Positions 1-43,307 of a stretch of 43,307 nucleotides of DNA are shown here, piece after piece; positions within the stretch are counted from its first letter, which is position 1, and each line of letters begins with the position of its first letter. Below the pieces are notes generated by a model. That model did no database searches and had not been told where the DNA came from. It saw only the letters and a list, made by a program, of their open reading frames with translations. The translations under genes were made by a program, and so were the position numbers. The DNA lies in assembly GCA_014727925.1 (NCBI GenBank), contig WJMN01000008.1:1-43307 (forward strand), written 5' to 3'. The DNA is from Microcaldota archaeon (GTDB lineage: Archaea; Micrarchaeota; Micrarchaeia; Anstonellales; Bilamarchaeaceae).

Positions 1-186
1 CGCGATAACTTTTACAACACAATAGTCGACAATAGCGAGACGTACACATACACTCCAGGCAAGGATTCACAACATCCTGAAGTCGGGAAAACATTCAATC
101 CGGACTCCTCCCTCCTGGTTGCTGTTTCTCCGGAATTCAGGGACATGGGAAAGGCCGTGAGGAACAAACTGACTGGAAAGCGGTGA
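1..186 (+). CDS. Unknown protein, C-terminal 61 residues (cut by left edge)
   Basis: Frame 1 is open from the first base to a TGA at 184-186 and reads RDNFYNTIVDNSETY at its start and MGKAVRNKLTGKR at its end. The ORF track shows only a minus-strand shadow here because the start lies outside the window. The reading is soluble, with a basic C-terminus and no visible motif or membrane segment. A perfect hairpin followed by T residues lies just downstream, which suits the end of a transcription unit. I do not recognise the family. Confidence 0.6.
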   Translation, partial: RDNFYNTIVDNSETYTYTPGKDSQHPEVGKTFNPDSSLLVAVSPEFRDMGKAVRNKLTGKR

Positions 187-198
187 TAGCACAACATC

Positions 199-226
199 TG
201 CCTGCGCACCCCGCAGGCATAAATTT
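199..226 (+). terminator. Hairpin with T-tract after the edge gene
   Basis: TGCCTGCG (199-206) and CGCAGGCA (212-219) form a perfect 8-bp stem around CACCC, followed by TAAATTTTT. It lies 12 bp after the stop of the left-edge gene. The layout resembles an intrinsic terminator; in archaea the T-tract is the better established signal, so the role of the stem is inferred. Confidence 0.5.
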
Positions 227-231
227 TTAAT
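220..231 (+). promoter_or_regulatory. TATA-like box for purB
   Basis: TAAATTTTTAA is centred about 36 bp before the purB ATG, predicting a start near 250 and a leader of about 10 nt. It overlaps the T-tract of the preceding terminator-like hairpin. Confidence 0.45.
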
Positions 232-261
232 CCACCTCTTCTCTATTATTCATGTGGTTTT

Positions 262-1575
262 ATGGCAGTTTCACCGCTCGATTCGCGCTACAAAACGGAG
301 ATGACACCTGTTTTTGATGAGGAGAACAAGCTCCGCAAATGGATGGAAGTAGAGGTTGCGCTTGCAAAGGCCCATGCCCTCCTCGGCCATATTCCTGAAG
401 AAGCTCCCGGGGCCATAGAGGCAGGAATGGAAAAAGTAAAAGTTGAGCGTGCCCAGGAAATAGAAGCCGAAATCCACCATGACCTGATGGCGATGGTCCG
501 CGCACTCTCTGAGCAGAGCGGGGAATACGGAGGCTACATCCACATCGGAGCAACAAGTTATGATATTGAGGACACTGCAACTGCACTGATTTTCAGGGAG
601 GCAATTGAGGTCCTAGAAAACCGCCTCAAAACCCTGAACTCAAAACTCAAAACCCTTGCAAAAGCGCACAAGAAAACAGTGTGCATAGGAAGAACACACG
701 GCCAGCACGCCAACCCCACCACTTATGGAATGAAGTTTGCAGTTTATTACCAGGAAATAAAGAGGAACCTAAAGCGCCTAGAAGAGGCAAAGGAAACCAT
801 TTCAGTGGGGAAGATGAGCGGGGCAACCGGCACGATGGCTGCATTCGGCAGGGAAGGAATTCAGATGCAGGAGCTTGTGATGGAGGAGCTGGATTTGAAA
901 CCCGCAAAAATCTCCACCCAGGTAATCCAAAGAGACAGGCATGCGCAGGTGCTCTGCACCCTTGGAATAATCGCAGGCACCCTAGAAAAAATGGCAAAAG
1001 AAATCCGCAACCTCTCCCGGCCGGAGATGGGCGAGCTTTCCGAACCCTTCGGGAAAAAACAGGTTGGCTCCTCCACCATGCCGCACAAGCGCAACCCGCA
1101 TAAGTCCGAGAGAATCTGTTCGCTTGCAAGAGTAGTGCGGGCAAACGTGCAGACTGCGCTGGAGAATATCCCCCTAGAGCACGAGCGAGACCTCACCAAT
1201 TCTGCAAACGAGCGCTTTATTTTTCCAGAAAGCTTCATAGTTACGGATTACATGGCAAAACAGATGGCAGCAATTCTTGAAGGCCTGGAATTCTATTCCG
1301 AAAACATCCAGCGCAACCTTGAGCTCACTAAGGGCCTGGTAATGGCCGAGCGCGTAATGATGGCACTGGTGGAAAAAGGCATGAGCAGGCAGGAAGCCCA
1401 CGAAGCAGTACGCGAAGTAGCCCAAAAAGCATTTAGGGAAAAGAAGTCCCTCAGGGAAGCCCTTTCGGAAAGCGAAGCGGGAAAGCAGTTCAGCGAAAAG
1501 GAGCTAGATGGGCTTATGGACCCCTCAACCTATCTGGGAAAAGCAGAAGAAATAGTGGATTCCGCTCTCGACTAA
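262..1575 (+). CDS. purB: Adenylosuccinate lyase
   Basis: Adenylosuccinate lyase works twice in purine synthesis, releasing fumarate from SAICAR and from adenylosuccinate. The 437-residue protein has the size and order of the aspartase/fumarase superfamily: N-terminal SPLDSRY, a catalytic-histidine region GRTHGQHANP, and the flexible signature loop GSSTMPHKRNPHKSE near residues 270-285 that carries the catalytic serine. Length is normal and no key residue appears missing. The ATG at 262 suits the TATA-like box upstream and directly starts the conserved N-terminus. It seems to be a single-gene unit between a terminator-like hairpin and the promoter of the next operon. Argininosuccinate lyase is less likely because the N-terminal and signature regions match PurB. 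Confidence 0.95.
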   Translation: MAVSPLDSRYKTEMTPVFDEENKLRKWMEVEVALAKAHALLGHIPEEAPGAIEAGMEKVKVERAQEIEAEIHHDLMAMVRALSEQSGEYGGYIHIGATSYDIEDTATALIFREAIEVLENRLKTLNSKLKTLAKAHKKTVCIGRTHGQHANPTTYGMKFAVYYQEIKRNLKRLEEAKETISVGKMSGATGTMAAFGREGIQMQELVMEELDLKPAKISTQVIQRDRHAQVLCTLGIIAGTLEKMAKEIRNLSRPEMGELSEPFGKKQVGSSTMPHKRNPHKSERICSLARVVRANVQTALENIPLEHERDLTNSANERFIFPESFIVTDYMAKQMAAILEGLEFYSENIQRNLELTKGLVMAERVMMALVEKGMSRQEAHEAVREVAQKAFREKKSLREALSESEAGKQFSEKELDGLMDPSTYLGKAEEIVDSALD

Positions 1576-1597
1576 ATCCCTCTCCTTTCTTTTCAAT

Positions 1598-1610
1598 ATA
1601 TTTATAAAGC
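1598..1610 (+). promoter_or_regulatory. TATA box for the VirB4-like operon
   Basis: ATATTTATAAAGC is centred about 38 bp before the ATG at 1642, predicting a start near 1630. A GGTG ribosome-binding site (1631-1634) then lies 7 nt before the ATG. No comparable promoter is visible within the next four genes, so the five genes to 7807 probably share this one. Confidence 0.5.
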
Positions 1611-1641
1611 TTAAACGAAATACCCAGAGTGGTGTGACTGA

Positions 1642-2457
1642 ATGGCTACCCTATCTGCCAAGCAACTGATGTATGGTTCTATCGGCCTTGCTTTCCTCGG
1701 GGCAATACTTGCCCTGAGCTCAAGCGCCAGCGGGATTCTGGGAATAATCGGAGGCCTTTTTGCAGGACTGGGGGGACTGGGCGCAGTGGTTTTCTTCAAG
1801 TATGGATATCTTGTGGTTCCCCTGATTACAAAATGGCAGAAAATAGTGATGGTCACCGATACCGGATATGAGATTCCGCCCTCCCAGGATGTAATCATAA
1901 AAAAGGTAGGAAACGAGTATTATGCATCCGCTTTTCTTTCAGTAAAGATTTTTGAGTCTGCAACCGAGAGGGGTCCGGAGCAGAATGTTGCCTACAACAA
2001 ATACTTTGAAAGGGCAATTTCCAACATGAGATATGTCGTGAAAATCTGCTATCTCCTCTATGCAGAAGATGTTGCGGAAAAGAGAAGGACAATTGAAACA
2101 AGGAAGGCAGAGTCCCAGCTGCGGCTTGCAAGGGAAAGAGACAAGGCAGACCCGGACGTACTGAAGATGGACAAGTATGAGAGGGAGATAGGGATGTGGG
2201 ACAACCAGCTCCAGCGCCTGATAAAGGGGGTGAGGCCCATGGGCGTGCTTGCCTATGCAATGACTTCTGCCACAGGGGTTTCAAAGGAGGCGGCTGTTGC
2301 CACTTTGAGGGCCCAGGTAAGGGAGCTTAAGGTAACGCTCCAGAATGCCCTCAATGTCCAGGTAGAGCAGCTTACTGCAGATGAAATGAAGAAGTGCTTC
2401 GAATGGGAGTACGCATTCCCTTCAGGGCCAAAGGAACTGGAGGAAAACATATTGTGA
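1642..2457 (+). CDS. Two-TM protein resembling a PrgI/VirB3-type anchor joined to a VirB4 N-terminal domain
   Basis: First gene of a five-gene operon. The 271-residue product has two glycine-rich membrane segments (about 10-27 and 31-53) and then a soluble part. That part has a beta-rich stretch (about 70-105, MVTDTGYEIPPSQD onward), a charged helical stretch (about 135-185) and an end of the form LKVTLQNALNVQVEQLTADE. Those features recall the N-terminal domain that precedes the motor in VirB4/TraC ATPases, and the next gene encodes a VirB4-like motor that lacks this domain. I therefore infer a split VirB4 whose N-domain is tethered to a VirB3/PrgI-like membrane hairpin. What is seen is the TM pair, the helical body and the operon position; the family assignment is inference and needs a profile or structure search. 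Confidence 0.55.
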   Translation: MATLSAKQLMYGSIGLAFLGAILALSSSASGILGIIGGLFAGLGGLGAVVFFKYGYLVVPLITKWQKIVMVTDTGYEIPPSQDVIIKKVGNEYYASAFLSVKIFESATERGPEQNVAYNKYFERAISNMRYVVKICYLLYAEDVAEKRRTIETRKAESQLRLARERDKADPDVLKMDKYEREIGMWDNQLQRLIKGVRPMGVLAYAMTSATGVSKEAAVATLRAQVRELKVTLQNALNVQVEQLTADEMKKCFEWEYAFPSGPKELEENIL

Positions 2458-2466
2458 GGGGATGAT

Positions 2467-4044
2467 GTGGGAAGGCTCTCAATAAGCAAGGTGCCCAACA
2501 ACGACATATCAAGCAGGAATATCCTTGTCCATCCCCCGGAGCCCCCGATGGAGGTGCTCTGCAAGGACCCGGCACAGGGAATTTATGTGGGCAGGACAAA
2601 GATGCTCAACGTTCCTTTTTACTGGACCTACAAAGAGGTCACCAACCCCCATCTTGCAGTGGTGGGGATAACCGGCTCAGGAAAATCCTACTTCATAAAA
2701 ACATTCCTTACCCGCGCTTCCTTCGTCTGGAACTCAAATGCCCTGATAATAGACTGGGCAGGAGAATACAAGCAATGGGTAAGGATGACCGGGGGAAAGG
2801 TTGTTTCCCTTGGAAAGGGCTCTTATCTGAACCTCCTTGACCTTGGGGGAATGAAGCCCTATGACCGCATAAAGCAGGTAATGCGCACGATAGGGATACT
2901 CACCAACATAGACCAGTACCCTGAGCAGAAGCGCCTTACTGAGCAGGCAATTGAAAAGGCCTACAAGGATAACAAGTTCAGGATGGATGAGAGGGAGCAG
3001 AGGGATGAGCTTGGAAGGCCTCTCCAGGCACCCACACTCAAGGACGTTATGACCATCCTGGAAGAAAGATCCTCCATGGGGACATACGAGTTCCCTGCAG
3101 AGCTTGAGAATGCAATATACCGGCTGAAGCAGTTTACCAAGCCGGGAGAGGACTTCTTTGCCCAGCAGAGCACAATCAGCCTTACCGAGCTTACAGAATC
3201 AGGCCTGGTTGCCCTGGACCTTTCAGGGCTCCCGGACGAGCGCTTCCGCGCCCTTGGCGCCCTTGCCATGCTCCAGTTCATAAAGGAGAGGATGAGGGCC
3301 ACAGGCTGGGCCACGGAAAAGGGGCTCCGCCTGATTGTTGTGCTAGATGAGGCCTGGAAAATCGGGAAAGATGAAAACAGCGATGTTGTGATGATAGTCA
3401 GGGAAGGAAGGAAATACAACTTCGGCCTTATTGTGGCTTCACAGAACCCCACAGACATTGCAGAGGCGATTTTCTCAAATGTGGGGACAACATTCATACT
3501 AAAAATCAAGTTTGAAAAGTTCCTGAATTATATACAGGGTACTCTCAATTTCAGCGAATACATGAGGGACGCAATCGCAAAGTTCGGAGTCGGGGAGACC
3601 GCGGTAAACATGGCGTTTTCCAGCGCAAACCCCTACCCCTCCACCTTCCTCATAGACAAGATTGAAGGGGAGGAGCCGATGAGGGAATTTTTCCTGGACC
3701 TCAGCAAGGTCCTTACAAAAGAGCAGAAGGAGGAGATGGACGTGGCAAGAAGTGTTTCATTTAAAAAAGACAGTTTGAGGAGGCGGCTCAGGGAGTTCGG
3801 GCTAAGCGAAGGCCGCATTGAGGACGTGGTGCGTCTTTTTGACCAGAAGAGCAGGCACATGGATATTGCTTCTTTTATAATCCTGCTTGAGCGCTTTGGG
3901 GTTGAAAGGTCAAATATAACTATGTTCCTTAAGGAAATAGGGATTGAGGACACTACAGTGATAAACATATTTACCCTCGCAGACAAGCGAAAGGCAGATG
4001 TGATGGACAGGGACATAACCCAGGTTATCCTAGAGGAGGGGTAG
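2467..4044 (+). CDS. VirB4/TraC-like (HerA-FtsK superfamily) secretion ATPase
   Basis: A 525-residue P-loop ATPase. Walker A GITGSGKS lies at 67-74, IIDWAGEYKQWV follows one strand later as in VirB4 proteins (which usually have a D-x-E-x-EY motif), Walker B is IVVLDEAW near 288-296, and REGRKYNFGLIVASQNP (about 313-328) matches the arginine-rich and sensor region of VirB4. Only about 60 residues precede the motor, so the usual VirB4 N-domain is missing; the upstream gene seems to supply it. About 130 helical residues follow the core. The start is GTG at 2467: GAGGGG sits 5 nt before it, and the ATGs at 2462 and 2465 run into a stop. It probably powers export or assembly at the cytoplasmic membrane. 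HerA of DNA end resection is less likely given the VirB4-like motifs and membrane-protein partners. Confidence 0.8.
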   Translation: MGRLSISKVPNNDISSRNILVHPPEPPMEVLCKDPAQGIYVGRTKMLNVPFYWTYKEVTNPHLAVVGITGSGKSYFIKTFLTRASFVWNSNALIIDWAGEYKQWVRMTGGKVVSLGKGSYLNLLDLGGMKPYDRIKQVMRTIGILTNIDQYPEQKRLTEQAIEKAYKDNKFRMDEREQRDELGRPLQAPTLKDVMTILEERSSMGTYEFPAELENAIYRLKQFTKPGEDFFAQQSTISLTELTESGLVALDLSGLPDERFRALGALAMLQFIKERMRATGWATEKGLRLIVVLDEAWKIGKDENSDVVMIVREGRKYNFGLIVASQNPTDIAEAIFSNVGTTFILKIKFEKFLNYIQGTLNFSEYMRDAIAKFGVGETAVNMAFSSANPYPSTFLIDKIEGEEPMREFFLDLSKVLTKEQKEEMDVARSVSFKKDSLRRRLREFGLSEGRIEDVVRLFDQKSRHMDIASFIILLERFGVERSNITMFLKEIGIEDTTVINIFTLADKRKADVMDRDITQVILEEG

Positions 4045-4045
4045 A

Positions 4046-4513
4046 ATGGCCAGAATGTGCATAATATCCAGGGAAGAAGTTCCTGAGGGAGAAGGAACCC
4101 CCATAAAAGAGGACGCAATAATCCGCACAATAAGGAGGATAAAGGGGAAATTGGGCATACTCCAGAACAACCAGCTGGTTGTTTCGGATGAGCACCTAGA
4201 AGAATACAGGAAAAAGCGGGAAAAATTTGAGAAGATGGCAGTAATCCACACCGCGGTTGCCGCAATTCTCGTGGTAATCCTCACTCTGGGCCCGCTTCTG
4301 CTGGGGGCCCCAATCAACCTGGTAAGCATTTTCTTTGCACTTGTGCTGGGAATAATGATTGCCGCACTTTCCCTGCTAAGCTACGTTCCCGGGCTTGAGG
4401 GGGAGGAAGAGAAAAAAACAAAGAGAACGCCAAAGCAGATTGCAAGGAGCCTTTCTCCTAGGAAAAAGGCAGCGCCACGCCGCCCCAAGGCGAAAAAAGC
4501 AAAGAAGAAGTGA
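4046..4513 (+). CDS. Two-TM operon protein with lysine-rich tail
   Basis: Starts one base after the ATPase stop. The 155-residue product has a cytoplasmic-looking N-terminal domain (CIISREEVPEGEG, then a basic helix and YRKKREKFEKM), two membrane segments near 64-86 and 91-113, and a tail made almost entirely of Lys, Arg, Pro and Ala (PRRPKAKKAKKK). The hairpin topology puts both ends on the same side, probably cytoplasmic, where the basic tail could contact acidic lipids, nucleic acid or the acidic parts of its partners. I do not recognise the family. Its fixed position inside the operon suggests a structural subunit of the same membrane complex. Confidence 0.65.
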   Translation: MARMCIISREEVPEGEGTPIKEDAIIRTIRRIKGKLGILQNNQLVVSDEHLEEYRKKREKFEKMAVIHTAVAAILVVILTLGPLLLGAPINLVSIFFALVLGIMIAALSLLSYVPGLEGEEEKKTKRTPKQIARSLSPRKKAAPRRPKAKKAKKK

Positions 4514-4518
4514 GTTGA

Positions 4519-5247
4519 ATGGTTGAAGATGGAGCACCAGAACCCAAAGTAGATGGCTTCCGGATGACCGCAAAGCTTACCGGAAAGTTTTCTGATGTTG
4601 CAAAGGCCCTCAGCACAATATCTTTCCTCAAGATAGCAAAGGAGAAAGAGGGGGTGGGTGTTGCTTATGTGGAGAGCAGGAGCATAGACAAAACACCCTA
4701 CCTTTTTTCCATGATGAAGTTTAAGAAGGATGAGATAGAGGCAATCTACACAGTCCCGTCCAATGTTTCTCCAACCAAAAGAAAGCTTGATGTGCTTCGC
4801 TACCTGCTCAACATGATAACCCTAATTGAGCCCCATTACGCTATTGACAACAAGGTGGTCTACCAGCTTGTTGAGGAGACCATGAGGCAGATGGAAGATT
4901 ATACCAGCGGAGACTACAAATCCCTATACAAAGAATACGACCAGCTCAAGAGGGAGGTGGAGAACCTTCGCCGCTCTTCTATGATATACCGCAACCAGGT
5001 GAAAAGCCTTTCCAAGGAAAATTATGAGCTGAAAAACGAGAACGATGAGTACAAGGTGAGATTTGAAAAACTCAGGGGAGGGATATCCGACAGTGTCCTG
5101 AGCACAAGAATCCAGAACTGGATAATGGACCATAATGGCTCCATAAACATTGTGGAGTTTGCAAAGTACAACCGGGTTCCTGAGGCCAGGGTGGAAGACG
5201 TTCTGAACCGCCTGGTGAGGCAGGGGTATCTGGAGCAGATTCAGTGA
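4519..5247 (+). CDS. Coiled-coil protein with C-terminal winged helix
   Basis: Fourth gene of the operon, 5 bases after its neighbour. The 242-residue soluble protein has an alpha/beta N-terminal region (about 12-125), a coiled coil (about 130-190, with YDQLKREVENLRR and KENYELKNENDEYK) and a final domain RIQNWIMDHNGSINIVEF to VEDVLNRLVRQGYLEQI. That last part has the helix-turn-helix and wing pattern of small archaeal winged-helix domains. It is probably a cytoplasmic adaptor of the membrane complex; direct DNA binding is possible but unproven. No enzyme motif is visible and I cannot name a family. Confidence 0.65.
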   Translation: MVEDGAPEPKVDGFRMTAKLTGKFSDVAKALSTISFLKIAKEKEGVGVAYVESRSIDKTPYLFSMMKFKKDEIEAIYTVPSNVSPTKRKLDVLRYLLNMITLIEPHYAIDNKVVYQLVEETMRQMEDYTSGDYKSLYKEYDQLKREVENLRRSSMIYRNQVKSLSKENYELKNENDEYKVRFEKLRGGISDSVLSTRIQNWIMDHNGSINIVEFAKYNRVPEARVEDVLNRLVRQGYLEQIQ

Positions 5248-5251
5248 GCAT

Positions 5252-7807
5252 ATGGTGGATATAAAGGACTTGAAGATAAAGAAGCGCACCTTCCAGTTTG
5301 ATGTAAAGAGGCGCTATTCAAACGAACTCAAATTCAAGAAGGTGGAAAAGACACCACTTGAGAAAATAAAGGAGTTCCTAGAGTCCTTTAGGAAACCAAA
5401 GGGAGAAGTGGTTCTGGAGGATAAAGAGGAGGAAAAGGAGAAAGGGGGAACTGCTCGGCTTGGGGAAAAGGAGAAAGAAGAGCCCCTGGTAAGCACAAAT
5501 CTCCTCCTGAAGGCAGGAGGAGGCACGATCCTTATTTTCCTTCTCCTGATCTCTGCATTCCTTTTCATACAGTCAGGGGTATATGCACAGGAAGTGGTTG
5601 TGAATCCCCCCGATTCCCAGGCAATCCATTCCGAAGTCATTGCTTATGACATACTTACTGCAAGCCAGGAGGAAAATCCCCGGGACCCGACACATACAGC
5701 ATTTGTGAGGATGGAGCTGCAGGGGGAAAAAACCGCAACAATTCCCATATCCCTTGAGGCCTACAACCGCGTGGTGCCCTCCTCTGTCTATGTTTTGCGC
5801 AGCCACCGCTACCAGGCAGAAACCTACCCCGAATTCCTCAATTCATTTAAGCAACGGATGTTCCACTGGGACATTCCGGTAAACGAGATAGGTATGGGTG
5901 AGCTGGCCACTCTTCCCTCACAATCCCTGGTTGTGGTGCCCAGCGGATACATACCCCAGCAGATGCTTTCAGGCAGCGGCACACGCATAACCGACCTCCT
6001 TGATAGGGGGGCAACAGTTGTGTATGTGGGCCAGCCCTTTTTCCGGATGTTCAATGAGCAGGGCGCAGTTGTTTCATCAAACCCTGCCGCACTTGACCCG
6101 ATGCGCGTTACTTTTGACGAGAGCACCCAGCTGGTTTCTACCAATAACCTGAGCATGGGCAGCCCGCTATATGCACTTGGGGGAGGTTCCATGATTTGGG
6201 GCTCAGTAAGCTCAGTTTCATATGGGGAGGGATACCTGATTGCATTCCCCCAGACGCTTGACGGCGGCTGGGCCAGCGGTGAAGAAGCAGCCGCCGATAT
6301 TTACCGCCTCATAGTGGAGATGCCCTGGATTTCCCCGGCAGGGAGCGCTTCATCAGAAATTGGGGTTTCCACGAACCTCACAGTGGCAGAGCTTTACACC
6401 AGCGTGTTTGAAGGAGACCGCAAGTATTTGCGGGTATATGGATTTGATGAAGAGAGCGGGACCGGATTCAATGAGGTAATTTATGCAAAGAAGAGCACAA
6501 AGGGGGAGATATACACAGAAGGCCACGATATTGTCCCCGGCGGGCTCGGCCCAACGGAAATGGACATAATGGCAGACCTGCGAGAAGAAGGCGGGGAGGC
6601 AAGGCTCTTTCTTGTAATTACCCATATTGGGGAAGAAGTAGACAGGACCCCGGTTGCCACCACCAAGGTAGCCCTGAATTCCCAGCCAACATTCCCTTAC
6701 GAATTTCTCCTTCCCAGCGGAAACTACGTACTCAACATAATGGATACTGAGGACAACAGGTATGCACGTTCATACATGCGGGTAGGCACGCTGGATATTG
6801 TGCAGGGCTCCCACGCTATATCCACAGACACATACAGGTTCTCATTTTACCTAGATGGGCAGCGTGTGCCGGTTTCAGGAAGCGTTTATGTGAATGGAGA
6901 CCCGTCTAATGCACGGGAGTTTGAAAATACAGAGTCAATTGAGCTTGAGGCCTCCAGAATGGTCGGGGGGCCCCTTGAGGGGAACCAGGAGCACACTTTC
7001 ACTTTTGAGCTGGGCGATTTCCAGTTTACTGAAACTGTGTATAAGCGCGCACCATCATCAATATTTGATGAGCCTCTGTTTGTGGCCGCCGGAATAATCG
7101 GGATAATTGCACTTGGGATTGGCTTCCTTTTTGCAAGGAAAACCGAAACCATGTATGGCTTGGATATCCCTGACTTCCCTCCGCAGACAACAAATAAAAT
7201 CCCCATGAAAAAGGAAACCCTCCTTAAAATCTTCACCAAGCTCAATGAAAAGTACAAATGGAAGCACACCCCCCTCACACTGAGCGAGATAAAGAGCGGC
7301 TTCCGGGGAATGCTACATGAAGGAAAGCCGATTTTCATAAGCGATTACAATCTTGAGTACCTGCTTCTCCGCCTGATAGGGATGGGAGAAGTAAAGAAGG
7401 AGATAAAGTATTATGGGCTCACATCCTGGGAAGAAGATACAGGATACAGCATGAGATACCTTGCTTTCTTCCGGAAGCTGAGGGACATCTGCATAAACAA
7501 CGCGGTTCCCTTTACCCATTTTGAAAAATCGGAGAATTATGATTCTAGGATAACAATTCTCGGCCAGAAGATTTTCGTGCATCTTTATGATGAGCCGGGA
7601 AGGGTGATACCGAATGCACTTTCCTCCCTTGGAAAAGGCCTTAACATAATTCTATTTGAAGAGGAGGCGGAAAAGAGCGAATTCTACGAATACCTTTCCA
7701 GCGGCTACCAGGGAGGAACCATCCTCAAACTTGAGATACAGGCAGGCTCGGTTCTCCTCAAGACCTTTAGGGAATTTGAAGAGATGGTCAAGGAGATGAA
7801 GGTTTAG
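5252..7807 (+). CDS. Large bitopic surface protein of the VirB4-like operon
   Basis: The 851-residue product ends the operon. A charged cytoplasmic segment (1-85) is followed by a membrane segment (about 88-108), an ectodomain (about 110-605), a second membrane segment (about 609-629, VAAGIIGIIALGIGFLF) and a cytoplasmic domain of about 220 residues. Ectodomain residues about 190-370 alternate hydrophobic strands and helices (SLVVVPSGYIPQQM, GATVVYVGQPFF, GYLIAFPQTLDGG), recalling a class I glutamine-amidotransferase-like fold used as a surface module. Ig-like beta regions with YTEGHDIVPGG and LPSGNYVLNI follow. The cytoplasmic tail starts PDFPPQTTNKIPMKKETLL and matches nothing I recognise. 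It may be the outward-facing component of the machine. The gene runs 20 nt into the convergent glycosyltransferase gene. Confidence 0.75.
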   Translation: MVDIKDLKIKKRTFQFDVKRRYSNELKFKKVEKTPLEKIKEFLESFRKPKGEVVLEDKEEEKEKGGTARLGEKEKEEPLVSTNLLLKAGGGTILIFLLLISAFLFIQSGVYAQEVVVNPPDSQAIHSEVIAYDILTASQEENPRDPTHTAFVRMELQGEKTATIPISLEAYNRVVPSSVYVLRSHRYQAETYPEFLNSFKQRMFHWDIPVNEIGMGELATLPSQSLVVVPSGYIPQQMLSGSGTRITDLLDRGATVVYVGQPFFRMFNEQGAVVSSNPAALDPMRVTFDESTQLVSTNNLSMGSPLYALGGGSMIWGSVSSVSYGEGYLIAFPQTLDGGWASGEEAAADIYRLIVEMPWISPAGSASSEIGVSTNLTVAELYTSVFEGDRKYLRVYGFDEESGTGFNEVIYAKKSTKGEIYTEGHDIVPGGLGPTEMDIMADLREEGGEARLFLVITHIGEEVDRTPVATTKVALNSQPTFPYEFLLPSGNYVLNIMDTEDNRYARSYMRVGTLDIVQGSHAISTDTYRFSFYLDGQRVPVSGSVYVNGDPSNAREFENTESIELEASRMVGGPLEGNQEHTFTFELGDFQFTETVYKRAPSSIFDEPLFVAAGIIGIIALGIGFLFARKTETMYGLDIPDFPPQTTNKIPMKKETLLKIFTKLNEKYKWKHTPLTLSEIKSGFRGMLHEGKPIFISDYNLEYLLLRLIGMGEVKKEIKYYGLTSWEEDTGYSMRYLAFFRKLRDICINNAVPFTHFEKSENYDSRITILGQKIFVHLYDEPGRVIPNALSSLGKGLNIILFEEEAEKSEFYEYLSSGYQGGTILKLEIQAGSVLLKTFREFEEMVKEMKV

Positions 7808-8960
7808 GGGCCTGTTTCCCATCGTTTTTATCCAGGATTTTGCCATAAAGCTCAACAAGCGCCTCAACACGCTTGTCCGCATCATATTCCCTGGCTATTG
7901 TCTTGCACTTCTCCCCCATTCCCTTCCCGTTTTCAAGAGCAAGCAGCAGTTTTTCCCTAAAATCAACCTCTTCTTTGAACAGGTATCCTGTTTCCCCGTC
8001 TTTTATGAAATCAGATGAGCCGGATTTCTCAGGCGCAACAACCGGGAGCCCCGCAGCCATTGCCTCAAGCGCCACAAGCCCCTGTGTGTCAAAGTATGAG
8101 GGGAATGCAAATGCATCTGCAGCACCATAATAGTCCGGAAGCTCCTTTTTGGGCACAAAGCCTGTAAATATGAAGTATTCCTCCAGGCCCCTGAGCGCCA
8201 CAAGGTTCTTGTAATACTCATCTGCAGGCCCTTTCCCCACAATTACAAACACCACGTTTGATTTCTTGTTTATGATGGACTGGGCCTCATTTATCAGCAG
8301 CTCAAGGTTCTTTTCTTTCACCACTCTCCCCACATGGAGCACGATTTTTTTCTTCCCAAGCTTGTGTTTTTTCCTTATCCACTCCCCATCTCCCTTTGAG
8401 TACGTACGGTAATTTATTCCAGCCGGCATTACAGTTATGTTTGGGATGCTGTGTGTTTCCAGGATTTTTTTGGTGAATTCGCTGGGCACAAGGACCTTGT
8501 CAAAAAACCTGTAATACCACCTTAGGTATTTCCATGAAACATCCTCAAGGAATTTCTGCATATCCTCACGGGTTGTAATGTAGTGGGTTGCGCTGGGCAC
8601 CATGGTGTGGAAAGAAGCTATGCAGGGCTTTTTCAGGGTCCTCGCACAGTCCACAGCCGCAAGGCCGGTCGTTGCTATGCCATGTGAGTGTATCAGGTCA
8701 ACGTCCATTTCCTTAAGCAGTTTCCGGGCAGAGCGGAAAGGGAACAGGGCAAGGCGGTAATCGGGGTACGGCTTGAATGAAGCCGAAGTGAAATAGTATA
8801 CTTTCTCATCCTTGTTTTCCTCTTTCTGCTTTTTCGTGCCAGGAGTGAGTATGAAAACTTCATGCCCTCTTTTCTCCAGCCCCTTCCTATAGTTGAGTAT
8901 GGCGGTTACTACCCCATCGTTGTTTGGCAGGTAGGTATCTGTAAAGTATGCTATTTTCAT
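7788..8960 (-). CDS. Family 4 (GT-B) glycosyltransferase
   Basis: The 390-residue product opens MKIAYFTDTYLPNNDGV, contains DLIHSHG, and has the C-terminal donor-site region SYFDTQGLVALEAMAAGLP typical of GT4 enzymes that add sugars to lipids or polysaccharides. The EX7E motif is present as D-x7-E, with Asp in the first position. Nearest known groups are diacylglycerol glucosyltransferases and phosphatidyl-myo-inositol mannosyltransferases; the acceptor cannot be read from sequence. Its ATG overlaps the prs stop by 4 nt, so it is translationally coupled and probably the last gene of pyrB-pyrI-prs. It may act on membrane lipids or the glycans of the surface proteins encoded here. Its 3' end overlaps the convergent operon by 20 nt. 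Confidence 0.88.
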   Translation of the reverse strand: MKIAYFTDTYLPNNDGVVTAILNYRKGLEKRGHEVFILTPGTKKQKEENKDEKVYYFTSASFKPYPDYRLALFPFRSARKLLKEMDVDLIHSHGIATTGLAAVDCARTLKKPCIASFHTMVPSATHYITTREDMQKFLEDVSWKYLRWYYRFFDKVLVPSEFTKKILETHSIPNITVMPAGINYRTYSKGDGEWIRKKHKLGKKKIVLHVGRVVKEKNLELLINEAQSIINKKSNVVFVIVGKGPADEYYKNLVALRGLEEYFIFTGFVPKKELPDYYGAADAFAFPSYFDTQGLVALEAMAAGLPVVAPEKSGSSDFIKDGETGYLFKEEVDFREKLLLALENGKGMGEKCKTIAREYDADKRVEALVELYGKILDKNDGKQAPKPSSP

Positions 8961-9814
8961 TCTTTTTCCATCCCCGGGATTTTTTCAAGGTGTTTTTTGA
9001 TTGATACTTTTGAAACTTCAGTAGGTATGGTGTCTGAAACAAATACTTCTCCGGACTCCCGCAGCTTCTCTAGGGAATTTTTGAGAAAGAACCCGTGCGA
9101 TGCAGTGCACACTACCCTTTCTGCCCCCCCTCTTTTCACATTTTCTACTGCCCTGAGCATTGTTCCTCCGGTTGAAATCATGTCATCTATTATAAGCACC
9201 GGCTTCCCGGAAACATCATTCTCCATCTTAACTTCCTTTATCTCCCGGTATGCCTCCTTTCCTTCCCGGTAATCTCCCCTCTCCTTTTTCATGCTGCTGC
9301 CTCCGAATTCCTCTACCAGGTAGTTTGCCCCTTCATCCGGGCTCATTATTTCCAGCTCCTCGCCGGCAATTTCCCTGGCTTTTTCAACCAGGTTGCGGTT
9401 TAGGGAGAGATTCATTATCTTCAGGCCCCCATACTCAAATTCACCTTCTTTCTTGATAAAATGGCAGTCAAATGTCACCAGCAGGTCCACCCCCTCCCTC
9501 TTCAGCAGGTTGCAGAGCACCTTTGCGCTTTTTATTTCTCCTTCTTTAAACACCTTGTCCTGCCGTGAGTATGGGAGGTAGGGAACAACAAGGGTTATGC
9601 TTTTTGGGCTCTGCTCCCGTATTGCCCGCAGCGCAAGCAGGGTCTGGAATATAGAGGAGTCCTGCTCAGGGTAAAGCCGGTTAAGCAGAAGCACGTCCTT
9701 TCCCCTGGCTTCCCCGGCAGAGGGGACTCTCACGTAGCTATCTCCATCGGGGAACGTCTTTATTTCCACGTTTGGCTCGTACAAGTCTGAAAAGGAGGGG
9801 CAGACAAATCTCAT
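8957..9814 (-). CDS. prs: Ribose-phosphate pyrophosphokinase
   Basis: Makes PRPP from ribose 5-phosphate and ATP for purine, pyrimidine and histidine pathways. The 285-residue length matches the short archaeal form. Seen are FPDGDSYVRV, the catalytic region VPYLPYSRQDKVFKEGE, and the PRPP-binding loop VLIIDDMISTGGTM. The flexible loop is FKEGEIKSAKV rather than the bacterial RKDR-type sequence, as expected for archaeal enzymes. It lies 55 bp after pyrI with a hairpin between, and its stop overlaps the glycosyltransferase start (ATGA). Placing PRPP supply next to pyrBI fits joint control of pyrimidine synthesis. The ATG at 9814 follows TTTTTTAACCC and could use its own weak promoter. Confidence 0.93.
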   Translation of the reverse strand: MRFVCPSFSDLYEPNVEIKTFPDGDSYVRVPSAGEARGKDVLLLNRLYPEQDSSIFQTLLALRAIREQSPKSITLVVPYLPYSRQDKVFKEGEIKSAKVLCNLLKREGVDLLVTFDCHFIKKEGEFEYGGLKIMNLSLNRNLVEKAREIAGEELEIMSPDEGANYLVEEFGGSSMKKERGDYREGKEAYREIKEVKMENDVSGKPVLIIDDMISTGGTMLRAVENVKRGGAERVVCTASHGFFLKNSLEKLRESGEVFVSDTIPTEVSKVSIKKHLEKIPGMEKE

Positions 9815-9841
9815 GGGTTAAAAAAGAAAAGAAATTGTTTT

Positions 9842-9864
9842 AAAAGCCACTACCAGTGGCTTTT
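9842..9864 (-). terminator. Perfect hairpin between pyrI and prs
   Basis: AAAAGCCACT (9842-9851) and AGTGGCTTTT (9855-9864) form a 10-bp perfect stem with a 3-nt loop, 5 bp past the pyrI stop. On the minus strand it is followed by CAATTTCTTTTCTTTTTT, a T-rich tract. It could partly terminate pyrBI transcripts before prs or protect their 3' ends. Confidence 0.5.
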
Positions 9865-9869
9865 TGTGT

Positions 9870-10304
9870 TTAAACAAGCTCAGAAGCCCGAAACTTCCTT
9901 TCGCAGTACCCGCATCTGTATTCTCCATTATCTAGGGCAAACCTTGAAGGCACGTCCTGGTGATTGGAGATGCATTTCGGGTTTGGGCACTTTCCAACTC
10001 CCTCCATCTTTTCCGGAAGCTCTGCTTTTTTCTTTTTTACTACCCTGCCTTCCTGGATATGGTTGATTGTAGCATTTGGGGCAATAAGCGCAATAGCATC
10101 AGTTTTCTCTTCTGATACAAGAATCCCCTCAATTTTCACGATGTCCTTCTTATTGCTTTTGCCGCTTCCCACATTCATCACAAGCGCCACCCTGTGGGGG
10201 TAGCTCTTGTCTATTCCAAGCAGGTCCATTACGCGGATTCCCATGCCCTGCCGGATGTGGTCCACCACAGTTCCCTGCTCTATTGTGTCTACTGTAATTC
10301 CCAT
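9870..10304 (-). CDS. pyrI: Aspartate carbamoyltransferase regulatory chain
   Basis: PyrI binds nucleotide effectors and holds catalytic trimers together through a zinc domain. The product has the expected N-terminal allosteric fold (about 100 residues) and a C-terminal zinc site with CPNPKC and CGYC, the four cysteines of the family. The ORF track starts at GTG 10313 inside the pyrB stop; I prefer ATG 10304 (MGITVDTIEQG, 144 residues) because GGTGA lies 5 nt before it and it begins at the usual N-terminus. It directly follows pyrB, the standard archaeal order. It ends 5 bp before a strong hairpin. Confidence 0.93.
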   Translation of the reverse strand: MGITVDTIEQGTVVDHIRQGMGIRVMDLLGIDKSYPHRVALVMNVGSGKSNKKDIVKIEGILVSEEKTDAIALIAPNATINHIQEGRVVKKKKAELPEKMEGVGKCPNPKCISNHQDVPSRFALDNGEYRCGYCERKFRASELV

Positions 10305-10309
10305 CAAAA

Positions 10310-11224
10310 TCACCCTTTTTTCTGCCGGGCAGAGCCCAGCATCTTCTTCATAATGCCCATCCTCATCGGTATTCCGTTTTTTGCCTGCTCAAAATATTTT
10401 GCATACTTGCTCTTGTCCACTTCAGGGGGGATCTCGTCAATTTTTGGGAGGGGATGCAGAATAATCATGTCCTCTTTTACTCCCTGGAGGTACTCCGGCT
10501 TGATTGTGAATTTCTTCTTTACGCTCATCGCCTCATACTTGTCCTCAAACCTTTCCTCCTGTATCCTGCACACATACACAACATCCGCATCCTTAAAATC
10601 AATTGTTTCGGTTTCTTCTACTTCCATCTCAAACTTCCTTTTTACATCTGCAATGGCATCCCGGGCCATTTCCAGCCCGCTGGGCGCGACAAGCTTCACC
10701 TTTGCCCCGAACATTCCCAGTCCATAGAGGAGCGAGCGCATTGTGCGGGCATGCTTCAGGTCCCCCACAAGGTGCACATTCAAGGCGCCGATATCCCCCT
10801 TCATCTTTTTGAGCGTATAAAGGTCCAGGAGTGTCTGGGAGGGGTGCTGGTTACCCCCGTCTCCCCCGTTTGCAATGGGCGCTTCTGCAAACTCAGATGC
10901 AACCCGTGCAGAGCCTTCCAATGGATGCCTTATCACAATGATATCTGCATAGCCATCCACGGTTCTTATAGTATCCTCAAAGCTTTCTCCCTTCTTCAGA
11001 GAAGAGCTTGAGCCAACAAAATCCACAATCTGCAGCCCCAGGCGCTCGGCCGCGCTCTGGAAGGAAAGCTTGGTCCTTGTGGAGGGCTCAAAAAACATTG
11101 TCGCAACAATCCCATCTAGCTTTTCCACATTTCCTGCTTCAAGCTGCCTGTCCATCTCTTCTGCCCTTGCAAAATAGTCCTCTACATCCTCTTTGCTGAG
11201 GTCTCTAAATGATATTAAATCCAT
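10310..11224 (-). CDS. pyrB: Aspartate carbamoyltransferase catalytic chain
   Basis: Catalyses carbamoyl phosphate plus L-aspartate to carbamoyl aspartate, the committed step of pyrimidine synthesis. Key motifs are present: FFEPSTRTKLSFQSA (carbamoyl phosphate site, near 50), GGDGGNQHPSQTLLDLYT (near 125-142) and ILHPLPKIDEIPPEVD near the C-terminus. Length is 304 residues with the ATG at 11224, normal for the family. The track's GTG at 11239 lies at or upstream of the start predicted from the TATA box at 11257-11267, and GGTGG sits 4 nt before ATG 11224, so the shorter start is preferred. First gene of pyrB-pyrI-prs-glycosyltransferase. Confidence 0.95.
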   Translation of the reverse strand: MDLISFRDLSKEDVEDYFARAEEMDRQLEAGNVEKLDGIVATMFFEPSTRTKLSFQSAAERLGLQIVDFVGSSSSLKKGESFEDTIRTVDGYADIIVIRHPLEGSARVASEFAEAPIANGGDGGNQHPSQTLLDLYTLKKMKGDIGALNVHLVGDLKHARTMRSLLYGLGMFGAKVKLVAPSGLEMARDAIADVKRKFEMEVEETETIDFKDADVVYVCRIQEERFEDKYEAMSVKKKFTIKPEYLQGVKEDMIILHPLPKIDEIPPEVDKSKYAKYFEQAKNGIPMRMGIMKKMLGSARQKKG

Positions 11225-11256
11225 AATCCCACCTTTCACGGTTTAGGCAGAAACAG

Positions 11257-11267
11257 GAATATAAACC
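11257..11267 (-). promoter_or_regulatory. TATA box for pyrB
   Basis: On the minus strand GGTTTATATTC is centred about 38 bp before the pyrB ATG, predicting a start near 11236 and a short leader carrying GGTGG. Confidence 0.5.
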
Positions 11268-11418
11268 CCCCTCTCCCGTGCATGGATAAGGTATTTATTT
11301 TATTGCGTTCCTTATGTATTTTTCTTCTAATCCGAAGCGCAGGGGGACATCGCCTTCAGTTTGAAGGTATCCCGGATTCCCCCCAAAGTGTATAGTATTC
11401 GGGTAAGGTAGATGGCCT

Positions 11419-11991
11419 ATGAAAATAGTATTCGAGGGACAGGACGGCTGCGGAAAGGATACCCAGCTTGCCCTCCTCAAAGAAAAGATTGAGTTTACCC
11501 ATTTTAAATATCCAACTCCTGCGTTTCCCTCCATACGCGAATACCTGGAAAAAAAGCGTGAGATTTTTCCCAAATCCCTTTTCCTGCTTTTTCTTGCAGA
11601 CATTGCAAATGAGCAGGAAAAGCTCGCCGATTCCCCAGGTGCCAGCATAATAGACAGGTATGTGTTTTCCACAATTGCATATGACAGGCATTTTACTTAT
11701 GAGAAGGCCAAGGAGCTGGTATCGGGCATGGGATTCCTGCGCCCGGACAAGGTAATTCTTCTGGACCTGCCCCCGCAGGTTGCACACGAGCGCAAGATGA
11801 GGCAGAAAAGCCAGGAAGGAATTTCCCCCGACCGCTATGACGAGGACACTGAATACCTCACCCACGTGAGGGAGCGATTCCTCATGCTAAATGAAGATTC
11901 CTTTCTCTGCCCTGAGTGGGTTGTGCTGGATGCAACAATGCCCCCAGAAGAGCTGCACAGGGAGATATTAGGGCTCCTGGGCCAAGCGTGA
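11419..11991 (+). CDS. tmk: Thymidylate kinase
   Basis: Phosphorylates dTMP to dTDP. The 190-residue product begins MKIVFEGQDGCGKDTQ, a P-loop of the thymidylate kinase type, has the DRY motif in IIDRYVFSTIAYD near 77, a LDLPPQVAHERK segment corresponding to the LID region, and a C-terminal helix. Length is slightly below the usual 200-215. The P-loop carries Asp where many family members have Ser or Thr (GKDT), also seen in thymidylate kinases. A TATA-like GTATAGTA at 11391-11398 predicts a nearly leaderless mRNA starting at the ATG. A broader deoxynucleoside-monophosphate kinase role cannot be excluded. Confidence 0.85.
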   Translation: MKIVFEGQDGCGKDTQLALLKEKIEFTHFKYPTPAFPSIREYLEKKREIFPKSLFLLFLADIANEQEKLADSPGASIIDRYVFSTIAYDRHFTYEKAKELVSGMGFLRPDKVILLDLPPQVAHERKMRQKSQEGISPDRYDEDTEYLTHVRERFLMLNEDSFLCPEWVVLDATMPPEELHREILGLLGQA

Positions 11992-12060
11992 GATTTTTAT
12001 AGGGTACCTCTCTAAATTCTTTTTCACCTCCATTGTCTTATGGATGTTTTCACAACAATA

Positions 12061-12135
12061 GCTCCTGTAGTCTAGCCCGGTCAAGGACACCGGACTTTCA
12101 CTCCGGTAGCCCGGGTTCGAATCCCGGCGGGAGCA
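12061..12135 (+). tRNA. tRNA-Glu (anticodon TTC)
   Basis: A full cloverleaf can be drawn. The acceptor GCTCCTG pairs with CGGGAGC (one G-U) and is followed by discriminator A. The anticodon stem CCGGA/TCCGG closes loop CTTTCAC, giving anticodon TTC for glutamate. The T arm CCGGG-TTCGAAT-CCCGG is canonical. Length is 75 nt. No intron is visible and CCA is not encoded, as the next bases are TTC. It lies 69 bp after tmk. Confidence 0.95.
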
Positions 12136-12203
12136 TTCTGAACCGAAGGTTCCCAGACCCCCGGATTCCCCCTGATTTTTGACACGCTGTTGGCCCCACG
12201 GGC

Positions 12204-12214
12204 AAATATTAATA
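12204..12214 (+). promoter_or_regulatory. TATA box for the coiled-coil gene
   Basis: AAATATTAATA is centred about 38 bp before the ATG at 12247 and predicts a start near 12235. This argues against the TTG start at 12190 used in the ORF track, which lies upstream of the promoter. Confidence 0.5.
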
Positions 12215-12246
12215 AGTGGCTGGTACCCTTAACCAACAGTGGGAAA

Positions 12247-13431
12247 ATGGTCAGCAGGGAGGAAATATCTGAACTGAGGCAGAAGCATTTTGAGATGGAG
12301 CGCCGGATAGCAGAAATCGGAACGGAGCAGTTCCCAACAATTATCATGCTTTCCGAAGCCCTGAAGGACATCCTAGACGGGATAGACACGGTAAAGCAGA
12401 AAGAGCAGGCCATGAACGACCCGCATATAAACAAGAGAATCAAGCTTGCAAAAAAGGGAATCAAGCTGGGCAAGAGCCTGAAGTATTTTGAAGACAATAT
12501 TGTGCTGGAGTTTGACCAGGGAAATCTCACTGAAGAAACAGGCAAGAGATTCGCTGAAATTACCAAGCACCTGAAGAAGAACAGGGAGTGGGCGGCAAAA
12601 AAAGAGTTTGCCTATTTTGAAGAGCTGATGGCCCTAAGCCAGCAATACCAGGAGTCAGGAGAAAAGATGGAAAATGCCAGGAAGGAGCTTGAAAAGGCCA
12701 GGCACCGTGCAGAAGGCCTCCTTGAAACTCTCTCCTGGCTGGAGACGCAGGAAGTTGACCTGGAAAAGGCCGGGAAGCATGCCCAGTGGGAGGAAAGCAT
12801 TTCAAGGCTCAGGGAGCTGAGGCATGAGCACCTTGTTGAGCTATCCACAAAGCCGGCAAAAGAGCTTCTGGCAGATGAAAAACTGGTTTTCGGCCAGTTT
12901 CCTGGGAAAGAAGCCCAGCTAGAAGAGATAATGAAGTTTTTTTCCGAATACCCTGAGCTGGGGAAATACAAGGCAGCAGAAATCTGCAAGCTGTTTTCTG
13001 CAAGTGAAAAAAAGCTTTCTCATATTTGCCCGGAAACTTCTAGATTCAGGAATTCAATTGCAAAAAACAGGAGGATATTTGAAATCCTGCACAACCTAGA
13101 TAGCACCAGCTACCTTGAGCCGGACCCGGAAAACGAAGCAGTATTGGATTTCTACTCAAAACACATACCCGGAGCAGGAGAGCCGGTGGAGAAGCTCAGG
13201 CTTCTTGCACCGGGCAGGAAGCAGCATGAGGCAGCTTACCGGAAACAGAAAAAAATTGAAGAAAAGAAAGGGGAACTGGAGGGCAAATCCAGGGAAACGC
13301 TCAGGGAAAAGCTGGAGGAGATAAATGCGTGCACAGAACTGCTAAATTCCGCCCCTGAGGAGCCCGCGCAGGAAAAAGAAGAAATAGAGGAATCCCTTTT
13401 TTCAAAAATCAGCTCTTTTTTCAAAAGCTAA
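12247..13431 (+). CDS. Coiled-coil protein of unknown function
   Basis: The 394-residue product (from ATG 12247, MVSREEISELRQKHFEME) is soluble and mainly helical. Long charged heptad-like stretches occur at roughly 5-60, 120-200 and 325-370, with segments such as AKKEFAYFEELMALSQQY and RKELEKARHRAEGLLETL. A more globular part lies at about 230-320 (FPGKEAQLEEIMKFFSEYP, SRFRNSIAKNRRIFEILHNL). The C-terminus LFSKISSFFKS is a short amphipathic helix that could touch membrane. No enzyme motif is seen and no family recognised. The upstream TATA box supports the chosen start over the track's TTG. The 3' end overlaps the convergent channel gene by 4 nt. Confidence 0.65.
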   Translation: MVSREEISELRQKHFEMERRIAEIGTEQFPTIIMLSEALKDILDGIDTVKQKEQAMNDPHINKRIKLAKKGIKLGKSLKYFEDNIVLEFDQGNLTEETGKRFAEITKHLKKNREWAAKKEFAYFEELMALSQQYQESGEKMENARKELEKARHRAEGLLETLSWLETQEVDLEKAGKHAQWEESISRLRELRHEHLVELSTKPAKELLADEKLVFGQFPGKEAQLEEIMKFFSEYPELGKYKAAEICKLFSASEKKLSHICPETSRFRNSIAKNRRIFEILHNLDSTSYLEPDPENEAVLDFYSKHIPGAGEPVEKLRLLAPGRKQHEAAYRKQKKIEEKKGELEGKSRETLREKLEEINACTELLNSAPEEPAQEKEEIEESLFSKISSFFKS

Positions 13432-14042
13432 GCCCTTTTTTTTCTCCGCCTCTCCCAGAAGCCAAAAAGTGGAACCACGAAATACACAAGGTTGCTCCAG
13501 TCCGGAGCCCAGAATGTTAGGGCAACACCCACAAGGCTCACAAGCACGAATCTCTGCACAATCTTCATGCTCGTCTTGAAGGATTCGTGCTCATACCTGT
13601 CTGCATCAACGAGTTCCTTGTGCTTATCAACATAGACTGCCTGGAAGTAAAGAAACAGCATTATCAGGAAAATATTGAAATGGAAGAAGAGCTCTGAAAT
13701 CATGAGCCCTCCATATTCTCCGACCAGTTTTGTGGAAAAGGGTATCAGCACTACCAGCATGAGCCAGAGAAGGGTCAGCCATATATACCTTTCATCAATT
13801 TTTCCTATGTGCCTAAAATGATAGTTGTGGGCAAGCCAGAAGAATCCTAGCAGCACAAAGCTCAGGATATAGTCTAGGAATATGGGGAACATGCCCATGA
13901 GGCTGCTGTATAGGGCAGTGGAGGTTTGCGCAACTTCAGGAAGCTTTATGTCAAAGATAAGGAGAGTTATGGCAATTGCAAAAGTCCCGTCTACTATGGT
14001 TGCAAGCCTTCCCTTTCCAAGGAACTTCTTTTCGCTCATCAT
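13428..14042 (-). CDS. TMEM175-family (DUF1211) potassium channel
   Basis: Prokaryotic TMEM175 proteins are six-TM K+-permeable channels without the classical TVGYG filter. The diagnostic first helix is present as GRLATIVDGTFAIAITLLIF, with the R...F-(S/A)-D-type signature in the variant DGTFAIAITLL. Five further hydrophobic segments follow in 204 residues, and the tail is basic (WERRRKKRA). The start is ATG 14042 or the adjacent ATG 14039; the second has better spacing from GGAGG. The gene follows rfcS with a 4-nt overlap, so it is probably co-transcribed with it. Convergent with the coiled-coil gene. Confidence 0.85.
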   Translation of the reverse strand: MMSEKKFLGKGRLATIVDGTFAIAITLLIFDIKLPEVAQTSTALYSSLMGMFPIFLDYILSFVLLGFFWLAHNYHFRHIGKIDERYIWLTLLWLMLVVLIPFSTKLVGEYGGLMISELFFHFNIFLIMLFLYFQAVYVDKHKELVDADRYEHESFKTSMKIVQRFVLVSLVGVALTFWAPDWSNLVYFVVPLFGFWERRRKKRA

Positions 14043-15013
14043 TCCTCCCTTTTCATTCCAAGAAGCATAATCTGGGCAAGCAGGGCCTCAATCTGGATGT
14101 GCTCGTTTGCCCCCTCAACAAGCCGGAAATCATATTCCCCAATTCTGTCTACCAGCTGGACCTTCTTTTTTTCGGGAATCTCAAGGTTTGCTGTTTCCCT
14201 GTATATCTGGAGTATTATATCAGAGCCCGAAAGCCCATACTGCGTGCTCAGCTCAAGAAGCATCTTGCGCGCATCCAGGAACCTTCCGCCATATGCAGCA
14301 TCTACCATTTCCCTTATCTCCTTGGGCCTTGCGCGTGAGGATATTTTGTAGATGACCTCTTCAGTGATTGTATTGGAGTGGATTGCAGCACCCTGCAGGG
14401 CATTTATTGCCTTGCGCATGTCTCCTTCAGATACATATGAGATTGCCTCCTCAGCCCCCTTTTCCACCTCCAGCCCTTCCTTTTCTGCTATTGTTTTTAT
14501 CATCTGGTGGACCTGGCTTTCCCTAAGGGGAAGGAAGCGGAAAACTGCACACCTGCTCTGCACAGGCTCGATGATTTTGGATGAATAGTTGCAGCTTAGG
14601 ATGAAGCGGGTAACCGGCGAATACATTTCCATGGTGCGGCGGAGTGCATGCTGGGCATCCGGGGTAAGCGCATCTGCTTCATCTAGGAAAATCAGCTTGA
14701 AGGGCACGCCCCCCCCGACAGAAACGCTGCGGGCAAAATCCTTTATCTTCCCCCTCACTATTCCGATTCCCCTCTCATCTGATGCATTAAGCTCAAGCAG
14801 GTTCCCCTCAATCCTGTCTCCGTAAAGGTCATGGGCCAGGGCAAGGGTTGCAGTAGTTTTCCCTATTCCCGGAGGACCGGAGAAAAGCATGTTTGGCATG
14901 TTTCCGGATTTTACAAATGCCTTCAGGGATTTTACTGTTTCATCCTGCCCTAACACTTCTGAGAGTGATTTTGGGCGGTATTTCTCTGTCCATGGAAGAA
15001 GTTCCTGTTCCAT
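14039..15013 (-). CDS. rfcS: Replication factor C small subunit
   Basis: AAA+ subunit of the clamp loader that opens and loads PCNA. The 324-residue product shows PWTEKYRPKSLSEVLGQ, Walker A SGPPGIGKTT near 45-54, LNASDERGI (RFC box), Walker B LIFLDEADAL near 108-117, sensor 1 SCNYSSKI, and the SRC arginine-finger motif in EPVQSRCAVF near 150. Length and motifs are normal. ATG 15013 lies 1 nt after GGTGGGTG, and a TATA element shared with the divergent KaiC-like gene predicts a start near 15027. No intein is present. The large subunit is not in this window. Confidence 0.97.
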   Translation of the reverse strand: MEQELLPWTEKYRPKSLSEVLGQDETVKSLKAFVKSGNMPNMLFSGPPGIGKTTATLALAHDLYGDRIEGNLLELNASDERGIGIVRGKIKDFARSVSVGGGVPFKLIFLDEADALTPDAQHALRRTMEMYSPVTRFILSCNYSSKIIEPVQSRCAVFRFLPLRESQVHQMIKTIAEKEGLEVEKGAEEAISYVSEGDMRKAINALQGAAIHSNTITEEVIYKISSRARPKEIREMVDAAYGGRFLDARKMLLELSTQYGLSGSDIILQIYRETANLEIPEKKKVQLVDRIGEYDFRLVEGANEHIQIEALLAQIMLLGMKREE

Positions 15014-15047
15014 TCACCCACCTTTTGTAGTGCTTTGGGTAATTAAC

Positions 15048-15058
15048 AATATAAACAT
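15048..15058. promoter_or_regulatory. Single TATA element shared by rfcS and the KaiC-like gene
   Basis: CAATATAAACA reads as ATATAAAC on the plus strand and GTTTATAT on the minus strand. It lies about 35 bp from both ATGs (15013 and 15088) and no second TATA-like tract exists in the 74-bp gap. It predicts starts near 15027 (minus) and 15079 (plus). Confidence 0.45.
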
Positions 15059-15087
15059 TCTCCATTATTCTTTTTCCAGTGGTAATT

Positions 15088-15774
15088 ATGCAGAGAGTAA
15101 AAACCGGGATAGCCGGGATGGATGAGGTCCTCAACGGCGGAATCCCCATACACAGGCACATTGCCCTCAACGGAGGGCCGGGCGCCTGCAAAACCTCTTT
15201 TGGATTTGAATACATCTACCGTGGGGCACAGGCAGGGGAGAACGGGGTCTACATTTCCCTGGAAGAGACCCCTGAGGATATAATTGAGAATATGTCTGCA
15301 ACATTTACCGGATTTACAGACATGCCTGACCTGATTTCCTCCAAAAAGCTGGAGATACTCAAGCCCGACAGGTTCATGTTTGAGGATATTGCAGAGCTTC
15401 TTGAGGAAAGGATTGCAAATAATGACATAAGGAGGGCAGTAATTGATTCCTCCACCATGGTCCGCCTCGCATTCAAGGACGAGTCAGAATACAGAGAAAC
15501 GATGTTTGAGTTCTTCTCCCTTCTCCGCAACCTGGACATAACCGCGATGATGTGTGTGGAGGCACCCAACCAGAACCTCGCAACCTCCAAGTTTGACATA
15601 GAGCACTTTGTGATGGACGGAATCTTCAACCTCTATAATCTCGGAAAGGCAGACCAGAGGGTAAAGGCGATAGAGGTTTACAAGATGAGGGGTACCAACC
15701 ACATAAGGGACAAGGTCCCATTCAAGCTCACCCCAAACGGGATAAAAGTCTTCGTTGGCGAAAAAGTCTTTTGA
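15088..15774 (+). CDS. KaiC/RadA-like ATPase with a non-canonical P-loop
   Basis: A single-domain (228-residue) RecA-fold protein of the archaeal KaiC-like group. TGIAGMDEVLNGGIP precedes the P-loop as in KaiC and RadA paralogues, YISLEETPEDIIENM matches the KaiC catalytic-glutamate region, and RRAVIDSSTMV is the Walker B strand. The Walker A is GGPGACKTS: the usual glycine before the invariant lysine is cysteine (TGC at 15187-15189). Roles of archaeal KaiC-like proteins are poorly defined, including signalling and motility links. I prefer ATG 15088 to the track's GTG 15079 because the shared TATA predicts a start near 15079. Altered nucleotide binding is an inference from the substitution. 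Confidence 0.85.
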   Translation: MQRVKTGIAGMDEVLNGGIPIHRHIALNGGPGACKTSFGFEYIYRGAQAGENGVYISLEETPEDIIENMSATFTGFTDMPDLISSKKLEILKPDRFMFEDIAELLEERIANNDIRRAVIDSSTMVRLAFKDESEYRETMFEFFSLLRNLDITAMMCVEAPNQNLATSKFDIEHFVMDGIFNLYNLGKADQRVKAIEVYKMRGTNHIRDKVPFKLTPNGIKVFVGEKVF

Positions 15775-15781
15775 TACTCCC

Positions 15782-15788
15782 TTTTTTT
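15782..15788 (+). terminator. T7 tract after the KaiC-like gene
   Basis: CCCTTTTTTTATTCTTTCC begins 5 bp after the stop codon. Oligo-T tracts are the standard archaeal termination signal. The ileS TATA-like TTATTTAAC follows at about 15799-15807. Confidence 0.45.
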
Positions 15789-15831
15789 ATTCTTTCCTTA
15801 TTTAACTTTACCCCTATTCCGGTGAATAATT

Positions 15832-18663
15832 ATGTATGATCATAAAGCAGTTGAGAAGGAAATCCTTGATTTCTGGGAGAAAAAAGAGATATACGAAAAG
15901 GTAAAGAAGTCCAGGCTGAAAGGCGAGGACTACTATTTCTGCGACGGCCCGCCCTACGCAACCGGGCAAATCCACCCGGGAACAGGGTGGAACAAGTGCG
16001 CAAAGGATGCAATCTGCCGCTTCTGGAGGGGCAGGGGAAGAAACGTCCGGGTGCAGCCCGGCTTTGATACCCATGGCCTGCCTATTGAGGTAAAGGTAGA
16101 GAGGGAACTCAAGATAAAGAACAAAAGGGAAATAGAAAAATACGGGATTGACAAGTTCATAGAGGAGTGCAAGCAGTTTGCCACCAAATACATAGGGGTG
16201 ATGGGAGACCAGTTTAAGTCCCTGGGAGTCTGGATGGACTGGGACAACCCCTACATCACATACAAAGACAGCTACATTGAGTCATCCTGGGAAACTATAG
16301 CAAAGGCACATTCCAGGGAACTTCTTACAGAGGGAGTGTATGTCCTTCCTTACTGCAGCCGCTGTGAAACAACAATGGCGAACTATGAGCTGGAGTATGG
16401 GGAGGAAACAGACCCCAGCATTTTTGTGAAATACAGGATAATGGACAGGGACAATGAGTTCCTCCTTGTCTGGACCACAACCCCCTGGACGATAACCGCA
16501 AACATGGCGGTAATGGCCCATCCCAATCTTCCATATGTGAGGGTAAAGGTAGGCGATGAGGTCTGGATTCTTGCAAAGGACCGGCTGGATTATATCATGG
16601 AGCTTACAGGGGAGACGGCAACAGTCCTTGATGAGTTTATCGGGAAGAAGCTCCAGGGCGTCCAGTATGAGCACCCCTTCCAGCACATAATAGAAAAGGA
16701 AGCGGACCGCAAGGTAATTCTCAGCGATGAGTATGTTACCCTAGAAGAGGGCACCGGGCTTGTGCACTGCGCCCCGGGGCACGGACCCGAGGATTTCCTG
16801 ATGGGAAAGAGATTCGGGATTGAGGCTTTCTGCCCTGTTGATATGAGGGGAAGGTATACACCTGAAGCAGGGGAGCTGGAGGGAAAGCCTGTGCGCGCGG
16901 CAAACCCCGAAATAATAGCGATACTAAAAGAGATGGGGCTGCTGCTTTATGAATCCAGGATAAAGCACCGCTACCCCCACTGCTGGAGGTGCAAGAACCC
17001 CCTTATTTTCCTCACAACAAAACAGTGGTTCATTGAAGTTTCCAAGCTTAAGGAAAAAATGCAGGAGGAAACAGAGAAGACCGCCTGGCAACCTGATTTT
17101 GCGAGGAACCGCTTCAGGGATTTTGTAAGGGATGCTCCGGACTGGTGCATTTCCAGGCAGAGGTACTGGGGAATACCCCTCCCAATCTGGAAATGCGAAA
17201 ACTGCGAAGAAATGAAGGTTATCTCCTCAAAAAAGGAGCTCGGGGACGTCAAGGAGCTCCACCGCCCATATATAGATGAAAAGGAGCTTAAGTGCAAAAA
17301 GTGCGGGGGAAAGATGAAGAGGGTCCCAGATGTCCTTGATGTATGGTTTGATTCAGGCAACGCGGTATGGGCTTCCCTGGACAAAAAAGAAAAGGAGAGA
17401 TACGGGCAGGCAGACTGCATACTTGAAGGCCAGGACCAGATACGCGGATGGTTTTACTCGCTTCTCGGCTCAGGGATGATAAAGAACGGCCAGTCACCCT
17501 ACAAGAGAGTAATCATGCACGGCTTTTTCGTGGATGAAAAAGGGGAGAAGATGAGCAAGTCGGTGGGGAATTTTGTGCCTGTTGAAGATATACTGGAGAA
17601 ATACGGGGCAGACTCCTTCAGGCTTTGGGGGCTTTCCAACACAATATGGGATGAGCAGAAGTTCAACTGGGTCTCACTCAGGGAGGCCCACGGAGCCCTG
17701 GACATACTTTACAACATGCACATTTACCTAAGCCGCTTTTATCCGAAGGAAAAAATAAAGGATGCAGAACTGGAGAAAGAGGACCGCTGGCTCCTCTCAA
17801 GGCTCAACAATACCAGAAAGACCTTCAATTCCTCCTTTGGGGCCTATGAGATAAGCAATGCCACAAAAGCCCTCCGGCATTTCCTTGTGGAGGACCTGAG
17901 CAAATTTTACATGAAGATTGCAAAGGACAGGGTTTCCGGAGGCAGGAACAAGGAAGGTGCGCTTTTTGCAATATACTCTTCTGTGCTTGGGGTGGCAAAG
18001 ATGCTTTCAGTGGTTTCTCCGTTCCTCCCTGAACACGTTTACCAGAAGTTTTTCAGGAAGCACGAAGGAGAGGAAACAATTTCACTCTATCCGCTTGCGG
18101 AGATAAGGGAAGGCGAAATAGACCCTGCGCTGGAAAAGCAGTTTGAGAATGTGAGGGAGATAGCCCCTGCCCTGCTTGAGCTGAGGCAGGAGAACAAGGT
18201 AAAGCTCCGCTGGCCGCTTTCCGAAGCTTATATACAATCAGATTCCCAGGATGTTGTAAAATCGGTGGAGGGGCTCTCAGGGATACTGCGCAAACTTGTG
18301 AATGTGAAAGAGGTTTCCGCAGGCACCGCCTCACCAAAATTCGCTTCCGGGGAGTTCCAGGACGGAAAGGTATTCCTAAACTGCGAGCTCAGCGAGAGCC
18401 TTTACGAAGAAGCAATCACCAACGAGATTGTACGCCGGGTCCAGATGCTCAGGAAAAAGCTCGGGCTTGTGGAAAGCAACCGGGTAGCTGTGCAGATGGA
18501 CCTTGAGGACGAGTTCAGGGCGATTGTAGAGAAGAACAGGAAGGATATTATGAAGGACACAAATTCTAAGTACCTTGAATTTTCTGAGCTTGAAGCAGAC
18601 AAGGATGCGAAATCCTGGGAAGTTGACGGGAGGATTGTAAGAATAAAAGCAGAAAAAGCCTGA
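15832..18663 (+). CDS. ileS: Isoleucyl-tRNA synthetase
   Basis: Charges tRNA-Ile and edits valine. The 943-residue class I enzyme has GPPYATGQIHPGTGWNK (HIGH region as HPGT), PGFDTHGLPIEVKVE, an editing domain with VWTTTPWTITANMAV and a GTGLVHCAPGHGPEDF loop, DWCISRQRYWGIPLP, a zinc-type HCWRCKNP, a CENC...CKKC pair, and EKMSKSVGNF near 572-581. An anticodon-binding domain follows. It is somewhat shorter than the usual 1,000-1,050 residues of archaeal enzymes, mostly through a short C-terminus. A TATA-like tract about 29 bp before the ATG predicts a nearly leaderless mRNA. The stop lies inside a 17-bp palindrome shared with the convergent zinc protein. Confidence 0.97.
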   Translation: MYDHKAVEKEILDFWEKKEIYEKVKKSRLKGEDYYFCDGPPYATGQIHPGTGWNKCAKDAICRFWRGRGRNVRVQPGFDTHGLPIEVKVERELKIKNKREIEKYGIDKFIEECKQFATKYIGVMGDQFKSLGVWMDWDNPYITYKDSYIESSWETIAKAHSRELLTEGVYVLPYCSRCETTMANYELEYGEETDPSIFVKYRIMDRDNEFLLVWTTTPWTITANMAVMAHPNLPYVRVKVGDEVWILAKDRLDYIMELTGETATVLDEFIGKKLQGVQYEHPFQHIIEKEADRKVILSDEYVTLEEGTGLVHCAPGHGPEDFLMGKRFGIEAFCPVDMRGRYTPEAGELEGKPVRAANPEIIAILKEMGLLLYESRIKHRYPHCWRCKNPLIFLTTKQWFIEVSKLKEKMQEETEKTAWQPDFARNRFRDFVRDAPDWCISRQRYWGIPLPIWKCENCEEMKVISSKKELGDVKELHRPYIDEKELKCKKCGGKMKRVPDVLDVWFDSGNAVWASLDKKEKERYGQADCILEGQDQIRGWFYSLLGSGMIKNGQSPYKRVIMHGFFVDEKGEKMSKSVGNFVPVEDILEKYGADSFRLWGLSNTIWDEQKFNWVSLREAHGALDILYNMHIYLSRFYPKEKIKDAELEKEDRWLLSRLNNTRKTFNSSFGAYEISNATKALRHFLVEDLSKFYMKIAKDRVSGGRNKEGALFAIYSSVLGVAKMLSVVSPFLPEHVYQKFFRKHEGEETISLYPLAEIREGEIDPALEKQFENVREIAPALLELRQENKVKLRWPLSEAYIQSDSQDVVKSVEGLSGILRKLVNVKEVSAGTASPKFASGEFQDGKVFLNCELSESLYEEAITNEIVRRVQMLRKKLGLVESNRVAVQMDLEDEFRAIVEKNRKDIMKDTNSKYLEFSELEADKDAKSWEVDGRIVRIKAEKA

Positions 18664-18674
18664 AAGTTTCAGGC
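18658..18674. terminator. Palindrome shared by the ends of ileS and the zinc protein
   Basis: GCCTGAAA-G-TTTCAGGC is a perfect 8+1+8 inverted repeat. It contains the ileS stop (18661-18663) and the zinc protein stop (18669-18671). The minus-strand continuation is TTTTTCTGCTTTTATT and the plus side has ACTTTT, so it may serve both transcripts. Confidence 0.4.
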
Positions 18675-18857
18675 ACTTTTGAACTTTCCCCTCTTTTCAA
18701 GGTCGGACCAGCAGTTCTTGCAGATGTATGCCTTGCTGCCCTTTCCTACTCTTTTTGAGCTCTTAAGGCATTTGGTGCATACTTCCCTGCCGCAGTAGTT
18801 GCACTTGTCCAGCTTTGCTGTTTTTGAGTCGCATCTTTCACATACTTGTATTGCCAT
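18669..18857 (-). CDS. Small four-CxxC zinc-binding protein
   Basis: The 62-residue product has four CxxC pairs (CERC, CNYC, CTKC, CKNC) spaced like a treble-clef or FYVE/RING-type double zinc site, plus a basic loop SSKRVGKGSKAY and a basic tail. Such small proteins often bind RNA, DNA or partner proteins; the role here is unknown. The ATG follows GGGGT with 7 nt spacing. It shares a TATA tract with the divergent K+ channel gene and its stop lies in a palindrome with the ileS stop. The dense cysteine pattern makes a real gene very likely despite its size. Confidence 0.8.
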   Translation of the reverse strand: MAIQVCERCDSKTAKLDKCNYCGREVCTKCLKSSKRVGKGSKAYICKNCWSDLEKRGKFKSA

Positions 18858-18909
18858 AGTGATACCCCTGGTTTCGATGATGTACCAAGAAACTATTCTT
18901 TGCCCAAAA

Positions 18910-18922
18910 GGTATTTAAAAGG
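18910..18922. promoter_or_regulatory. TATA element shared by the zinc protein and K+ channel genes
   Basis: GGTATTTAAAAGG reads as a TATA box both ways. On the plus strand it predicts a start at about 18942, giving a leaderless channel mRNA (ATG 18943). On the minus strand it predicts a start near 18890, about 33 nt before ATG 18857. No other TATA-like tract is seen in the 85-bp gap. Confidence 0.5.
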
Positions 18923-18942
18923 TTCTTGGATATTTCTCCTGC

Positions 18943-19386
18943 ATGGAGGAGATAACGAAATCTCTTATTTTTGCACTTCTCCTTATAGTCATTCTCTACA
19001 TTTTTGGTGCAATAATGTATCACAACCTGGAGAACTGGAGCTGGGTTGATTCAGTTTATTTCATGACCGCCACATTCACCACTGTCGGGTATGGGGATTT
19101 TGTGCCGACAACCGATGAGGCCAAGATTTTTACGGTTCTTTTTATGTGGACAGGAATCTCCATCGGGTTTTACCTCATCTATACAATCTCAAAATACAGG
19201 GAGGAAAAGATAGACCACCGCCTATTCCCATTTCTTGCCCACTTCATGGACCGCGGCAGAAACTCTAAGAAAAAGGACAAGTACAATATTGCGGAAACAA
19301 GGATTCCCTCTGACCAGAGGTACATCATAAACCCGGCAAGGCCCCGCCCCAGAAAAAAATCCACTAAGAAATCATATAAAAAGTAG
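18943..19386 (+). CDS. Two-TM potassium channel
   Basis: A 147-residue ion-channel protein of the KcsA/Ion_trans_2 type. TM1 is LIFALLLIVILYIFGAIMYH (about 8-27), the pore helix and filter are FMTATFTTVGYGDFVPT with the canonical TVGYGD (about 47-52), and TM2 is about 61-83. A basic cytoplasmic tail of about 60 residues ends RPRKKSTKKSYKK and lacks an RCK domain, so the gating signal is unknown. It would form a tetramer in the cytoplasmic membrane. The gene overlaps the convergent small membrane protein gene by 23 nt. Confidence 0.92.
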   Translation: MEEITKSLIFALLLIVILYIFGAIMYHNLENWSWVDSVYFMTATFTTVGYGDFVPTTDEAKIFTVLFMWTGISIGFYLIYTISKYREEKIDHRLFPFLAHFMDRGRNSKKKDKYNIAETRIPSDQRYIINPARPRPRKKSTKKSYKK

Positions 19387-19726
19387 CGGCAAGCCTGAAA
19401 TTCTTTACAAGGGCTTTTATCCCTGTTGCAATCCCCAGGGCGAGCAGCAGCTCCATTCCGCTGCCCAGGTAAATCAACACCCATAGTGCGGGGAAACCCA
19501 TATTCCTGAGCATCTCAGGGGCTATTTTTTCTTTGAGTATCTCGGCTTCAGCCGGCTTCATCCTTTTCATGAGGTTCATTGCCTCGCCCACGCAAACAAG
19601 CGAAAAGCCTGAAAGGGCAAGTGCAGCTCCCTTCCCTCCAAAAAAATCATAAAACCCAAAAATGAGCAGGATGCTCCCTATCCATCCTATTATTCCGGAG
19701 CTTATCCCCAGGGCGTGCTCCCTCAC
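19364..19726 (-). CDS. Small membrane protein of unknown function
   Basis: A 120-residue protein with about four hydrophobic segments: GIIGWIGSILLIFGFYDFFG, AALALSGFSLVCVGEAM, FPALWVLIYLGSGMELLLAL and a weaker LGIATGIKALVKNFRL. A charged loop (MKRMKPAEAEILKEKIAPE) lies between the second and third. It begins with GTG only 6 bases after the enolase stop and is probably co-transcribed with eno. No family is recognised. The last 23 nt overlap the convergent K+ channel gene. Confidence 0.65.
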   Translation of the reverse strand: MREHALGISSGIIGWIGSILLIFGFYDFFGGKGAALALSGFSLVCVGEAMNLMKRMKPAEAEILKEKIAPEMLRNMGFPALWVLIYLGSGMELLLALGIATGIKALVKNFRLAATFYMIS

Positions 19727-19732
19727 TCTTGC

Positions 19733-20977
19733 TCACCACACCTGGGAATAGTGCTTGCCCAGCTTTTCCTCTATCCTGAGGAGGCGGTTGTATTTGCAGG
19801 TCCTCTCTCCCCTTGCGGGTGCGCCGCTTTTTATCTGTGTTGCACCTATCCCTACAGAAAAGTCTGCTATGAACGTGTCATCTGTTTCCCCTGAGCGGTG
19901 GCTGACTACCACCTCCATCCCCGCTTCCATTGCAAGCTCTGCTGCTTTTCTCGCTTCAGTGACTGTCCCTATCTGGTTCACCTTGAGCAGCAGCGCATTC
20001 ATTGCATTCATTTCTATTGCCTTCTTCACCCTCTCCGGGTTTGTAACAACCAGGTCGTCGCCGACTACCTGCACTTTCTCGCCGTATCTTCTGGTGAATT
20101 CTGCAAACCCTTCAAAATCCTCTTCAAAAAGCGGGTCCTCTATGCTGAGTATCTTATATGCCCGCAGCAATTCACCGTAGTAATCTATCAGCTCCCCCTT
20201 TTCCATGTACTTTCCATCCATGAAGTATTTGCCATCGCTTTCGCGGTAAAAAGAGGAGGCCGCAGCATCCAGCCCAATTCCTGCATTGGCAGCATACCCA
20301 CATTCCTCTATGGATTCGGATATTGCATCAAGTGCCTCTGTTGTCCTGCTCATGGGAGGGGCAAAGCCGCCCTCATCCCCAACATTCCGGGAGGTTCTCC
20401 CGTATTTTTTTACCAGCTTGTCGTTTAGCGTGCGGTATATTTCGCAGGCTGCCCTCAGCCCTTCTGAAAAAGAAGGGGATTTTGCAGGTATTACCATGAA
20501 CTCCTGGATGGAGAGCCCGTTTCCCGCGTGCTTCCCGCCGTTGATTATATTCAGCAGGGGTATGGGCAGTTTCTCCCCCCCAAGAAAATCATAAAGCGCC
20601 ATCTTCTTTGTGGAGGCAGCTGCCTTCAGATTTGCCATGGAAACCGCAACTATCGCATTGCCCCCTAGTTTCTCCTTGTTCTTTGTGCCGTCTAGCTCAA
20701 TCATCTTCTGGTCTATGTCTTCCTGGGGGCTTGCCTCCATCTCATAAATTGCCGGCCCGATTGCCTTATTCACATTGTCCACCGCCCTGAGCACCCCCTT
20801 TCCACTGAACCTCGGCCCACCGTCCCTCAGCTCTGTTGCTTCGTGGAGGCCCCTTGATGCGCCTGAAGGGCTTGATGCCCTTCCAAATCCACCCCCCTCT
20901 GTTTTGATGTCAACCTCAATTGTTGGGTTTCCCCTTGAATCAATTATTTCCCTGGCGAACACCGATTTAATCTTCAT
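19733..20977 (-). CDS. eno: Enolase
   Basis: Interconverts 2-phosphoglycerate and phosphoenolpyruvate. The product has AREIIDSRGNPTIEVD, GASRGLHEATELRDG, the magnesium-site region IEDPLFEEDFEGF, VVGDDLVVTN, the signature LLKVNQIGTVTE, and SHRSGETDDTFIAD. ATG 20977 (MKIKSVFARE, 414 residues) is preferred over the track's ATG 21001: the TATA tract at 21000-21012 predicts transcription from about 20980, downstream of 21001, so the mRNA would be leaderless. Length is normal. It shares the TATA tract with the divergent tRNA thiolase gene, and the small membrane protein gene follows by 6 nt. Confidence 0.97.
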   Translation of the reverse strand: MKIKSVFAREIIDSRGNPTIEVDIKTEGGGFGRASSPSGASRGLHEATELRDGGPRFSGKGVLRAVDNVNKAIGPAIYEMEASPQEDIDQKMIELDGTKNKEKLGGNAIVAVSMANLKAAASTKKMALYDFLGGEKLPIPLLNIINGGKHAGNGLSIQEFMVIPAKSPSFSEGLRAACEIYRTLNDKLVKKYGRTSRNVGDEGGFAPPMSRTTEALDAISESIEECGYAANAGIGLDAAASSFYRESDGKYFMDGKYMEKGELIDYYGELLRAYKILSIEDPLFEEDFEGFAEFTRRYGEKVQVVGDDLVVTNPERVKKAIEMNAMNALLLKVNQIGTVTEARKAAELAMEAGMEVVVSHRSGETDDTFIADFSVGIGATQIKSGAPARGERTCKYNRLLRIEEKLGKHYSQVW

Positions 20978-20999
20978 ATTGGTGCAATTCTCCGAAAAC

Positions 21000-21012
21000 A
21001 TTTATATTTTTA
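21000..21012. promoter_or_regulatory. TATA element shared by eno and the tRNA thiolase gene
   Basis: ATTTATATTTTTA reads as TATA-like in both directions. The gap between ATG 20977 and ATG 21032 is 54 bp, and the element is about 27 bp from each, so both mRNAs would be leaderless. Confidence 0.5.
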
Positions 21013-21031
21013 CTATGGCCCAGATTACCCC

Positions 21032-22156
21032 ATGAAAACAACTGCTTCTTCCGAAATGGAGATGATAGAGCTCCTCTACAGCCTTGGCATTCCTGCAGAA
21101 GCAGTGCTCGTATCAAGGCATGGGAAGCTTTTTCCTGAGACTGCACAAATTAGCAAAAGCGGGGAGGCAGAGATAATTTTCTATAAGCACAAGCCCCCGC
21201 AATTTAGGCCGGGGGAGCCCCCTTCCCACTGGAAGCGTGCAGCATATTCGCCAAATTGTGCATACTGCAAGTCTGCTCCAGCAGTTTACCTTCCTTATGC
21301 GGCCCAGCACCTCTGCCCCAAGCACTTTAGGAGGCTTTTTGAAAAGAGGGTAAAGCGCACCGTCCGCAGCTACGGAATGGTAAAAAAAGGCGAGCGGGCA
21401 GGAGTTGCGCTCTCGGGGGGCAAGGACTCTTATTCATTGCTGCACGCGCTTATTTCCCTGAGGGAAGCCCTGCCATTTGAGCTTGTTGCAATTACGGTTG
21501 ATGAAGGAATTCCTGGCTACCGGAACAGGGCAATAGAAGTTTCAAAGAAGAGATGCAGGGAGCTGGGAATTGAGCAGCACATTTATTCTTTTAGGGAAGA
21601 GCACGGAAAAACTATTGAAGAAATTGCAGACCAGGGGAAGGAAAACCCATGCTCTTACTGCGGGGTGCTGCGCAGAAAAATACTTAACTCAAAGGCACGC
21701 GAGCTGGGGCTAGACAAAATTGCAATCGGGCACAACCTTGATGATGTTGCGCAGACTGCGATGCTCAACCTCATCCGCAATGAACCCCTCCGCTTTGCAA
21801 GGTTCAACGAGCCCCTAATTGAAAACGAAAAATTGATACCCAGAATCCGCCCGCTCAGAGACATAAGGGAAAAGGAAGTTGCGGCATACGCATTCCTGCA
21901 CGGGCACAATTATGATTCGGGGCGCTGCCCGCATGCAGCCACTGCCCTCCGCTGGTCTGTGCGCCATGAACTCAATTCCCTAGAAGACCAGTACCCGGGG
22001 ACAAAAAGCAGGATAGCCTCAAGCTTCAATACCCTCCAGGGCATCGTGAAGGATTCCCTAAAGGAAAAAAGGCTGGAGCTAAACGAATGCAGAATATGCG
22101 GGGAGCCCTGCTCTGAAGAAGTTTGCATGGCCTGCAAAATGCTAAGCGATTTATAG
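21032..22156 (+). CDS. TtuA/Ctu1-type tRNA 2-thiolation protein (TIGR00269-like)
   Basis: PP-loop ATPase that adenylates a tRNA uridine so sulfur can be inserted. The core has the PP-loop ALSGGKDSYSLLHAL near 128-142, the CSYC pair near 207, and AIGHNLDDVAQTAMLNLIRN. It carries the two zinc-ribbon pairs of this family: CAYCKSA with LCPKHF (about 75-95), and a C-terminal CRICGEPC...CMAC. Ahead of the zinc site, residues about 11-52 (IELLYSLGIPAEAVLVSRHG to EAEIIFY) read like the C-terminal half of a ThiS/MoaD-type ubiquitin fold, the fold of the usual sulfur donor. Length is 374, longer than most members. The shared TATA predicts a leaderless mRNA at ATG 21032. The target uridine is not determined here. 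Confidence 0.88.
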   Translation: MKTTASSEMEMIELLYSLGIPAEAVLVSRHGKLFPETAQISKSGEAEIIFYKHKPPQFRPGEPPSHWKRAAYSPNCAYCKSAPAVYLPYAAQHLCPKHFRRLFEKRVKRTVRSYGMVKKGERAGVALSGGKDSYSLLHALISLREALPFELVAITVDEGIPGYRNRAIEVSKKRCRELGIEQHIYSFREEHGKTIEEIADQGKENPCSYCGVLRRKILNSKARELGLDKIAIGHNLDDVAQTAMLNLIRNEPLRFARFNEPLIENEKLIPRIRPLRDIREKEVAAYAFLHGHNYDSGRCPHAATALRWSVRHELNSLEDQYPGTKSRIASSFNTLQGIVKDSLKEKRLELNECRICGEPCSEEVCMACKMLSDL

Positions 22157-22178
22157 GTTCTCCGGCATAACTGCCCCA

Positions 22179-22943
22179 ATGGAAATCATTTTTCTTGGAA
22201 CAGGCGGAGGAAGGATAAATCTCATCAACCAGACGCGCGCAACCGGCGGCTTCATCATTTCCGGAACCAAGAATATCCATATTGACCCTGGGCCCGGAGC
22301 GCTTGTCCAGTTGCGCAGGCTCGGCCTCTCCCCCCTTAAAACAGACATAATTGTGGTTACCCATTCCCATATAGACCACATAAGCGATGCGGGAGTTTTG
22401 ATAGAGGGAATGAGCAGCTACGGGCTCAAGAAAAAGGGAATTCTTATCGGAGGCCCGGATTCCCTTGAAGGTACTACTGATGGCCAGAGCATCAGCGAGT
22501 TCCATCTATCCAGGGTTGAAACAATCGTGAATGCAAAGCCAGGAGAATCCTTTGAATTTGAAGGCGGAAAATTCACCTTTACAAAAGGAGTGCACGATTC
22601 CTTCCCCGCGTTCGGCTTTGTGCTGGAGATGGACGGTAAGCGCATCGGGCACACTGGAGACACCGAGTATTATGATGGAATAGAGGATGTTTTTGAGGGC
22701 TGCGACCTGCTGGTTCTAAACACCATAAAGCCGGAAAAAGACCGCTACCATGGCCACCTTACTGCAGAAGAGGCCTCAAAATTGATTGGGAGGCTGCAGC
22801 CAAAGCTTGCAATTCTTACCCACATGGGGATGAAGATGATTAATTATCCTCCTGAAAAGAAGGCAAAGGAGATTGAAGAGGAAACAGGGGTAATGACAAT
22901 TGCGGCAACTGATGGGATGAAAATCCTCTCCGACCAGTTCTAG
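22179..22943 (+). CDS. Metallo-beta-lactamase-fold hydrolase (RNase Z-like)
   Basis: The 254-residue product opens MEIIFLGTGGGRINL and has the metal motif VVTHSHIDHISD (HxHxDH near 66-71), GHTGDTEYYDG with the bridging Asp, and ILTHMG as the final metal histidine. This is a full active site of the RNase Z/UPF0173-like MBL group. No long exosite arm is visible, so it is not a clear tRNase Z; the substrate is unknown. A TATA-like GATTTATAGG at 22148-22157, inside the previous stop region, predicts a leaderless mRNA. The last codons contain one copy of a 12-bp direct repeat that recurs at 23798. Confidence 0.85.
   Translation: MEIIFLGTGGGRINLINQTRATGGFIISGTKNIHIDPGPGALVQLRRLGLSPLKTDIIVVTHSHIDHISDAGVLIEGMSSYGLKKKGILIGGPDSLEGTTDGQSISEFHLSRVETIVNAKPGESFEFEGGKFTFTKGVHDSFPAFGFVLEMDGKRIGHTGDTEYYDGIEDVFEGCDLLVLNTIKPEKDRYHGHLTAEEASKLIGRLQPKLAILTHMGMKMINYPPEKKAKEIEEETGVMTIAATDGMKILSDQF
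22928..22939 (+). repeat. 12-bp direct repeat, left copy
   Basis: CTCCGACCAGTT at the 3' end of the MBL hydrolase gene (followed by CTAG). The identical 12-mer recurs at 23798-23809, 870 bp away, at the other end of the toxin/antitoxin-like module. Confidence 0.6.
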
Positions 22944-22997
22944 TCCTTAGGGCAAGGCAGTGTTTGGCATTGTTCAGTGGAAATGAGGCATGGATAA

Positions 22998-23010
22998 TAT
23001 TATAAAATCC
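22998..23010 (+). promoter_or_regulatory. TATA box for the toxin/antitoxin-like module
   Basis: TATTATAAAATCC predicts a start near 23030, which places AGGGG (23031-23035) 5 nt before TTG 23041 and rules out the track's GTG 23017. Confidence 0.45.
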
Positions 23011-23040
23011 TGAATTGTGTTTTACAGCAAAGGGGATATT

Positions 23041-23417
23041 TTGGAAAAGAAAACCAGCAAGGAATTTTTTAGGAAACTGTTTCACAGCAAGGTCAGGAGT
23101 TTGAGGTATACAACACATCCAATAGAGAGGGCAATAAAAAGAAAAATAATCAACAAAAGTGAAAAAACAATTCCCAGGTTTGAAAAAGACATAGACACAA
23201 AAGACCCCTACCTTGCGGTTGAACAAACTTCTGAATTTGAAGGCGAGCGAAAGTTTAAGCTCTATTATAGGGCACCGGAAGGGGGATTTATCGCCTACTT
23301 ATCGCCTACATAATAGCTTTAAATAAGCAAATGCGATTGATTAGCGTGTATAAGACGACTAAGTCACTGCAGGAAAAGCTATATAAGCATGAAAAAGCAA
23401 TTATGAAAAAGCGTTAA
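23041..23417 (+). pseudogene. Toxin-like gene (DUF4258/RelE-like), frameshifted by an 11-bp tandem duplication
   Basis: The track shows a 98-codon ORF ending EGGFIAYLSPT. Just before its stop TTATCGCCTAC is present twice in tandem (23288-23298 and 23299-23309). Removing one copy restores a frame continuing GGFIAYIIALNKQMRLISVY and ending EKAIMKKR with TAA at 23415-23417, giving 121 residues from TTG 23041. The restored end looks like a RelE-type strand pair with a C-terminal helix, and the N-terminal RYTTHPIERAIKRKI recalls DUF4258 (YTKHA-type) toxins. The next gene is DUF2283-like, a family often paired with such toxins. Base use is AT-rich compared with its neighbours. Family naming is moderate; the duplication and the restored frame are read directly. 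Confidence 0.75.
23288..23309 (+). repeat. Perfect 11-bp tandem duplication
   Basis: Two adjacent copies of TTATCGCCTAC. Because 11 is not a multiple of 3 the duplication shifts the frame by two and truncates the toxin-like gene. Confidence 0.95.
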
Positions 23418-23462
23418 TAAAAGAGGATATCAACAAAAAAATATTAAAAAGGGGAACTTAGC

Positions 23463-23789
23463 ATGAAAAATGTGGATTATGATCCAGAAGCCGATGCAAT
23501 CTCACTTGATGTCCAGGAGGCCAAGGCCCACTACACTGTAGAATTTACTGAACATATTCTGGTGGACATGAGCAGTGAAGGAAAGATTGCCGGTGTTGAA
23601 ATACTGGACGCAAGCGATGAGATATCCAAACTGTTTGGCCGGATAGTTTCAAAAACAGAAATCAAGCAGTTGCTGTTTAAAGTTAAACAAAAACCGGATG
23701 GATATGCCATCCAGTTCAGCTCCCCTAAAAAGAATAACCAGGTTGCAAACCTGCTTTTCCCAGTATACAAAAGCCCATTGATATCATAA
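23463..23789 (+). CDS. DUF2283-family protein, likely antitoxin
   Basis: The 108-residue product begins MKNVDYDPEADAISLDVQE and continues HILVDMSSEGKIAGVEILDAS, the defining pattern of DUF2283. Residues 60-108 form a less conserved helical and strand tail (SKTEIKQLLFKVKQK). DUF2283 proteins often sit next to DUF4258 toxins and are thought to act as antitoxins. Here the gene lies 45 bp after the restored toxin frame and has GGGG 8 nt before its ATG. The antitoxin-like gene is intact while the toxin-like gene is broken, the expected order of decay. Confidence 0.8.
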   Translation: MKNVDYDPEADAISLDVQEAKAHYTVEFTEHILVDMSSEGKIAGVEILDASDEISKLFGRIVSKTEIKQLLFKVKQKPDGYAIQFSSPKKNNQVANLLFPVYKSPLIS

Positions 23790-23797
23790 CCTGGCTG

Positions 23798-23809
23798 CTC
23801 CGACCAGTT
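23798..23809 (+). repeat. 12-bp direct repeat, right copy
   Basis: CTCCGACCAGTT, identical to 22928-22939, lies 8 bp after the DUF2283 stop and just before the valS promoter. Together the copies bracket the AT-rich module. Confidence 0.6.
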
Positions 23810-23854
23810 TTAAAAGTTTAATAAGCAGAATAAACTAATTTTCGGGGTTATTTC

Positions 23855-26209
23855 ATGCTTGATAAAAGATTCTCACAGGCAATTGAAGAAAAATGGCAAA
23901 CAGAATGGGAAAAAAGGGGCACATATACTTTTAGGGGGCTAGATGAGAGACCAACATACGCAATAGATACCCCGCCCCCTTTTACCAGCGGGGAGCTGCA
24001 CATGGGCCACACCCTCTCTTACGCATATTTTGATTTTGTTGCCCGCTACAAGCGCATGCGGGGATTTAATGTGTATTACCCGCAGGGATGGGACACCCAG
24101 GGATTTCCCACAGAAACAAAGGTTGAGAAAAAATGCGGAAGGCTTCCCTGCGGCCTGTTCAGAGAAAAGTGCAGGGAATGGACGGCCCAGATGATTGACA
24201 AGATGAAGGACACCATGGTCAGGCTGGGTTTTTCCCCGGACTGGGAGCACCAGTACCTTACCATGGACAGCGAATACCACCGGAAAGTCCAGCTTTCCCT
24301 CCACTTAATGTATGACAAGGACATGGTCTACCGGAGCGAACATCCTGTTTTCTGGTGCTACAAGTGCAACAGCGCCCTTGCAAAAACAGACACAGACGAC
24401 CTGGAGAGGGAAACCCTGCTCAACCACATCCTTTTTAAGGGCCCAGAAGGCGAAGGCCTTGTTATCGCTACTACCAGGCCGGAACTCATGTATGCCTGCG
24501 TTGCGGTGATGTACCACCCAGATGATGAGCGCTACAAAAACCTTGAAGGAAAAGAAGTTACTACTGCATTGGGCAAGAAGGTGCCGGTGCTCCCGGACAG
24601 GGACGTGGACAAAGAATACGGAACCGGCCTCCTGATGGTCTGCACATTCGGAGACAAGCAGGACATAGTGTGGGCATACCGGCACAAGCTTCCGATAGTC
24701 TCAATCCTTGATGGCAGGGGAAAGCTCACCGGAACAGGTGGGTTTGATGGCCTAAAGCCAAAGGAAGCAAGAGAAAAGATAATAGAGAAATTCAGAGAAG
24801 AGGAGAAAATCCTAAAGCAGGAAAAGACCACCCAGGTGGTCAAGGTCCACGACCGCTGCAAGACACCTGTGGAATATGCTCTTTCAAAGCAGTGGTTTGC
24901 AGACATAACAAATCACCGGGAGGAAATAAAGAAGATGGCCCGGGAAGTCCGTTGGGTTCCGGAATTCGGCATAAACTATCTTGATGACTGGGCAGACTCT
25001 GTTGAGTGGGACTGGGTGATTTCAAGGCAGAGGCATTTCGGAACACCGCTTCCCTTCTATTACTGCCCTAAATGCGGGGAAACAGAAAAGGCGGATGAGC
25101 TTCCCTTTTACCCGGAGAAAGCGCCCGAGAAGGCCTGCAGCTGTGGAGAGAAGATGAAGCCCGAGGAATCGGTGTGCGACTGCTGGGTGGACTCTTCCAT
25201 AACCCCCCTGATGGTTGCAGGATGGCCTGACCGGGAAGGGTGGGAAAGGATGTACCCGAATGCGCTCCGGCCCCAGGGAGTGGAAATCATCCGCACCTGG
25301 GCATTCTACACCATCTACCGCTCAGGAATAGGGATAACCGGAAAAAAGCCGTGGGATGTTGTTTTGCTTAACGGAAATGTGCTTGCCCCGGATGGAAGGA
25401 AGATGAGCAAGTCGCTGGGAAACGTAATTTCCCCCACTGACCTTCTAAAACAGTATCCTGCCGATGCCCTGAGGCAGTGGGCAGCAATGAGCGGGGCCAT
25501 GGCCAAGGACCGGCCGTTTTCCTACGAAGACATTAAGTTTGCCAAATCGTTCTTGAACAAGGTATGGAATGCGGCAAAGTTCGTGCAGAAAAGCCTGGAA
25601 GGCTATGACGGCTCTTCCCCCCCGCTTTCAGATATTGACAAATGGATACTAGAATCCATGAACAAAGCAACAGAAGAGTGCACAGATGCTATGGAGAATT
25701 ATGAATTCCACAGGTGCGCAAGGAAGCTGCACGATTTTTTCTGGCACGATTTCTGCGATGATTACCTAGAGTATGTAAAGTACCGCATCTATGGGGAAGA
25801 TGAAGAATCCAGAAAGGCGGCGCAGCATACGCTCCACGAAGTGCTCTATTCCTTCATAAAGCTCCTTGCTCCGATTTCCCCCCATATCTCAGAAGAGATT
25901 TACCACGAGATGTTCAAATCCCGGGAAGGAGAAGACACAATCAACTTTATGCCCTGGCCCGAGCCCGGCCCACGGTTTGCTAAAGAGCACCGCAAAGTTG
26001 GGCAGATGCGGGAACTTGTTTCAAAAATCCGCCAGGCAAAGGCATCAGAAAAGATTTCCCAGGGTGCAGAAATACTCCTTTATTTACCAGGTACAGAACT
26101 TCCGGAAGAAATGCTAGAAGAAGTGAAAAATATAACCAGGATAAAGGAAATTAATGAAGGGGAATTCAAAATAGAGAAAGTAGAAGAAGAGAAAGAAAAG
26201 GAAGCTTAG
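23855..26209 (+). CDS. valS: Valyl-tRNA synthetase
   Basis: Charges tRNA-Val and edits threonine. The 784-residue class I enzyme has TPPPFTSGELHMGHTLSYA with the HIGH motif as HMGH, YYPQGWDTQGFPTE, the editing-domain ATTRPELMYACVAV, DWVISRQRHFGTPLP, a cysteine-rich zinc insertion (CPKC...CSCG), and GRKMSKSLGN near 515-524. The C-terminal anticodon domain is present and ends in a short charged helix. The size fits the archaeal short form. TATA-like GTTTAATAAGC at 23815-23825 predicts a start near 23846. The stop overlaps the convergent pilin-like gene by 4 nt inside a hairpin. Confidence 0.97.
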   Translation: MLDKRFSQAIEEKWQTEWEKRGTYTFRGLDERPTYAIDTPPPFTSGELHMGHTLSYAYFDFVARYKRMRGFNVYYPQGWDTQGFPTETKVEKKCGRLPCGLFREKCREWTAQMIDKMKDTMVRLGFSPDWEHQYLTMDSEYHRKVQLSLHLMYDKDMVYRSEHPVFWCYKCNSALAKTDTDDLERETLLNHILFKGPEGEGLVIATTRPELMYACVAVMYHPDDERYKNLEGKEVTTALGKKVPVLPDRDVDKEYGTGLLMVCTFGDKQDIVWAYRHKLPIVSILDGRGKLTGTGGFDGLKPKEAREKIIEKFREEEKILKQEKTTQVVKVHDRCKTPVEYALSKQWFADITNHREEIKKMAREVRWVPEFGINYLDDWADSVEWDWVISRQRHFGTPLPFYYCPKCGETEKADELPFYPEKAPEKACSCGEKMKPEESVCDCWVDSSITPLMVAGWPDREGWERMYPNALRPQGVEIIRTWAFYTIYRSGIGITGKKPWDVVLLNGNVLAPDGRKMSKSLGNVISPTDLLKQYPADALRQWAAMSGAMAKDRPFSYEDIKFAKSFLNKVWNAAKFVQKSLEGYDGSSPPLSDIDKWILESMNKATEECTDAMENYEFHRCARKLHDFFWHDFCDDYLEYVKYRIYGEDEESRKAAQHTLHEVLYSFIKLLAPISPHISEEIYHEMFKSREGEDTINFMPWPEPGPRFAKEHRKVGQMRELVSKIRQAKASEKISQGAEILLYLPGTELPEEMLEEVKNITRIKEINEGEFKIEKVEEEKEKEA

Positions 26210-26216
26210 GCTTCCT
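26199..26216. terminator. Hairpin whose loop holds both stop codons of valS and the pilin-like gene
   Basis: AGGAAGC-TTAG-GCTTCCT is a perfect 7-bp stem with loop TTAG at 26206-26209. That loop holds the valS TAG and the opposing TAA. The minus-strand continuation is T-rich (CTTTTCTTTCTCTTC). Confidence 0.4.
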
Positions 26217-26709
26217 CAACATGGGCAACTATTCTTCCGCTTATTGTATGCTCAGGGCCTCCTGAATCACAATCAGGATTAACTTCCGGGGCGCAGCTTA
26301 CGTAGTTTATGCTTACCCTTAGCTTTTCTGTTTCGCCCTTTATTGCACCGAGCTCATTAAGGGGCATATCGATATCATATTCAGTCCCCTGCGGAATCAT
26401 TACATTATATGAATAGTCTTCATAAGTGGTGCCATCATTTGCAATGATTTTTGCTCCTCTCAGCCTTATGTTGTAGCCAAGTCCATTGTTTATGCGGAAT
26501 CCAAGCTGGGGAGTTCCGCCTTCATCTATGTAAAGGAGGTGCCCTGTGCATGCAAGGTCGGGCTGAAGGGTACATTCTTCTGCAATCAGGTAAGAAGGAT
26601 TGAAAACTCCGGTAGCCATGATTGCCCCAATTACTACGACCAGGGCAACGAGGGCCCAGCCGTAAGTCATCAGGTATTCCATAGCCGCTTGGCCTTTTTT
26701 AGCACTCAT
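26206..26709 (-). CDS. Pilin-like protein with class III signal peptide
   Basis: The 167-residue product starts MSAKKG|QAAMEYLMTYGWALVAL. This is the archaeal class III signal layout: basic N-terminus, cleavage after Gly, then Q-x-x-x-E-x-x-x with a hydrophobic helix that stays as the pilus core. The rest is a beta-rich domain with cysteine pairs (EECTLQPDLACTG and YVSCAPEVNPDCD) that could form disulfides outside. It is expected to be processed by an EppA/FlaK-type prepilin peptidase and assembled at the surface. A TATA tract shared with the divergent TPR-AAA gene predicts a leaderless mRNA at ATG 26709. No pilus ATPase lies next to it. Confidence 0.85.
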   Translation of the reverse strand: MSAKKGQAAMEYLMTYGWALVALVVVIGAIMATGVFNPSYLIAEECTLQPDLACTGHLLYIDEGGTPQLGFRINNGLGYNIRLRGAKIIANDGTTYEDYSYNVMIPQGTEYDIDMPLNELGAIKGETEKLRVSINYVSCAPEVNPDCDSGGPEHTISGRIVAHVEEA

Positions 26710-26730
26710 AATGGGAATTTCGGGGAAAAT

Positions 26731-26742
26731 ACTTTAAAATAG
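26731..26742. promoter_or_regulatory. TATA element shared by the pilin-like and TPR-AAA genes
   Basis: ACTTTAAAATAG reads TATA-like both ways. On the minus strand it predicts a start at about 26711 (leaderless pilin-like mRNA). On the plus strand it predicts a start near 26763, so ATG 26773 is used rather than ATG 26749. Confidence 0.5.
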
Positions 26743-26772
26743 TTTAGTATGAATAAAACAGGCAGTGGTGCG

Positions 26773-28410
26773 ATGTCTGAAAAAAAACCCCAGTTAGTTG
26801 ATGCCGGGAGCTATTACAAAATTGCTAATGATTATTATGAGAAAGGCAACTACGAGAAGGCAATAGAAAACTACAATATGGCCATCCTGCTAAACCCGCT
26901 TTTTTCTGAGGCATACTTCAACCGCGCCCTGAGCTACTACCAGATGAAAAATTACGATAAGGCGGTCGCGGATTACAATGAAGCGGCCGAGCTTGACCCG
27001 AAAAACCCAATCATATTCAATAACAAGGGGGACGCATTTTACCGCAAGCAGGACTACACAAGCGCAATAAAGGATTACGACAAGGCGATAATGCTCAACC
27101 CCAACTACCTCAAGGCATATTACAACCGCGCCCTCTCTTATGCCTCCCTAGAAGACTATGAGAAGGCAGTGGAGGATTTCAGCAAGGTTGTGCAGCTTAA
27201 GCCGGATTTTTCAGAGGCATATCACCTCCGGGGGCTGGCATACGAGTATGCAGGGGATGTGGACAGCGCAATTTCTGATTATGAAAAAGCCCTGGAGCTC
27301 AACCCCGAGCTGGCAGAGGCAAAAAGCCACCTGGAATCTGCAAAGAGCAAGAAGCAGACAGGAGGCGGCGGAGAAGCCGGAAAAGAGGGAAAGACTTCAG
27401 AGATAAAAGTGCTCAAGAAGCCGGACATGAACTTCACCGATGTTGCCGGAATGGAGAGAATGAAGGAGGAGATAAGGGAGGCAGTAATTTATCCCATGGC
27501 AAAGCCGGAGCTTGCAAGGAGGTATGGTAAGCTCGGAGGAGGCGGAATAATAATGTACGGTCCGCCCGGATGCGGAAAGACATTTGTGGTAAAAGCGGCC
27601 GCTGGAGAATCAGAATCATCATTCATAAATGCAAAGCTTTCAGACCTCCTGGACATGTATGTGGGAAACACGGAAAAGAACATTCACAAGGTATTTGAGA
27701 CCGCGAGGAAGAATACTCCCTGCATACTGTTCTTTGATGAAATAGACGCGATTGGGGGAAGAAGGGATGCACAGCAGGGCGCCCAGTACATGAGAATGGC
27801 GGTAAACCAGATGCTTTACGAGATGGACGGGGTTGAGGCAAACAACGAGAACGTCCTGGTTATTGCTGCTACAAATGCGCCCTGGGATGTGGACCCTGCG
27901 CTAAGGAGATCCGGCCGTTTCAGCAAAACTCTCTATGTATCCGAGCCCGATTTTGGCTCAAGGGAGGCAATCATAAAGATACATGCAAAGAAGAGGCCGG
28001 TTTCAAAGTACATCCCCTATAAGCGCCTTGCCCTTGCAACTTCAGGCTATGCCTCTTCAGACCTTAAATCGATAGTGGATGAGGCAGCAGCAATTCCATG
28101 GAGGGAGGCGTTCAAGAGCGGGAAGGAGAGGCCGGTTGTTACAAGAGACTTTATAAAGGCAATAAGAAAAAAGAAGAGCTCTCTTCCGCCCTGGTATGAG
28201 CAGGCAAACAAGCAGATAGGCAAGCAGGAAGAGATAACCATCGTGGACGGGAAGGAGCACAAGAAGGTCACAGAGAGCAAGATGGGCGCTGGGGAGAAGC
28301 AGGCATTCAAGGATCTCCTAGATGTAATCCAGAAGCGCAACAAGTGGTACAACAAACTCTGGCTCAAATTCCTAAAGAACGTTGCCCTGATTTTCCCAAT
28401 ACCCATCTGA
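26773..28410 (+). CDS. TPR-repeat AAA ATPase
   Basis: A 545-residue fusion. Five TPR repeats (about 9-180; for example YEKGNYEKAIENYNMAILLN) are joined by a Gly/Lys linker to one AAA module of the classical (Vps4/katanin/CDC48-like) clade. That module has FTDVAGMERMKEEIREAV, Walker A GPPGCGKTF near 258-266, Walker B ILFFDEIDAIGG near 317-328, and the second region of homology ATNAPWDVDPALRRSGRF. It ends with a small helical domain and a hydrophobic tail FLKNVALIFPIPI. One AAA ring with a protein-binding N-domain suggests a substrate-remodelling or membrane-associated unfoldase; the substrate is unknown. The promoter argues for ATG 26773, 24 nt inside the track's start. Confidence 0.88.
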   Translation: MSEKKPQLVDAGSYYKIANDYYEKGNYEKAIENYNMAILLNPLFSEAYFNRALSYYQMKNYDKAVADYNEAAELDPKNPIIFNNKGDAFYRKQDYTSAIKDYDKAIMLNPNYLKAYYNRALSYASLEDYEKAVEDFSKVVQLKPDFSEAYHLRGLAYEYAGDVDSAISDYEKALELNPELAEAKSHLESAKSKKQTGGGGEAGKEGKTSEIKVLKKPDMNFTDVAGMERMKEEIREAVIYPMAKPELARRYGKLGGGGIIMYGPPGCGKTFVVKAAAGESESSFINAKLSDLLDMYVGNTEKNIHKVFETARKNTPCILFFDEIDAIGGRRDAQQGAQYMRMAVNQMLYEMDGVEANNENVLVIAATNAPWDVDPALRRSGRFSKTLYVSEPDFGSREAIIKIHAKKRPVSKYIPYKRLALATSGYASSDLKSIVDEAAAIPWREAFKSGKERPVVTRDFIKAIRKKKSSLPPWYEQANKQIGKQEEITIVDGKEHKKVTESKMGAGEKQAFKDLLDVIQKRNKWYNKLWLKFLKNVALIFPIPI

Positions 28411-28470
28411 GCCAGGGGTGATTCTGCTGGGTTTTAAATATTCACTTTCCTATCCAGTTTTGGGATTGAA

Positions 28471-29700
28471 ATGATAATAAGGAATGCCAAATTTTACCTT
28501 GGGGGAAGAGTGGTCAAAAAAGATATACTTATTGAAAAGGGAAAAATAGCAGGCTTTGGAAAATTCAAGGGCGAGGCAATGGATGCAGAAGGGCTGTTTG
28601 CCCTTCCCGGGCTTATAGACCCGCATGTCCATCTGCGGGATCCTGGGATGACACACAAGGAGGATTTTGAAACAGGGACAAGGGCCGCGCTTGCAGGAGG
28701 CTGTACCACTGTGCTGGACATGCCAAATACCAGACCTCCATGCACAAGCCTTTCAGAATACAGGAAAAAGAAAGAGATTGCAAAAAGGAAGGCACTCTGC
28801 GATTATGGGCTGCATTTTGGGGCATCCGGAAGCAATATCCAGGGAGTTAAAAAGGCAAGGCCCCGCTCCCTGAAACTGTACATGGGAGAATCCACGGGCA
28901 GGATGCATGCAGGGAATATGCTTACACTCTGGAGGCACTTTAGCAATTTTCCAAAAAACCGCCCCCTGATCGTACATGCAGAAGACCAGGAAACCCTTGC
29001 TGCAATGAAAAAGGAAGGCCGGGGAAGGCCTGAGGCCGCAGAAAAAATAGGGGTGGAGAAGGCACGAATCCTTGCCCAGGAAGCAGACCGGGTAATTTAC
29101 TTTGCCCATACCACCCTTTTTGAAACAGTCCACCTTGCAAAGATATGGAAAAAATCCCTAATTGAGGTAAGCCCGCACCACCTTTTCCTTTCAAGGGAAA
29201 AAGACGGAAAAAGGCTGAAGGAATTTTCAAAGGTTTATCCCCCGCTGAGGAGCGAGGGGGAAAGGAGAGAACTCTGGGGTGCACTGTACCATGTGGATGC
29301 TGTGGGCAGCGACCATGCCCCGCATACCCCTGCAGAAAAGAGAAAAGGGGCAGCGGGATTCCCCGGGCTTGAAACCTCTCTTTCACTGTTCCTGGATGCT
29401 TACAACAGGGGCGAAGTGGAACTGCCATGGATAATAGACAGGATGGCAGAGAGCCCTGCAAGGATATTTGGGCTCAAGTCCAAGGGAAGAATTGACAAGG
29501 GTTATGATGGCGATATAACCCTGGTGGATTTGAAGGAAGAATGGAAGGTAAAAGCCGATGAGTTTGCCTCAAAGTGCGGATGGACGCCTTATGAGGGCTT
29601 TAGGCTAAAGGGGAAGGTAAAAAAAGTAGTTTTGAGGGGAAAGCTTGCAGCAGATGAATCAGGAGTAACAGGAAAAACCAAGGGAAAGAACGTTCTTTAG
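28471..29700 (+). CDS. pyrC: Dihydroorotase
   Basis: Cyclises carbamoyl aspartate to dihydroorotate, the step after pyrBI. The 409-residue amidohydrolase has GLIDPHVHLRDPG (metal histidines), TTVLDMPNTRPP, a Lys in the LKLYMGES segment that would be the carbamylated ligand, HAEDQETL, VSPHHLFLS and GSDHAPHTPAEK with the catalytic Asp. Length and motifs suit class I dihydroorotase. TATA-like TTTTAAATATTC at 28431-28442 predicts a start near 28462, just before ATG 28471. It is far from pyrB in this window, so the pathway is not one operon here. The stop overlaps a convergent pilin-like gene by 4 nt. Confidence 0.93.
   Translation: MIIRNAKFYLGGRVVKKDILIEKGKIAGFGKFKGEAMDAEGLFALPGLIDPHVHLRDPGMTHKEDFETGTRAALAGGCTTVLDMPNTRPPCTSLSEYRKKKEIAKRKALCDYGLHFGASGSNIQGVKKARPRSLKLYMGESTGRMHAGNMLTLWRHFSNFPKNRPLIVHAEDQETLAAMKKEGRGRPEAAEKIGVEKARILAQEADRVIYFAHTTLFETVHLAKIWKKSLIEVSPHHLFLSREKDGKRLKEFSKVYPPLRSEGERRELWGALYHVDAVGSDHAPHTPAEKRKGAAGFPGLETSLSLFLDAYNRGEVELPWIIDRMAESPARIFGLKSKGRIDKGYDGDITLVDLKEEWKVKADEFASKCGWTPYEGFRLKGKVKKVVLRGKLAADESGVTGKTKGKNVL
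29685..29698. terminator. 14-bp palindrome at the convergent pyrC/pilin-like ends
   Basis: AAAGAACGTTCTTT is a perfect palindrome ending at the overlapping stop codons (29697-29700). The minus-strand continuation is CCCTTGGTTTTTCC. It resembles the stop-linked palindromes at the ends of ileS and valS. Confidence 0.35.
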
Positions 29701-30134
29701 GTGCTCCCGGGGTTCGGCTGCGGGGAAATAACCACAGTGCCCCCTTCATTGAATAATTCAACCCGGTACCTTCCGCTTCCTAATTCTTCCCCAAGGAAAT
29801 CTCCTTTATCTTCCATGGGGAACTGGGTGGTGCGGACCACGTCATTTTTTTCTCCTGCAGTGAGCAGGGTGAATATTATCTCATGTTCAGTTATTTCTGC
29901 GGCTTCCACAGTCCCAGGGATATATATCTCAGTAATCATTGCAGAGCCGTCACCCATATGCCCTATTGCATTTACCAGGAATGAAATGCGGGCAACTGAA
30001 AAATGGACCTGAAGAAGGGCAAGGTCTGCTCTTATCGCATCCATCTTGAAGAACATGATGTAGAGCAGAGGGATGAGTATAAGCAGGATGAATCCGATGA
30101 CCACAAGAAGTTCGTTGCTAACCTGTCCTCTCAT
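29697..30134 (-). CDS. Second pilin-like protein (class III signal)
   Basis: The 145-residue product begins MRG|QVSNELLVVIGFILLILIP, matching the archaeal QxSxExxxL class III signal with cleavage after Gly3. The hydrophobic segment runs to about residue 28. A helical stretch (MDAIRADLALLQVHFSVAR) and a beta-rich domain follow, ending in a Pro/Asn-rich tail. It resembles minor archaeal pilins or small archaellum-like accessory proteins, but I cannot name a family. Its start overlaps the end of the CBS protein gene by 17 nt, so the two are probably translationally coupled, an unexpected partnership. Confidence 0.75.
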   Translation of the reverse strand: MRGQVSNELLVVIGFILLILIPLLYIMFFKMDAIRADLALLQVHFSVARISFLVNAIGHMGDGSAMITEIYIPGTVEAAEITEHEIIFTLLTAGEKNDVVRTTQFPMEDKGDFLGEELGSGRYRVELFNEGGTVVISPQPNPGST

Positions 30135-31236
30135 AGAAGCCCTCTGTCATGCCTTCTGTCATGTAGTGTTTCCTTTTGTCTCTTTTATAATTCTTTCTTT
30201 TGTTTAGGAGCCTTTTTATTTCAGCCAGGTTTTTGTTGACTACGGTCTTTAGCTCGTATCCTTCCGAGCGCACCGCAATCATTGCATTGTCCACTTCAAG
30301 CCGGGTGCTCATCTGGTACACTGATTTGCCTTTTTTGAAGTGGATATTCACATCTCCTAGGTCAAAGGTTTTCCTGAACCTTTTTAGCGAATCCTTCATG
30401 CTCTGTTTTATGTCCCCGTAATAGAACATCGCTTCTTCAGGCAGGCCGCTTATGAAAACAGAGGGCCCTTCAACTATGAGGCTGAGGACGAATTTCATGA
30501 CATCTACTGCAGTGAGAACTCCCACTGCACGCCCCCCTTCTTTTACCACCAGCCTGGAAACGTTCTTATTTGCCATTATCCTTGCTGCCCTTTCCAGCGG
30601 CTCATCCGCCTTTATAGTTACCAGGCTTTCCCGCATGTAATCCCTTACTTTTTTCTGGTCCGGGTTGTCTATTTCAGAAGTGAGGGCAAATCTCTGTCTG
30701 CCCCTGGGCTTTAGCACCAGCATGGATAGGTCAAATGGAGTTATGCTGCCGATTACCTTGTTGCTCCGGGTAACTGCCAGGTGGTGGACCCCGAGTTTTT
30801 TCATCACGCCCCTTGCCATGCCCACTGTTTCGTTTTCATCTATAGTATAGATGGGGCTTGCCATGAGTGCGGAAACGCTGGTTTTGGGGACGGTTTTCAT
30901 CTTGACCATTTCAGCCATAACATCCGCCCGGCTAACCTTTCCGAGTATTTTTCCATCCTCAACTACCGGGAGGGCCTTGAAGTGGCCTGCCATGAATGCC
31001 CGCATGTGGTCTGCAATGTCCATTACCCCCTTCAGGTGTGGCGCCCTTACCGCGGCCCCTATAGCCTTGGTTTTGCTTGAGTCGCTTATGTTGGGGCGAA
31101 TGTCCCTGTCGTCAATAAGTCCATAGTATTTTCCATTATGGGTAACCATCACCGCAGTTCCTGTCCTTAATATTGAATCAAGGGCCTTGGAAAGCGGTTC
31201 GCTGCCTTTTATTACATCTGCTTTCATCATTCTCAT
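30118..31236 (-). CDS. Four-CBS-domain protein with ribosome-hibernation-factor-like tail
   Basis: The 372-residue product has four CBS motifs in two Bateman pairs (about 8-130 and 135-275), with repeats such as ALPVVEDGKILGKVSRADVM and VSRLVVKEGGRAVGVLTAVD. These modules usually bind adenosine nucleotides. The last 90 residues (from SMKDSLKRFRKTF, then VNIHFKKG, then MIAVRSEGYELKTVVNKNL and IKRLLNKRKNYKR) have the helix-strand order and basic end of HPF/S30AE ribosome hibernation proteins. If so, it may sense energy charge and act on ribosomes. Start ATG 31236 is chosen because the TATA at 31266-31275 predicts a start near 31245; the track's 31317 start runs through the promoter. The HPF link is inference. 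Confidence 0.8.
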   Translation of the reverse strand: MRMMKADVIKGSEPLSKALDSILRTGTAVMVTHNGKYYGLIDDRDIRPNISDSSKTKAIGAAVRAPHLKGVMDIADHMRAFMAGHFKALPVVEDGKILGKVSRADVMAEMVKMKTVPKTSVSALMASPIYTIDENETVGMARGVMKKLGVHHLAVTRSNKVIGSITPFDLSMLVLKPRGRQRFALTSEIDNPDQKKVRDYMRESLVTIKADEPLERAARIMANKNVSRLVVKEGGRAVGVLTAVDVMKFVLSLIVEGPSVFISGLPEEAMFYYGDIKQSMKDSLKRFRKTFDLGDVNIHFKKGKSVYQMSTRLEVDNAMIAVRSEGYELKTVVNKNLAEIKRLLNKRKNYKRDKRKHYMTEGMTEGFYERTG

Positions 31237-31264
31237 GGGACTCACCAAAAATAAAAAACAGTAA

Positions 31265-31276
31265 ACCTTTATATCA
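31265..31276 (-). promoter_or_regulatory. TATA box for the CBS protein gene
   Basis: On the minus strand TGATATAAAGGT predicts a start near 31245, with GGTGAG ahead of ATG 31236. One copy of the 36-bp direct repeat begins 1 bp upstream of the box. Confidence 0.5.
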
Positions 31277-31277
31277 C

Positions 31278-31313
31278 TTTTTACAGGAGTTTTAGCCAAA
31301 GCAAAAACTGGAA
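31278..31313. repeat. 36-bp direct repeat, copy 1
   Basis: Identical over 36 bp to copy 2 (31342-31377), with a 28-bp unrelated spacer. The core AGTTTTAGC-CAAA-GCAAAAACT is an imperfect palindrome (one mismatched pair). This copy abuts the TATA box of the CBS gene. Confidence 0.95.
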
Positions 31314-31341
31314 CCAAAAAACACCGTCTTAAACCCCGGGT

Positions 31342-31377
31342 TTTTTACAGGAGTTTTAGCCAAAGCAAAAACTGGAA
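31342..31377. repeat. 36-bp direct repeat, copy 2
   Basis: Perfect second copy, 64 bp centre to centre from copy 1, which is about six DNA turns. Only two copies exist in this gap and no cas gene is in the window. Confidence 0.95.
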
Positions 31378-31401
31378 GTGCCATCTCGAGGCCCAGCTTA
31401 A

Positions 31402-31414
31402 GCGGCGTCGCCGC
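31402..31414. repeat. GC-rich inverted repeat upstream of scpA
   Basis: GCGGCG-T-CGCCGC is a perfect 6+1+6 palindrome in an otherwise AT-rich gap, preceded by the 8-bp palindrome GCTTAAGC at 31396-31403. Function unknown; it could be an operator or part of a small structured RNA. Confidence 0.4.
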
Positions 31415-31430
31415 CTGCTATTGGAAAGTT

Positions 31431-31443
31431 AGTTTATTTTTAA
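31431..31443 (+). promoter_or_regulatory. TATA-like tract for scpA
   Basis: AGTTTATTTTTAA is centred about 30 bp before ATG 31467, predicting an almost leaderless mRNA. Confidence 0.4.
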
Positions 31444-31466
31444 TTAGTTTCGGCAGAAACCAGTTT

Positions 31467-32147
31467 ATGGACCTCCCCCTCACGTCCATGGTGCGAAAGC
31501 CCAGCTGGAAGCAGCTTCTTATGGAGTTAGTGGCATCTGAGAAGCTCGACCCATGGGACATAGATATTGTTGCGGTGGCCGACGGGTTCAACAAACTGGT
31601 AAAGGAGATGGAGAAGTTTGATTTCAGTGTTCCCGCAAACGTAATTCTCGCATCTGCAATCCTGCTAAAATACAAGAGCAATGCACTAAGGATATTTGAG
31701 GAGGCTCCGGAGGAAATCCCTGAACCTGAGCCTGTGGAGGTGGGAGATGAACAGGTGCCCCAGCTCAGGATAAAGTCAAGGATACCTCCCAAATTCCCCC
31801 TGACTCTTAACCAGCTTATTTCTGAAATGGAGAAAGTAATCAAATATGATGAAGCTGAGCCCAAGCCCCGAATCCAAAAAAAAACAAGGGAAGTAGTGGA
31901 GATGCCCCTCCCGGATTATGATATAGAGAAAGAAATGGAAAAGCTGTATTCACAGATGCAGGAGGAGAAGGATTCTGAAGACCTTGTGCTTTTCTCAAGG
32001 CTGGTCAAAGAGAAAACCCCCCGGGAAACAATACTAACTCTTTCCCCGCTACTCCACCTTGCCCAGGAAAAAGCAGTGGGGCTCAGGCAGGACAGGTTCT
32101 GGGGGGAAATTTTCATAAAGGTGAATGGATGGAACCCAAGCGCCTGA
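31467..32147 (+). CDS. scpA: Segregation and condensation protein A
   Basis: Kleisin subunit that closes the SMC ring for chromosome compaction. The 226-residue product shows the N-terminal kleisin helices (SWKQLLMELVASEKLDPWDIDI, close to the family's typical LDPWDID) followed by VPANVILASAILLKYKS. A Pro/Glu-rich linker and a C-terminal domain follow (LVLFSRLVKEKTPRETILTLSPLLHLAQEK), which contacts the SMC head. The next gene, scpB, overlaps by 19 nt, the usual pairing. The SMC gene itself is not in the window. Confidence 0.9.
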   Translation: MDLPLTSMVRKPSWKQLLMELVASEKLDPWDIDIVAVADGFNKLVKEMEKFDFSVPANVILASAILLKYKSNALRIFEEAPEEIPEPEPVEVGDEQVPQLRIKSRIPPKFPLTLNQLISEMEKVIKYDEAEPKPRIQKKTREVVEMPLPDYDIEKEMEKLYSQMQEEKDSEDLVLFSRLVKEKTPRETILTLSPLLHLAQEKAVGLRQDRFWGEIFIKVNGWNPSA

Positions 32148-32641
32148 TCGAAGCAGCATTGTTCATGAGCGGGAGGGAGCTTTCGGTCCCTGAGCTCAAG
32201 AAGCTTACAGGGATTGCTTCAGCAGGGCACATAAAGTCCCTGCTTGATGAGCTACAGGGAGATTACCGGGAAAGTGCACTTGAGATATTTGAGGCTGACG
32301 GCTCTTACCTGATGAAGGTAAAGGACAACTATGTTGAGAGCGTGAAGCACTTTGCCCAGTCTGAGGCCATAAGCAGATCCGCCCTGAGAACTCTTTCCTA
32401 TGTTGCAAGGCACAACGGCATAATGAAATCCGAAGTAGTCAAGCGAATCGGCACCGTTGTTTACAGCGATGTAAAAGAGCTTGTTGAAAACGGATTTATA
32501 CTCCAGAGGAAATACGGCAGGAGCTCAAAGTTGTTTCTTACCGACAAATTCAGGGCATATTTTGAGCAGCAGAAGCCGGAGGAGGCAAGCCCAGAAGTGC
32601 CCCGGATGGCTCCCCCGGAAGAAGATGAGTTTGAGGGATAG
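32129..32641 (+). CDS. scpB: Segregation and condensation protein B
   Basis: Dimeric winged-helix partner of ScpA. The 170-residue product has two winged-helix units: KRLIEAALFMSGRELSVPEL with IKSLLDELQGDY, then SRSALRTLSYVARHNGIMKS with VKELVENGFILQRKYGRSS. The tail is Pro/Glu-rich. It overlaps scpA by 19 nt, which supports tight co-translation. Its stop is directly adjacent to that of the convergent kinase gene. Confidence 0.88.
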   Translation: MEPKRLIEAALFMSGRELSVPELKKLTGIASAGHIKSLLDELQGDYRESALEIFEADGSYLMKVKDNYVESVKHFAQSEAISRSALRTLSYVARHNGIMKSEVVKRIGTVVYSDVKELVENGFILQRKYGRSSKLFLTDKFRAYFEQQKPEEASPEVPRMAPPEEDEFEG

Positions 32642-33184
32642 TCACTCTTCTTTTAGAAACATTTCTATTTTGCTCCGGAGTTCTTCAACACTTCCTTGGT
32701 TTGCAATCCTGCGGTCGGCAAGGGCAAATGCATCAGAGAGGCTCTGCCTGTCTGCTTCCTTGTTTTTCATCTCCATTGCCTCGGTTTTAAGGAACTCTTC
32801 AAAACTTTCCGGGTCGTTTTCCCTTTTCCTCTTTTTCATCCTTGCAAAGCGTATTTCCGGAGATGCAGAGACGTAGAGGAGGCGGGCTGAGGGCAGCTTC
32901 TTTATTTCTGCCGCCTCTGCTCCATTGCGTATTGAGTCAATTACGTAATCCTTTCCCGGCTCCAGCCGGTTGATTGTTTTTTTTGCAAGTGCCCCAGGCC
33001 CGTGTTCCCTCCTGAGCGCATTGCCTTTGTTTATCAGGTTTTCCCTTGTAATCTCCTTTCCCTCTTCAGAAAGTTCCTTCCTGAGTATATCAGAAAGAGA
33101 GAGGTAGGAAAAACCCCTTTCCCTGAGGTATTCTGCAATTGTTCCCTTGCCTGCGCAATTTTCTCCTGTTAATCCGATAATCAT
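32642..33184 (-). CDS. P-loop nucleotide kinase, UPF0200/dephospho-CoA-kinase-like
   Basis: The 180-residue product begins MIIGLTGENCAGKGTIAEYL, a P-loop of the adenylate-kinase fold. YLSLSDILRKELSEEGKEIT resembles the monophosphate-binding helix. DYVIDSIRNGAEAAEIKKL is a Walker B-like strand plus the conserved DxIRN segment seen in UPF0200 and related archaeal kinases, and ASPEIRFARMKKRKRENDPESFEEF is the LID. The end LADRRIANQGSVEELRSKI is also typical. The substrate is not known; dephospho-CoA or a nucleotide are possible. It is divergent from hisS, with an 18-bp palindrome between the two promoters. Confidence 0.78.
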   Translation of the reverse strand: MIIGLTGENCAGKGTIAEYLRERGFSYLSLSDILRKELSEEGKEITRENLINKGNALRREHGPGALAKKTINRLEPGKDYVIDSIRNGAEAAEIKKLPSARLLYVSASPEIRFARMKKRKRENDPESFEEFLKTEAMEMKNKEADRQSLSDAFALADRRIANQGSVEELRSKIEMFLKEE

Positions 33185-33212
33185 TTTCCCACCCCGGCAA
33201 TATCAGGGGGGA

Positions 33213-33222
33213 GGTATAAAAC
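33213..33222 (-). promoter_or_regulatory. TATA box for the UPF0200-like kinase
   Basis: On the minus strand GGTTTTATAC predicts a start near 33192, about 8 nt before ATG 33184. Confidence 0.45.
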
Positions 33223-33230
33223 CGTTAAGT

Positions 33231-33248
33231 TTGTAACCATGGTTACAA
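33231..33248. promoter_or_regulatory. 18-bp perfect palindrome, candidate operator
   Basis: TTGTAACCATGGTTACAA is a perfect palindrome lying between the TATA boxes of the divergent kinase and hisS genes, 8 bp and 5 bp from them. The position suits a dimeric repressor or activator controlling both promoters. Confidence 0.5.
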
Positions 33249-33253
33249 TTCCC

Positions 33254-33268
33254 CTTTAATATATAAAC
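33254..33268 (+). promoter_or_regulatory. TATA box for hisS
   Basis: CTTTAATATATAAAC predicts a start near 33287. That is past the TTG start (33282) used by the track and supports ATG 33306. Confidence 0.55.
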
Positions 33269-33305
33269 CTTCTCCTTCTCTTTGTTAGCGCTTAGAGGTA
33301 AATTC

Positions 33306-34523
33306 ATGAAAAGGGCCAAGGGAATGAGGGATTTCCTCCCTCCCCAGATGATGCAGAGGGAGAAGGTCTTCTCCGTACTAGCAGAAACCTACCGGGAATT
33401 CGGGTTCCAGCCGCTGGAAACTCCTGCCCTTGAGCTGCTTAGCACGCTGAGGGCAAAGAGCGGGGAGGAGATTGCAGGCCAGCTCTTTGAAATACGCGAT
33501 TCAGACTTTGGCATGCGCTTTGACCTTACCGTTCCCCTCTCCAGGGTAGCGGCAAACACCTCGTTCCCCAAGCCATTTAAGCGCTACCAGATTGGCCCGG
33601 TCTGGAGGCGGGAAGAGCCCCAGAAAGGAAGGTTCAGGGAGTTCTGGCAGGCGGATGCCGACATAATAGGTTCTTCTTCGATGAGGGTTGAGGCAGAGCT
33701 CCTGGAAATGGCATCCACCGCGCTCAGGCGCCTGGGCCTGTGTGATTTCAAAATCCTGCTCAACAACCGCAGGATACTCAACTCCCTTCTTGACCATTTT
33801 GGAATTTCTGAGAAGAGAGGCGGTATTTTCAGGACGCTAGATAAGATAGACAAGATAGGGTATGCTTCTGCATGCAAGTCCCTAGAGCCCCTGCTTGGAG
33901 AGAGCGCCGGAGAGATTATGCCTCTTTTTAACCTGGAGGGCACAAATGAAGAGAAGCTTGCGGAGTTTGGGAAGTATTCGCCTGAAGGGACCGAGGAGGT
34001 AAGGCAGATACTTGAATTGTTCCCGGATTTCTCTTTTGAGCCAACTCTTGTCCGCGGACTCGGATATTATTCCGGCCCGGTTTTTGAGTTTAAGGGAACA
34101 GGCGAGTACTCAGGAAGCTTTGCAGGAGGGGGGCGATACGACGGCCTGCTTGAACTTTACGGAAAGGGCGCCCCGGCTGCAGGAGTGAGCCTCGGAGTGG
34201 AGCGCATTCTCCTCCTGCTTGGAGAAAACATGGAGAAAAAGACATATACTGATGTTTTTGTTGCAACCCTTCCCGGACAATACCAAAAGGGAATTGAAGT
34301 GGCAAAGGAGCTGAGGAAGGAAAGGATCCCCGCAGAAACAGATTTAATGGGCAGGAGCCTGAAGAAACAGCTTGATTATGCCCGCTCACTCCGAATACCC
34401 TGGGTTATGGTGATAGGGGAGAAGGAGGCAGAGAAGAACCAGGTTACTCTGCGGGACATGGATGCAGGGGAAGAGGAAACACTCCCCATTGCAAAAGCGA
34501 TAATGAAAATAAGGAGGATTTAG
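33306..34523 (+). CDS. hisS: Histidyl-tRNA synthetase
   Basis: Class II synthetase for tRNA-His. The 405-residue product (from ATG 33306) has KRAKGMRDFLPPQMMQRE, motif 1 GFQPLETPALE, motif 2 YQIGPVWRREEPQKGRFREFWQAD, the histidine-binding ALVRGLGYYSGPVFEFKG-type segment and motif 3 GGGRYDGLLELYG followed by GVSLGVERILLLL. A C-terminal anticodon domain ends near the stop. GAGGT precedes the ATG by 6 nt. The stop is immediately followed by the GTG of the antiporter gene, so the two are one unit. Confidence 0.96.
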   Translation: MKRAKGMRDFLPPQMMQREKVFSVLAETYREFGFQPLETPALELLSTLRAKSGEEIAGQLFEIRDSDFGMRFDLTVPLSRVAANTSFPKPFKRYQIGPVWRREEPQKGRFREFWQADADIIGSSSMRVEAELLEMASTALRRLGLCDFKILLNNRRILNSLLDHFGISEKRGGIFRTLDKIDKIGYASACKSLEPLLGESAGEIMPLFNLEGTNEEKLAEFGKYSPEGTEEVRQILELFPDFSFEPTLVRGLGYYSGPVFEFKGTGEYSGSFAGGGRYDGLLELYGKGAPAAGVSLGVERILLLLGENMEKKTYTDVFVATLPGQYQKGIEVAKELRKERIPAETDLMGRSLKKQLDYARSLRIPWVMVIGEKEAEKNQVTLRDMDAGEEETLPIAKAIMKIRRI

Positions 34524-35873
34524 GTGCCAAGAAAACTGCTGAGGAAACTCGGAGACGTACAGGAGGCTGTCATAAAGCCCCTTTTCTACTATTCAATCAT
34601 AGCGCTGTTCATAGTCCTTTTCATATCCATAATACGAACAAGCATTTTCCCGAAGGAGGTTGGGGAAGAGCACCTAATTTTTGAGATGGTTTTCCTGCTC
34701 CTGCTCGCTATTCTCGCAAGGAGCATTGTACTGTATTTCAAGCAGCCTACTGTGCTGATCCTCATGCTTCTTGGAATTGTGATGGGCTCTTCTTTTATGG
34801 GGATGGTCTGGCCAGGAGTTGTTTCCATCCTGCCATTTATTCCCCAGGAGCCCCCGGAGATATTTCAGCACATGGAGCTTGTTGACATTTTTGCGCAGTT
34901 TGGGGCCATAATATTGATGTTCAAGGTTGGCCTGGAGTCCAGCATCCACAAAATATTCACAAAGGAGAATTTCCTAGTAGCAATACTCGGCATAGTTTTT
35001 CCTTTTATCGCAGGCTATCTCTTTGCGCTCTACACCGGAGGGGCATTCATGTATGCTCTTTTCATGGGGGCAGCCCTCACCGCAACAAGCGTTGGCGTAA
35101 CAGCGGCCATCCTCAAGGAGATGAAGCTGATGGACGAGAGGTTTTCCCAGATGGTAATGGGCGCCGCGATAATTGATGACATCCTATCCCTCCTTGTTCT
35201 TTCCCTGGTAATGAACCTGCCAACCTCCCTGGACCCCGCTTCCCTTGAACCCTTCCTCTCCGTTATTTTCTATGCATTCATCTTCCTTCTCGGAGGCTCA
35301 ATAGTTGGGAAATATTTTGTGGAGAAAAAGCTCACCGTACTCAAGATAAACGAGAAATCCCTCCTCTATGTGTTTTCTTTTGTATTTATCTATGCCTACA
35401 TCGCGGAATTCATAGGCCTCTCCAGCATAGTGGGCGCATTCCTCGCAGGGGTTCTCCTGAACTATAGCAGGAATTCAGAAGAGATAGACAAGAGGACACG
35501 TTCGCTGGAACTCATTTTCGTTCCTGTATTCTTTATTTCCCTTGGGCTCCTAGTGGATATTGGGGCAGTTATCCAGTTCTTCTGGCCCATCCTGCTCATA
35601 TCCGCGGTTGCAGTTCTTACCAAGCTGGTAGGATGTGGCATCGGCGCATTCGCCTCAAAGCTGGATGCAAGGGATTCTGCTTTGGTTGGGTTTGGCATGT
35701 CTCCCCGCGGCGAGGTTGCCCTGATTATTGCGCTTTTTGGGCTTAACAGCGGCGCCCTTTCTATCCCCGAATATTCAATAATTTCCGCAATGGCTTTCAT
35801 AACTACTGTTGTTGTCCCTCCGGTATTCCAGAAGCTCCTTTCATACAAACCTGCAGGAGGCCATGCCGCATGA
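34524..35873 (+). CDS. Kef/NapA-type cation:proton antiporter (CPA2)
   Basis: The 449-residue membrane protein has about 12-13 hydrophobic segments. ALTATSVGVTAAILKEM is a conserved TM of the CPA2 family, and MGAAIIDDILSLLVLSL carries the adjacent Asp pair of the ion-binding site, as in electrogenic antiporters. SIVGAFLAGVLL and FGMSPRGEVALIIALFG are also family-typical. There is no TrkA-N regulatory domain. It probably exchanges Na+ or K+ for protons in the cytoplasmic membrane. It starts with GTG right after the hisS stop, and its own stop overlaps the next gene by 4 nt. Confidence 0.9.
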   Translation: MPRKLLRKLGDVQEAVIKPLFYYSIIALFIVLFISIIRTSIFPKEVGEEHLIFEMVFLLLLAILARSIVLYFKQPTVLILMLLGIVMGSSFMGMVWPGVVSILPFIPQEPPEIFQHMELVDIFAQFGAIILMFKVGLESSIHKIFTKENFLVAILGIVFPFIAGYLFALYTGGAFMYALFMGAALTATSVGVTAAILKEMKLMDERFSQMVMGAAIIDDILSLLVLSLVMNLPTSLDPASLEPFLSVIFYAFIFLLGGSIVGKYFVEKKLTVLKINEKSLLYVFSFVFIYAYIAEFIGLSSIVGAFLAGVLLNYSRNSEEIDKRTRSLELIFVPVFFISLGLLVDIGAVIQFFWPILLISAVAVLTKLVGCGIGAFASKLDARDSALVGFGMSPRGEVALIIALFGLNSGALSIPEYSIISAMAFITTVVVPPVFQKLLSYKPAGGHAA

Positions 35874-36391
35874 TGCTTGAAGTCCCCCTCATCTACCTTA
35901 AGGGAAAAAAGGCCTACAAAAAGAAGCTGGGCACGCTCAAGCCCATGGGAAGCGCCATAAAAGTGGCCAAGAAATTCAAGGAGCAGCTGGGCACGGAGCT
36001 CATCCACGTGGTTGACCTGGATGCACTGCAGGGGAAGAAAACCAACTATGATATCTATGATCACTTGACTTTCAGCATGTATGTGCAGATAGAAGTAAAG
36101 CCTGACCCAAAGCTCATCAAGCCCCTACTTGGCCTGAATGCCCGCGTGGTAATTGAGCTTCCCACCAAGCTGGATTTGAAGCAGTTTGAGGACAAAAAGC
36201 GCCTCCTTGTAGGGAAGATAACTCCCCGCTTCAGGGGTTCTCTAGAAGGTGTATATGATATTTACCTAGATGGCGAGTCCCCGGCAAAACTCCGTGAGCT
36301 CCTTAAAAAGAAAAAGAGGGTATTTGTCAACAAGGACCAGAACAAGAAAAGCGACAAGGTTTTTGGCCGCATCGGCCACCCTGAATTATGA
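35870..36391 (+). CDS. HisA-like half-barrel protein
   Basis: The 173-residue product resembles the first half of the HisA/HisF TIM barrel. EVPLIYLKGKKAYKKK corresponds to the opening strand and IKVAKKFKEQLGTELIHVVDLDALQGKKTN to the AKxFxExGAxxLHVVDLDxAxxG region; VQIEV stands where VQVGGGIR is expected and ARVVIELP matches the next strand. The phosphate-binding GGGIR is absent and only about half a barrel is present, so HisA catalysis is unlikely. A highly charged Lys-rich C-terminus follows. It overlaps the antiporter stop by 4 nt and probably belongs to the hisS operon. The function is unknown. Confidence 0.65.
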   Translation: MMLEVPLIYLKGKKAYKKKLGTLKPMGSAIKVAKKFKEQLGTELIHVVDLDALQGKKTNYDIYDHLTFSMYVQIEVKPDPKLIKPLLGLNARVVIELPTKLDLKQFEDKKRLLVGKITPRFRGSLEGVYDIYLDGESPAKLRELLKKKKRVFVNKDQNKKSDKVFGRIGHPEL

Positions 36392-36403
36392 CGTGCATAT
36401 ACA

Positions 36404-36416
36404 ATACCTTTATAAA
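36404..36416 (+). promoter_or_regulatory. TATA box for the L10e gene
   Basis: TACCTTTATAAAC predicts a start near 36438, leaving a leader of about 28 nt that contains GAGGGAGAG ahead of ATG 36466. Confidence 0.5.
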
Positions 36417-36465
36417 CAATCCCACACATATTTTTCCATATAATAATTACTAGAGGGAGAGCAAT

Positions 36466-37002
36466 ATGGCCATAAGACCAGCTAAATGCGTAAGAGACGG
36501 AGAAAAAGTAGCCTGGACCAGGCACTCCAAGAAAAAGCCAAGGAAGTCTTACATAAGGACAATGCCCCACAAGGACCTGAACCAGCAGAGGATGGGCGTG
36601 GACAAAGATACCTATGACGCAGCCTACCACCTAGTATGCCGGAACGACAAGCTCATAATCCGGGACAATGCTATGGAGGCGGCAAGGCAGTCGGCAAACA
36701 AGGTTCTTGAGGATGCAATGCCGGCAAATTACTTTTTCCTTGTGAGGGTTTACCCCCACCATGTAATCAGGGAAAATAAGATGGTTGCAGGAGCGGGCGC
36801 AGACCGTATCCAGAAGGGTATGCGCAGGGCTTTTGGAAAGCCCATGGACAGGGCGGTCCGCCTGAAGAAGAACCAGAAGCTGCTTTCAGTTTATGTAAAG
36901 AAATCTGAGATAAGTGAGAACGCGGTCAAGGAGGCATTCCGCAGGGCAAGGATGAAGCTTTCCGGGAAGTTTTCCATGGTTGAAGGAGGGACTGATTCTT
37001 GA
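36466..37002 (+). CDS. rpl10e: Large-subunit ribosomal protein L10e (uL16 family)
   Basis: L10e sits near the peptidyl transferase centre and the A-site tRNA of the 50S subunit. The 178-residue product has IRPAKCVRDGEKVAWTRHSK at the N-terminus, NYFFLVRVYPHHVIRENKM and GADRIQKGMRRAFGKPM with the basic loop that reaches the catalytic centre, and AFRRARMKLSGKF near the end. Length is normal for archaea. Its TGA overlaps the TTG start of the next gene, so the two are coupled. The promoter and leader indicate it starts a transcription unit. Confidence 0.97.
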   Translation: MAIRPAKCVRDGEKVAWTRHSKKKPRKSYIRTMPHKDLNQQRMGVDKDTYDAAYHLVCRNDKLIIRDNAMEAARQSANKVLEDAMPANYFFLVRVYPHHVIRENKMVAGAGADRIQKGMRRAFGKPMDRAVRLKKNQKLLSVYVKKSEISENAVKEAFRRARMKLSGKFSMVEGGTDS

Positions 37003-38765
37003 TAAGCGTTGATGAAGAAGATTTTCTCATTGCAACGGATATAGATAAGCTAATTGATATTTTGTCAACAAGAAAGGACGTAGAAGTAGGGAAGCTTTCA
37101 AAAGAGCTTAAAATGAACCGTCGGGAAGTGGAGAAATGGCTCCATGTCCTAGAAGAAGAAGGAGTGGTTAATCTTGACAACAGGATGGGCGCCCTCCATG
37201 CACTTTGGGTGATGGAGGAAGAGGAGCAGGGCCCCCCAAGCGCAAGGCCAAGAAAAAAGCCACCTGCAGAATATGAAGAACTGGAACTGCAGGAAACCAC
37301 CGAAGAGCCGGTAGACCTGGTTGAAGAGATAGGGGAAATGGCACCTCTGCGCTCAAAGAAAAAATCATTTTTTCCGGATGTCCTGAAAGACGGCAAGGCA
37401 ATGCCAAAAAAAGAAAAACCCAAAATCAGGCTTGAAGAAGAGCAGAAACCCCAGGAACCCCCAAAGAAAAAACAGGCAAAGGCCTCTTCAGCCAAAACGG
37501 TTGAGAATGTCCCGGTATCTATTCACAAAGGGCCTGCAGAGCCTATGAAAAAGCGGCTGGAAAAAAGCAAATTCCTTAATCTCCCCCCAAGAAAAACAGG
37601 AAAGCTCAGGGGGCAGCTGGACGAGTACCTGAAACTGATAAAGGAAGGAAAGGAAGAGCTTAAACAGCTAGAAAGCGAGAAGGAGAGGGTGCACCGTGAA
37701 GGGTTCCTCTCCCTTGAAAAAGAGTTTGAGGCAAGCCTTGACAATCTTGAGTACGCACTCCTTGAGAAGGAGAAAAGAATTCTTGAGGCAAAGGAAAGGA
37801 TGTCAAGCCTCCCTGAAAAGGTGGAGGAGATTGAGCAGATGCAGGAGGCCCTCAAGAAGTTTGACCAGGAAGCGGGAAGCGTTCTTTCCCGCACAAAGAA
37901 CAGCCTGGATGAGGACTGGGGCAACCTTCAAGAGGTGAGCGGAGAACTCTCAGAAGAAATCTCCAAGGGTGAAGAAGAGGTAATGCGGGACCGGAGCAGG
38001 ATAATGCAGCTGCGGGACATGCTCCAGTCTATGGAGCATGCAGAATCCCAGCTCAGAGAAACCCTGGAATCCGGGCGCAACGCAATAGAGGAGATGGAGG
38101 AGAAGGTGCGCACGGTTGAGGAATCTCTTGAAGACATCGTGGATTCCCGGGCAATTGTAAGCGAGAGGATAGAGCACATCCACTCCACACTTGAGCGCAG
38201 GATGAAGAGCATTGAAAACCTCAGAGATGAGCTTGAGAAAGTGGAGAAGGTTGAGCAGTGGTTCGGGGAATATTCTGATGATTATCAGGGCAAAATGGAC
38301 GAACTGCAGGAGTATGTCCAGCAGAGCGAAGAGGAGCTTGAGCGCATAAGGAAAGCCGCAGAGCTTGAATATGTTAACAGATACCTCCAGGAGCTGGATG
38401 TTGCAGAGGATAAGTACCGCGACAATCTTGGCGCCCTTGAGATGGAGGAGGCAAGCATAGATGAGCAGATTTCAGATGTGCGGGGAAGGATAAAGCAGCT
38501 CATGCGGGAAAGCTCAGAGATAATGTCCAAGTACCGCCACATGACTGATGAAGGGGGGAATTTCCAGGAGATGGTGGCAACTGCAAGAGAAAGGAACAGG
38601 CAGCAGCGAACTTCAGTAGATGAAAAGGCATCCCAGCGCCGCACAATTGTTTCCGAATCAAAAAAGGCAGCAAAGCGCAGCAGAAAGCCCAATCCCAAAA
38701 AGCCAGCCAAATCTAAAAAATCCTCTTCCAAAAAGAAGGCCAAGTCCAGAAAAAAGAAGAATTAG
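36999..38765 (+). CDS. Winged-helix protein with long coiled coil
   Basis: The 588-residue product starts with TTG inside the L10e stop, supported by AAGGAGGG 7 nt upstream. Residues about 13-72 form a winged helix (IDILSTRKDVEVGKLSKELK, VEKWLHVLEEEGVV). A Pro/Lys/Glu-rich linker (about 75-200) follows, then a very long coiled coil (about 205-535) full of Glu, Lys and Leu heptads, and a Lys/Ser/Pro tail (KPAKSKKSSSKKKAKS). It looks like a structural or nucleoid-associated DNA or RNA-binding protein. SMC or Rad50 is excluded because no ATPase motif exists. The winged-helix plus coiled-coil combination recalls the reverse-order protein at 4519-5247. Confidence 0.75.
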   Translation: MISVDEEDFLIATDIDKLIDILSTRKDVEVGKLSKELKMNRREVEKWLHVLEEEGVVNLDNRMGALHALWVMEEEEQGPPSARPRKKPPAEYEELELQETTEEPVDLVEEIGEMAPLRSKKKSFFPDVLKDGKAMPKKEKPKIRLEEEQKPQEPPKKKQAKASSAKTVENVPVSIHKGPAEPMKKRLEKSKFLNLPPRKTGKLRGQLDEYLKLIKEGKEELKQLESEKERVHREGFLSLEKEFEASLDNLEYALLEKEKRILEAKERMSSLPEKVEEIEQMQEALKKFDQEAGSVLSRTKNSLDEDWGNLQEVSGELSEEISKGEEEVMRDRSRIMQLRDMLQSMEHAESQLRETLESGRNAIEEMEEKVRTVEESLEDIVDSRAIVSERIEHIHSTLERRMKSIENLRDELEKVEKVEQWFGEYSDDYQGKMDELQEYVQQSEEELERIRKAAELEYVNRYLQELDVAEDKYRDNLGALEMEEASIDEQISDVRGRIKQLMRESSEIMSKYRHMTDEGGNFQEMVATARERNRQQRTSVDEKASQRRTIVSESKKAAKRSRKPNPKKPAKSKKSSSKKKAKSRKKKN

Positions 38766-38770
38766 CTTCT

Positions 38771-40867
38771 CTATTTTTTAAGCAGTTTTCCTGCTATTAT
38801 TGCAATTTCTCCCAAAGCCTGTGCTGCAACCACGTTGCTCATGAAACAGATGTTCAGCACTGCAACACCTGGCAGGGCCAGCACAACAGGGAAGAAGGAA
38901 TACCCAATGCCTTTTAGGTAATGTTCCATCCTCCTGTTCCTCAGCTCTGTTTTGACATCCCTGAACCCGCCCTCAACCAGATTTTTGGCAAGGTCCCTGC
39001 TTATTCTCCTCCGGGAAAGGAAGAAGTTTATTGCTGCTAGTATTAGTGACAACAGCCAGAGGTTCGGCAGTTCTTTTTCCGGTAATTCAACCCAGTTGAG
39101 CACCACAGGAACCCTGCATACTTCTTCAGGCAAGGCGTCTTCCACAACCCCCACAACAGCAGCTTCTATATTGTATCCGGGCTTGCTTGCGGAAACCTGC
39201 TTTTCTCCGGGCTTAGCAAATACATACGATATCCTTCCCCCTTCATCTGTTACCAATGTTTTCCCTTCTACAAATACTTCTGCTCCGGGAATAGGGTTCC
39301 CCTCAGAATCCAGCAGCACAATCAGGGTTTCCTCGCCCGCAACTGCAACTTCTCCTACAATGGATATTTTCCCCAAAAGAACAACATCAAATATTTTTGC
39401 AACCTGCCCATACCCTTCGGCATCTGCATAAATAATCCCGCTGGGAGTGAATTCCAGAGAAGCATATCCATTGCTGTCTGCAATTGTGGACTCCTCGTCC
39501 GTAAATACATCAGCTCCCCCAACTTCTCCCCCTCTGTTGTTAATAATCTGGAATAGGCCCTCTTCCCCAACGATTTTCTCACCGTCTTTTAGCACTATTT
39601 CGAGTTCTTTATCCACACATCCATTTCCTATGCAGAACTCGTTTTCCGCACAGTCTGCATCTGCACAGCATTCATAGGCAACACAGGCATGGTTCTGGAC
39701 CACTCCGCAGGGGCATTCTACTTTCTCGCAGGTTCCTCCCACGCACGCTTCATCCTCCTCACAGTCCCCATCTTCTTCACATAATGCACAAATCCCTTCA
39801 ACGCACAGCCCGCTAAGGCATTCTACCCCCTCCCCGCACTCTTCACCGGTTTCTTTTTTTGGAATACATGCTCCACCTTCACAGTATTCCCCCTCTCCGC
39901 AGTCTCCACCCTCTTCGCATTCCGGAAGCACTTCAAGGAGAAATTCCCTTAGTGTATGGTCATGGAAATTCCTTGCATGAGCTGCCAACATATAACTGCC
40001 CGGCCCCCCCGCAGTTATATTCAGGAAAACAGTGGCCTCATCCCCGATTCCGATTTTATCCAGGGTAGCTGAACTGCAGGAAAACCCCGCGGGGCAGTCA
40101 AGATATGCTTCAATATCGTCTTCGCGGTAGTCTCCCCTGTTTTCTATTGTGAATTCCAGGGCAATCGTCTCCCCCGCCCTCATGTCCTCTGCAGGTATTG
40201 GGAGGATAAACAGCTCATGCTCATCATCGTCTGGCTCAGGAGGCTCCCCGCAAACATAATCAACATTTGCCCATATCCAGTACTGCACGCCGCTTCCATT
40301 ATTGGGAAGCATAATCTGGTAATCGCTTGTGCTCCCGTTCCAGTTGGGCCGGTTGTCAAGCACATCCGCCACAAACACCAGGTTCCCAAGCCCATCATTG
40401 AAGTACCCCTCCCTGAAATATGCAGAAGGAACTCCATTTGCATATGTGTAAGTGGTTGGCACATTGTTGTATGTTGAAGAGTTGATGCTAAAGGTTTCCA
40501 ATCCCGTAAATGTGCTGCTTCCATTCTGCTCTCCCCCCATAAATGCGTCAAGCTGGGCGAGATTCCCTGCAGCAAGTGGCATTGCAATTGAGCTGCTGTT
40601 TGCTGCAATGATGTACATCTCTATTGAGCTGTAGGTGCAGGGTGGCTCCTGCCCCACAATATCGAGTTCCACCACCTGGTTTCCTGTTACAGTATGGGTG
40701 TAAACTACACCTCCCCCGAGGATAACTTCTCCGTAAAGCCCGTCCCAGTCCGAAACATTGGCTGTCCCGTTGAAATAGACCTGGGTTACGTTGCCCCCTT
40801 CTGTGGTTATATTTGCAGCTGAAAAAATCAGTCCGACAAAAACTATAGCTGCGAGAAGGGCCCTCAT
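38771..40867 (-). CDS. Surface glycoprotein with cysteine-rich modules and C-terminal anchor
   Basis: The 698-residue product (from ATG 40867) has a signal peptide (RALLAAIVFVGLIFSAA) and an N-terminal domain rich in N-x-S/T sequons. An acidic CARDB/Ig-like domain follows (about 235-310, AGETIALEFTIENRGDY). A cysteine-rich block (about 320-420) has repeats of the form C-x-E-x-G-x-C-x-x-x-x-Y-C-x-G-x-C, resembling EGF- or Dickkopf-type disulfide modules. Two carboxypeptidase-regulatory-like beta domains come next (GNPIPGAEVFVEGKTLVTD), and two membrane segments near the C-terminus (about 605-625 and 650-675). It is expected on the cell surface. The TATA at 40886-40898 predicts a leaderless mRNA at 40867 and argues against GTG 40876. 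Confidence 0.8.
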   Translation of the reverse strand: MRALLAAIVFVGLIFSAANITTEGGNVTQVYFNGTANVSDWDGLYGEVILGGGVVYTHTVTGNQVVELDIVGQEPPCTYSSIEMYIIAANSSSIAMPLAAGNLAQLDAFMGGEQNGSSTFTGLETFSINSSTYNNVPTTYTYANGVPSAYFREGYFNDGLGNLVFVADVLDNRPNWNGSTSDYQIMLPNNGSGVQYWIWANVDYVCGEPPEPDDDEHELFILPIPAEDMRAGETIALEFTIENRGDYREDDIEAYLDCPAGFSCSSATLDKIGIGDEATVFLNITAGGPGSYMLAAHARNFHDHTLREFLLEVLPECEEGGDCGEGEYCEGGACIPKKETGEECGEGVECLSGLCVEGICALCEEDGDCEEDEACVGGTCEKVECPCGVVQNHACVAYECCADADCAENEFCIGNGCVDKELEIVLKDGEKIVGEEGLFQIINNRGGEVGGADVFTDEESTIADSNGYASLEFTPSGIIYADAEGYGQVAKIFDVVLLGKISIVGEVAVAGEETLIVLLDSEGNPIPGAEVFVEGKTLVTDEGGRISYVFAKPGEKQVSASKPGYNIEAAVVGVVEDALPEEVCRVPVVLNWVELPEKELPNLWLLSLILAAINFFLSRRRISRDLAKNLVEGGFRDVKTELRNRRMEHYLKGIGYSFFPVVLALPGVAVLNICFMSNVVAAQALGEIAIIAGKLLKK

Positions 40868-40885
40868 CTTACCCACACCGCAGCC

Positions 40886-40898
40886 AATATTTATTAAA
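40886..40898 (-). promoter_or_regulatory. TATA box for the cysteine-rich glycoprotein gene
   Basis: On the minus strand AATTTAATAAATA lies about 25 bp before ATG 40867, so the mRNA would start at or near that ATG. Confidence 0.45.
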
Positions 40899-40920
40899 TT
40901 TCCTAAAATTATTATTTTCT

Positions 40921-40977
40921 ACGTCGGTCTCCGCTGCACTGGAGGGTGCAAAAAAACAAAAAATCCTTTTCCGACGT
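40921..40977. repeat. Inverted repeat with 43-nt interior between two surface-protein genes
   Basis: ACGTCGG (40921-40927) and CCGACGT (40971-40977) are perfect 7-bp arms; the interior holds smaller pairings (CTCC/GGAG and GCAC/GTGC) and an A-rich run. It lies between the two divergent TATA boxes and could be an operator pair or a small folded RNA. Confidence 0.4.
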
Positions 40978-41006
40978 CAAAACAATCCTCTTTACTTTAT
41001 AAGTAA

Positions 41007-41019
41007 AATATATAAATTA
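41007..41019 (+). promoter_or_regulatory. TATA box for the right-edge glycoprotein gene
   Basis: AAATATATAAATT is centred about 26 bp before ATG 41038, predicting a leaderless mRNA. Confidence 0.5.
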
Positions 41020-41037
41020 TTGCTCTGAAACCTGTTT

Positions 41038-43307
41038 ATGGGGTGGGAACTTCCAAGGAGAAACCTCCTTGCAGTCAGCATACTGCCAGTCTTATTTGTT
41101 TTTTTTCTCCTGGGAGCCACAGATATCTCAAACCAGAGCAATTACACAACTGCCCTTGTCCAGGATGGCCAGCATTTTACCACCGCAGATGAGTTTCTTT
41201 CTGCTGAAAATACAACTCAAAATACCACAAACCAGTCTGAGTTTATGGAAGTGGAAAGCTTCTTCAATACCACCAATGAAACTGCAGAATCCCCCCCTCC
41301 CCCAATCCTGAACCAGACCCCTCCGGAGCCACCGCCTGCAAATATTTCTCCAAAGACAACCCTGCCCCAGAAACCAAATGCCACAGCACTTAATGATTCT
41401 GAATTCCGTGAAGTAGAAGAATTCCTGAATGTCTCAGGTGAAGAGCAGAACAAAACCCAGCAAGAGTTTGCTCCCGTGGAAGAATATCTCAACATAACCA
41501 ATAAACAAAACAAAACACACAGCACCCCTCCGGTTTCTCCTGCTGAGAGGAATGTTTCAGCCCAGGGAACTCTTTTCAAGATGAAGGATTCAGCAGGCCG
41601 GGCCACCAATGCAACAGCATATATTTTTGAGGAGGGCACTGAAAAGCAAATAAAACTTGAGGGCATTTCAAAATCCCACACCCCTTTTGGTGTTCCTCCT
41701 GGAAAATACGACCTGAAACTTATCCCGGGCAAACCAAATCCCAAATCCAAGGAAGGAATTATCCGGCTGCCGGTGCAGGAAGTCTTCCTCAGCAGCGTCA
41801 AAATAGATGCAGACACGGACCCTGAGCTGAGGATGCAGGGCCTTCCCCCTTCCGCAACCCCGTTTGGGAAAAACACAAAGCAGGCCTTTGCAATAGACCC
41901 TACGGATTTTGAATTCACAGAGGGGCAAATAACCATGGTTTCTAGGGGGAGCGAGCTCTACAAGTGCGCAGAATGGAATTACCCGGAGCAGCTCTGTGAA
42001 GGCAAGTGGGTAAAAATCCAGGACCTCACCCCCGGAGAAGAGTTCACCATAAAAATAAGCCCGGCCGACCCTGCATATGCGGTTTACAACGCAACTTATG
42101 GCGCTCCGGAATGCTCAAATGACACTTCGCCCTGCATCGCGGGCTCCTCCCTCCTCAATTCCAGGGATTCCCTTGGGACTCCGGAGCCCAACCAGCCCAA
42201 CACAATTGACGGCTGCACCGATGGAGCCGCAGGCACCTACCAGGTTGATGAATCCACAGAAAACATCACAATTGAAAGCCTCACCCTGCCTTACGATACT
42301 TTCAACGAGGGTGACCTCGTGCAGGTAAACGCAACAGTTTACTGCTGGAGCACAGGGGCAGCTGACAACATAAACCTTGTTTACACAAGTACTGCAGGTT
42401 CCCCCTCCTGGTCAGTTGTAAATTCCACAGACCCCTGCCCGGGCGGAGGGTTCCGGTCCCTGAGCTGGACATTTGCCCTGGACAACACAATCGGCTCCCA
42501 CGCAGTCCGTGTAATCAACCAATACAATGGAAATACAGGAACTACCTGCGGAACAGGGGCATACGATGACAACGATGACCTTGTTTTCCAAGTAAACGGG
42601 ACACCACCTACTGTAAACCTGGTTTCTCCCGCAGAGGGTGCCACAGTATATGAAGGAATCGAGCAGTTCACTTTCAATGTTACCGATGCATCCTCCTGCG
42701 CCCTGTATATAGATGGAGTGCAGGACCAGCCCACCACAATCTCTGCAGCCGCAGACACCAATTATGTGTTCAACGCCTCCCTGCTTTCCGGGGACCATAC
42801 CTGGCAGGTGCTCTGCGGCGCAATTTCCAGCGAAGTGCGCAATGTCACCCAGAGCACAACAAAAATAATTTTTGAAGACAGTTTTACTTCCTCCGGAGGA
42901 TTCTCTCCTGATGCAACCAATTCCGCGCCCTGGCAGAGGGGAAACGCAACACAGGTGTTGGGATGCCACCTGGATTCTTCCTGCTGGGGCACAAGCCTCA
43001 GCTCCAATTACAACGCAGGCGGGCCCTATGATGATTACCTCACCAAATCAGTTTCCATGAACCTGTCGGACTATGCCAATGTTTCTTTTGTGTTCTACCA
43101 TTACCGCTATTTTGAAAATGCAGCAACCCTTTATGATGCAGGGGTAGTGGACATAAACAACGGAACCGGCTGGACCCGCCTTACGCCCGAAGGGGGCTAT
43201 TCCGGCACAGTTAACAATGGATTTGGAAGCTCCCTTGGGAACCAGCAGGCATACGGCTACCACGGAACCGGCTGGGAGCTCGAGGAGTTCAACCTTTCTT
43301 CCTATTC
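41038..43307 (+). CDS. Large secreted/anchored glycoprotein, N-terminal 756 residues (runs off right edge)
   Basis: The frame starting at ATG 41038 stays open to the end of the window and is missing from the ORF track because no stop is reached. A signal anchor (RRNLLAVSILPVLFVFFLLG) is followed by a Thr/Asn/Pro-rich stalk with dozens of N-x-S/T sequons. Inside the stalk three short repeats of the form EFxxVExFLN(x)T/S begin near residues 68, 122 and 143. Carboxypeptidase-regulatory-like and Ig-like domains follow (PPGKYDLKLIPG; VNLVSPAEGATVYEG), and then a beta-sandwich region (SSGGFSPDATNSAPWQRG) resembling galactose-binding or MAM-like surface domains. It is divergent from the other glycoprotein and probably outside the cell. 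No family name can be given. Confidence 0.8.
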   Translation, partial: MGWELPRRNLLAVSILPVLFVFFLLGATDISNQSNYTTALVQDGQHFTTADEFLSAENTTQNTTNQSEFMEVESFFNTTNETAESPPPPILNQTPPEPPPANISPKTTLPQKPNATALNDSEFREVEEFLNVSGEEQNKTQQEFAPVEEYLNITNKQNKTHSTPPVSPAERNVSAQGTLFKMKDSAGRATNATAYIFEEGTEKQIKLEGISKSHTPFGVPPGKYDLKLIPGKPNPKSKEGIIRLPVQEVFLSSVKIDADTDPELRMQGLPPSATPFGKNTKQAFAIDPTDFEFTEGQITMVSRGSELYKCAEWNYPEQLCEGKWVKIQDLTPGEEFTIKISPADPAYAVYNATYGAPECSNDTSPCIAGSSLLNSRDSLGTPEPNQPNTIDGCTDGAAGTYQVDESTENITIESLTLPYDTFNEGDLVQVNATVYCWSTGAADNINLVYTSTAGSPSWSVVNSTDPCPGGGFRSLSWTFALDNTIGSHAVRVINQYNGNTGTTCGTGAYDDNDDLVFQVNGTPPTVNLVSPAEGATVYEGIEQFTFNVTDASSCALYIDGVQDQPTTISAAADTNYVFNASLLSGDHTWQVLCGAISSEVRNVTQSTTKIIFEDSFTSSGGFSPDATNSAPWQRGNATQVLGCHLDSSCWGTSLSSNYNAGGPYDDYLTKSVSMNLSDYANVSFVFYHYRYFENAATLYDAGVVDINNGTGWTRLTPEGGYSGTVNNGFGSSLGNQQAYGYHGTGWELEEFNLSSY

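Follow-up and report, generated by a model that had tools for sequence, protein, structure and literature searches.

A pair of adjacent genes in the 43,307-nucleotide stretch of DNA analyzed here (hereafter the window) probably encodes a single VirB4/CedB-type ATPase divided over two chains, which would form the inner-membrane ring of a chromosomal type IV secretion machine akin to the Ced and Ted systems. Type IV secretion systems have VirB4 as their signature protein, which is described as one chain throughout the literature that we searched. The window belongs to a Micrarchaeota genome, since the closest named relatives of its motor are found in Micrarchaeota MAGs and are at most 89% identical. 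The first gene of the pair (positions 1642 to 2457, plus strand) encodes a 271-aa protein in which a membrane hairpin is followed by a cytosolic VirB4 N-domain (approximately residues 66 to 271), while the second (2467 to 4044, plus strand) encodes a 525-aa HerA/VirB4-class motor ATPase devoid of such a domain. Both are the ORFs on which an earlier sequence-only reading was built, and both were recovered at these positions. The two genes are spaced by 9 nt, and inspection of the sequence shows a Shine-Dalgarno-like GAGGGG (2456 to 2461, plus strand) ahead of the GTG start of the motor gene. In 150 examined pairs (not all of them distinct genomes, since several routes led to some of the contigs), the motor gene is immediately preceded on the same strand by the N-domain gene, with a median gap of 9 nt and a gap of at most 60 nt in 136. 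Since the same two ORFs recur in all these pairs, the split is not an artifact of assembly or sequencing.

The motor is a HerA/FtsK-class ATPase similar to VirB4 and CedB, with intact Walker motifs. Walker A (GITGSGKS) corresponds to residues 67 to 74 (2665 to 2688, plus strand) and Walker B (IVVLDE) to residues 290 to 295 (3334 to 3351, plus strand), in which D294 and E295 are conserved in more than 97% of 145 homologous motors. The protein matches DUF87 (1.3e-19) and AAA_10 (2.6e-13) in Pfam, and CedD (1.4e-23), CedB (7.3e-23), TraC and VirB4 in NCBIfam, all far under the equivalog cut-offs; as this holds for both curated Ced models, it is the equivalog of neither CedB nor CedD. Its residues 36 to 357 align to residues 251 to 549 of CedB. 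The length ahead of Walker A has a median of 67 residues over the 145 motors, compared with 262 to 275 in Gram-positive TrsE/VirB4 and 243 to 279 in the fused VirB4 of the same phylum. The sequence-only reading had put this length at about 60 residues and supposed that the upstream gene supplies what is missing. Both points hold, since Walker A starts at residue 67 and the approximately 206 residues following the hairpin, added to the 66 preceding Walker A, amount to approximately 272. At the other end of the protein, the C-terminal domain of the motor (approximately 98 residues) is found a second time in several loci, encoded by a small gene of its own immediately downstream of the motor gene (L094, L096, L098, L102, L110, L117, L121, L124, L188, L189 and L193).

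Structural prediction provided the first indication of what the upstream protein is. An AlphaFold2 model of the 271-aa protein, built from 54 natural homologs (mean pLDDT of 85), displays a membrane hairpin followed by an α/β domain. When 350,542 PDB chains were searched with Foldseek, R388 TrwK/VirB4 came out on top (probability 1.00, E = 1.3e-3), the runner-up being a hundredfold worse (E = 0.16), and the superposition with TrwK/VirB4 is a remote one, with a TM-score of 0.37 over 166 columns. Among viral models, the top match (E = 2.9e-5) was gp155 from Bacillus phage G, which carries the annotation of a VirB-like type IV secretory protein, and the third is labeled "component of type IV transporter system." As modeled, the upstream protein thus has a VirB4 N-domain fold, rather than the unrelated fold that would have spoken against the sequence-only reading.

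Sequence families point in the same direction. The window protein itself matched no VirB4 family, nor any other curated family, in a direct HMM search of Pfam and NCBIfam; a Pfam scan of 32 of its homologs revealed no coherent family, and a search of PDB chain sequences with the N-domain profile returned coiled-coil chance matches only. When 32 diverse homologs were compared with NCBIfam, CedB was the family matched by most members (3 of 32). In the CedB model NF041017, residues 49 to 219 of L040 align to residues 31 to 195 (E = 4e-4), residues 161 to 248 of L138 to residues 135 to 219 (E = 2e-3) and residues 180 to 256 of L152 to residues 147 to 217 (E = 0.023). Since the N-domain homologs match the N-domain of CedB and the motor matches its ATPase, the pair is colinear with one CedB/VirB4. 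Profile-profile comparison of the N-domain family with VirB4 N-domains gave scores of 31 to 33 (E of approximately 7e-4, probability of 26%), with 16 to 17 for a reversed profile and at most 20 to 26 for 60 block-shuffled profiles, and the alignment pairs a strand, two long helices and the next strand of both domains. This hhalign comparison only became informative once the VirB4 N-domain profile was deepened, with fused archaeal VirB4 included; shallow profiles gave no significant match to TrsD, the TrsE N-domain or TrsC. These lines of evidence, each modest alone, are independent and concordant, and they identify the upstream protein as the VirB4 N-domain, as had been proposed from the sequence; in the window, this domain is found on the separate upstream chain only.

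The split is a trait of the phylum. The N-domain protein is present in 59 of 59 relatives, and it was found in 133 of 146 genomes from throughout the phylum. None of the copies examined has the N-domain and the motor fused; they are always separate ORFs, in the window and elsewhere, in agreement with the division originally suspected. One apparent fusion of 783 aa (L099) was rejected because the ORF reads through a masked run of N. Ordinary full-length VirB4 occurs sporadically, in 15 of the 146 genomes, which makes the split form the established and nearly universal one. As its N-domain and ATPase reside on two chains, not in one polypeptide, we have filed the pair as a two-chain VirB4-like variant instead of an ordinary VirB4. 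In the genome to which the window belongs, such motors number exactly two, each accompanied by an N-domain gene of its own. Our search of the open-access literature found no earlier description of this split in Micrarchaeota. Another genome encodes a full-length VirB4 of 961 residues (G077:C39:52732-54093) that appears to hold two N-domain copies in one chain.

Precedents exist in the complementation between CedB and CedD and in the standalone N-domain-like TrsD/TraD. The system by which crenarchaea import DNA, Ced (PMC11868833, PMC9905601), is likewise archaeal and chromosomal. Its CedB and CedD display the same order of membrane segment, VirB4-like N-domain and HerA/VirB4 ATPase, and work with a VirB2-like pilin and a VirB6-like channel; the CedB model is matched by both the motor and the N-domain homologs. 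However, each of them is a single chain bearing all three parts, including its own ATPase, and the portion of a VirB4 N-domain that is covered differs between the two, which together may replace VirB4 (PMC11868833), whereas Micrarchaeota encode the N-domain and the ATPase as two proteins. R388 TrwK/VirB4 shares the N-domain fold and the motor family but has both domains in one chain, with VirB3 (TrwM) separate (PMC12857230). The full-length VirB4 of Micrarchaeota (L181-L183) are from the same phylum, with the same domain order and ATPase family, but are fused and have no membrane hairpin evident before the N-domain.

HerA-type motors hexamerize, which would suit an unlikely alternative in which the motor is a self-sufficient HerA-type hexamer and the upstream protein an accessory N-domain-like subunit of the TrsD/TraD type. 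TrsD/TraD, a standalone protein, is remotely similar to the N-domain of VirB4 and is encoded immediately ahead of VirB4 in pGO1/pSK41-type plasmids and in most Patescibacteria (PMC12102498), which is reminiscent of the arrangement described here. However, no membrane hairpin is evident in the TrsD/TraD sequences compared, and the neighboring TrsE keeps a full N-domain, with 262 to 275 residues before Walker A versus 67 here. Furthermore, the match between TrsD and the N-domain family profile is not significant (E = 0.03 to 0.06), and the CedB match is colinear with the very part that the motor is missing. The Micrarchaeota pair differs from both Ced and TrsD/TraD in that its motor has lost the N-domain and would depend on a separate chain for it.

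The genomic context bears on whether the pair serves secretion at all. Downstream of the motor gene, also on the plus strand, lie conserved operon genes for a 155-aa protein with a membrane hairpin and a basic tail (4046 to 4513), a coiled-coil protein with a C-terminal winged-helix-like region and weak MarR/TrmB matches (4519 to 5247) and an 851-aa protein with two membrane segments flanking a large region (5252 to 7807). This order, beginning with the N-domain and the motor, is kept in most of 80 named loci. In relatives (L124:9847-10212, L037:2312-2635), the hairpin protein has CxxC zinc-ribbon-like N-terminal motifs, apparently lost in the window copy. The window copy of the pair adjoins purB, with no pilin or polytopic gene beside it, and this, together with the winged-helix-like protein in the operon, would fit a membrane-tethered DNA translocase unrelated to secretion (for example in chromosome segregation or repair) that derives from a VirB4 ancestor. 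We consider this improbable, to the same degree as an accessory subunit of the TrsD/TraD type, because the operon of relatives has pilins or polytopic genes directly upstream, and because the second copy in this very genome has both a polytopic gene and a pilin-like ORF.

VirB2/CedA1-like pilins are encoded just upstream of the pair in three relatives (L113, L120 and L123), in which the best matches to TrbC/VirB2 (7e-6) and T4SS_pilin (3.5e-5) score under the Pfam cut-offs, the two pilin families being in agreement. In L120, the N-domain gene is directly preceded by a tandem array of three VirB2-like pilin genes, whose products start with signal-peptide-like sequences (L120:5824-7060). Other lineages, among them Ca. 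Fermentimicrarchaeum limneticum with its complete genome (L124), have between one and four genes for polytopic proteins of approximately 310 to 400 residues immediately upstream. The second locus in this genome combines a pilin-like ORF of 81 residues (a weak match) and a polytopic gene with the N-domain, motor and coiled-coil genes. The resemblance of the polytopic family to VirB6/CedA is limited to topology and context: family, PDB sequence and fold searches did not confirm it as VirB6, and in a Foldseek search with a model of pLDDT 69, R388 VirB6 was found at ranks 4 and 32, neither being significant. A profile comparison between the pilins and the polytopic proteins (E = 0.005) is suggestive only. 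Elsewhere in this genome, six polytopic genes, VirB6/CedA-like by topology, are arranged in tandem (G000:C32:44792-51313, equivalent to L237:3658-10359), and further homologs are found on the small contigs C28, C33 and C37, a striking expansion for a 1-Mb genome.

The membrane hairpin (1657 to 1836, plus strand) is predicted by both the AlphaFold model and hydropathy, with one helix at residues 6 to 26 and another at residues 32 to 65, of which the first part would cross the membrane. The sequence-only reading had likened these two transmembrane helices to VirB3/PrgI; the helices themselves are borne out by the model, but their identity with VirB3 is not, since the N-domain family profile has no significant similarity to TrsC/PrgI (VirB3-type) profiles (E = 0.011 to 0.064). 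VirB3 is a small VirB4-binding protein with a pair of membrane helices; such a hairpin is present here, as part of the N-domain protein. Fusions of VirB3 to VirB4 are known from bacteria. That the upstream protein is VirB3 fused to a VirB4 N-domain, as such fusions, the topology of the hairpin and its position ahead of VirB4 might suggest, is the least likely of the alternatives, given the lack of profile similarity, the membrane segments that CedB and CedD bear at their own N termini and the absence of VirB3 homologs said to characterize archaea (PMC11868833). A VirB3 origin is also unnecessary, since the hairpin sits just where CedB and CedD carry these segments.

If the pair is a two-chain VirB4/CedB-type ATPase, the N-domain chain would be anchored in the membrane by its hairpin and hold the motor chain under the channel, while a ring of six motor chains would spend ATP on moving a substrate or assembling the pilus. 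We infer the binding of the two chains, the hexamer and its stoichiometry, as well as the substrate, the direction and the transfer of DNA or protein.

The number of N-domains need not equal that of motors. In several families, a single motor gene is preceded by two N-domain genes in tandem (L144-L171, L121, L124, L125, L128 and L138); in L124, these lie at 6337 to 7152 and 7157 to 7990, and the motor gene at 8001 to 9539. In the two best-sampled families (20 genomes), the upstream copies and the downstream copies each group in a clade of their own, with 100% support and long branches, which indicates that they separated before these families arose and have since remained distinct proteins. 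The pair in G006 (L047) consists of sister sequences, and thus corresponds to an independent, younger duplication. The VirB4 assembly of R388 is a hexamer of dimers connected via the N-domains, in which the inner N-domain touches VirB3 and the outer touches VirB8, and the need for the outer copies is called unclear (PMC12857230). By analogy, where two N-domain genes accompany one motor gene, one N-domain could be the inner, motor-bearing one and the other could take the outer place of the hexamer of dimers; lacking a second motor, the latter would make an outer ring without ATPase, an economical form of the outer VirB4 place. It is a tentative proposal, somewhat less probable than not, that tandem genes in this way supply two specialized N-domains for every motor and give an inner ring of N-domains and motors surrounded by an ATPase-free ring of N-domains. 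If so, the outer six copies of VirB4 in bacterial machines would be structural, which could help explain seemingly spare motor copies in related bacterial machines, and the numbers of N-domains and motors could evolve separately. Two N-domains per motor would also make the unexplained outer VirB4 ring testable.

A phylum in which N-domains and motors are separate, often in a 2:1 ratio, is a natural case of these two roles being kept apart. Moreover, nearly every sampled Micrarchaeota genome, although small, keeps such a machine, which bears on cell-cell interaction in DPANN archaea.

Several other features of the window were apparent. On the minus strand, two small proteins (26206 to 26709 and 29697 to 30134) have N termini resembling the class III signal peptides of archaeal pilins. 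Between them, a single 553-residue ORF (26749 to 28410) was recognized by eye from its translation as TPR repeats fused to an AAA+ ATPase. Adjacent ScpA-like and ScpB-like genes (31467 to 32641) and a gene for a 588-residue coiled-coil protein (36999 to 38765) were likewise identified by eye.
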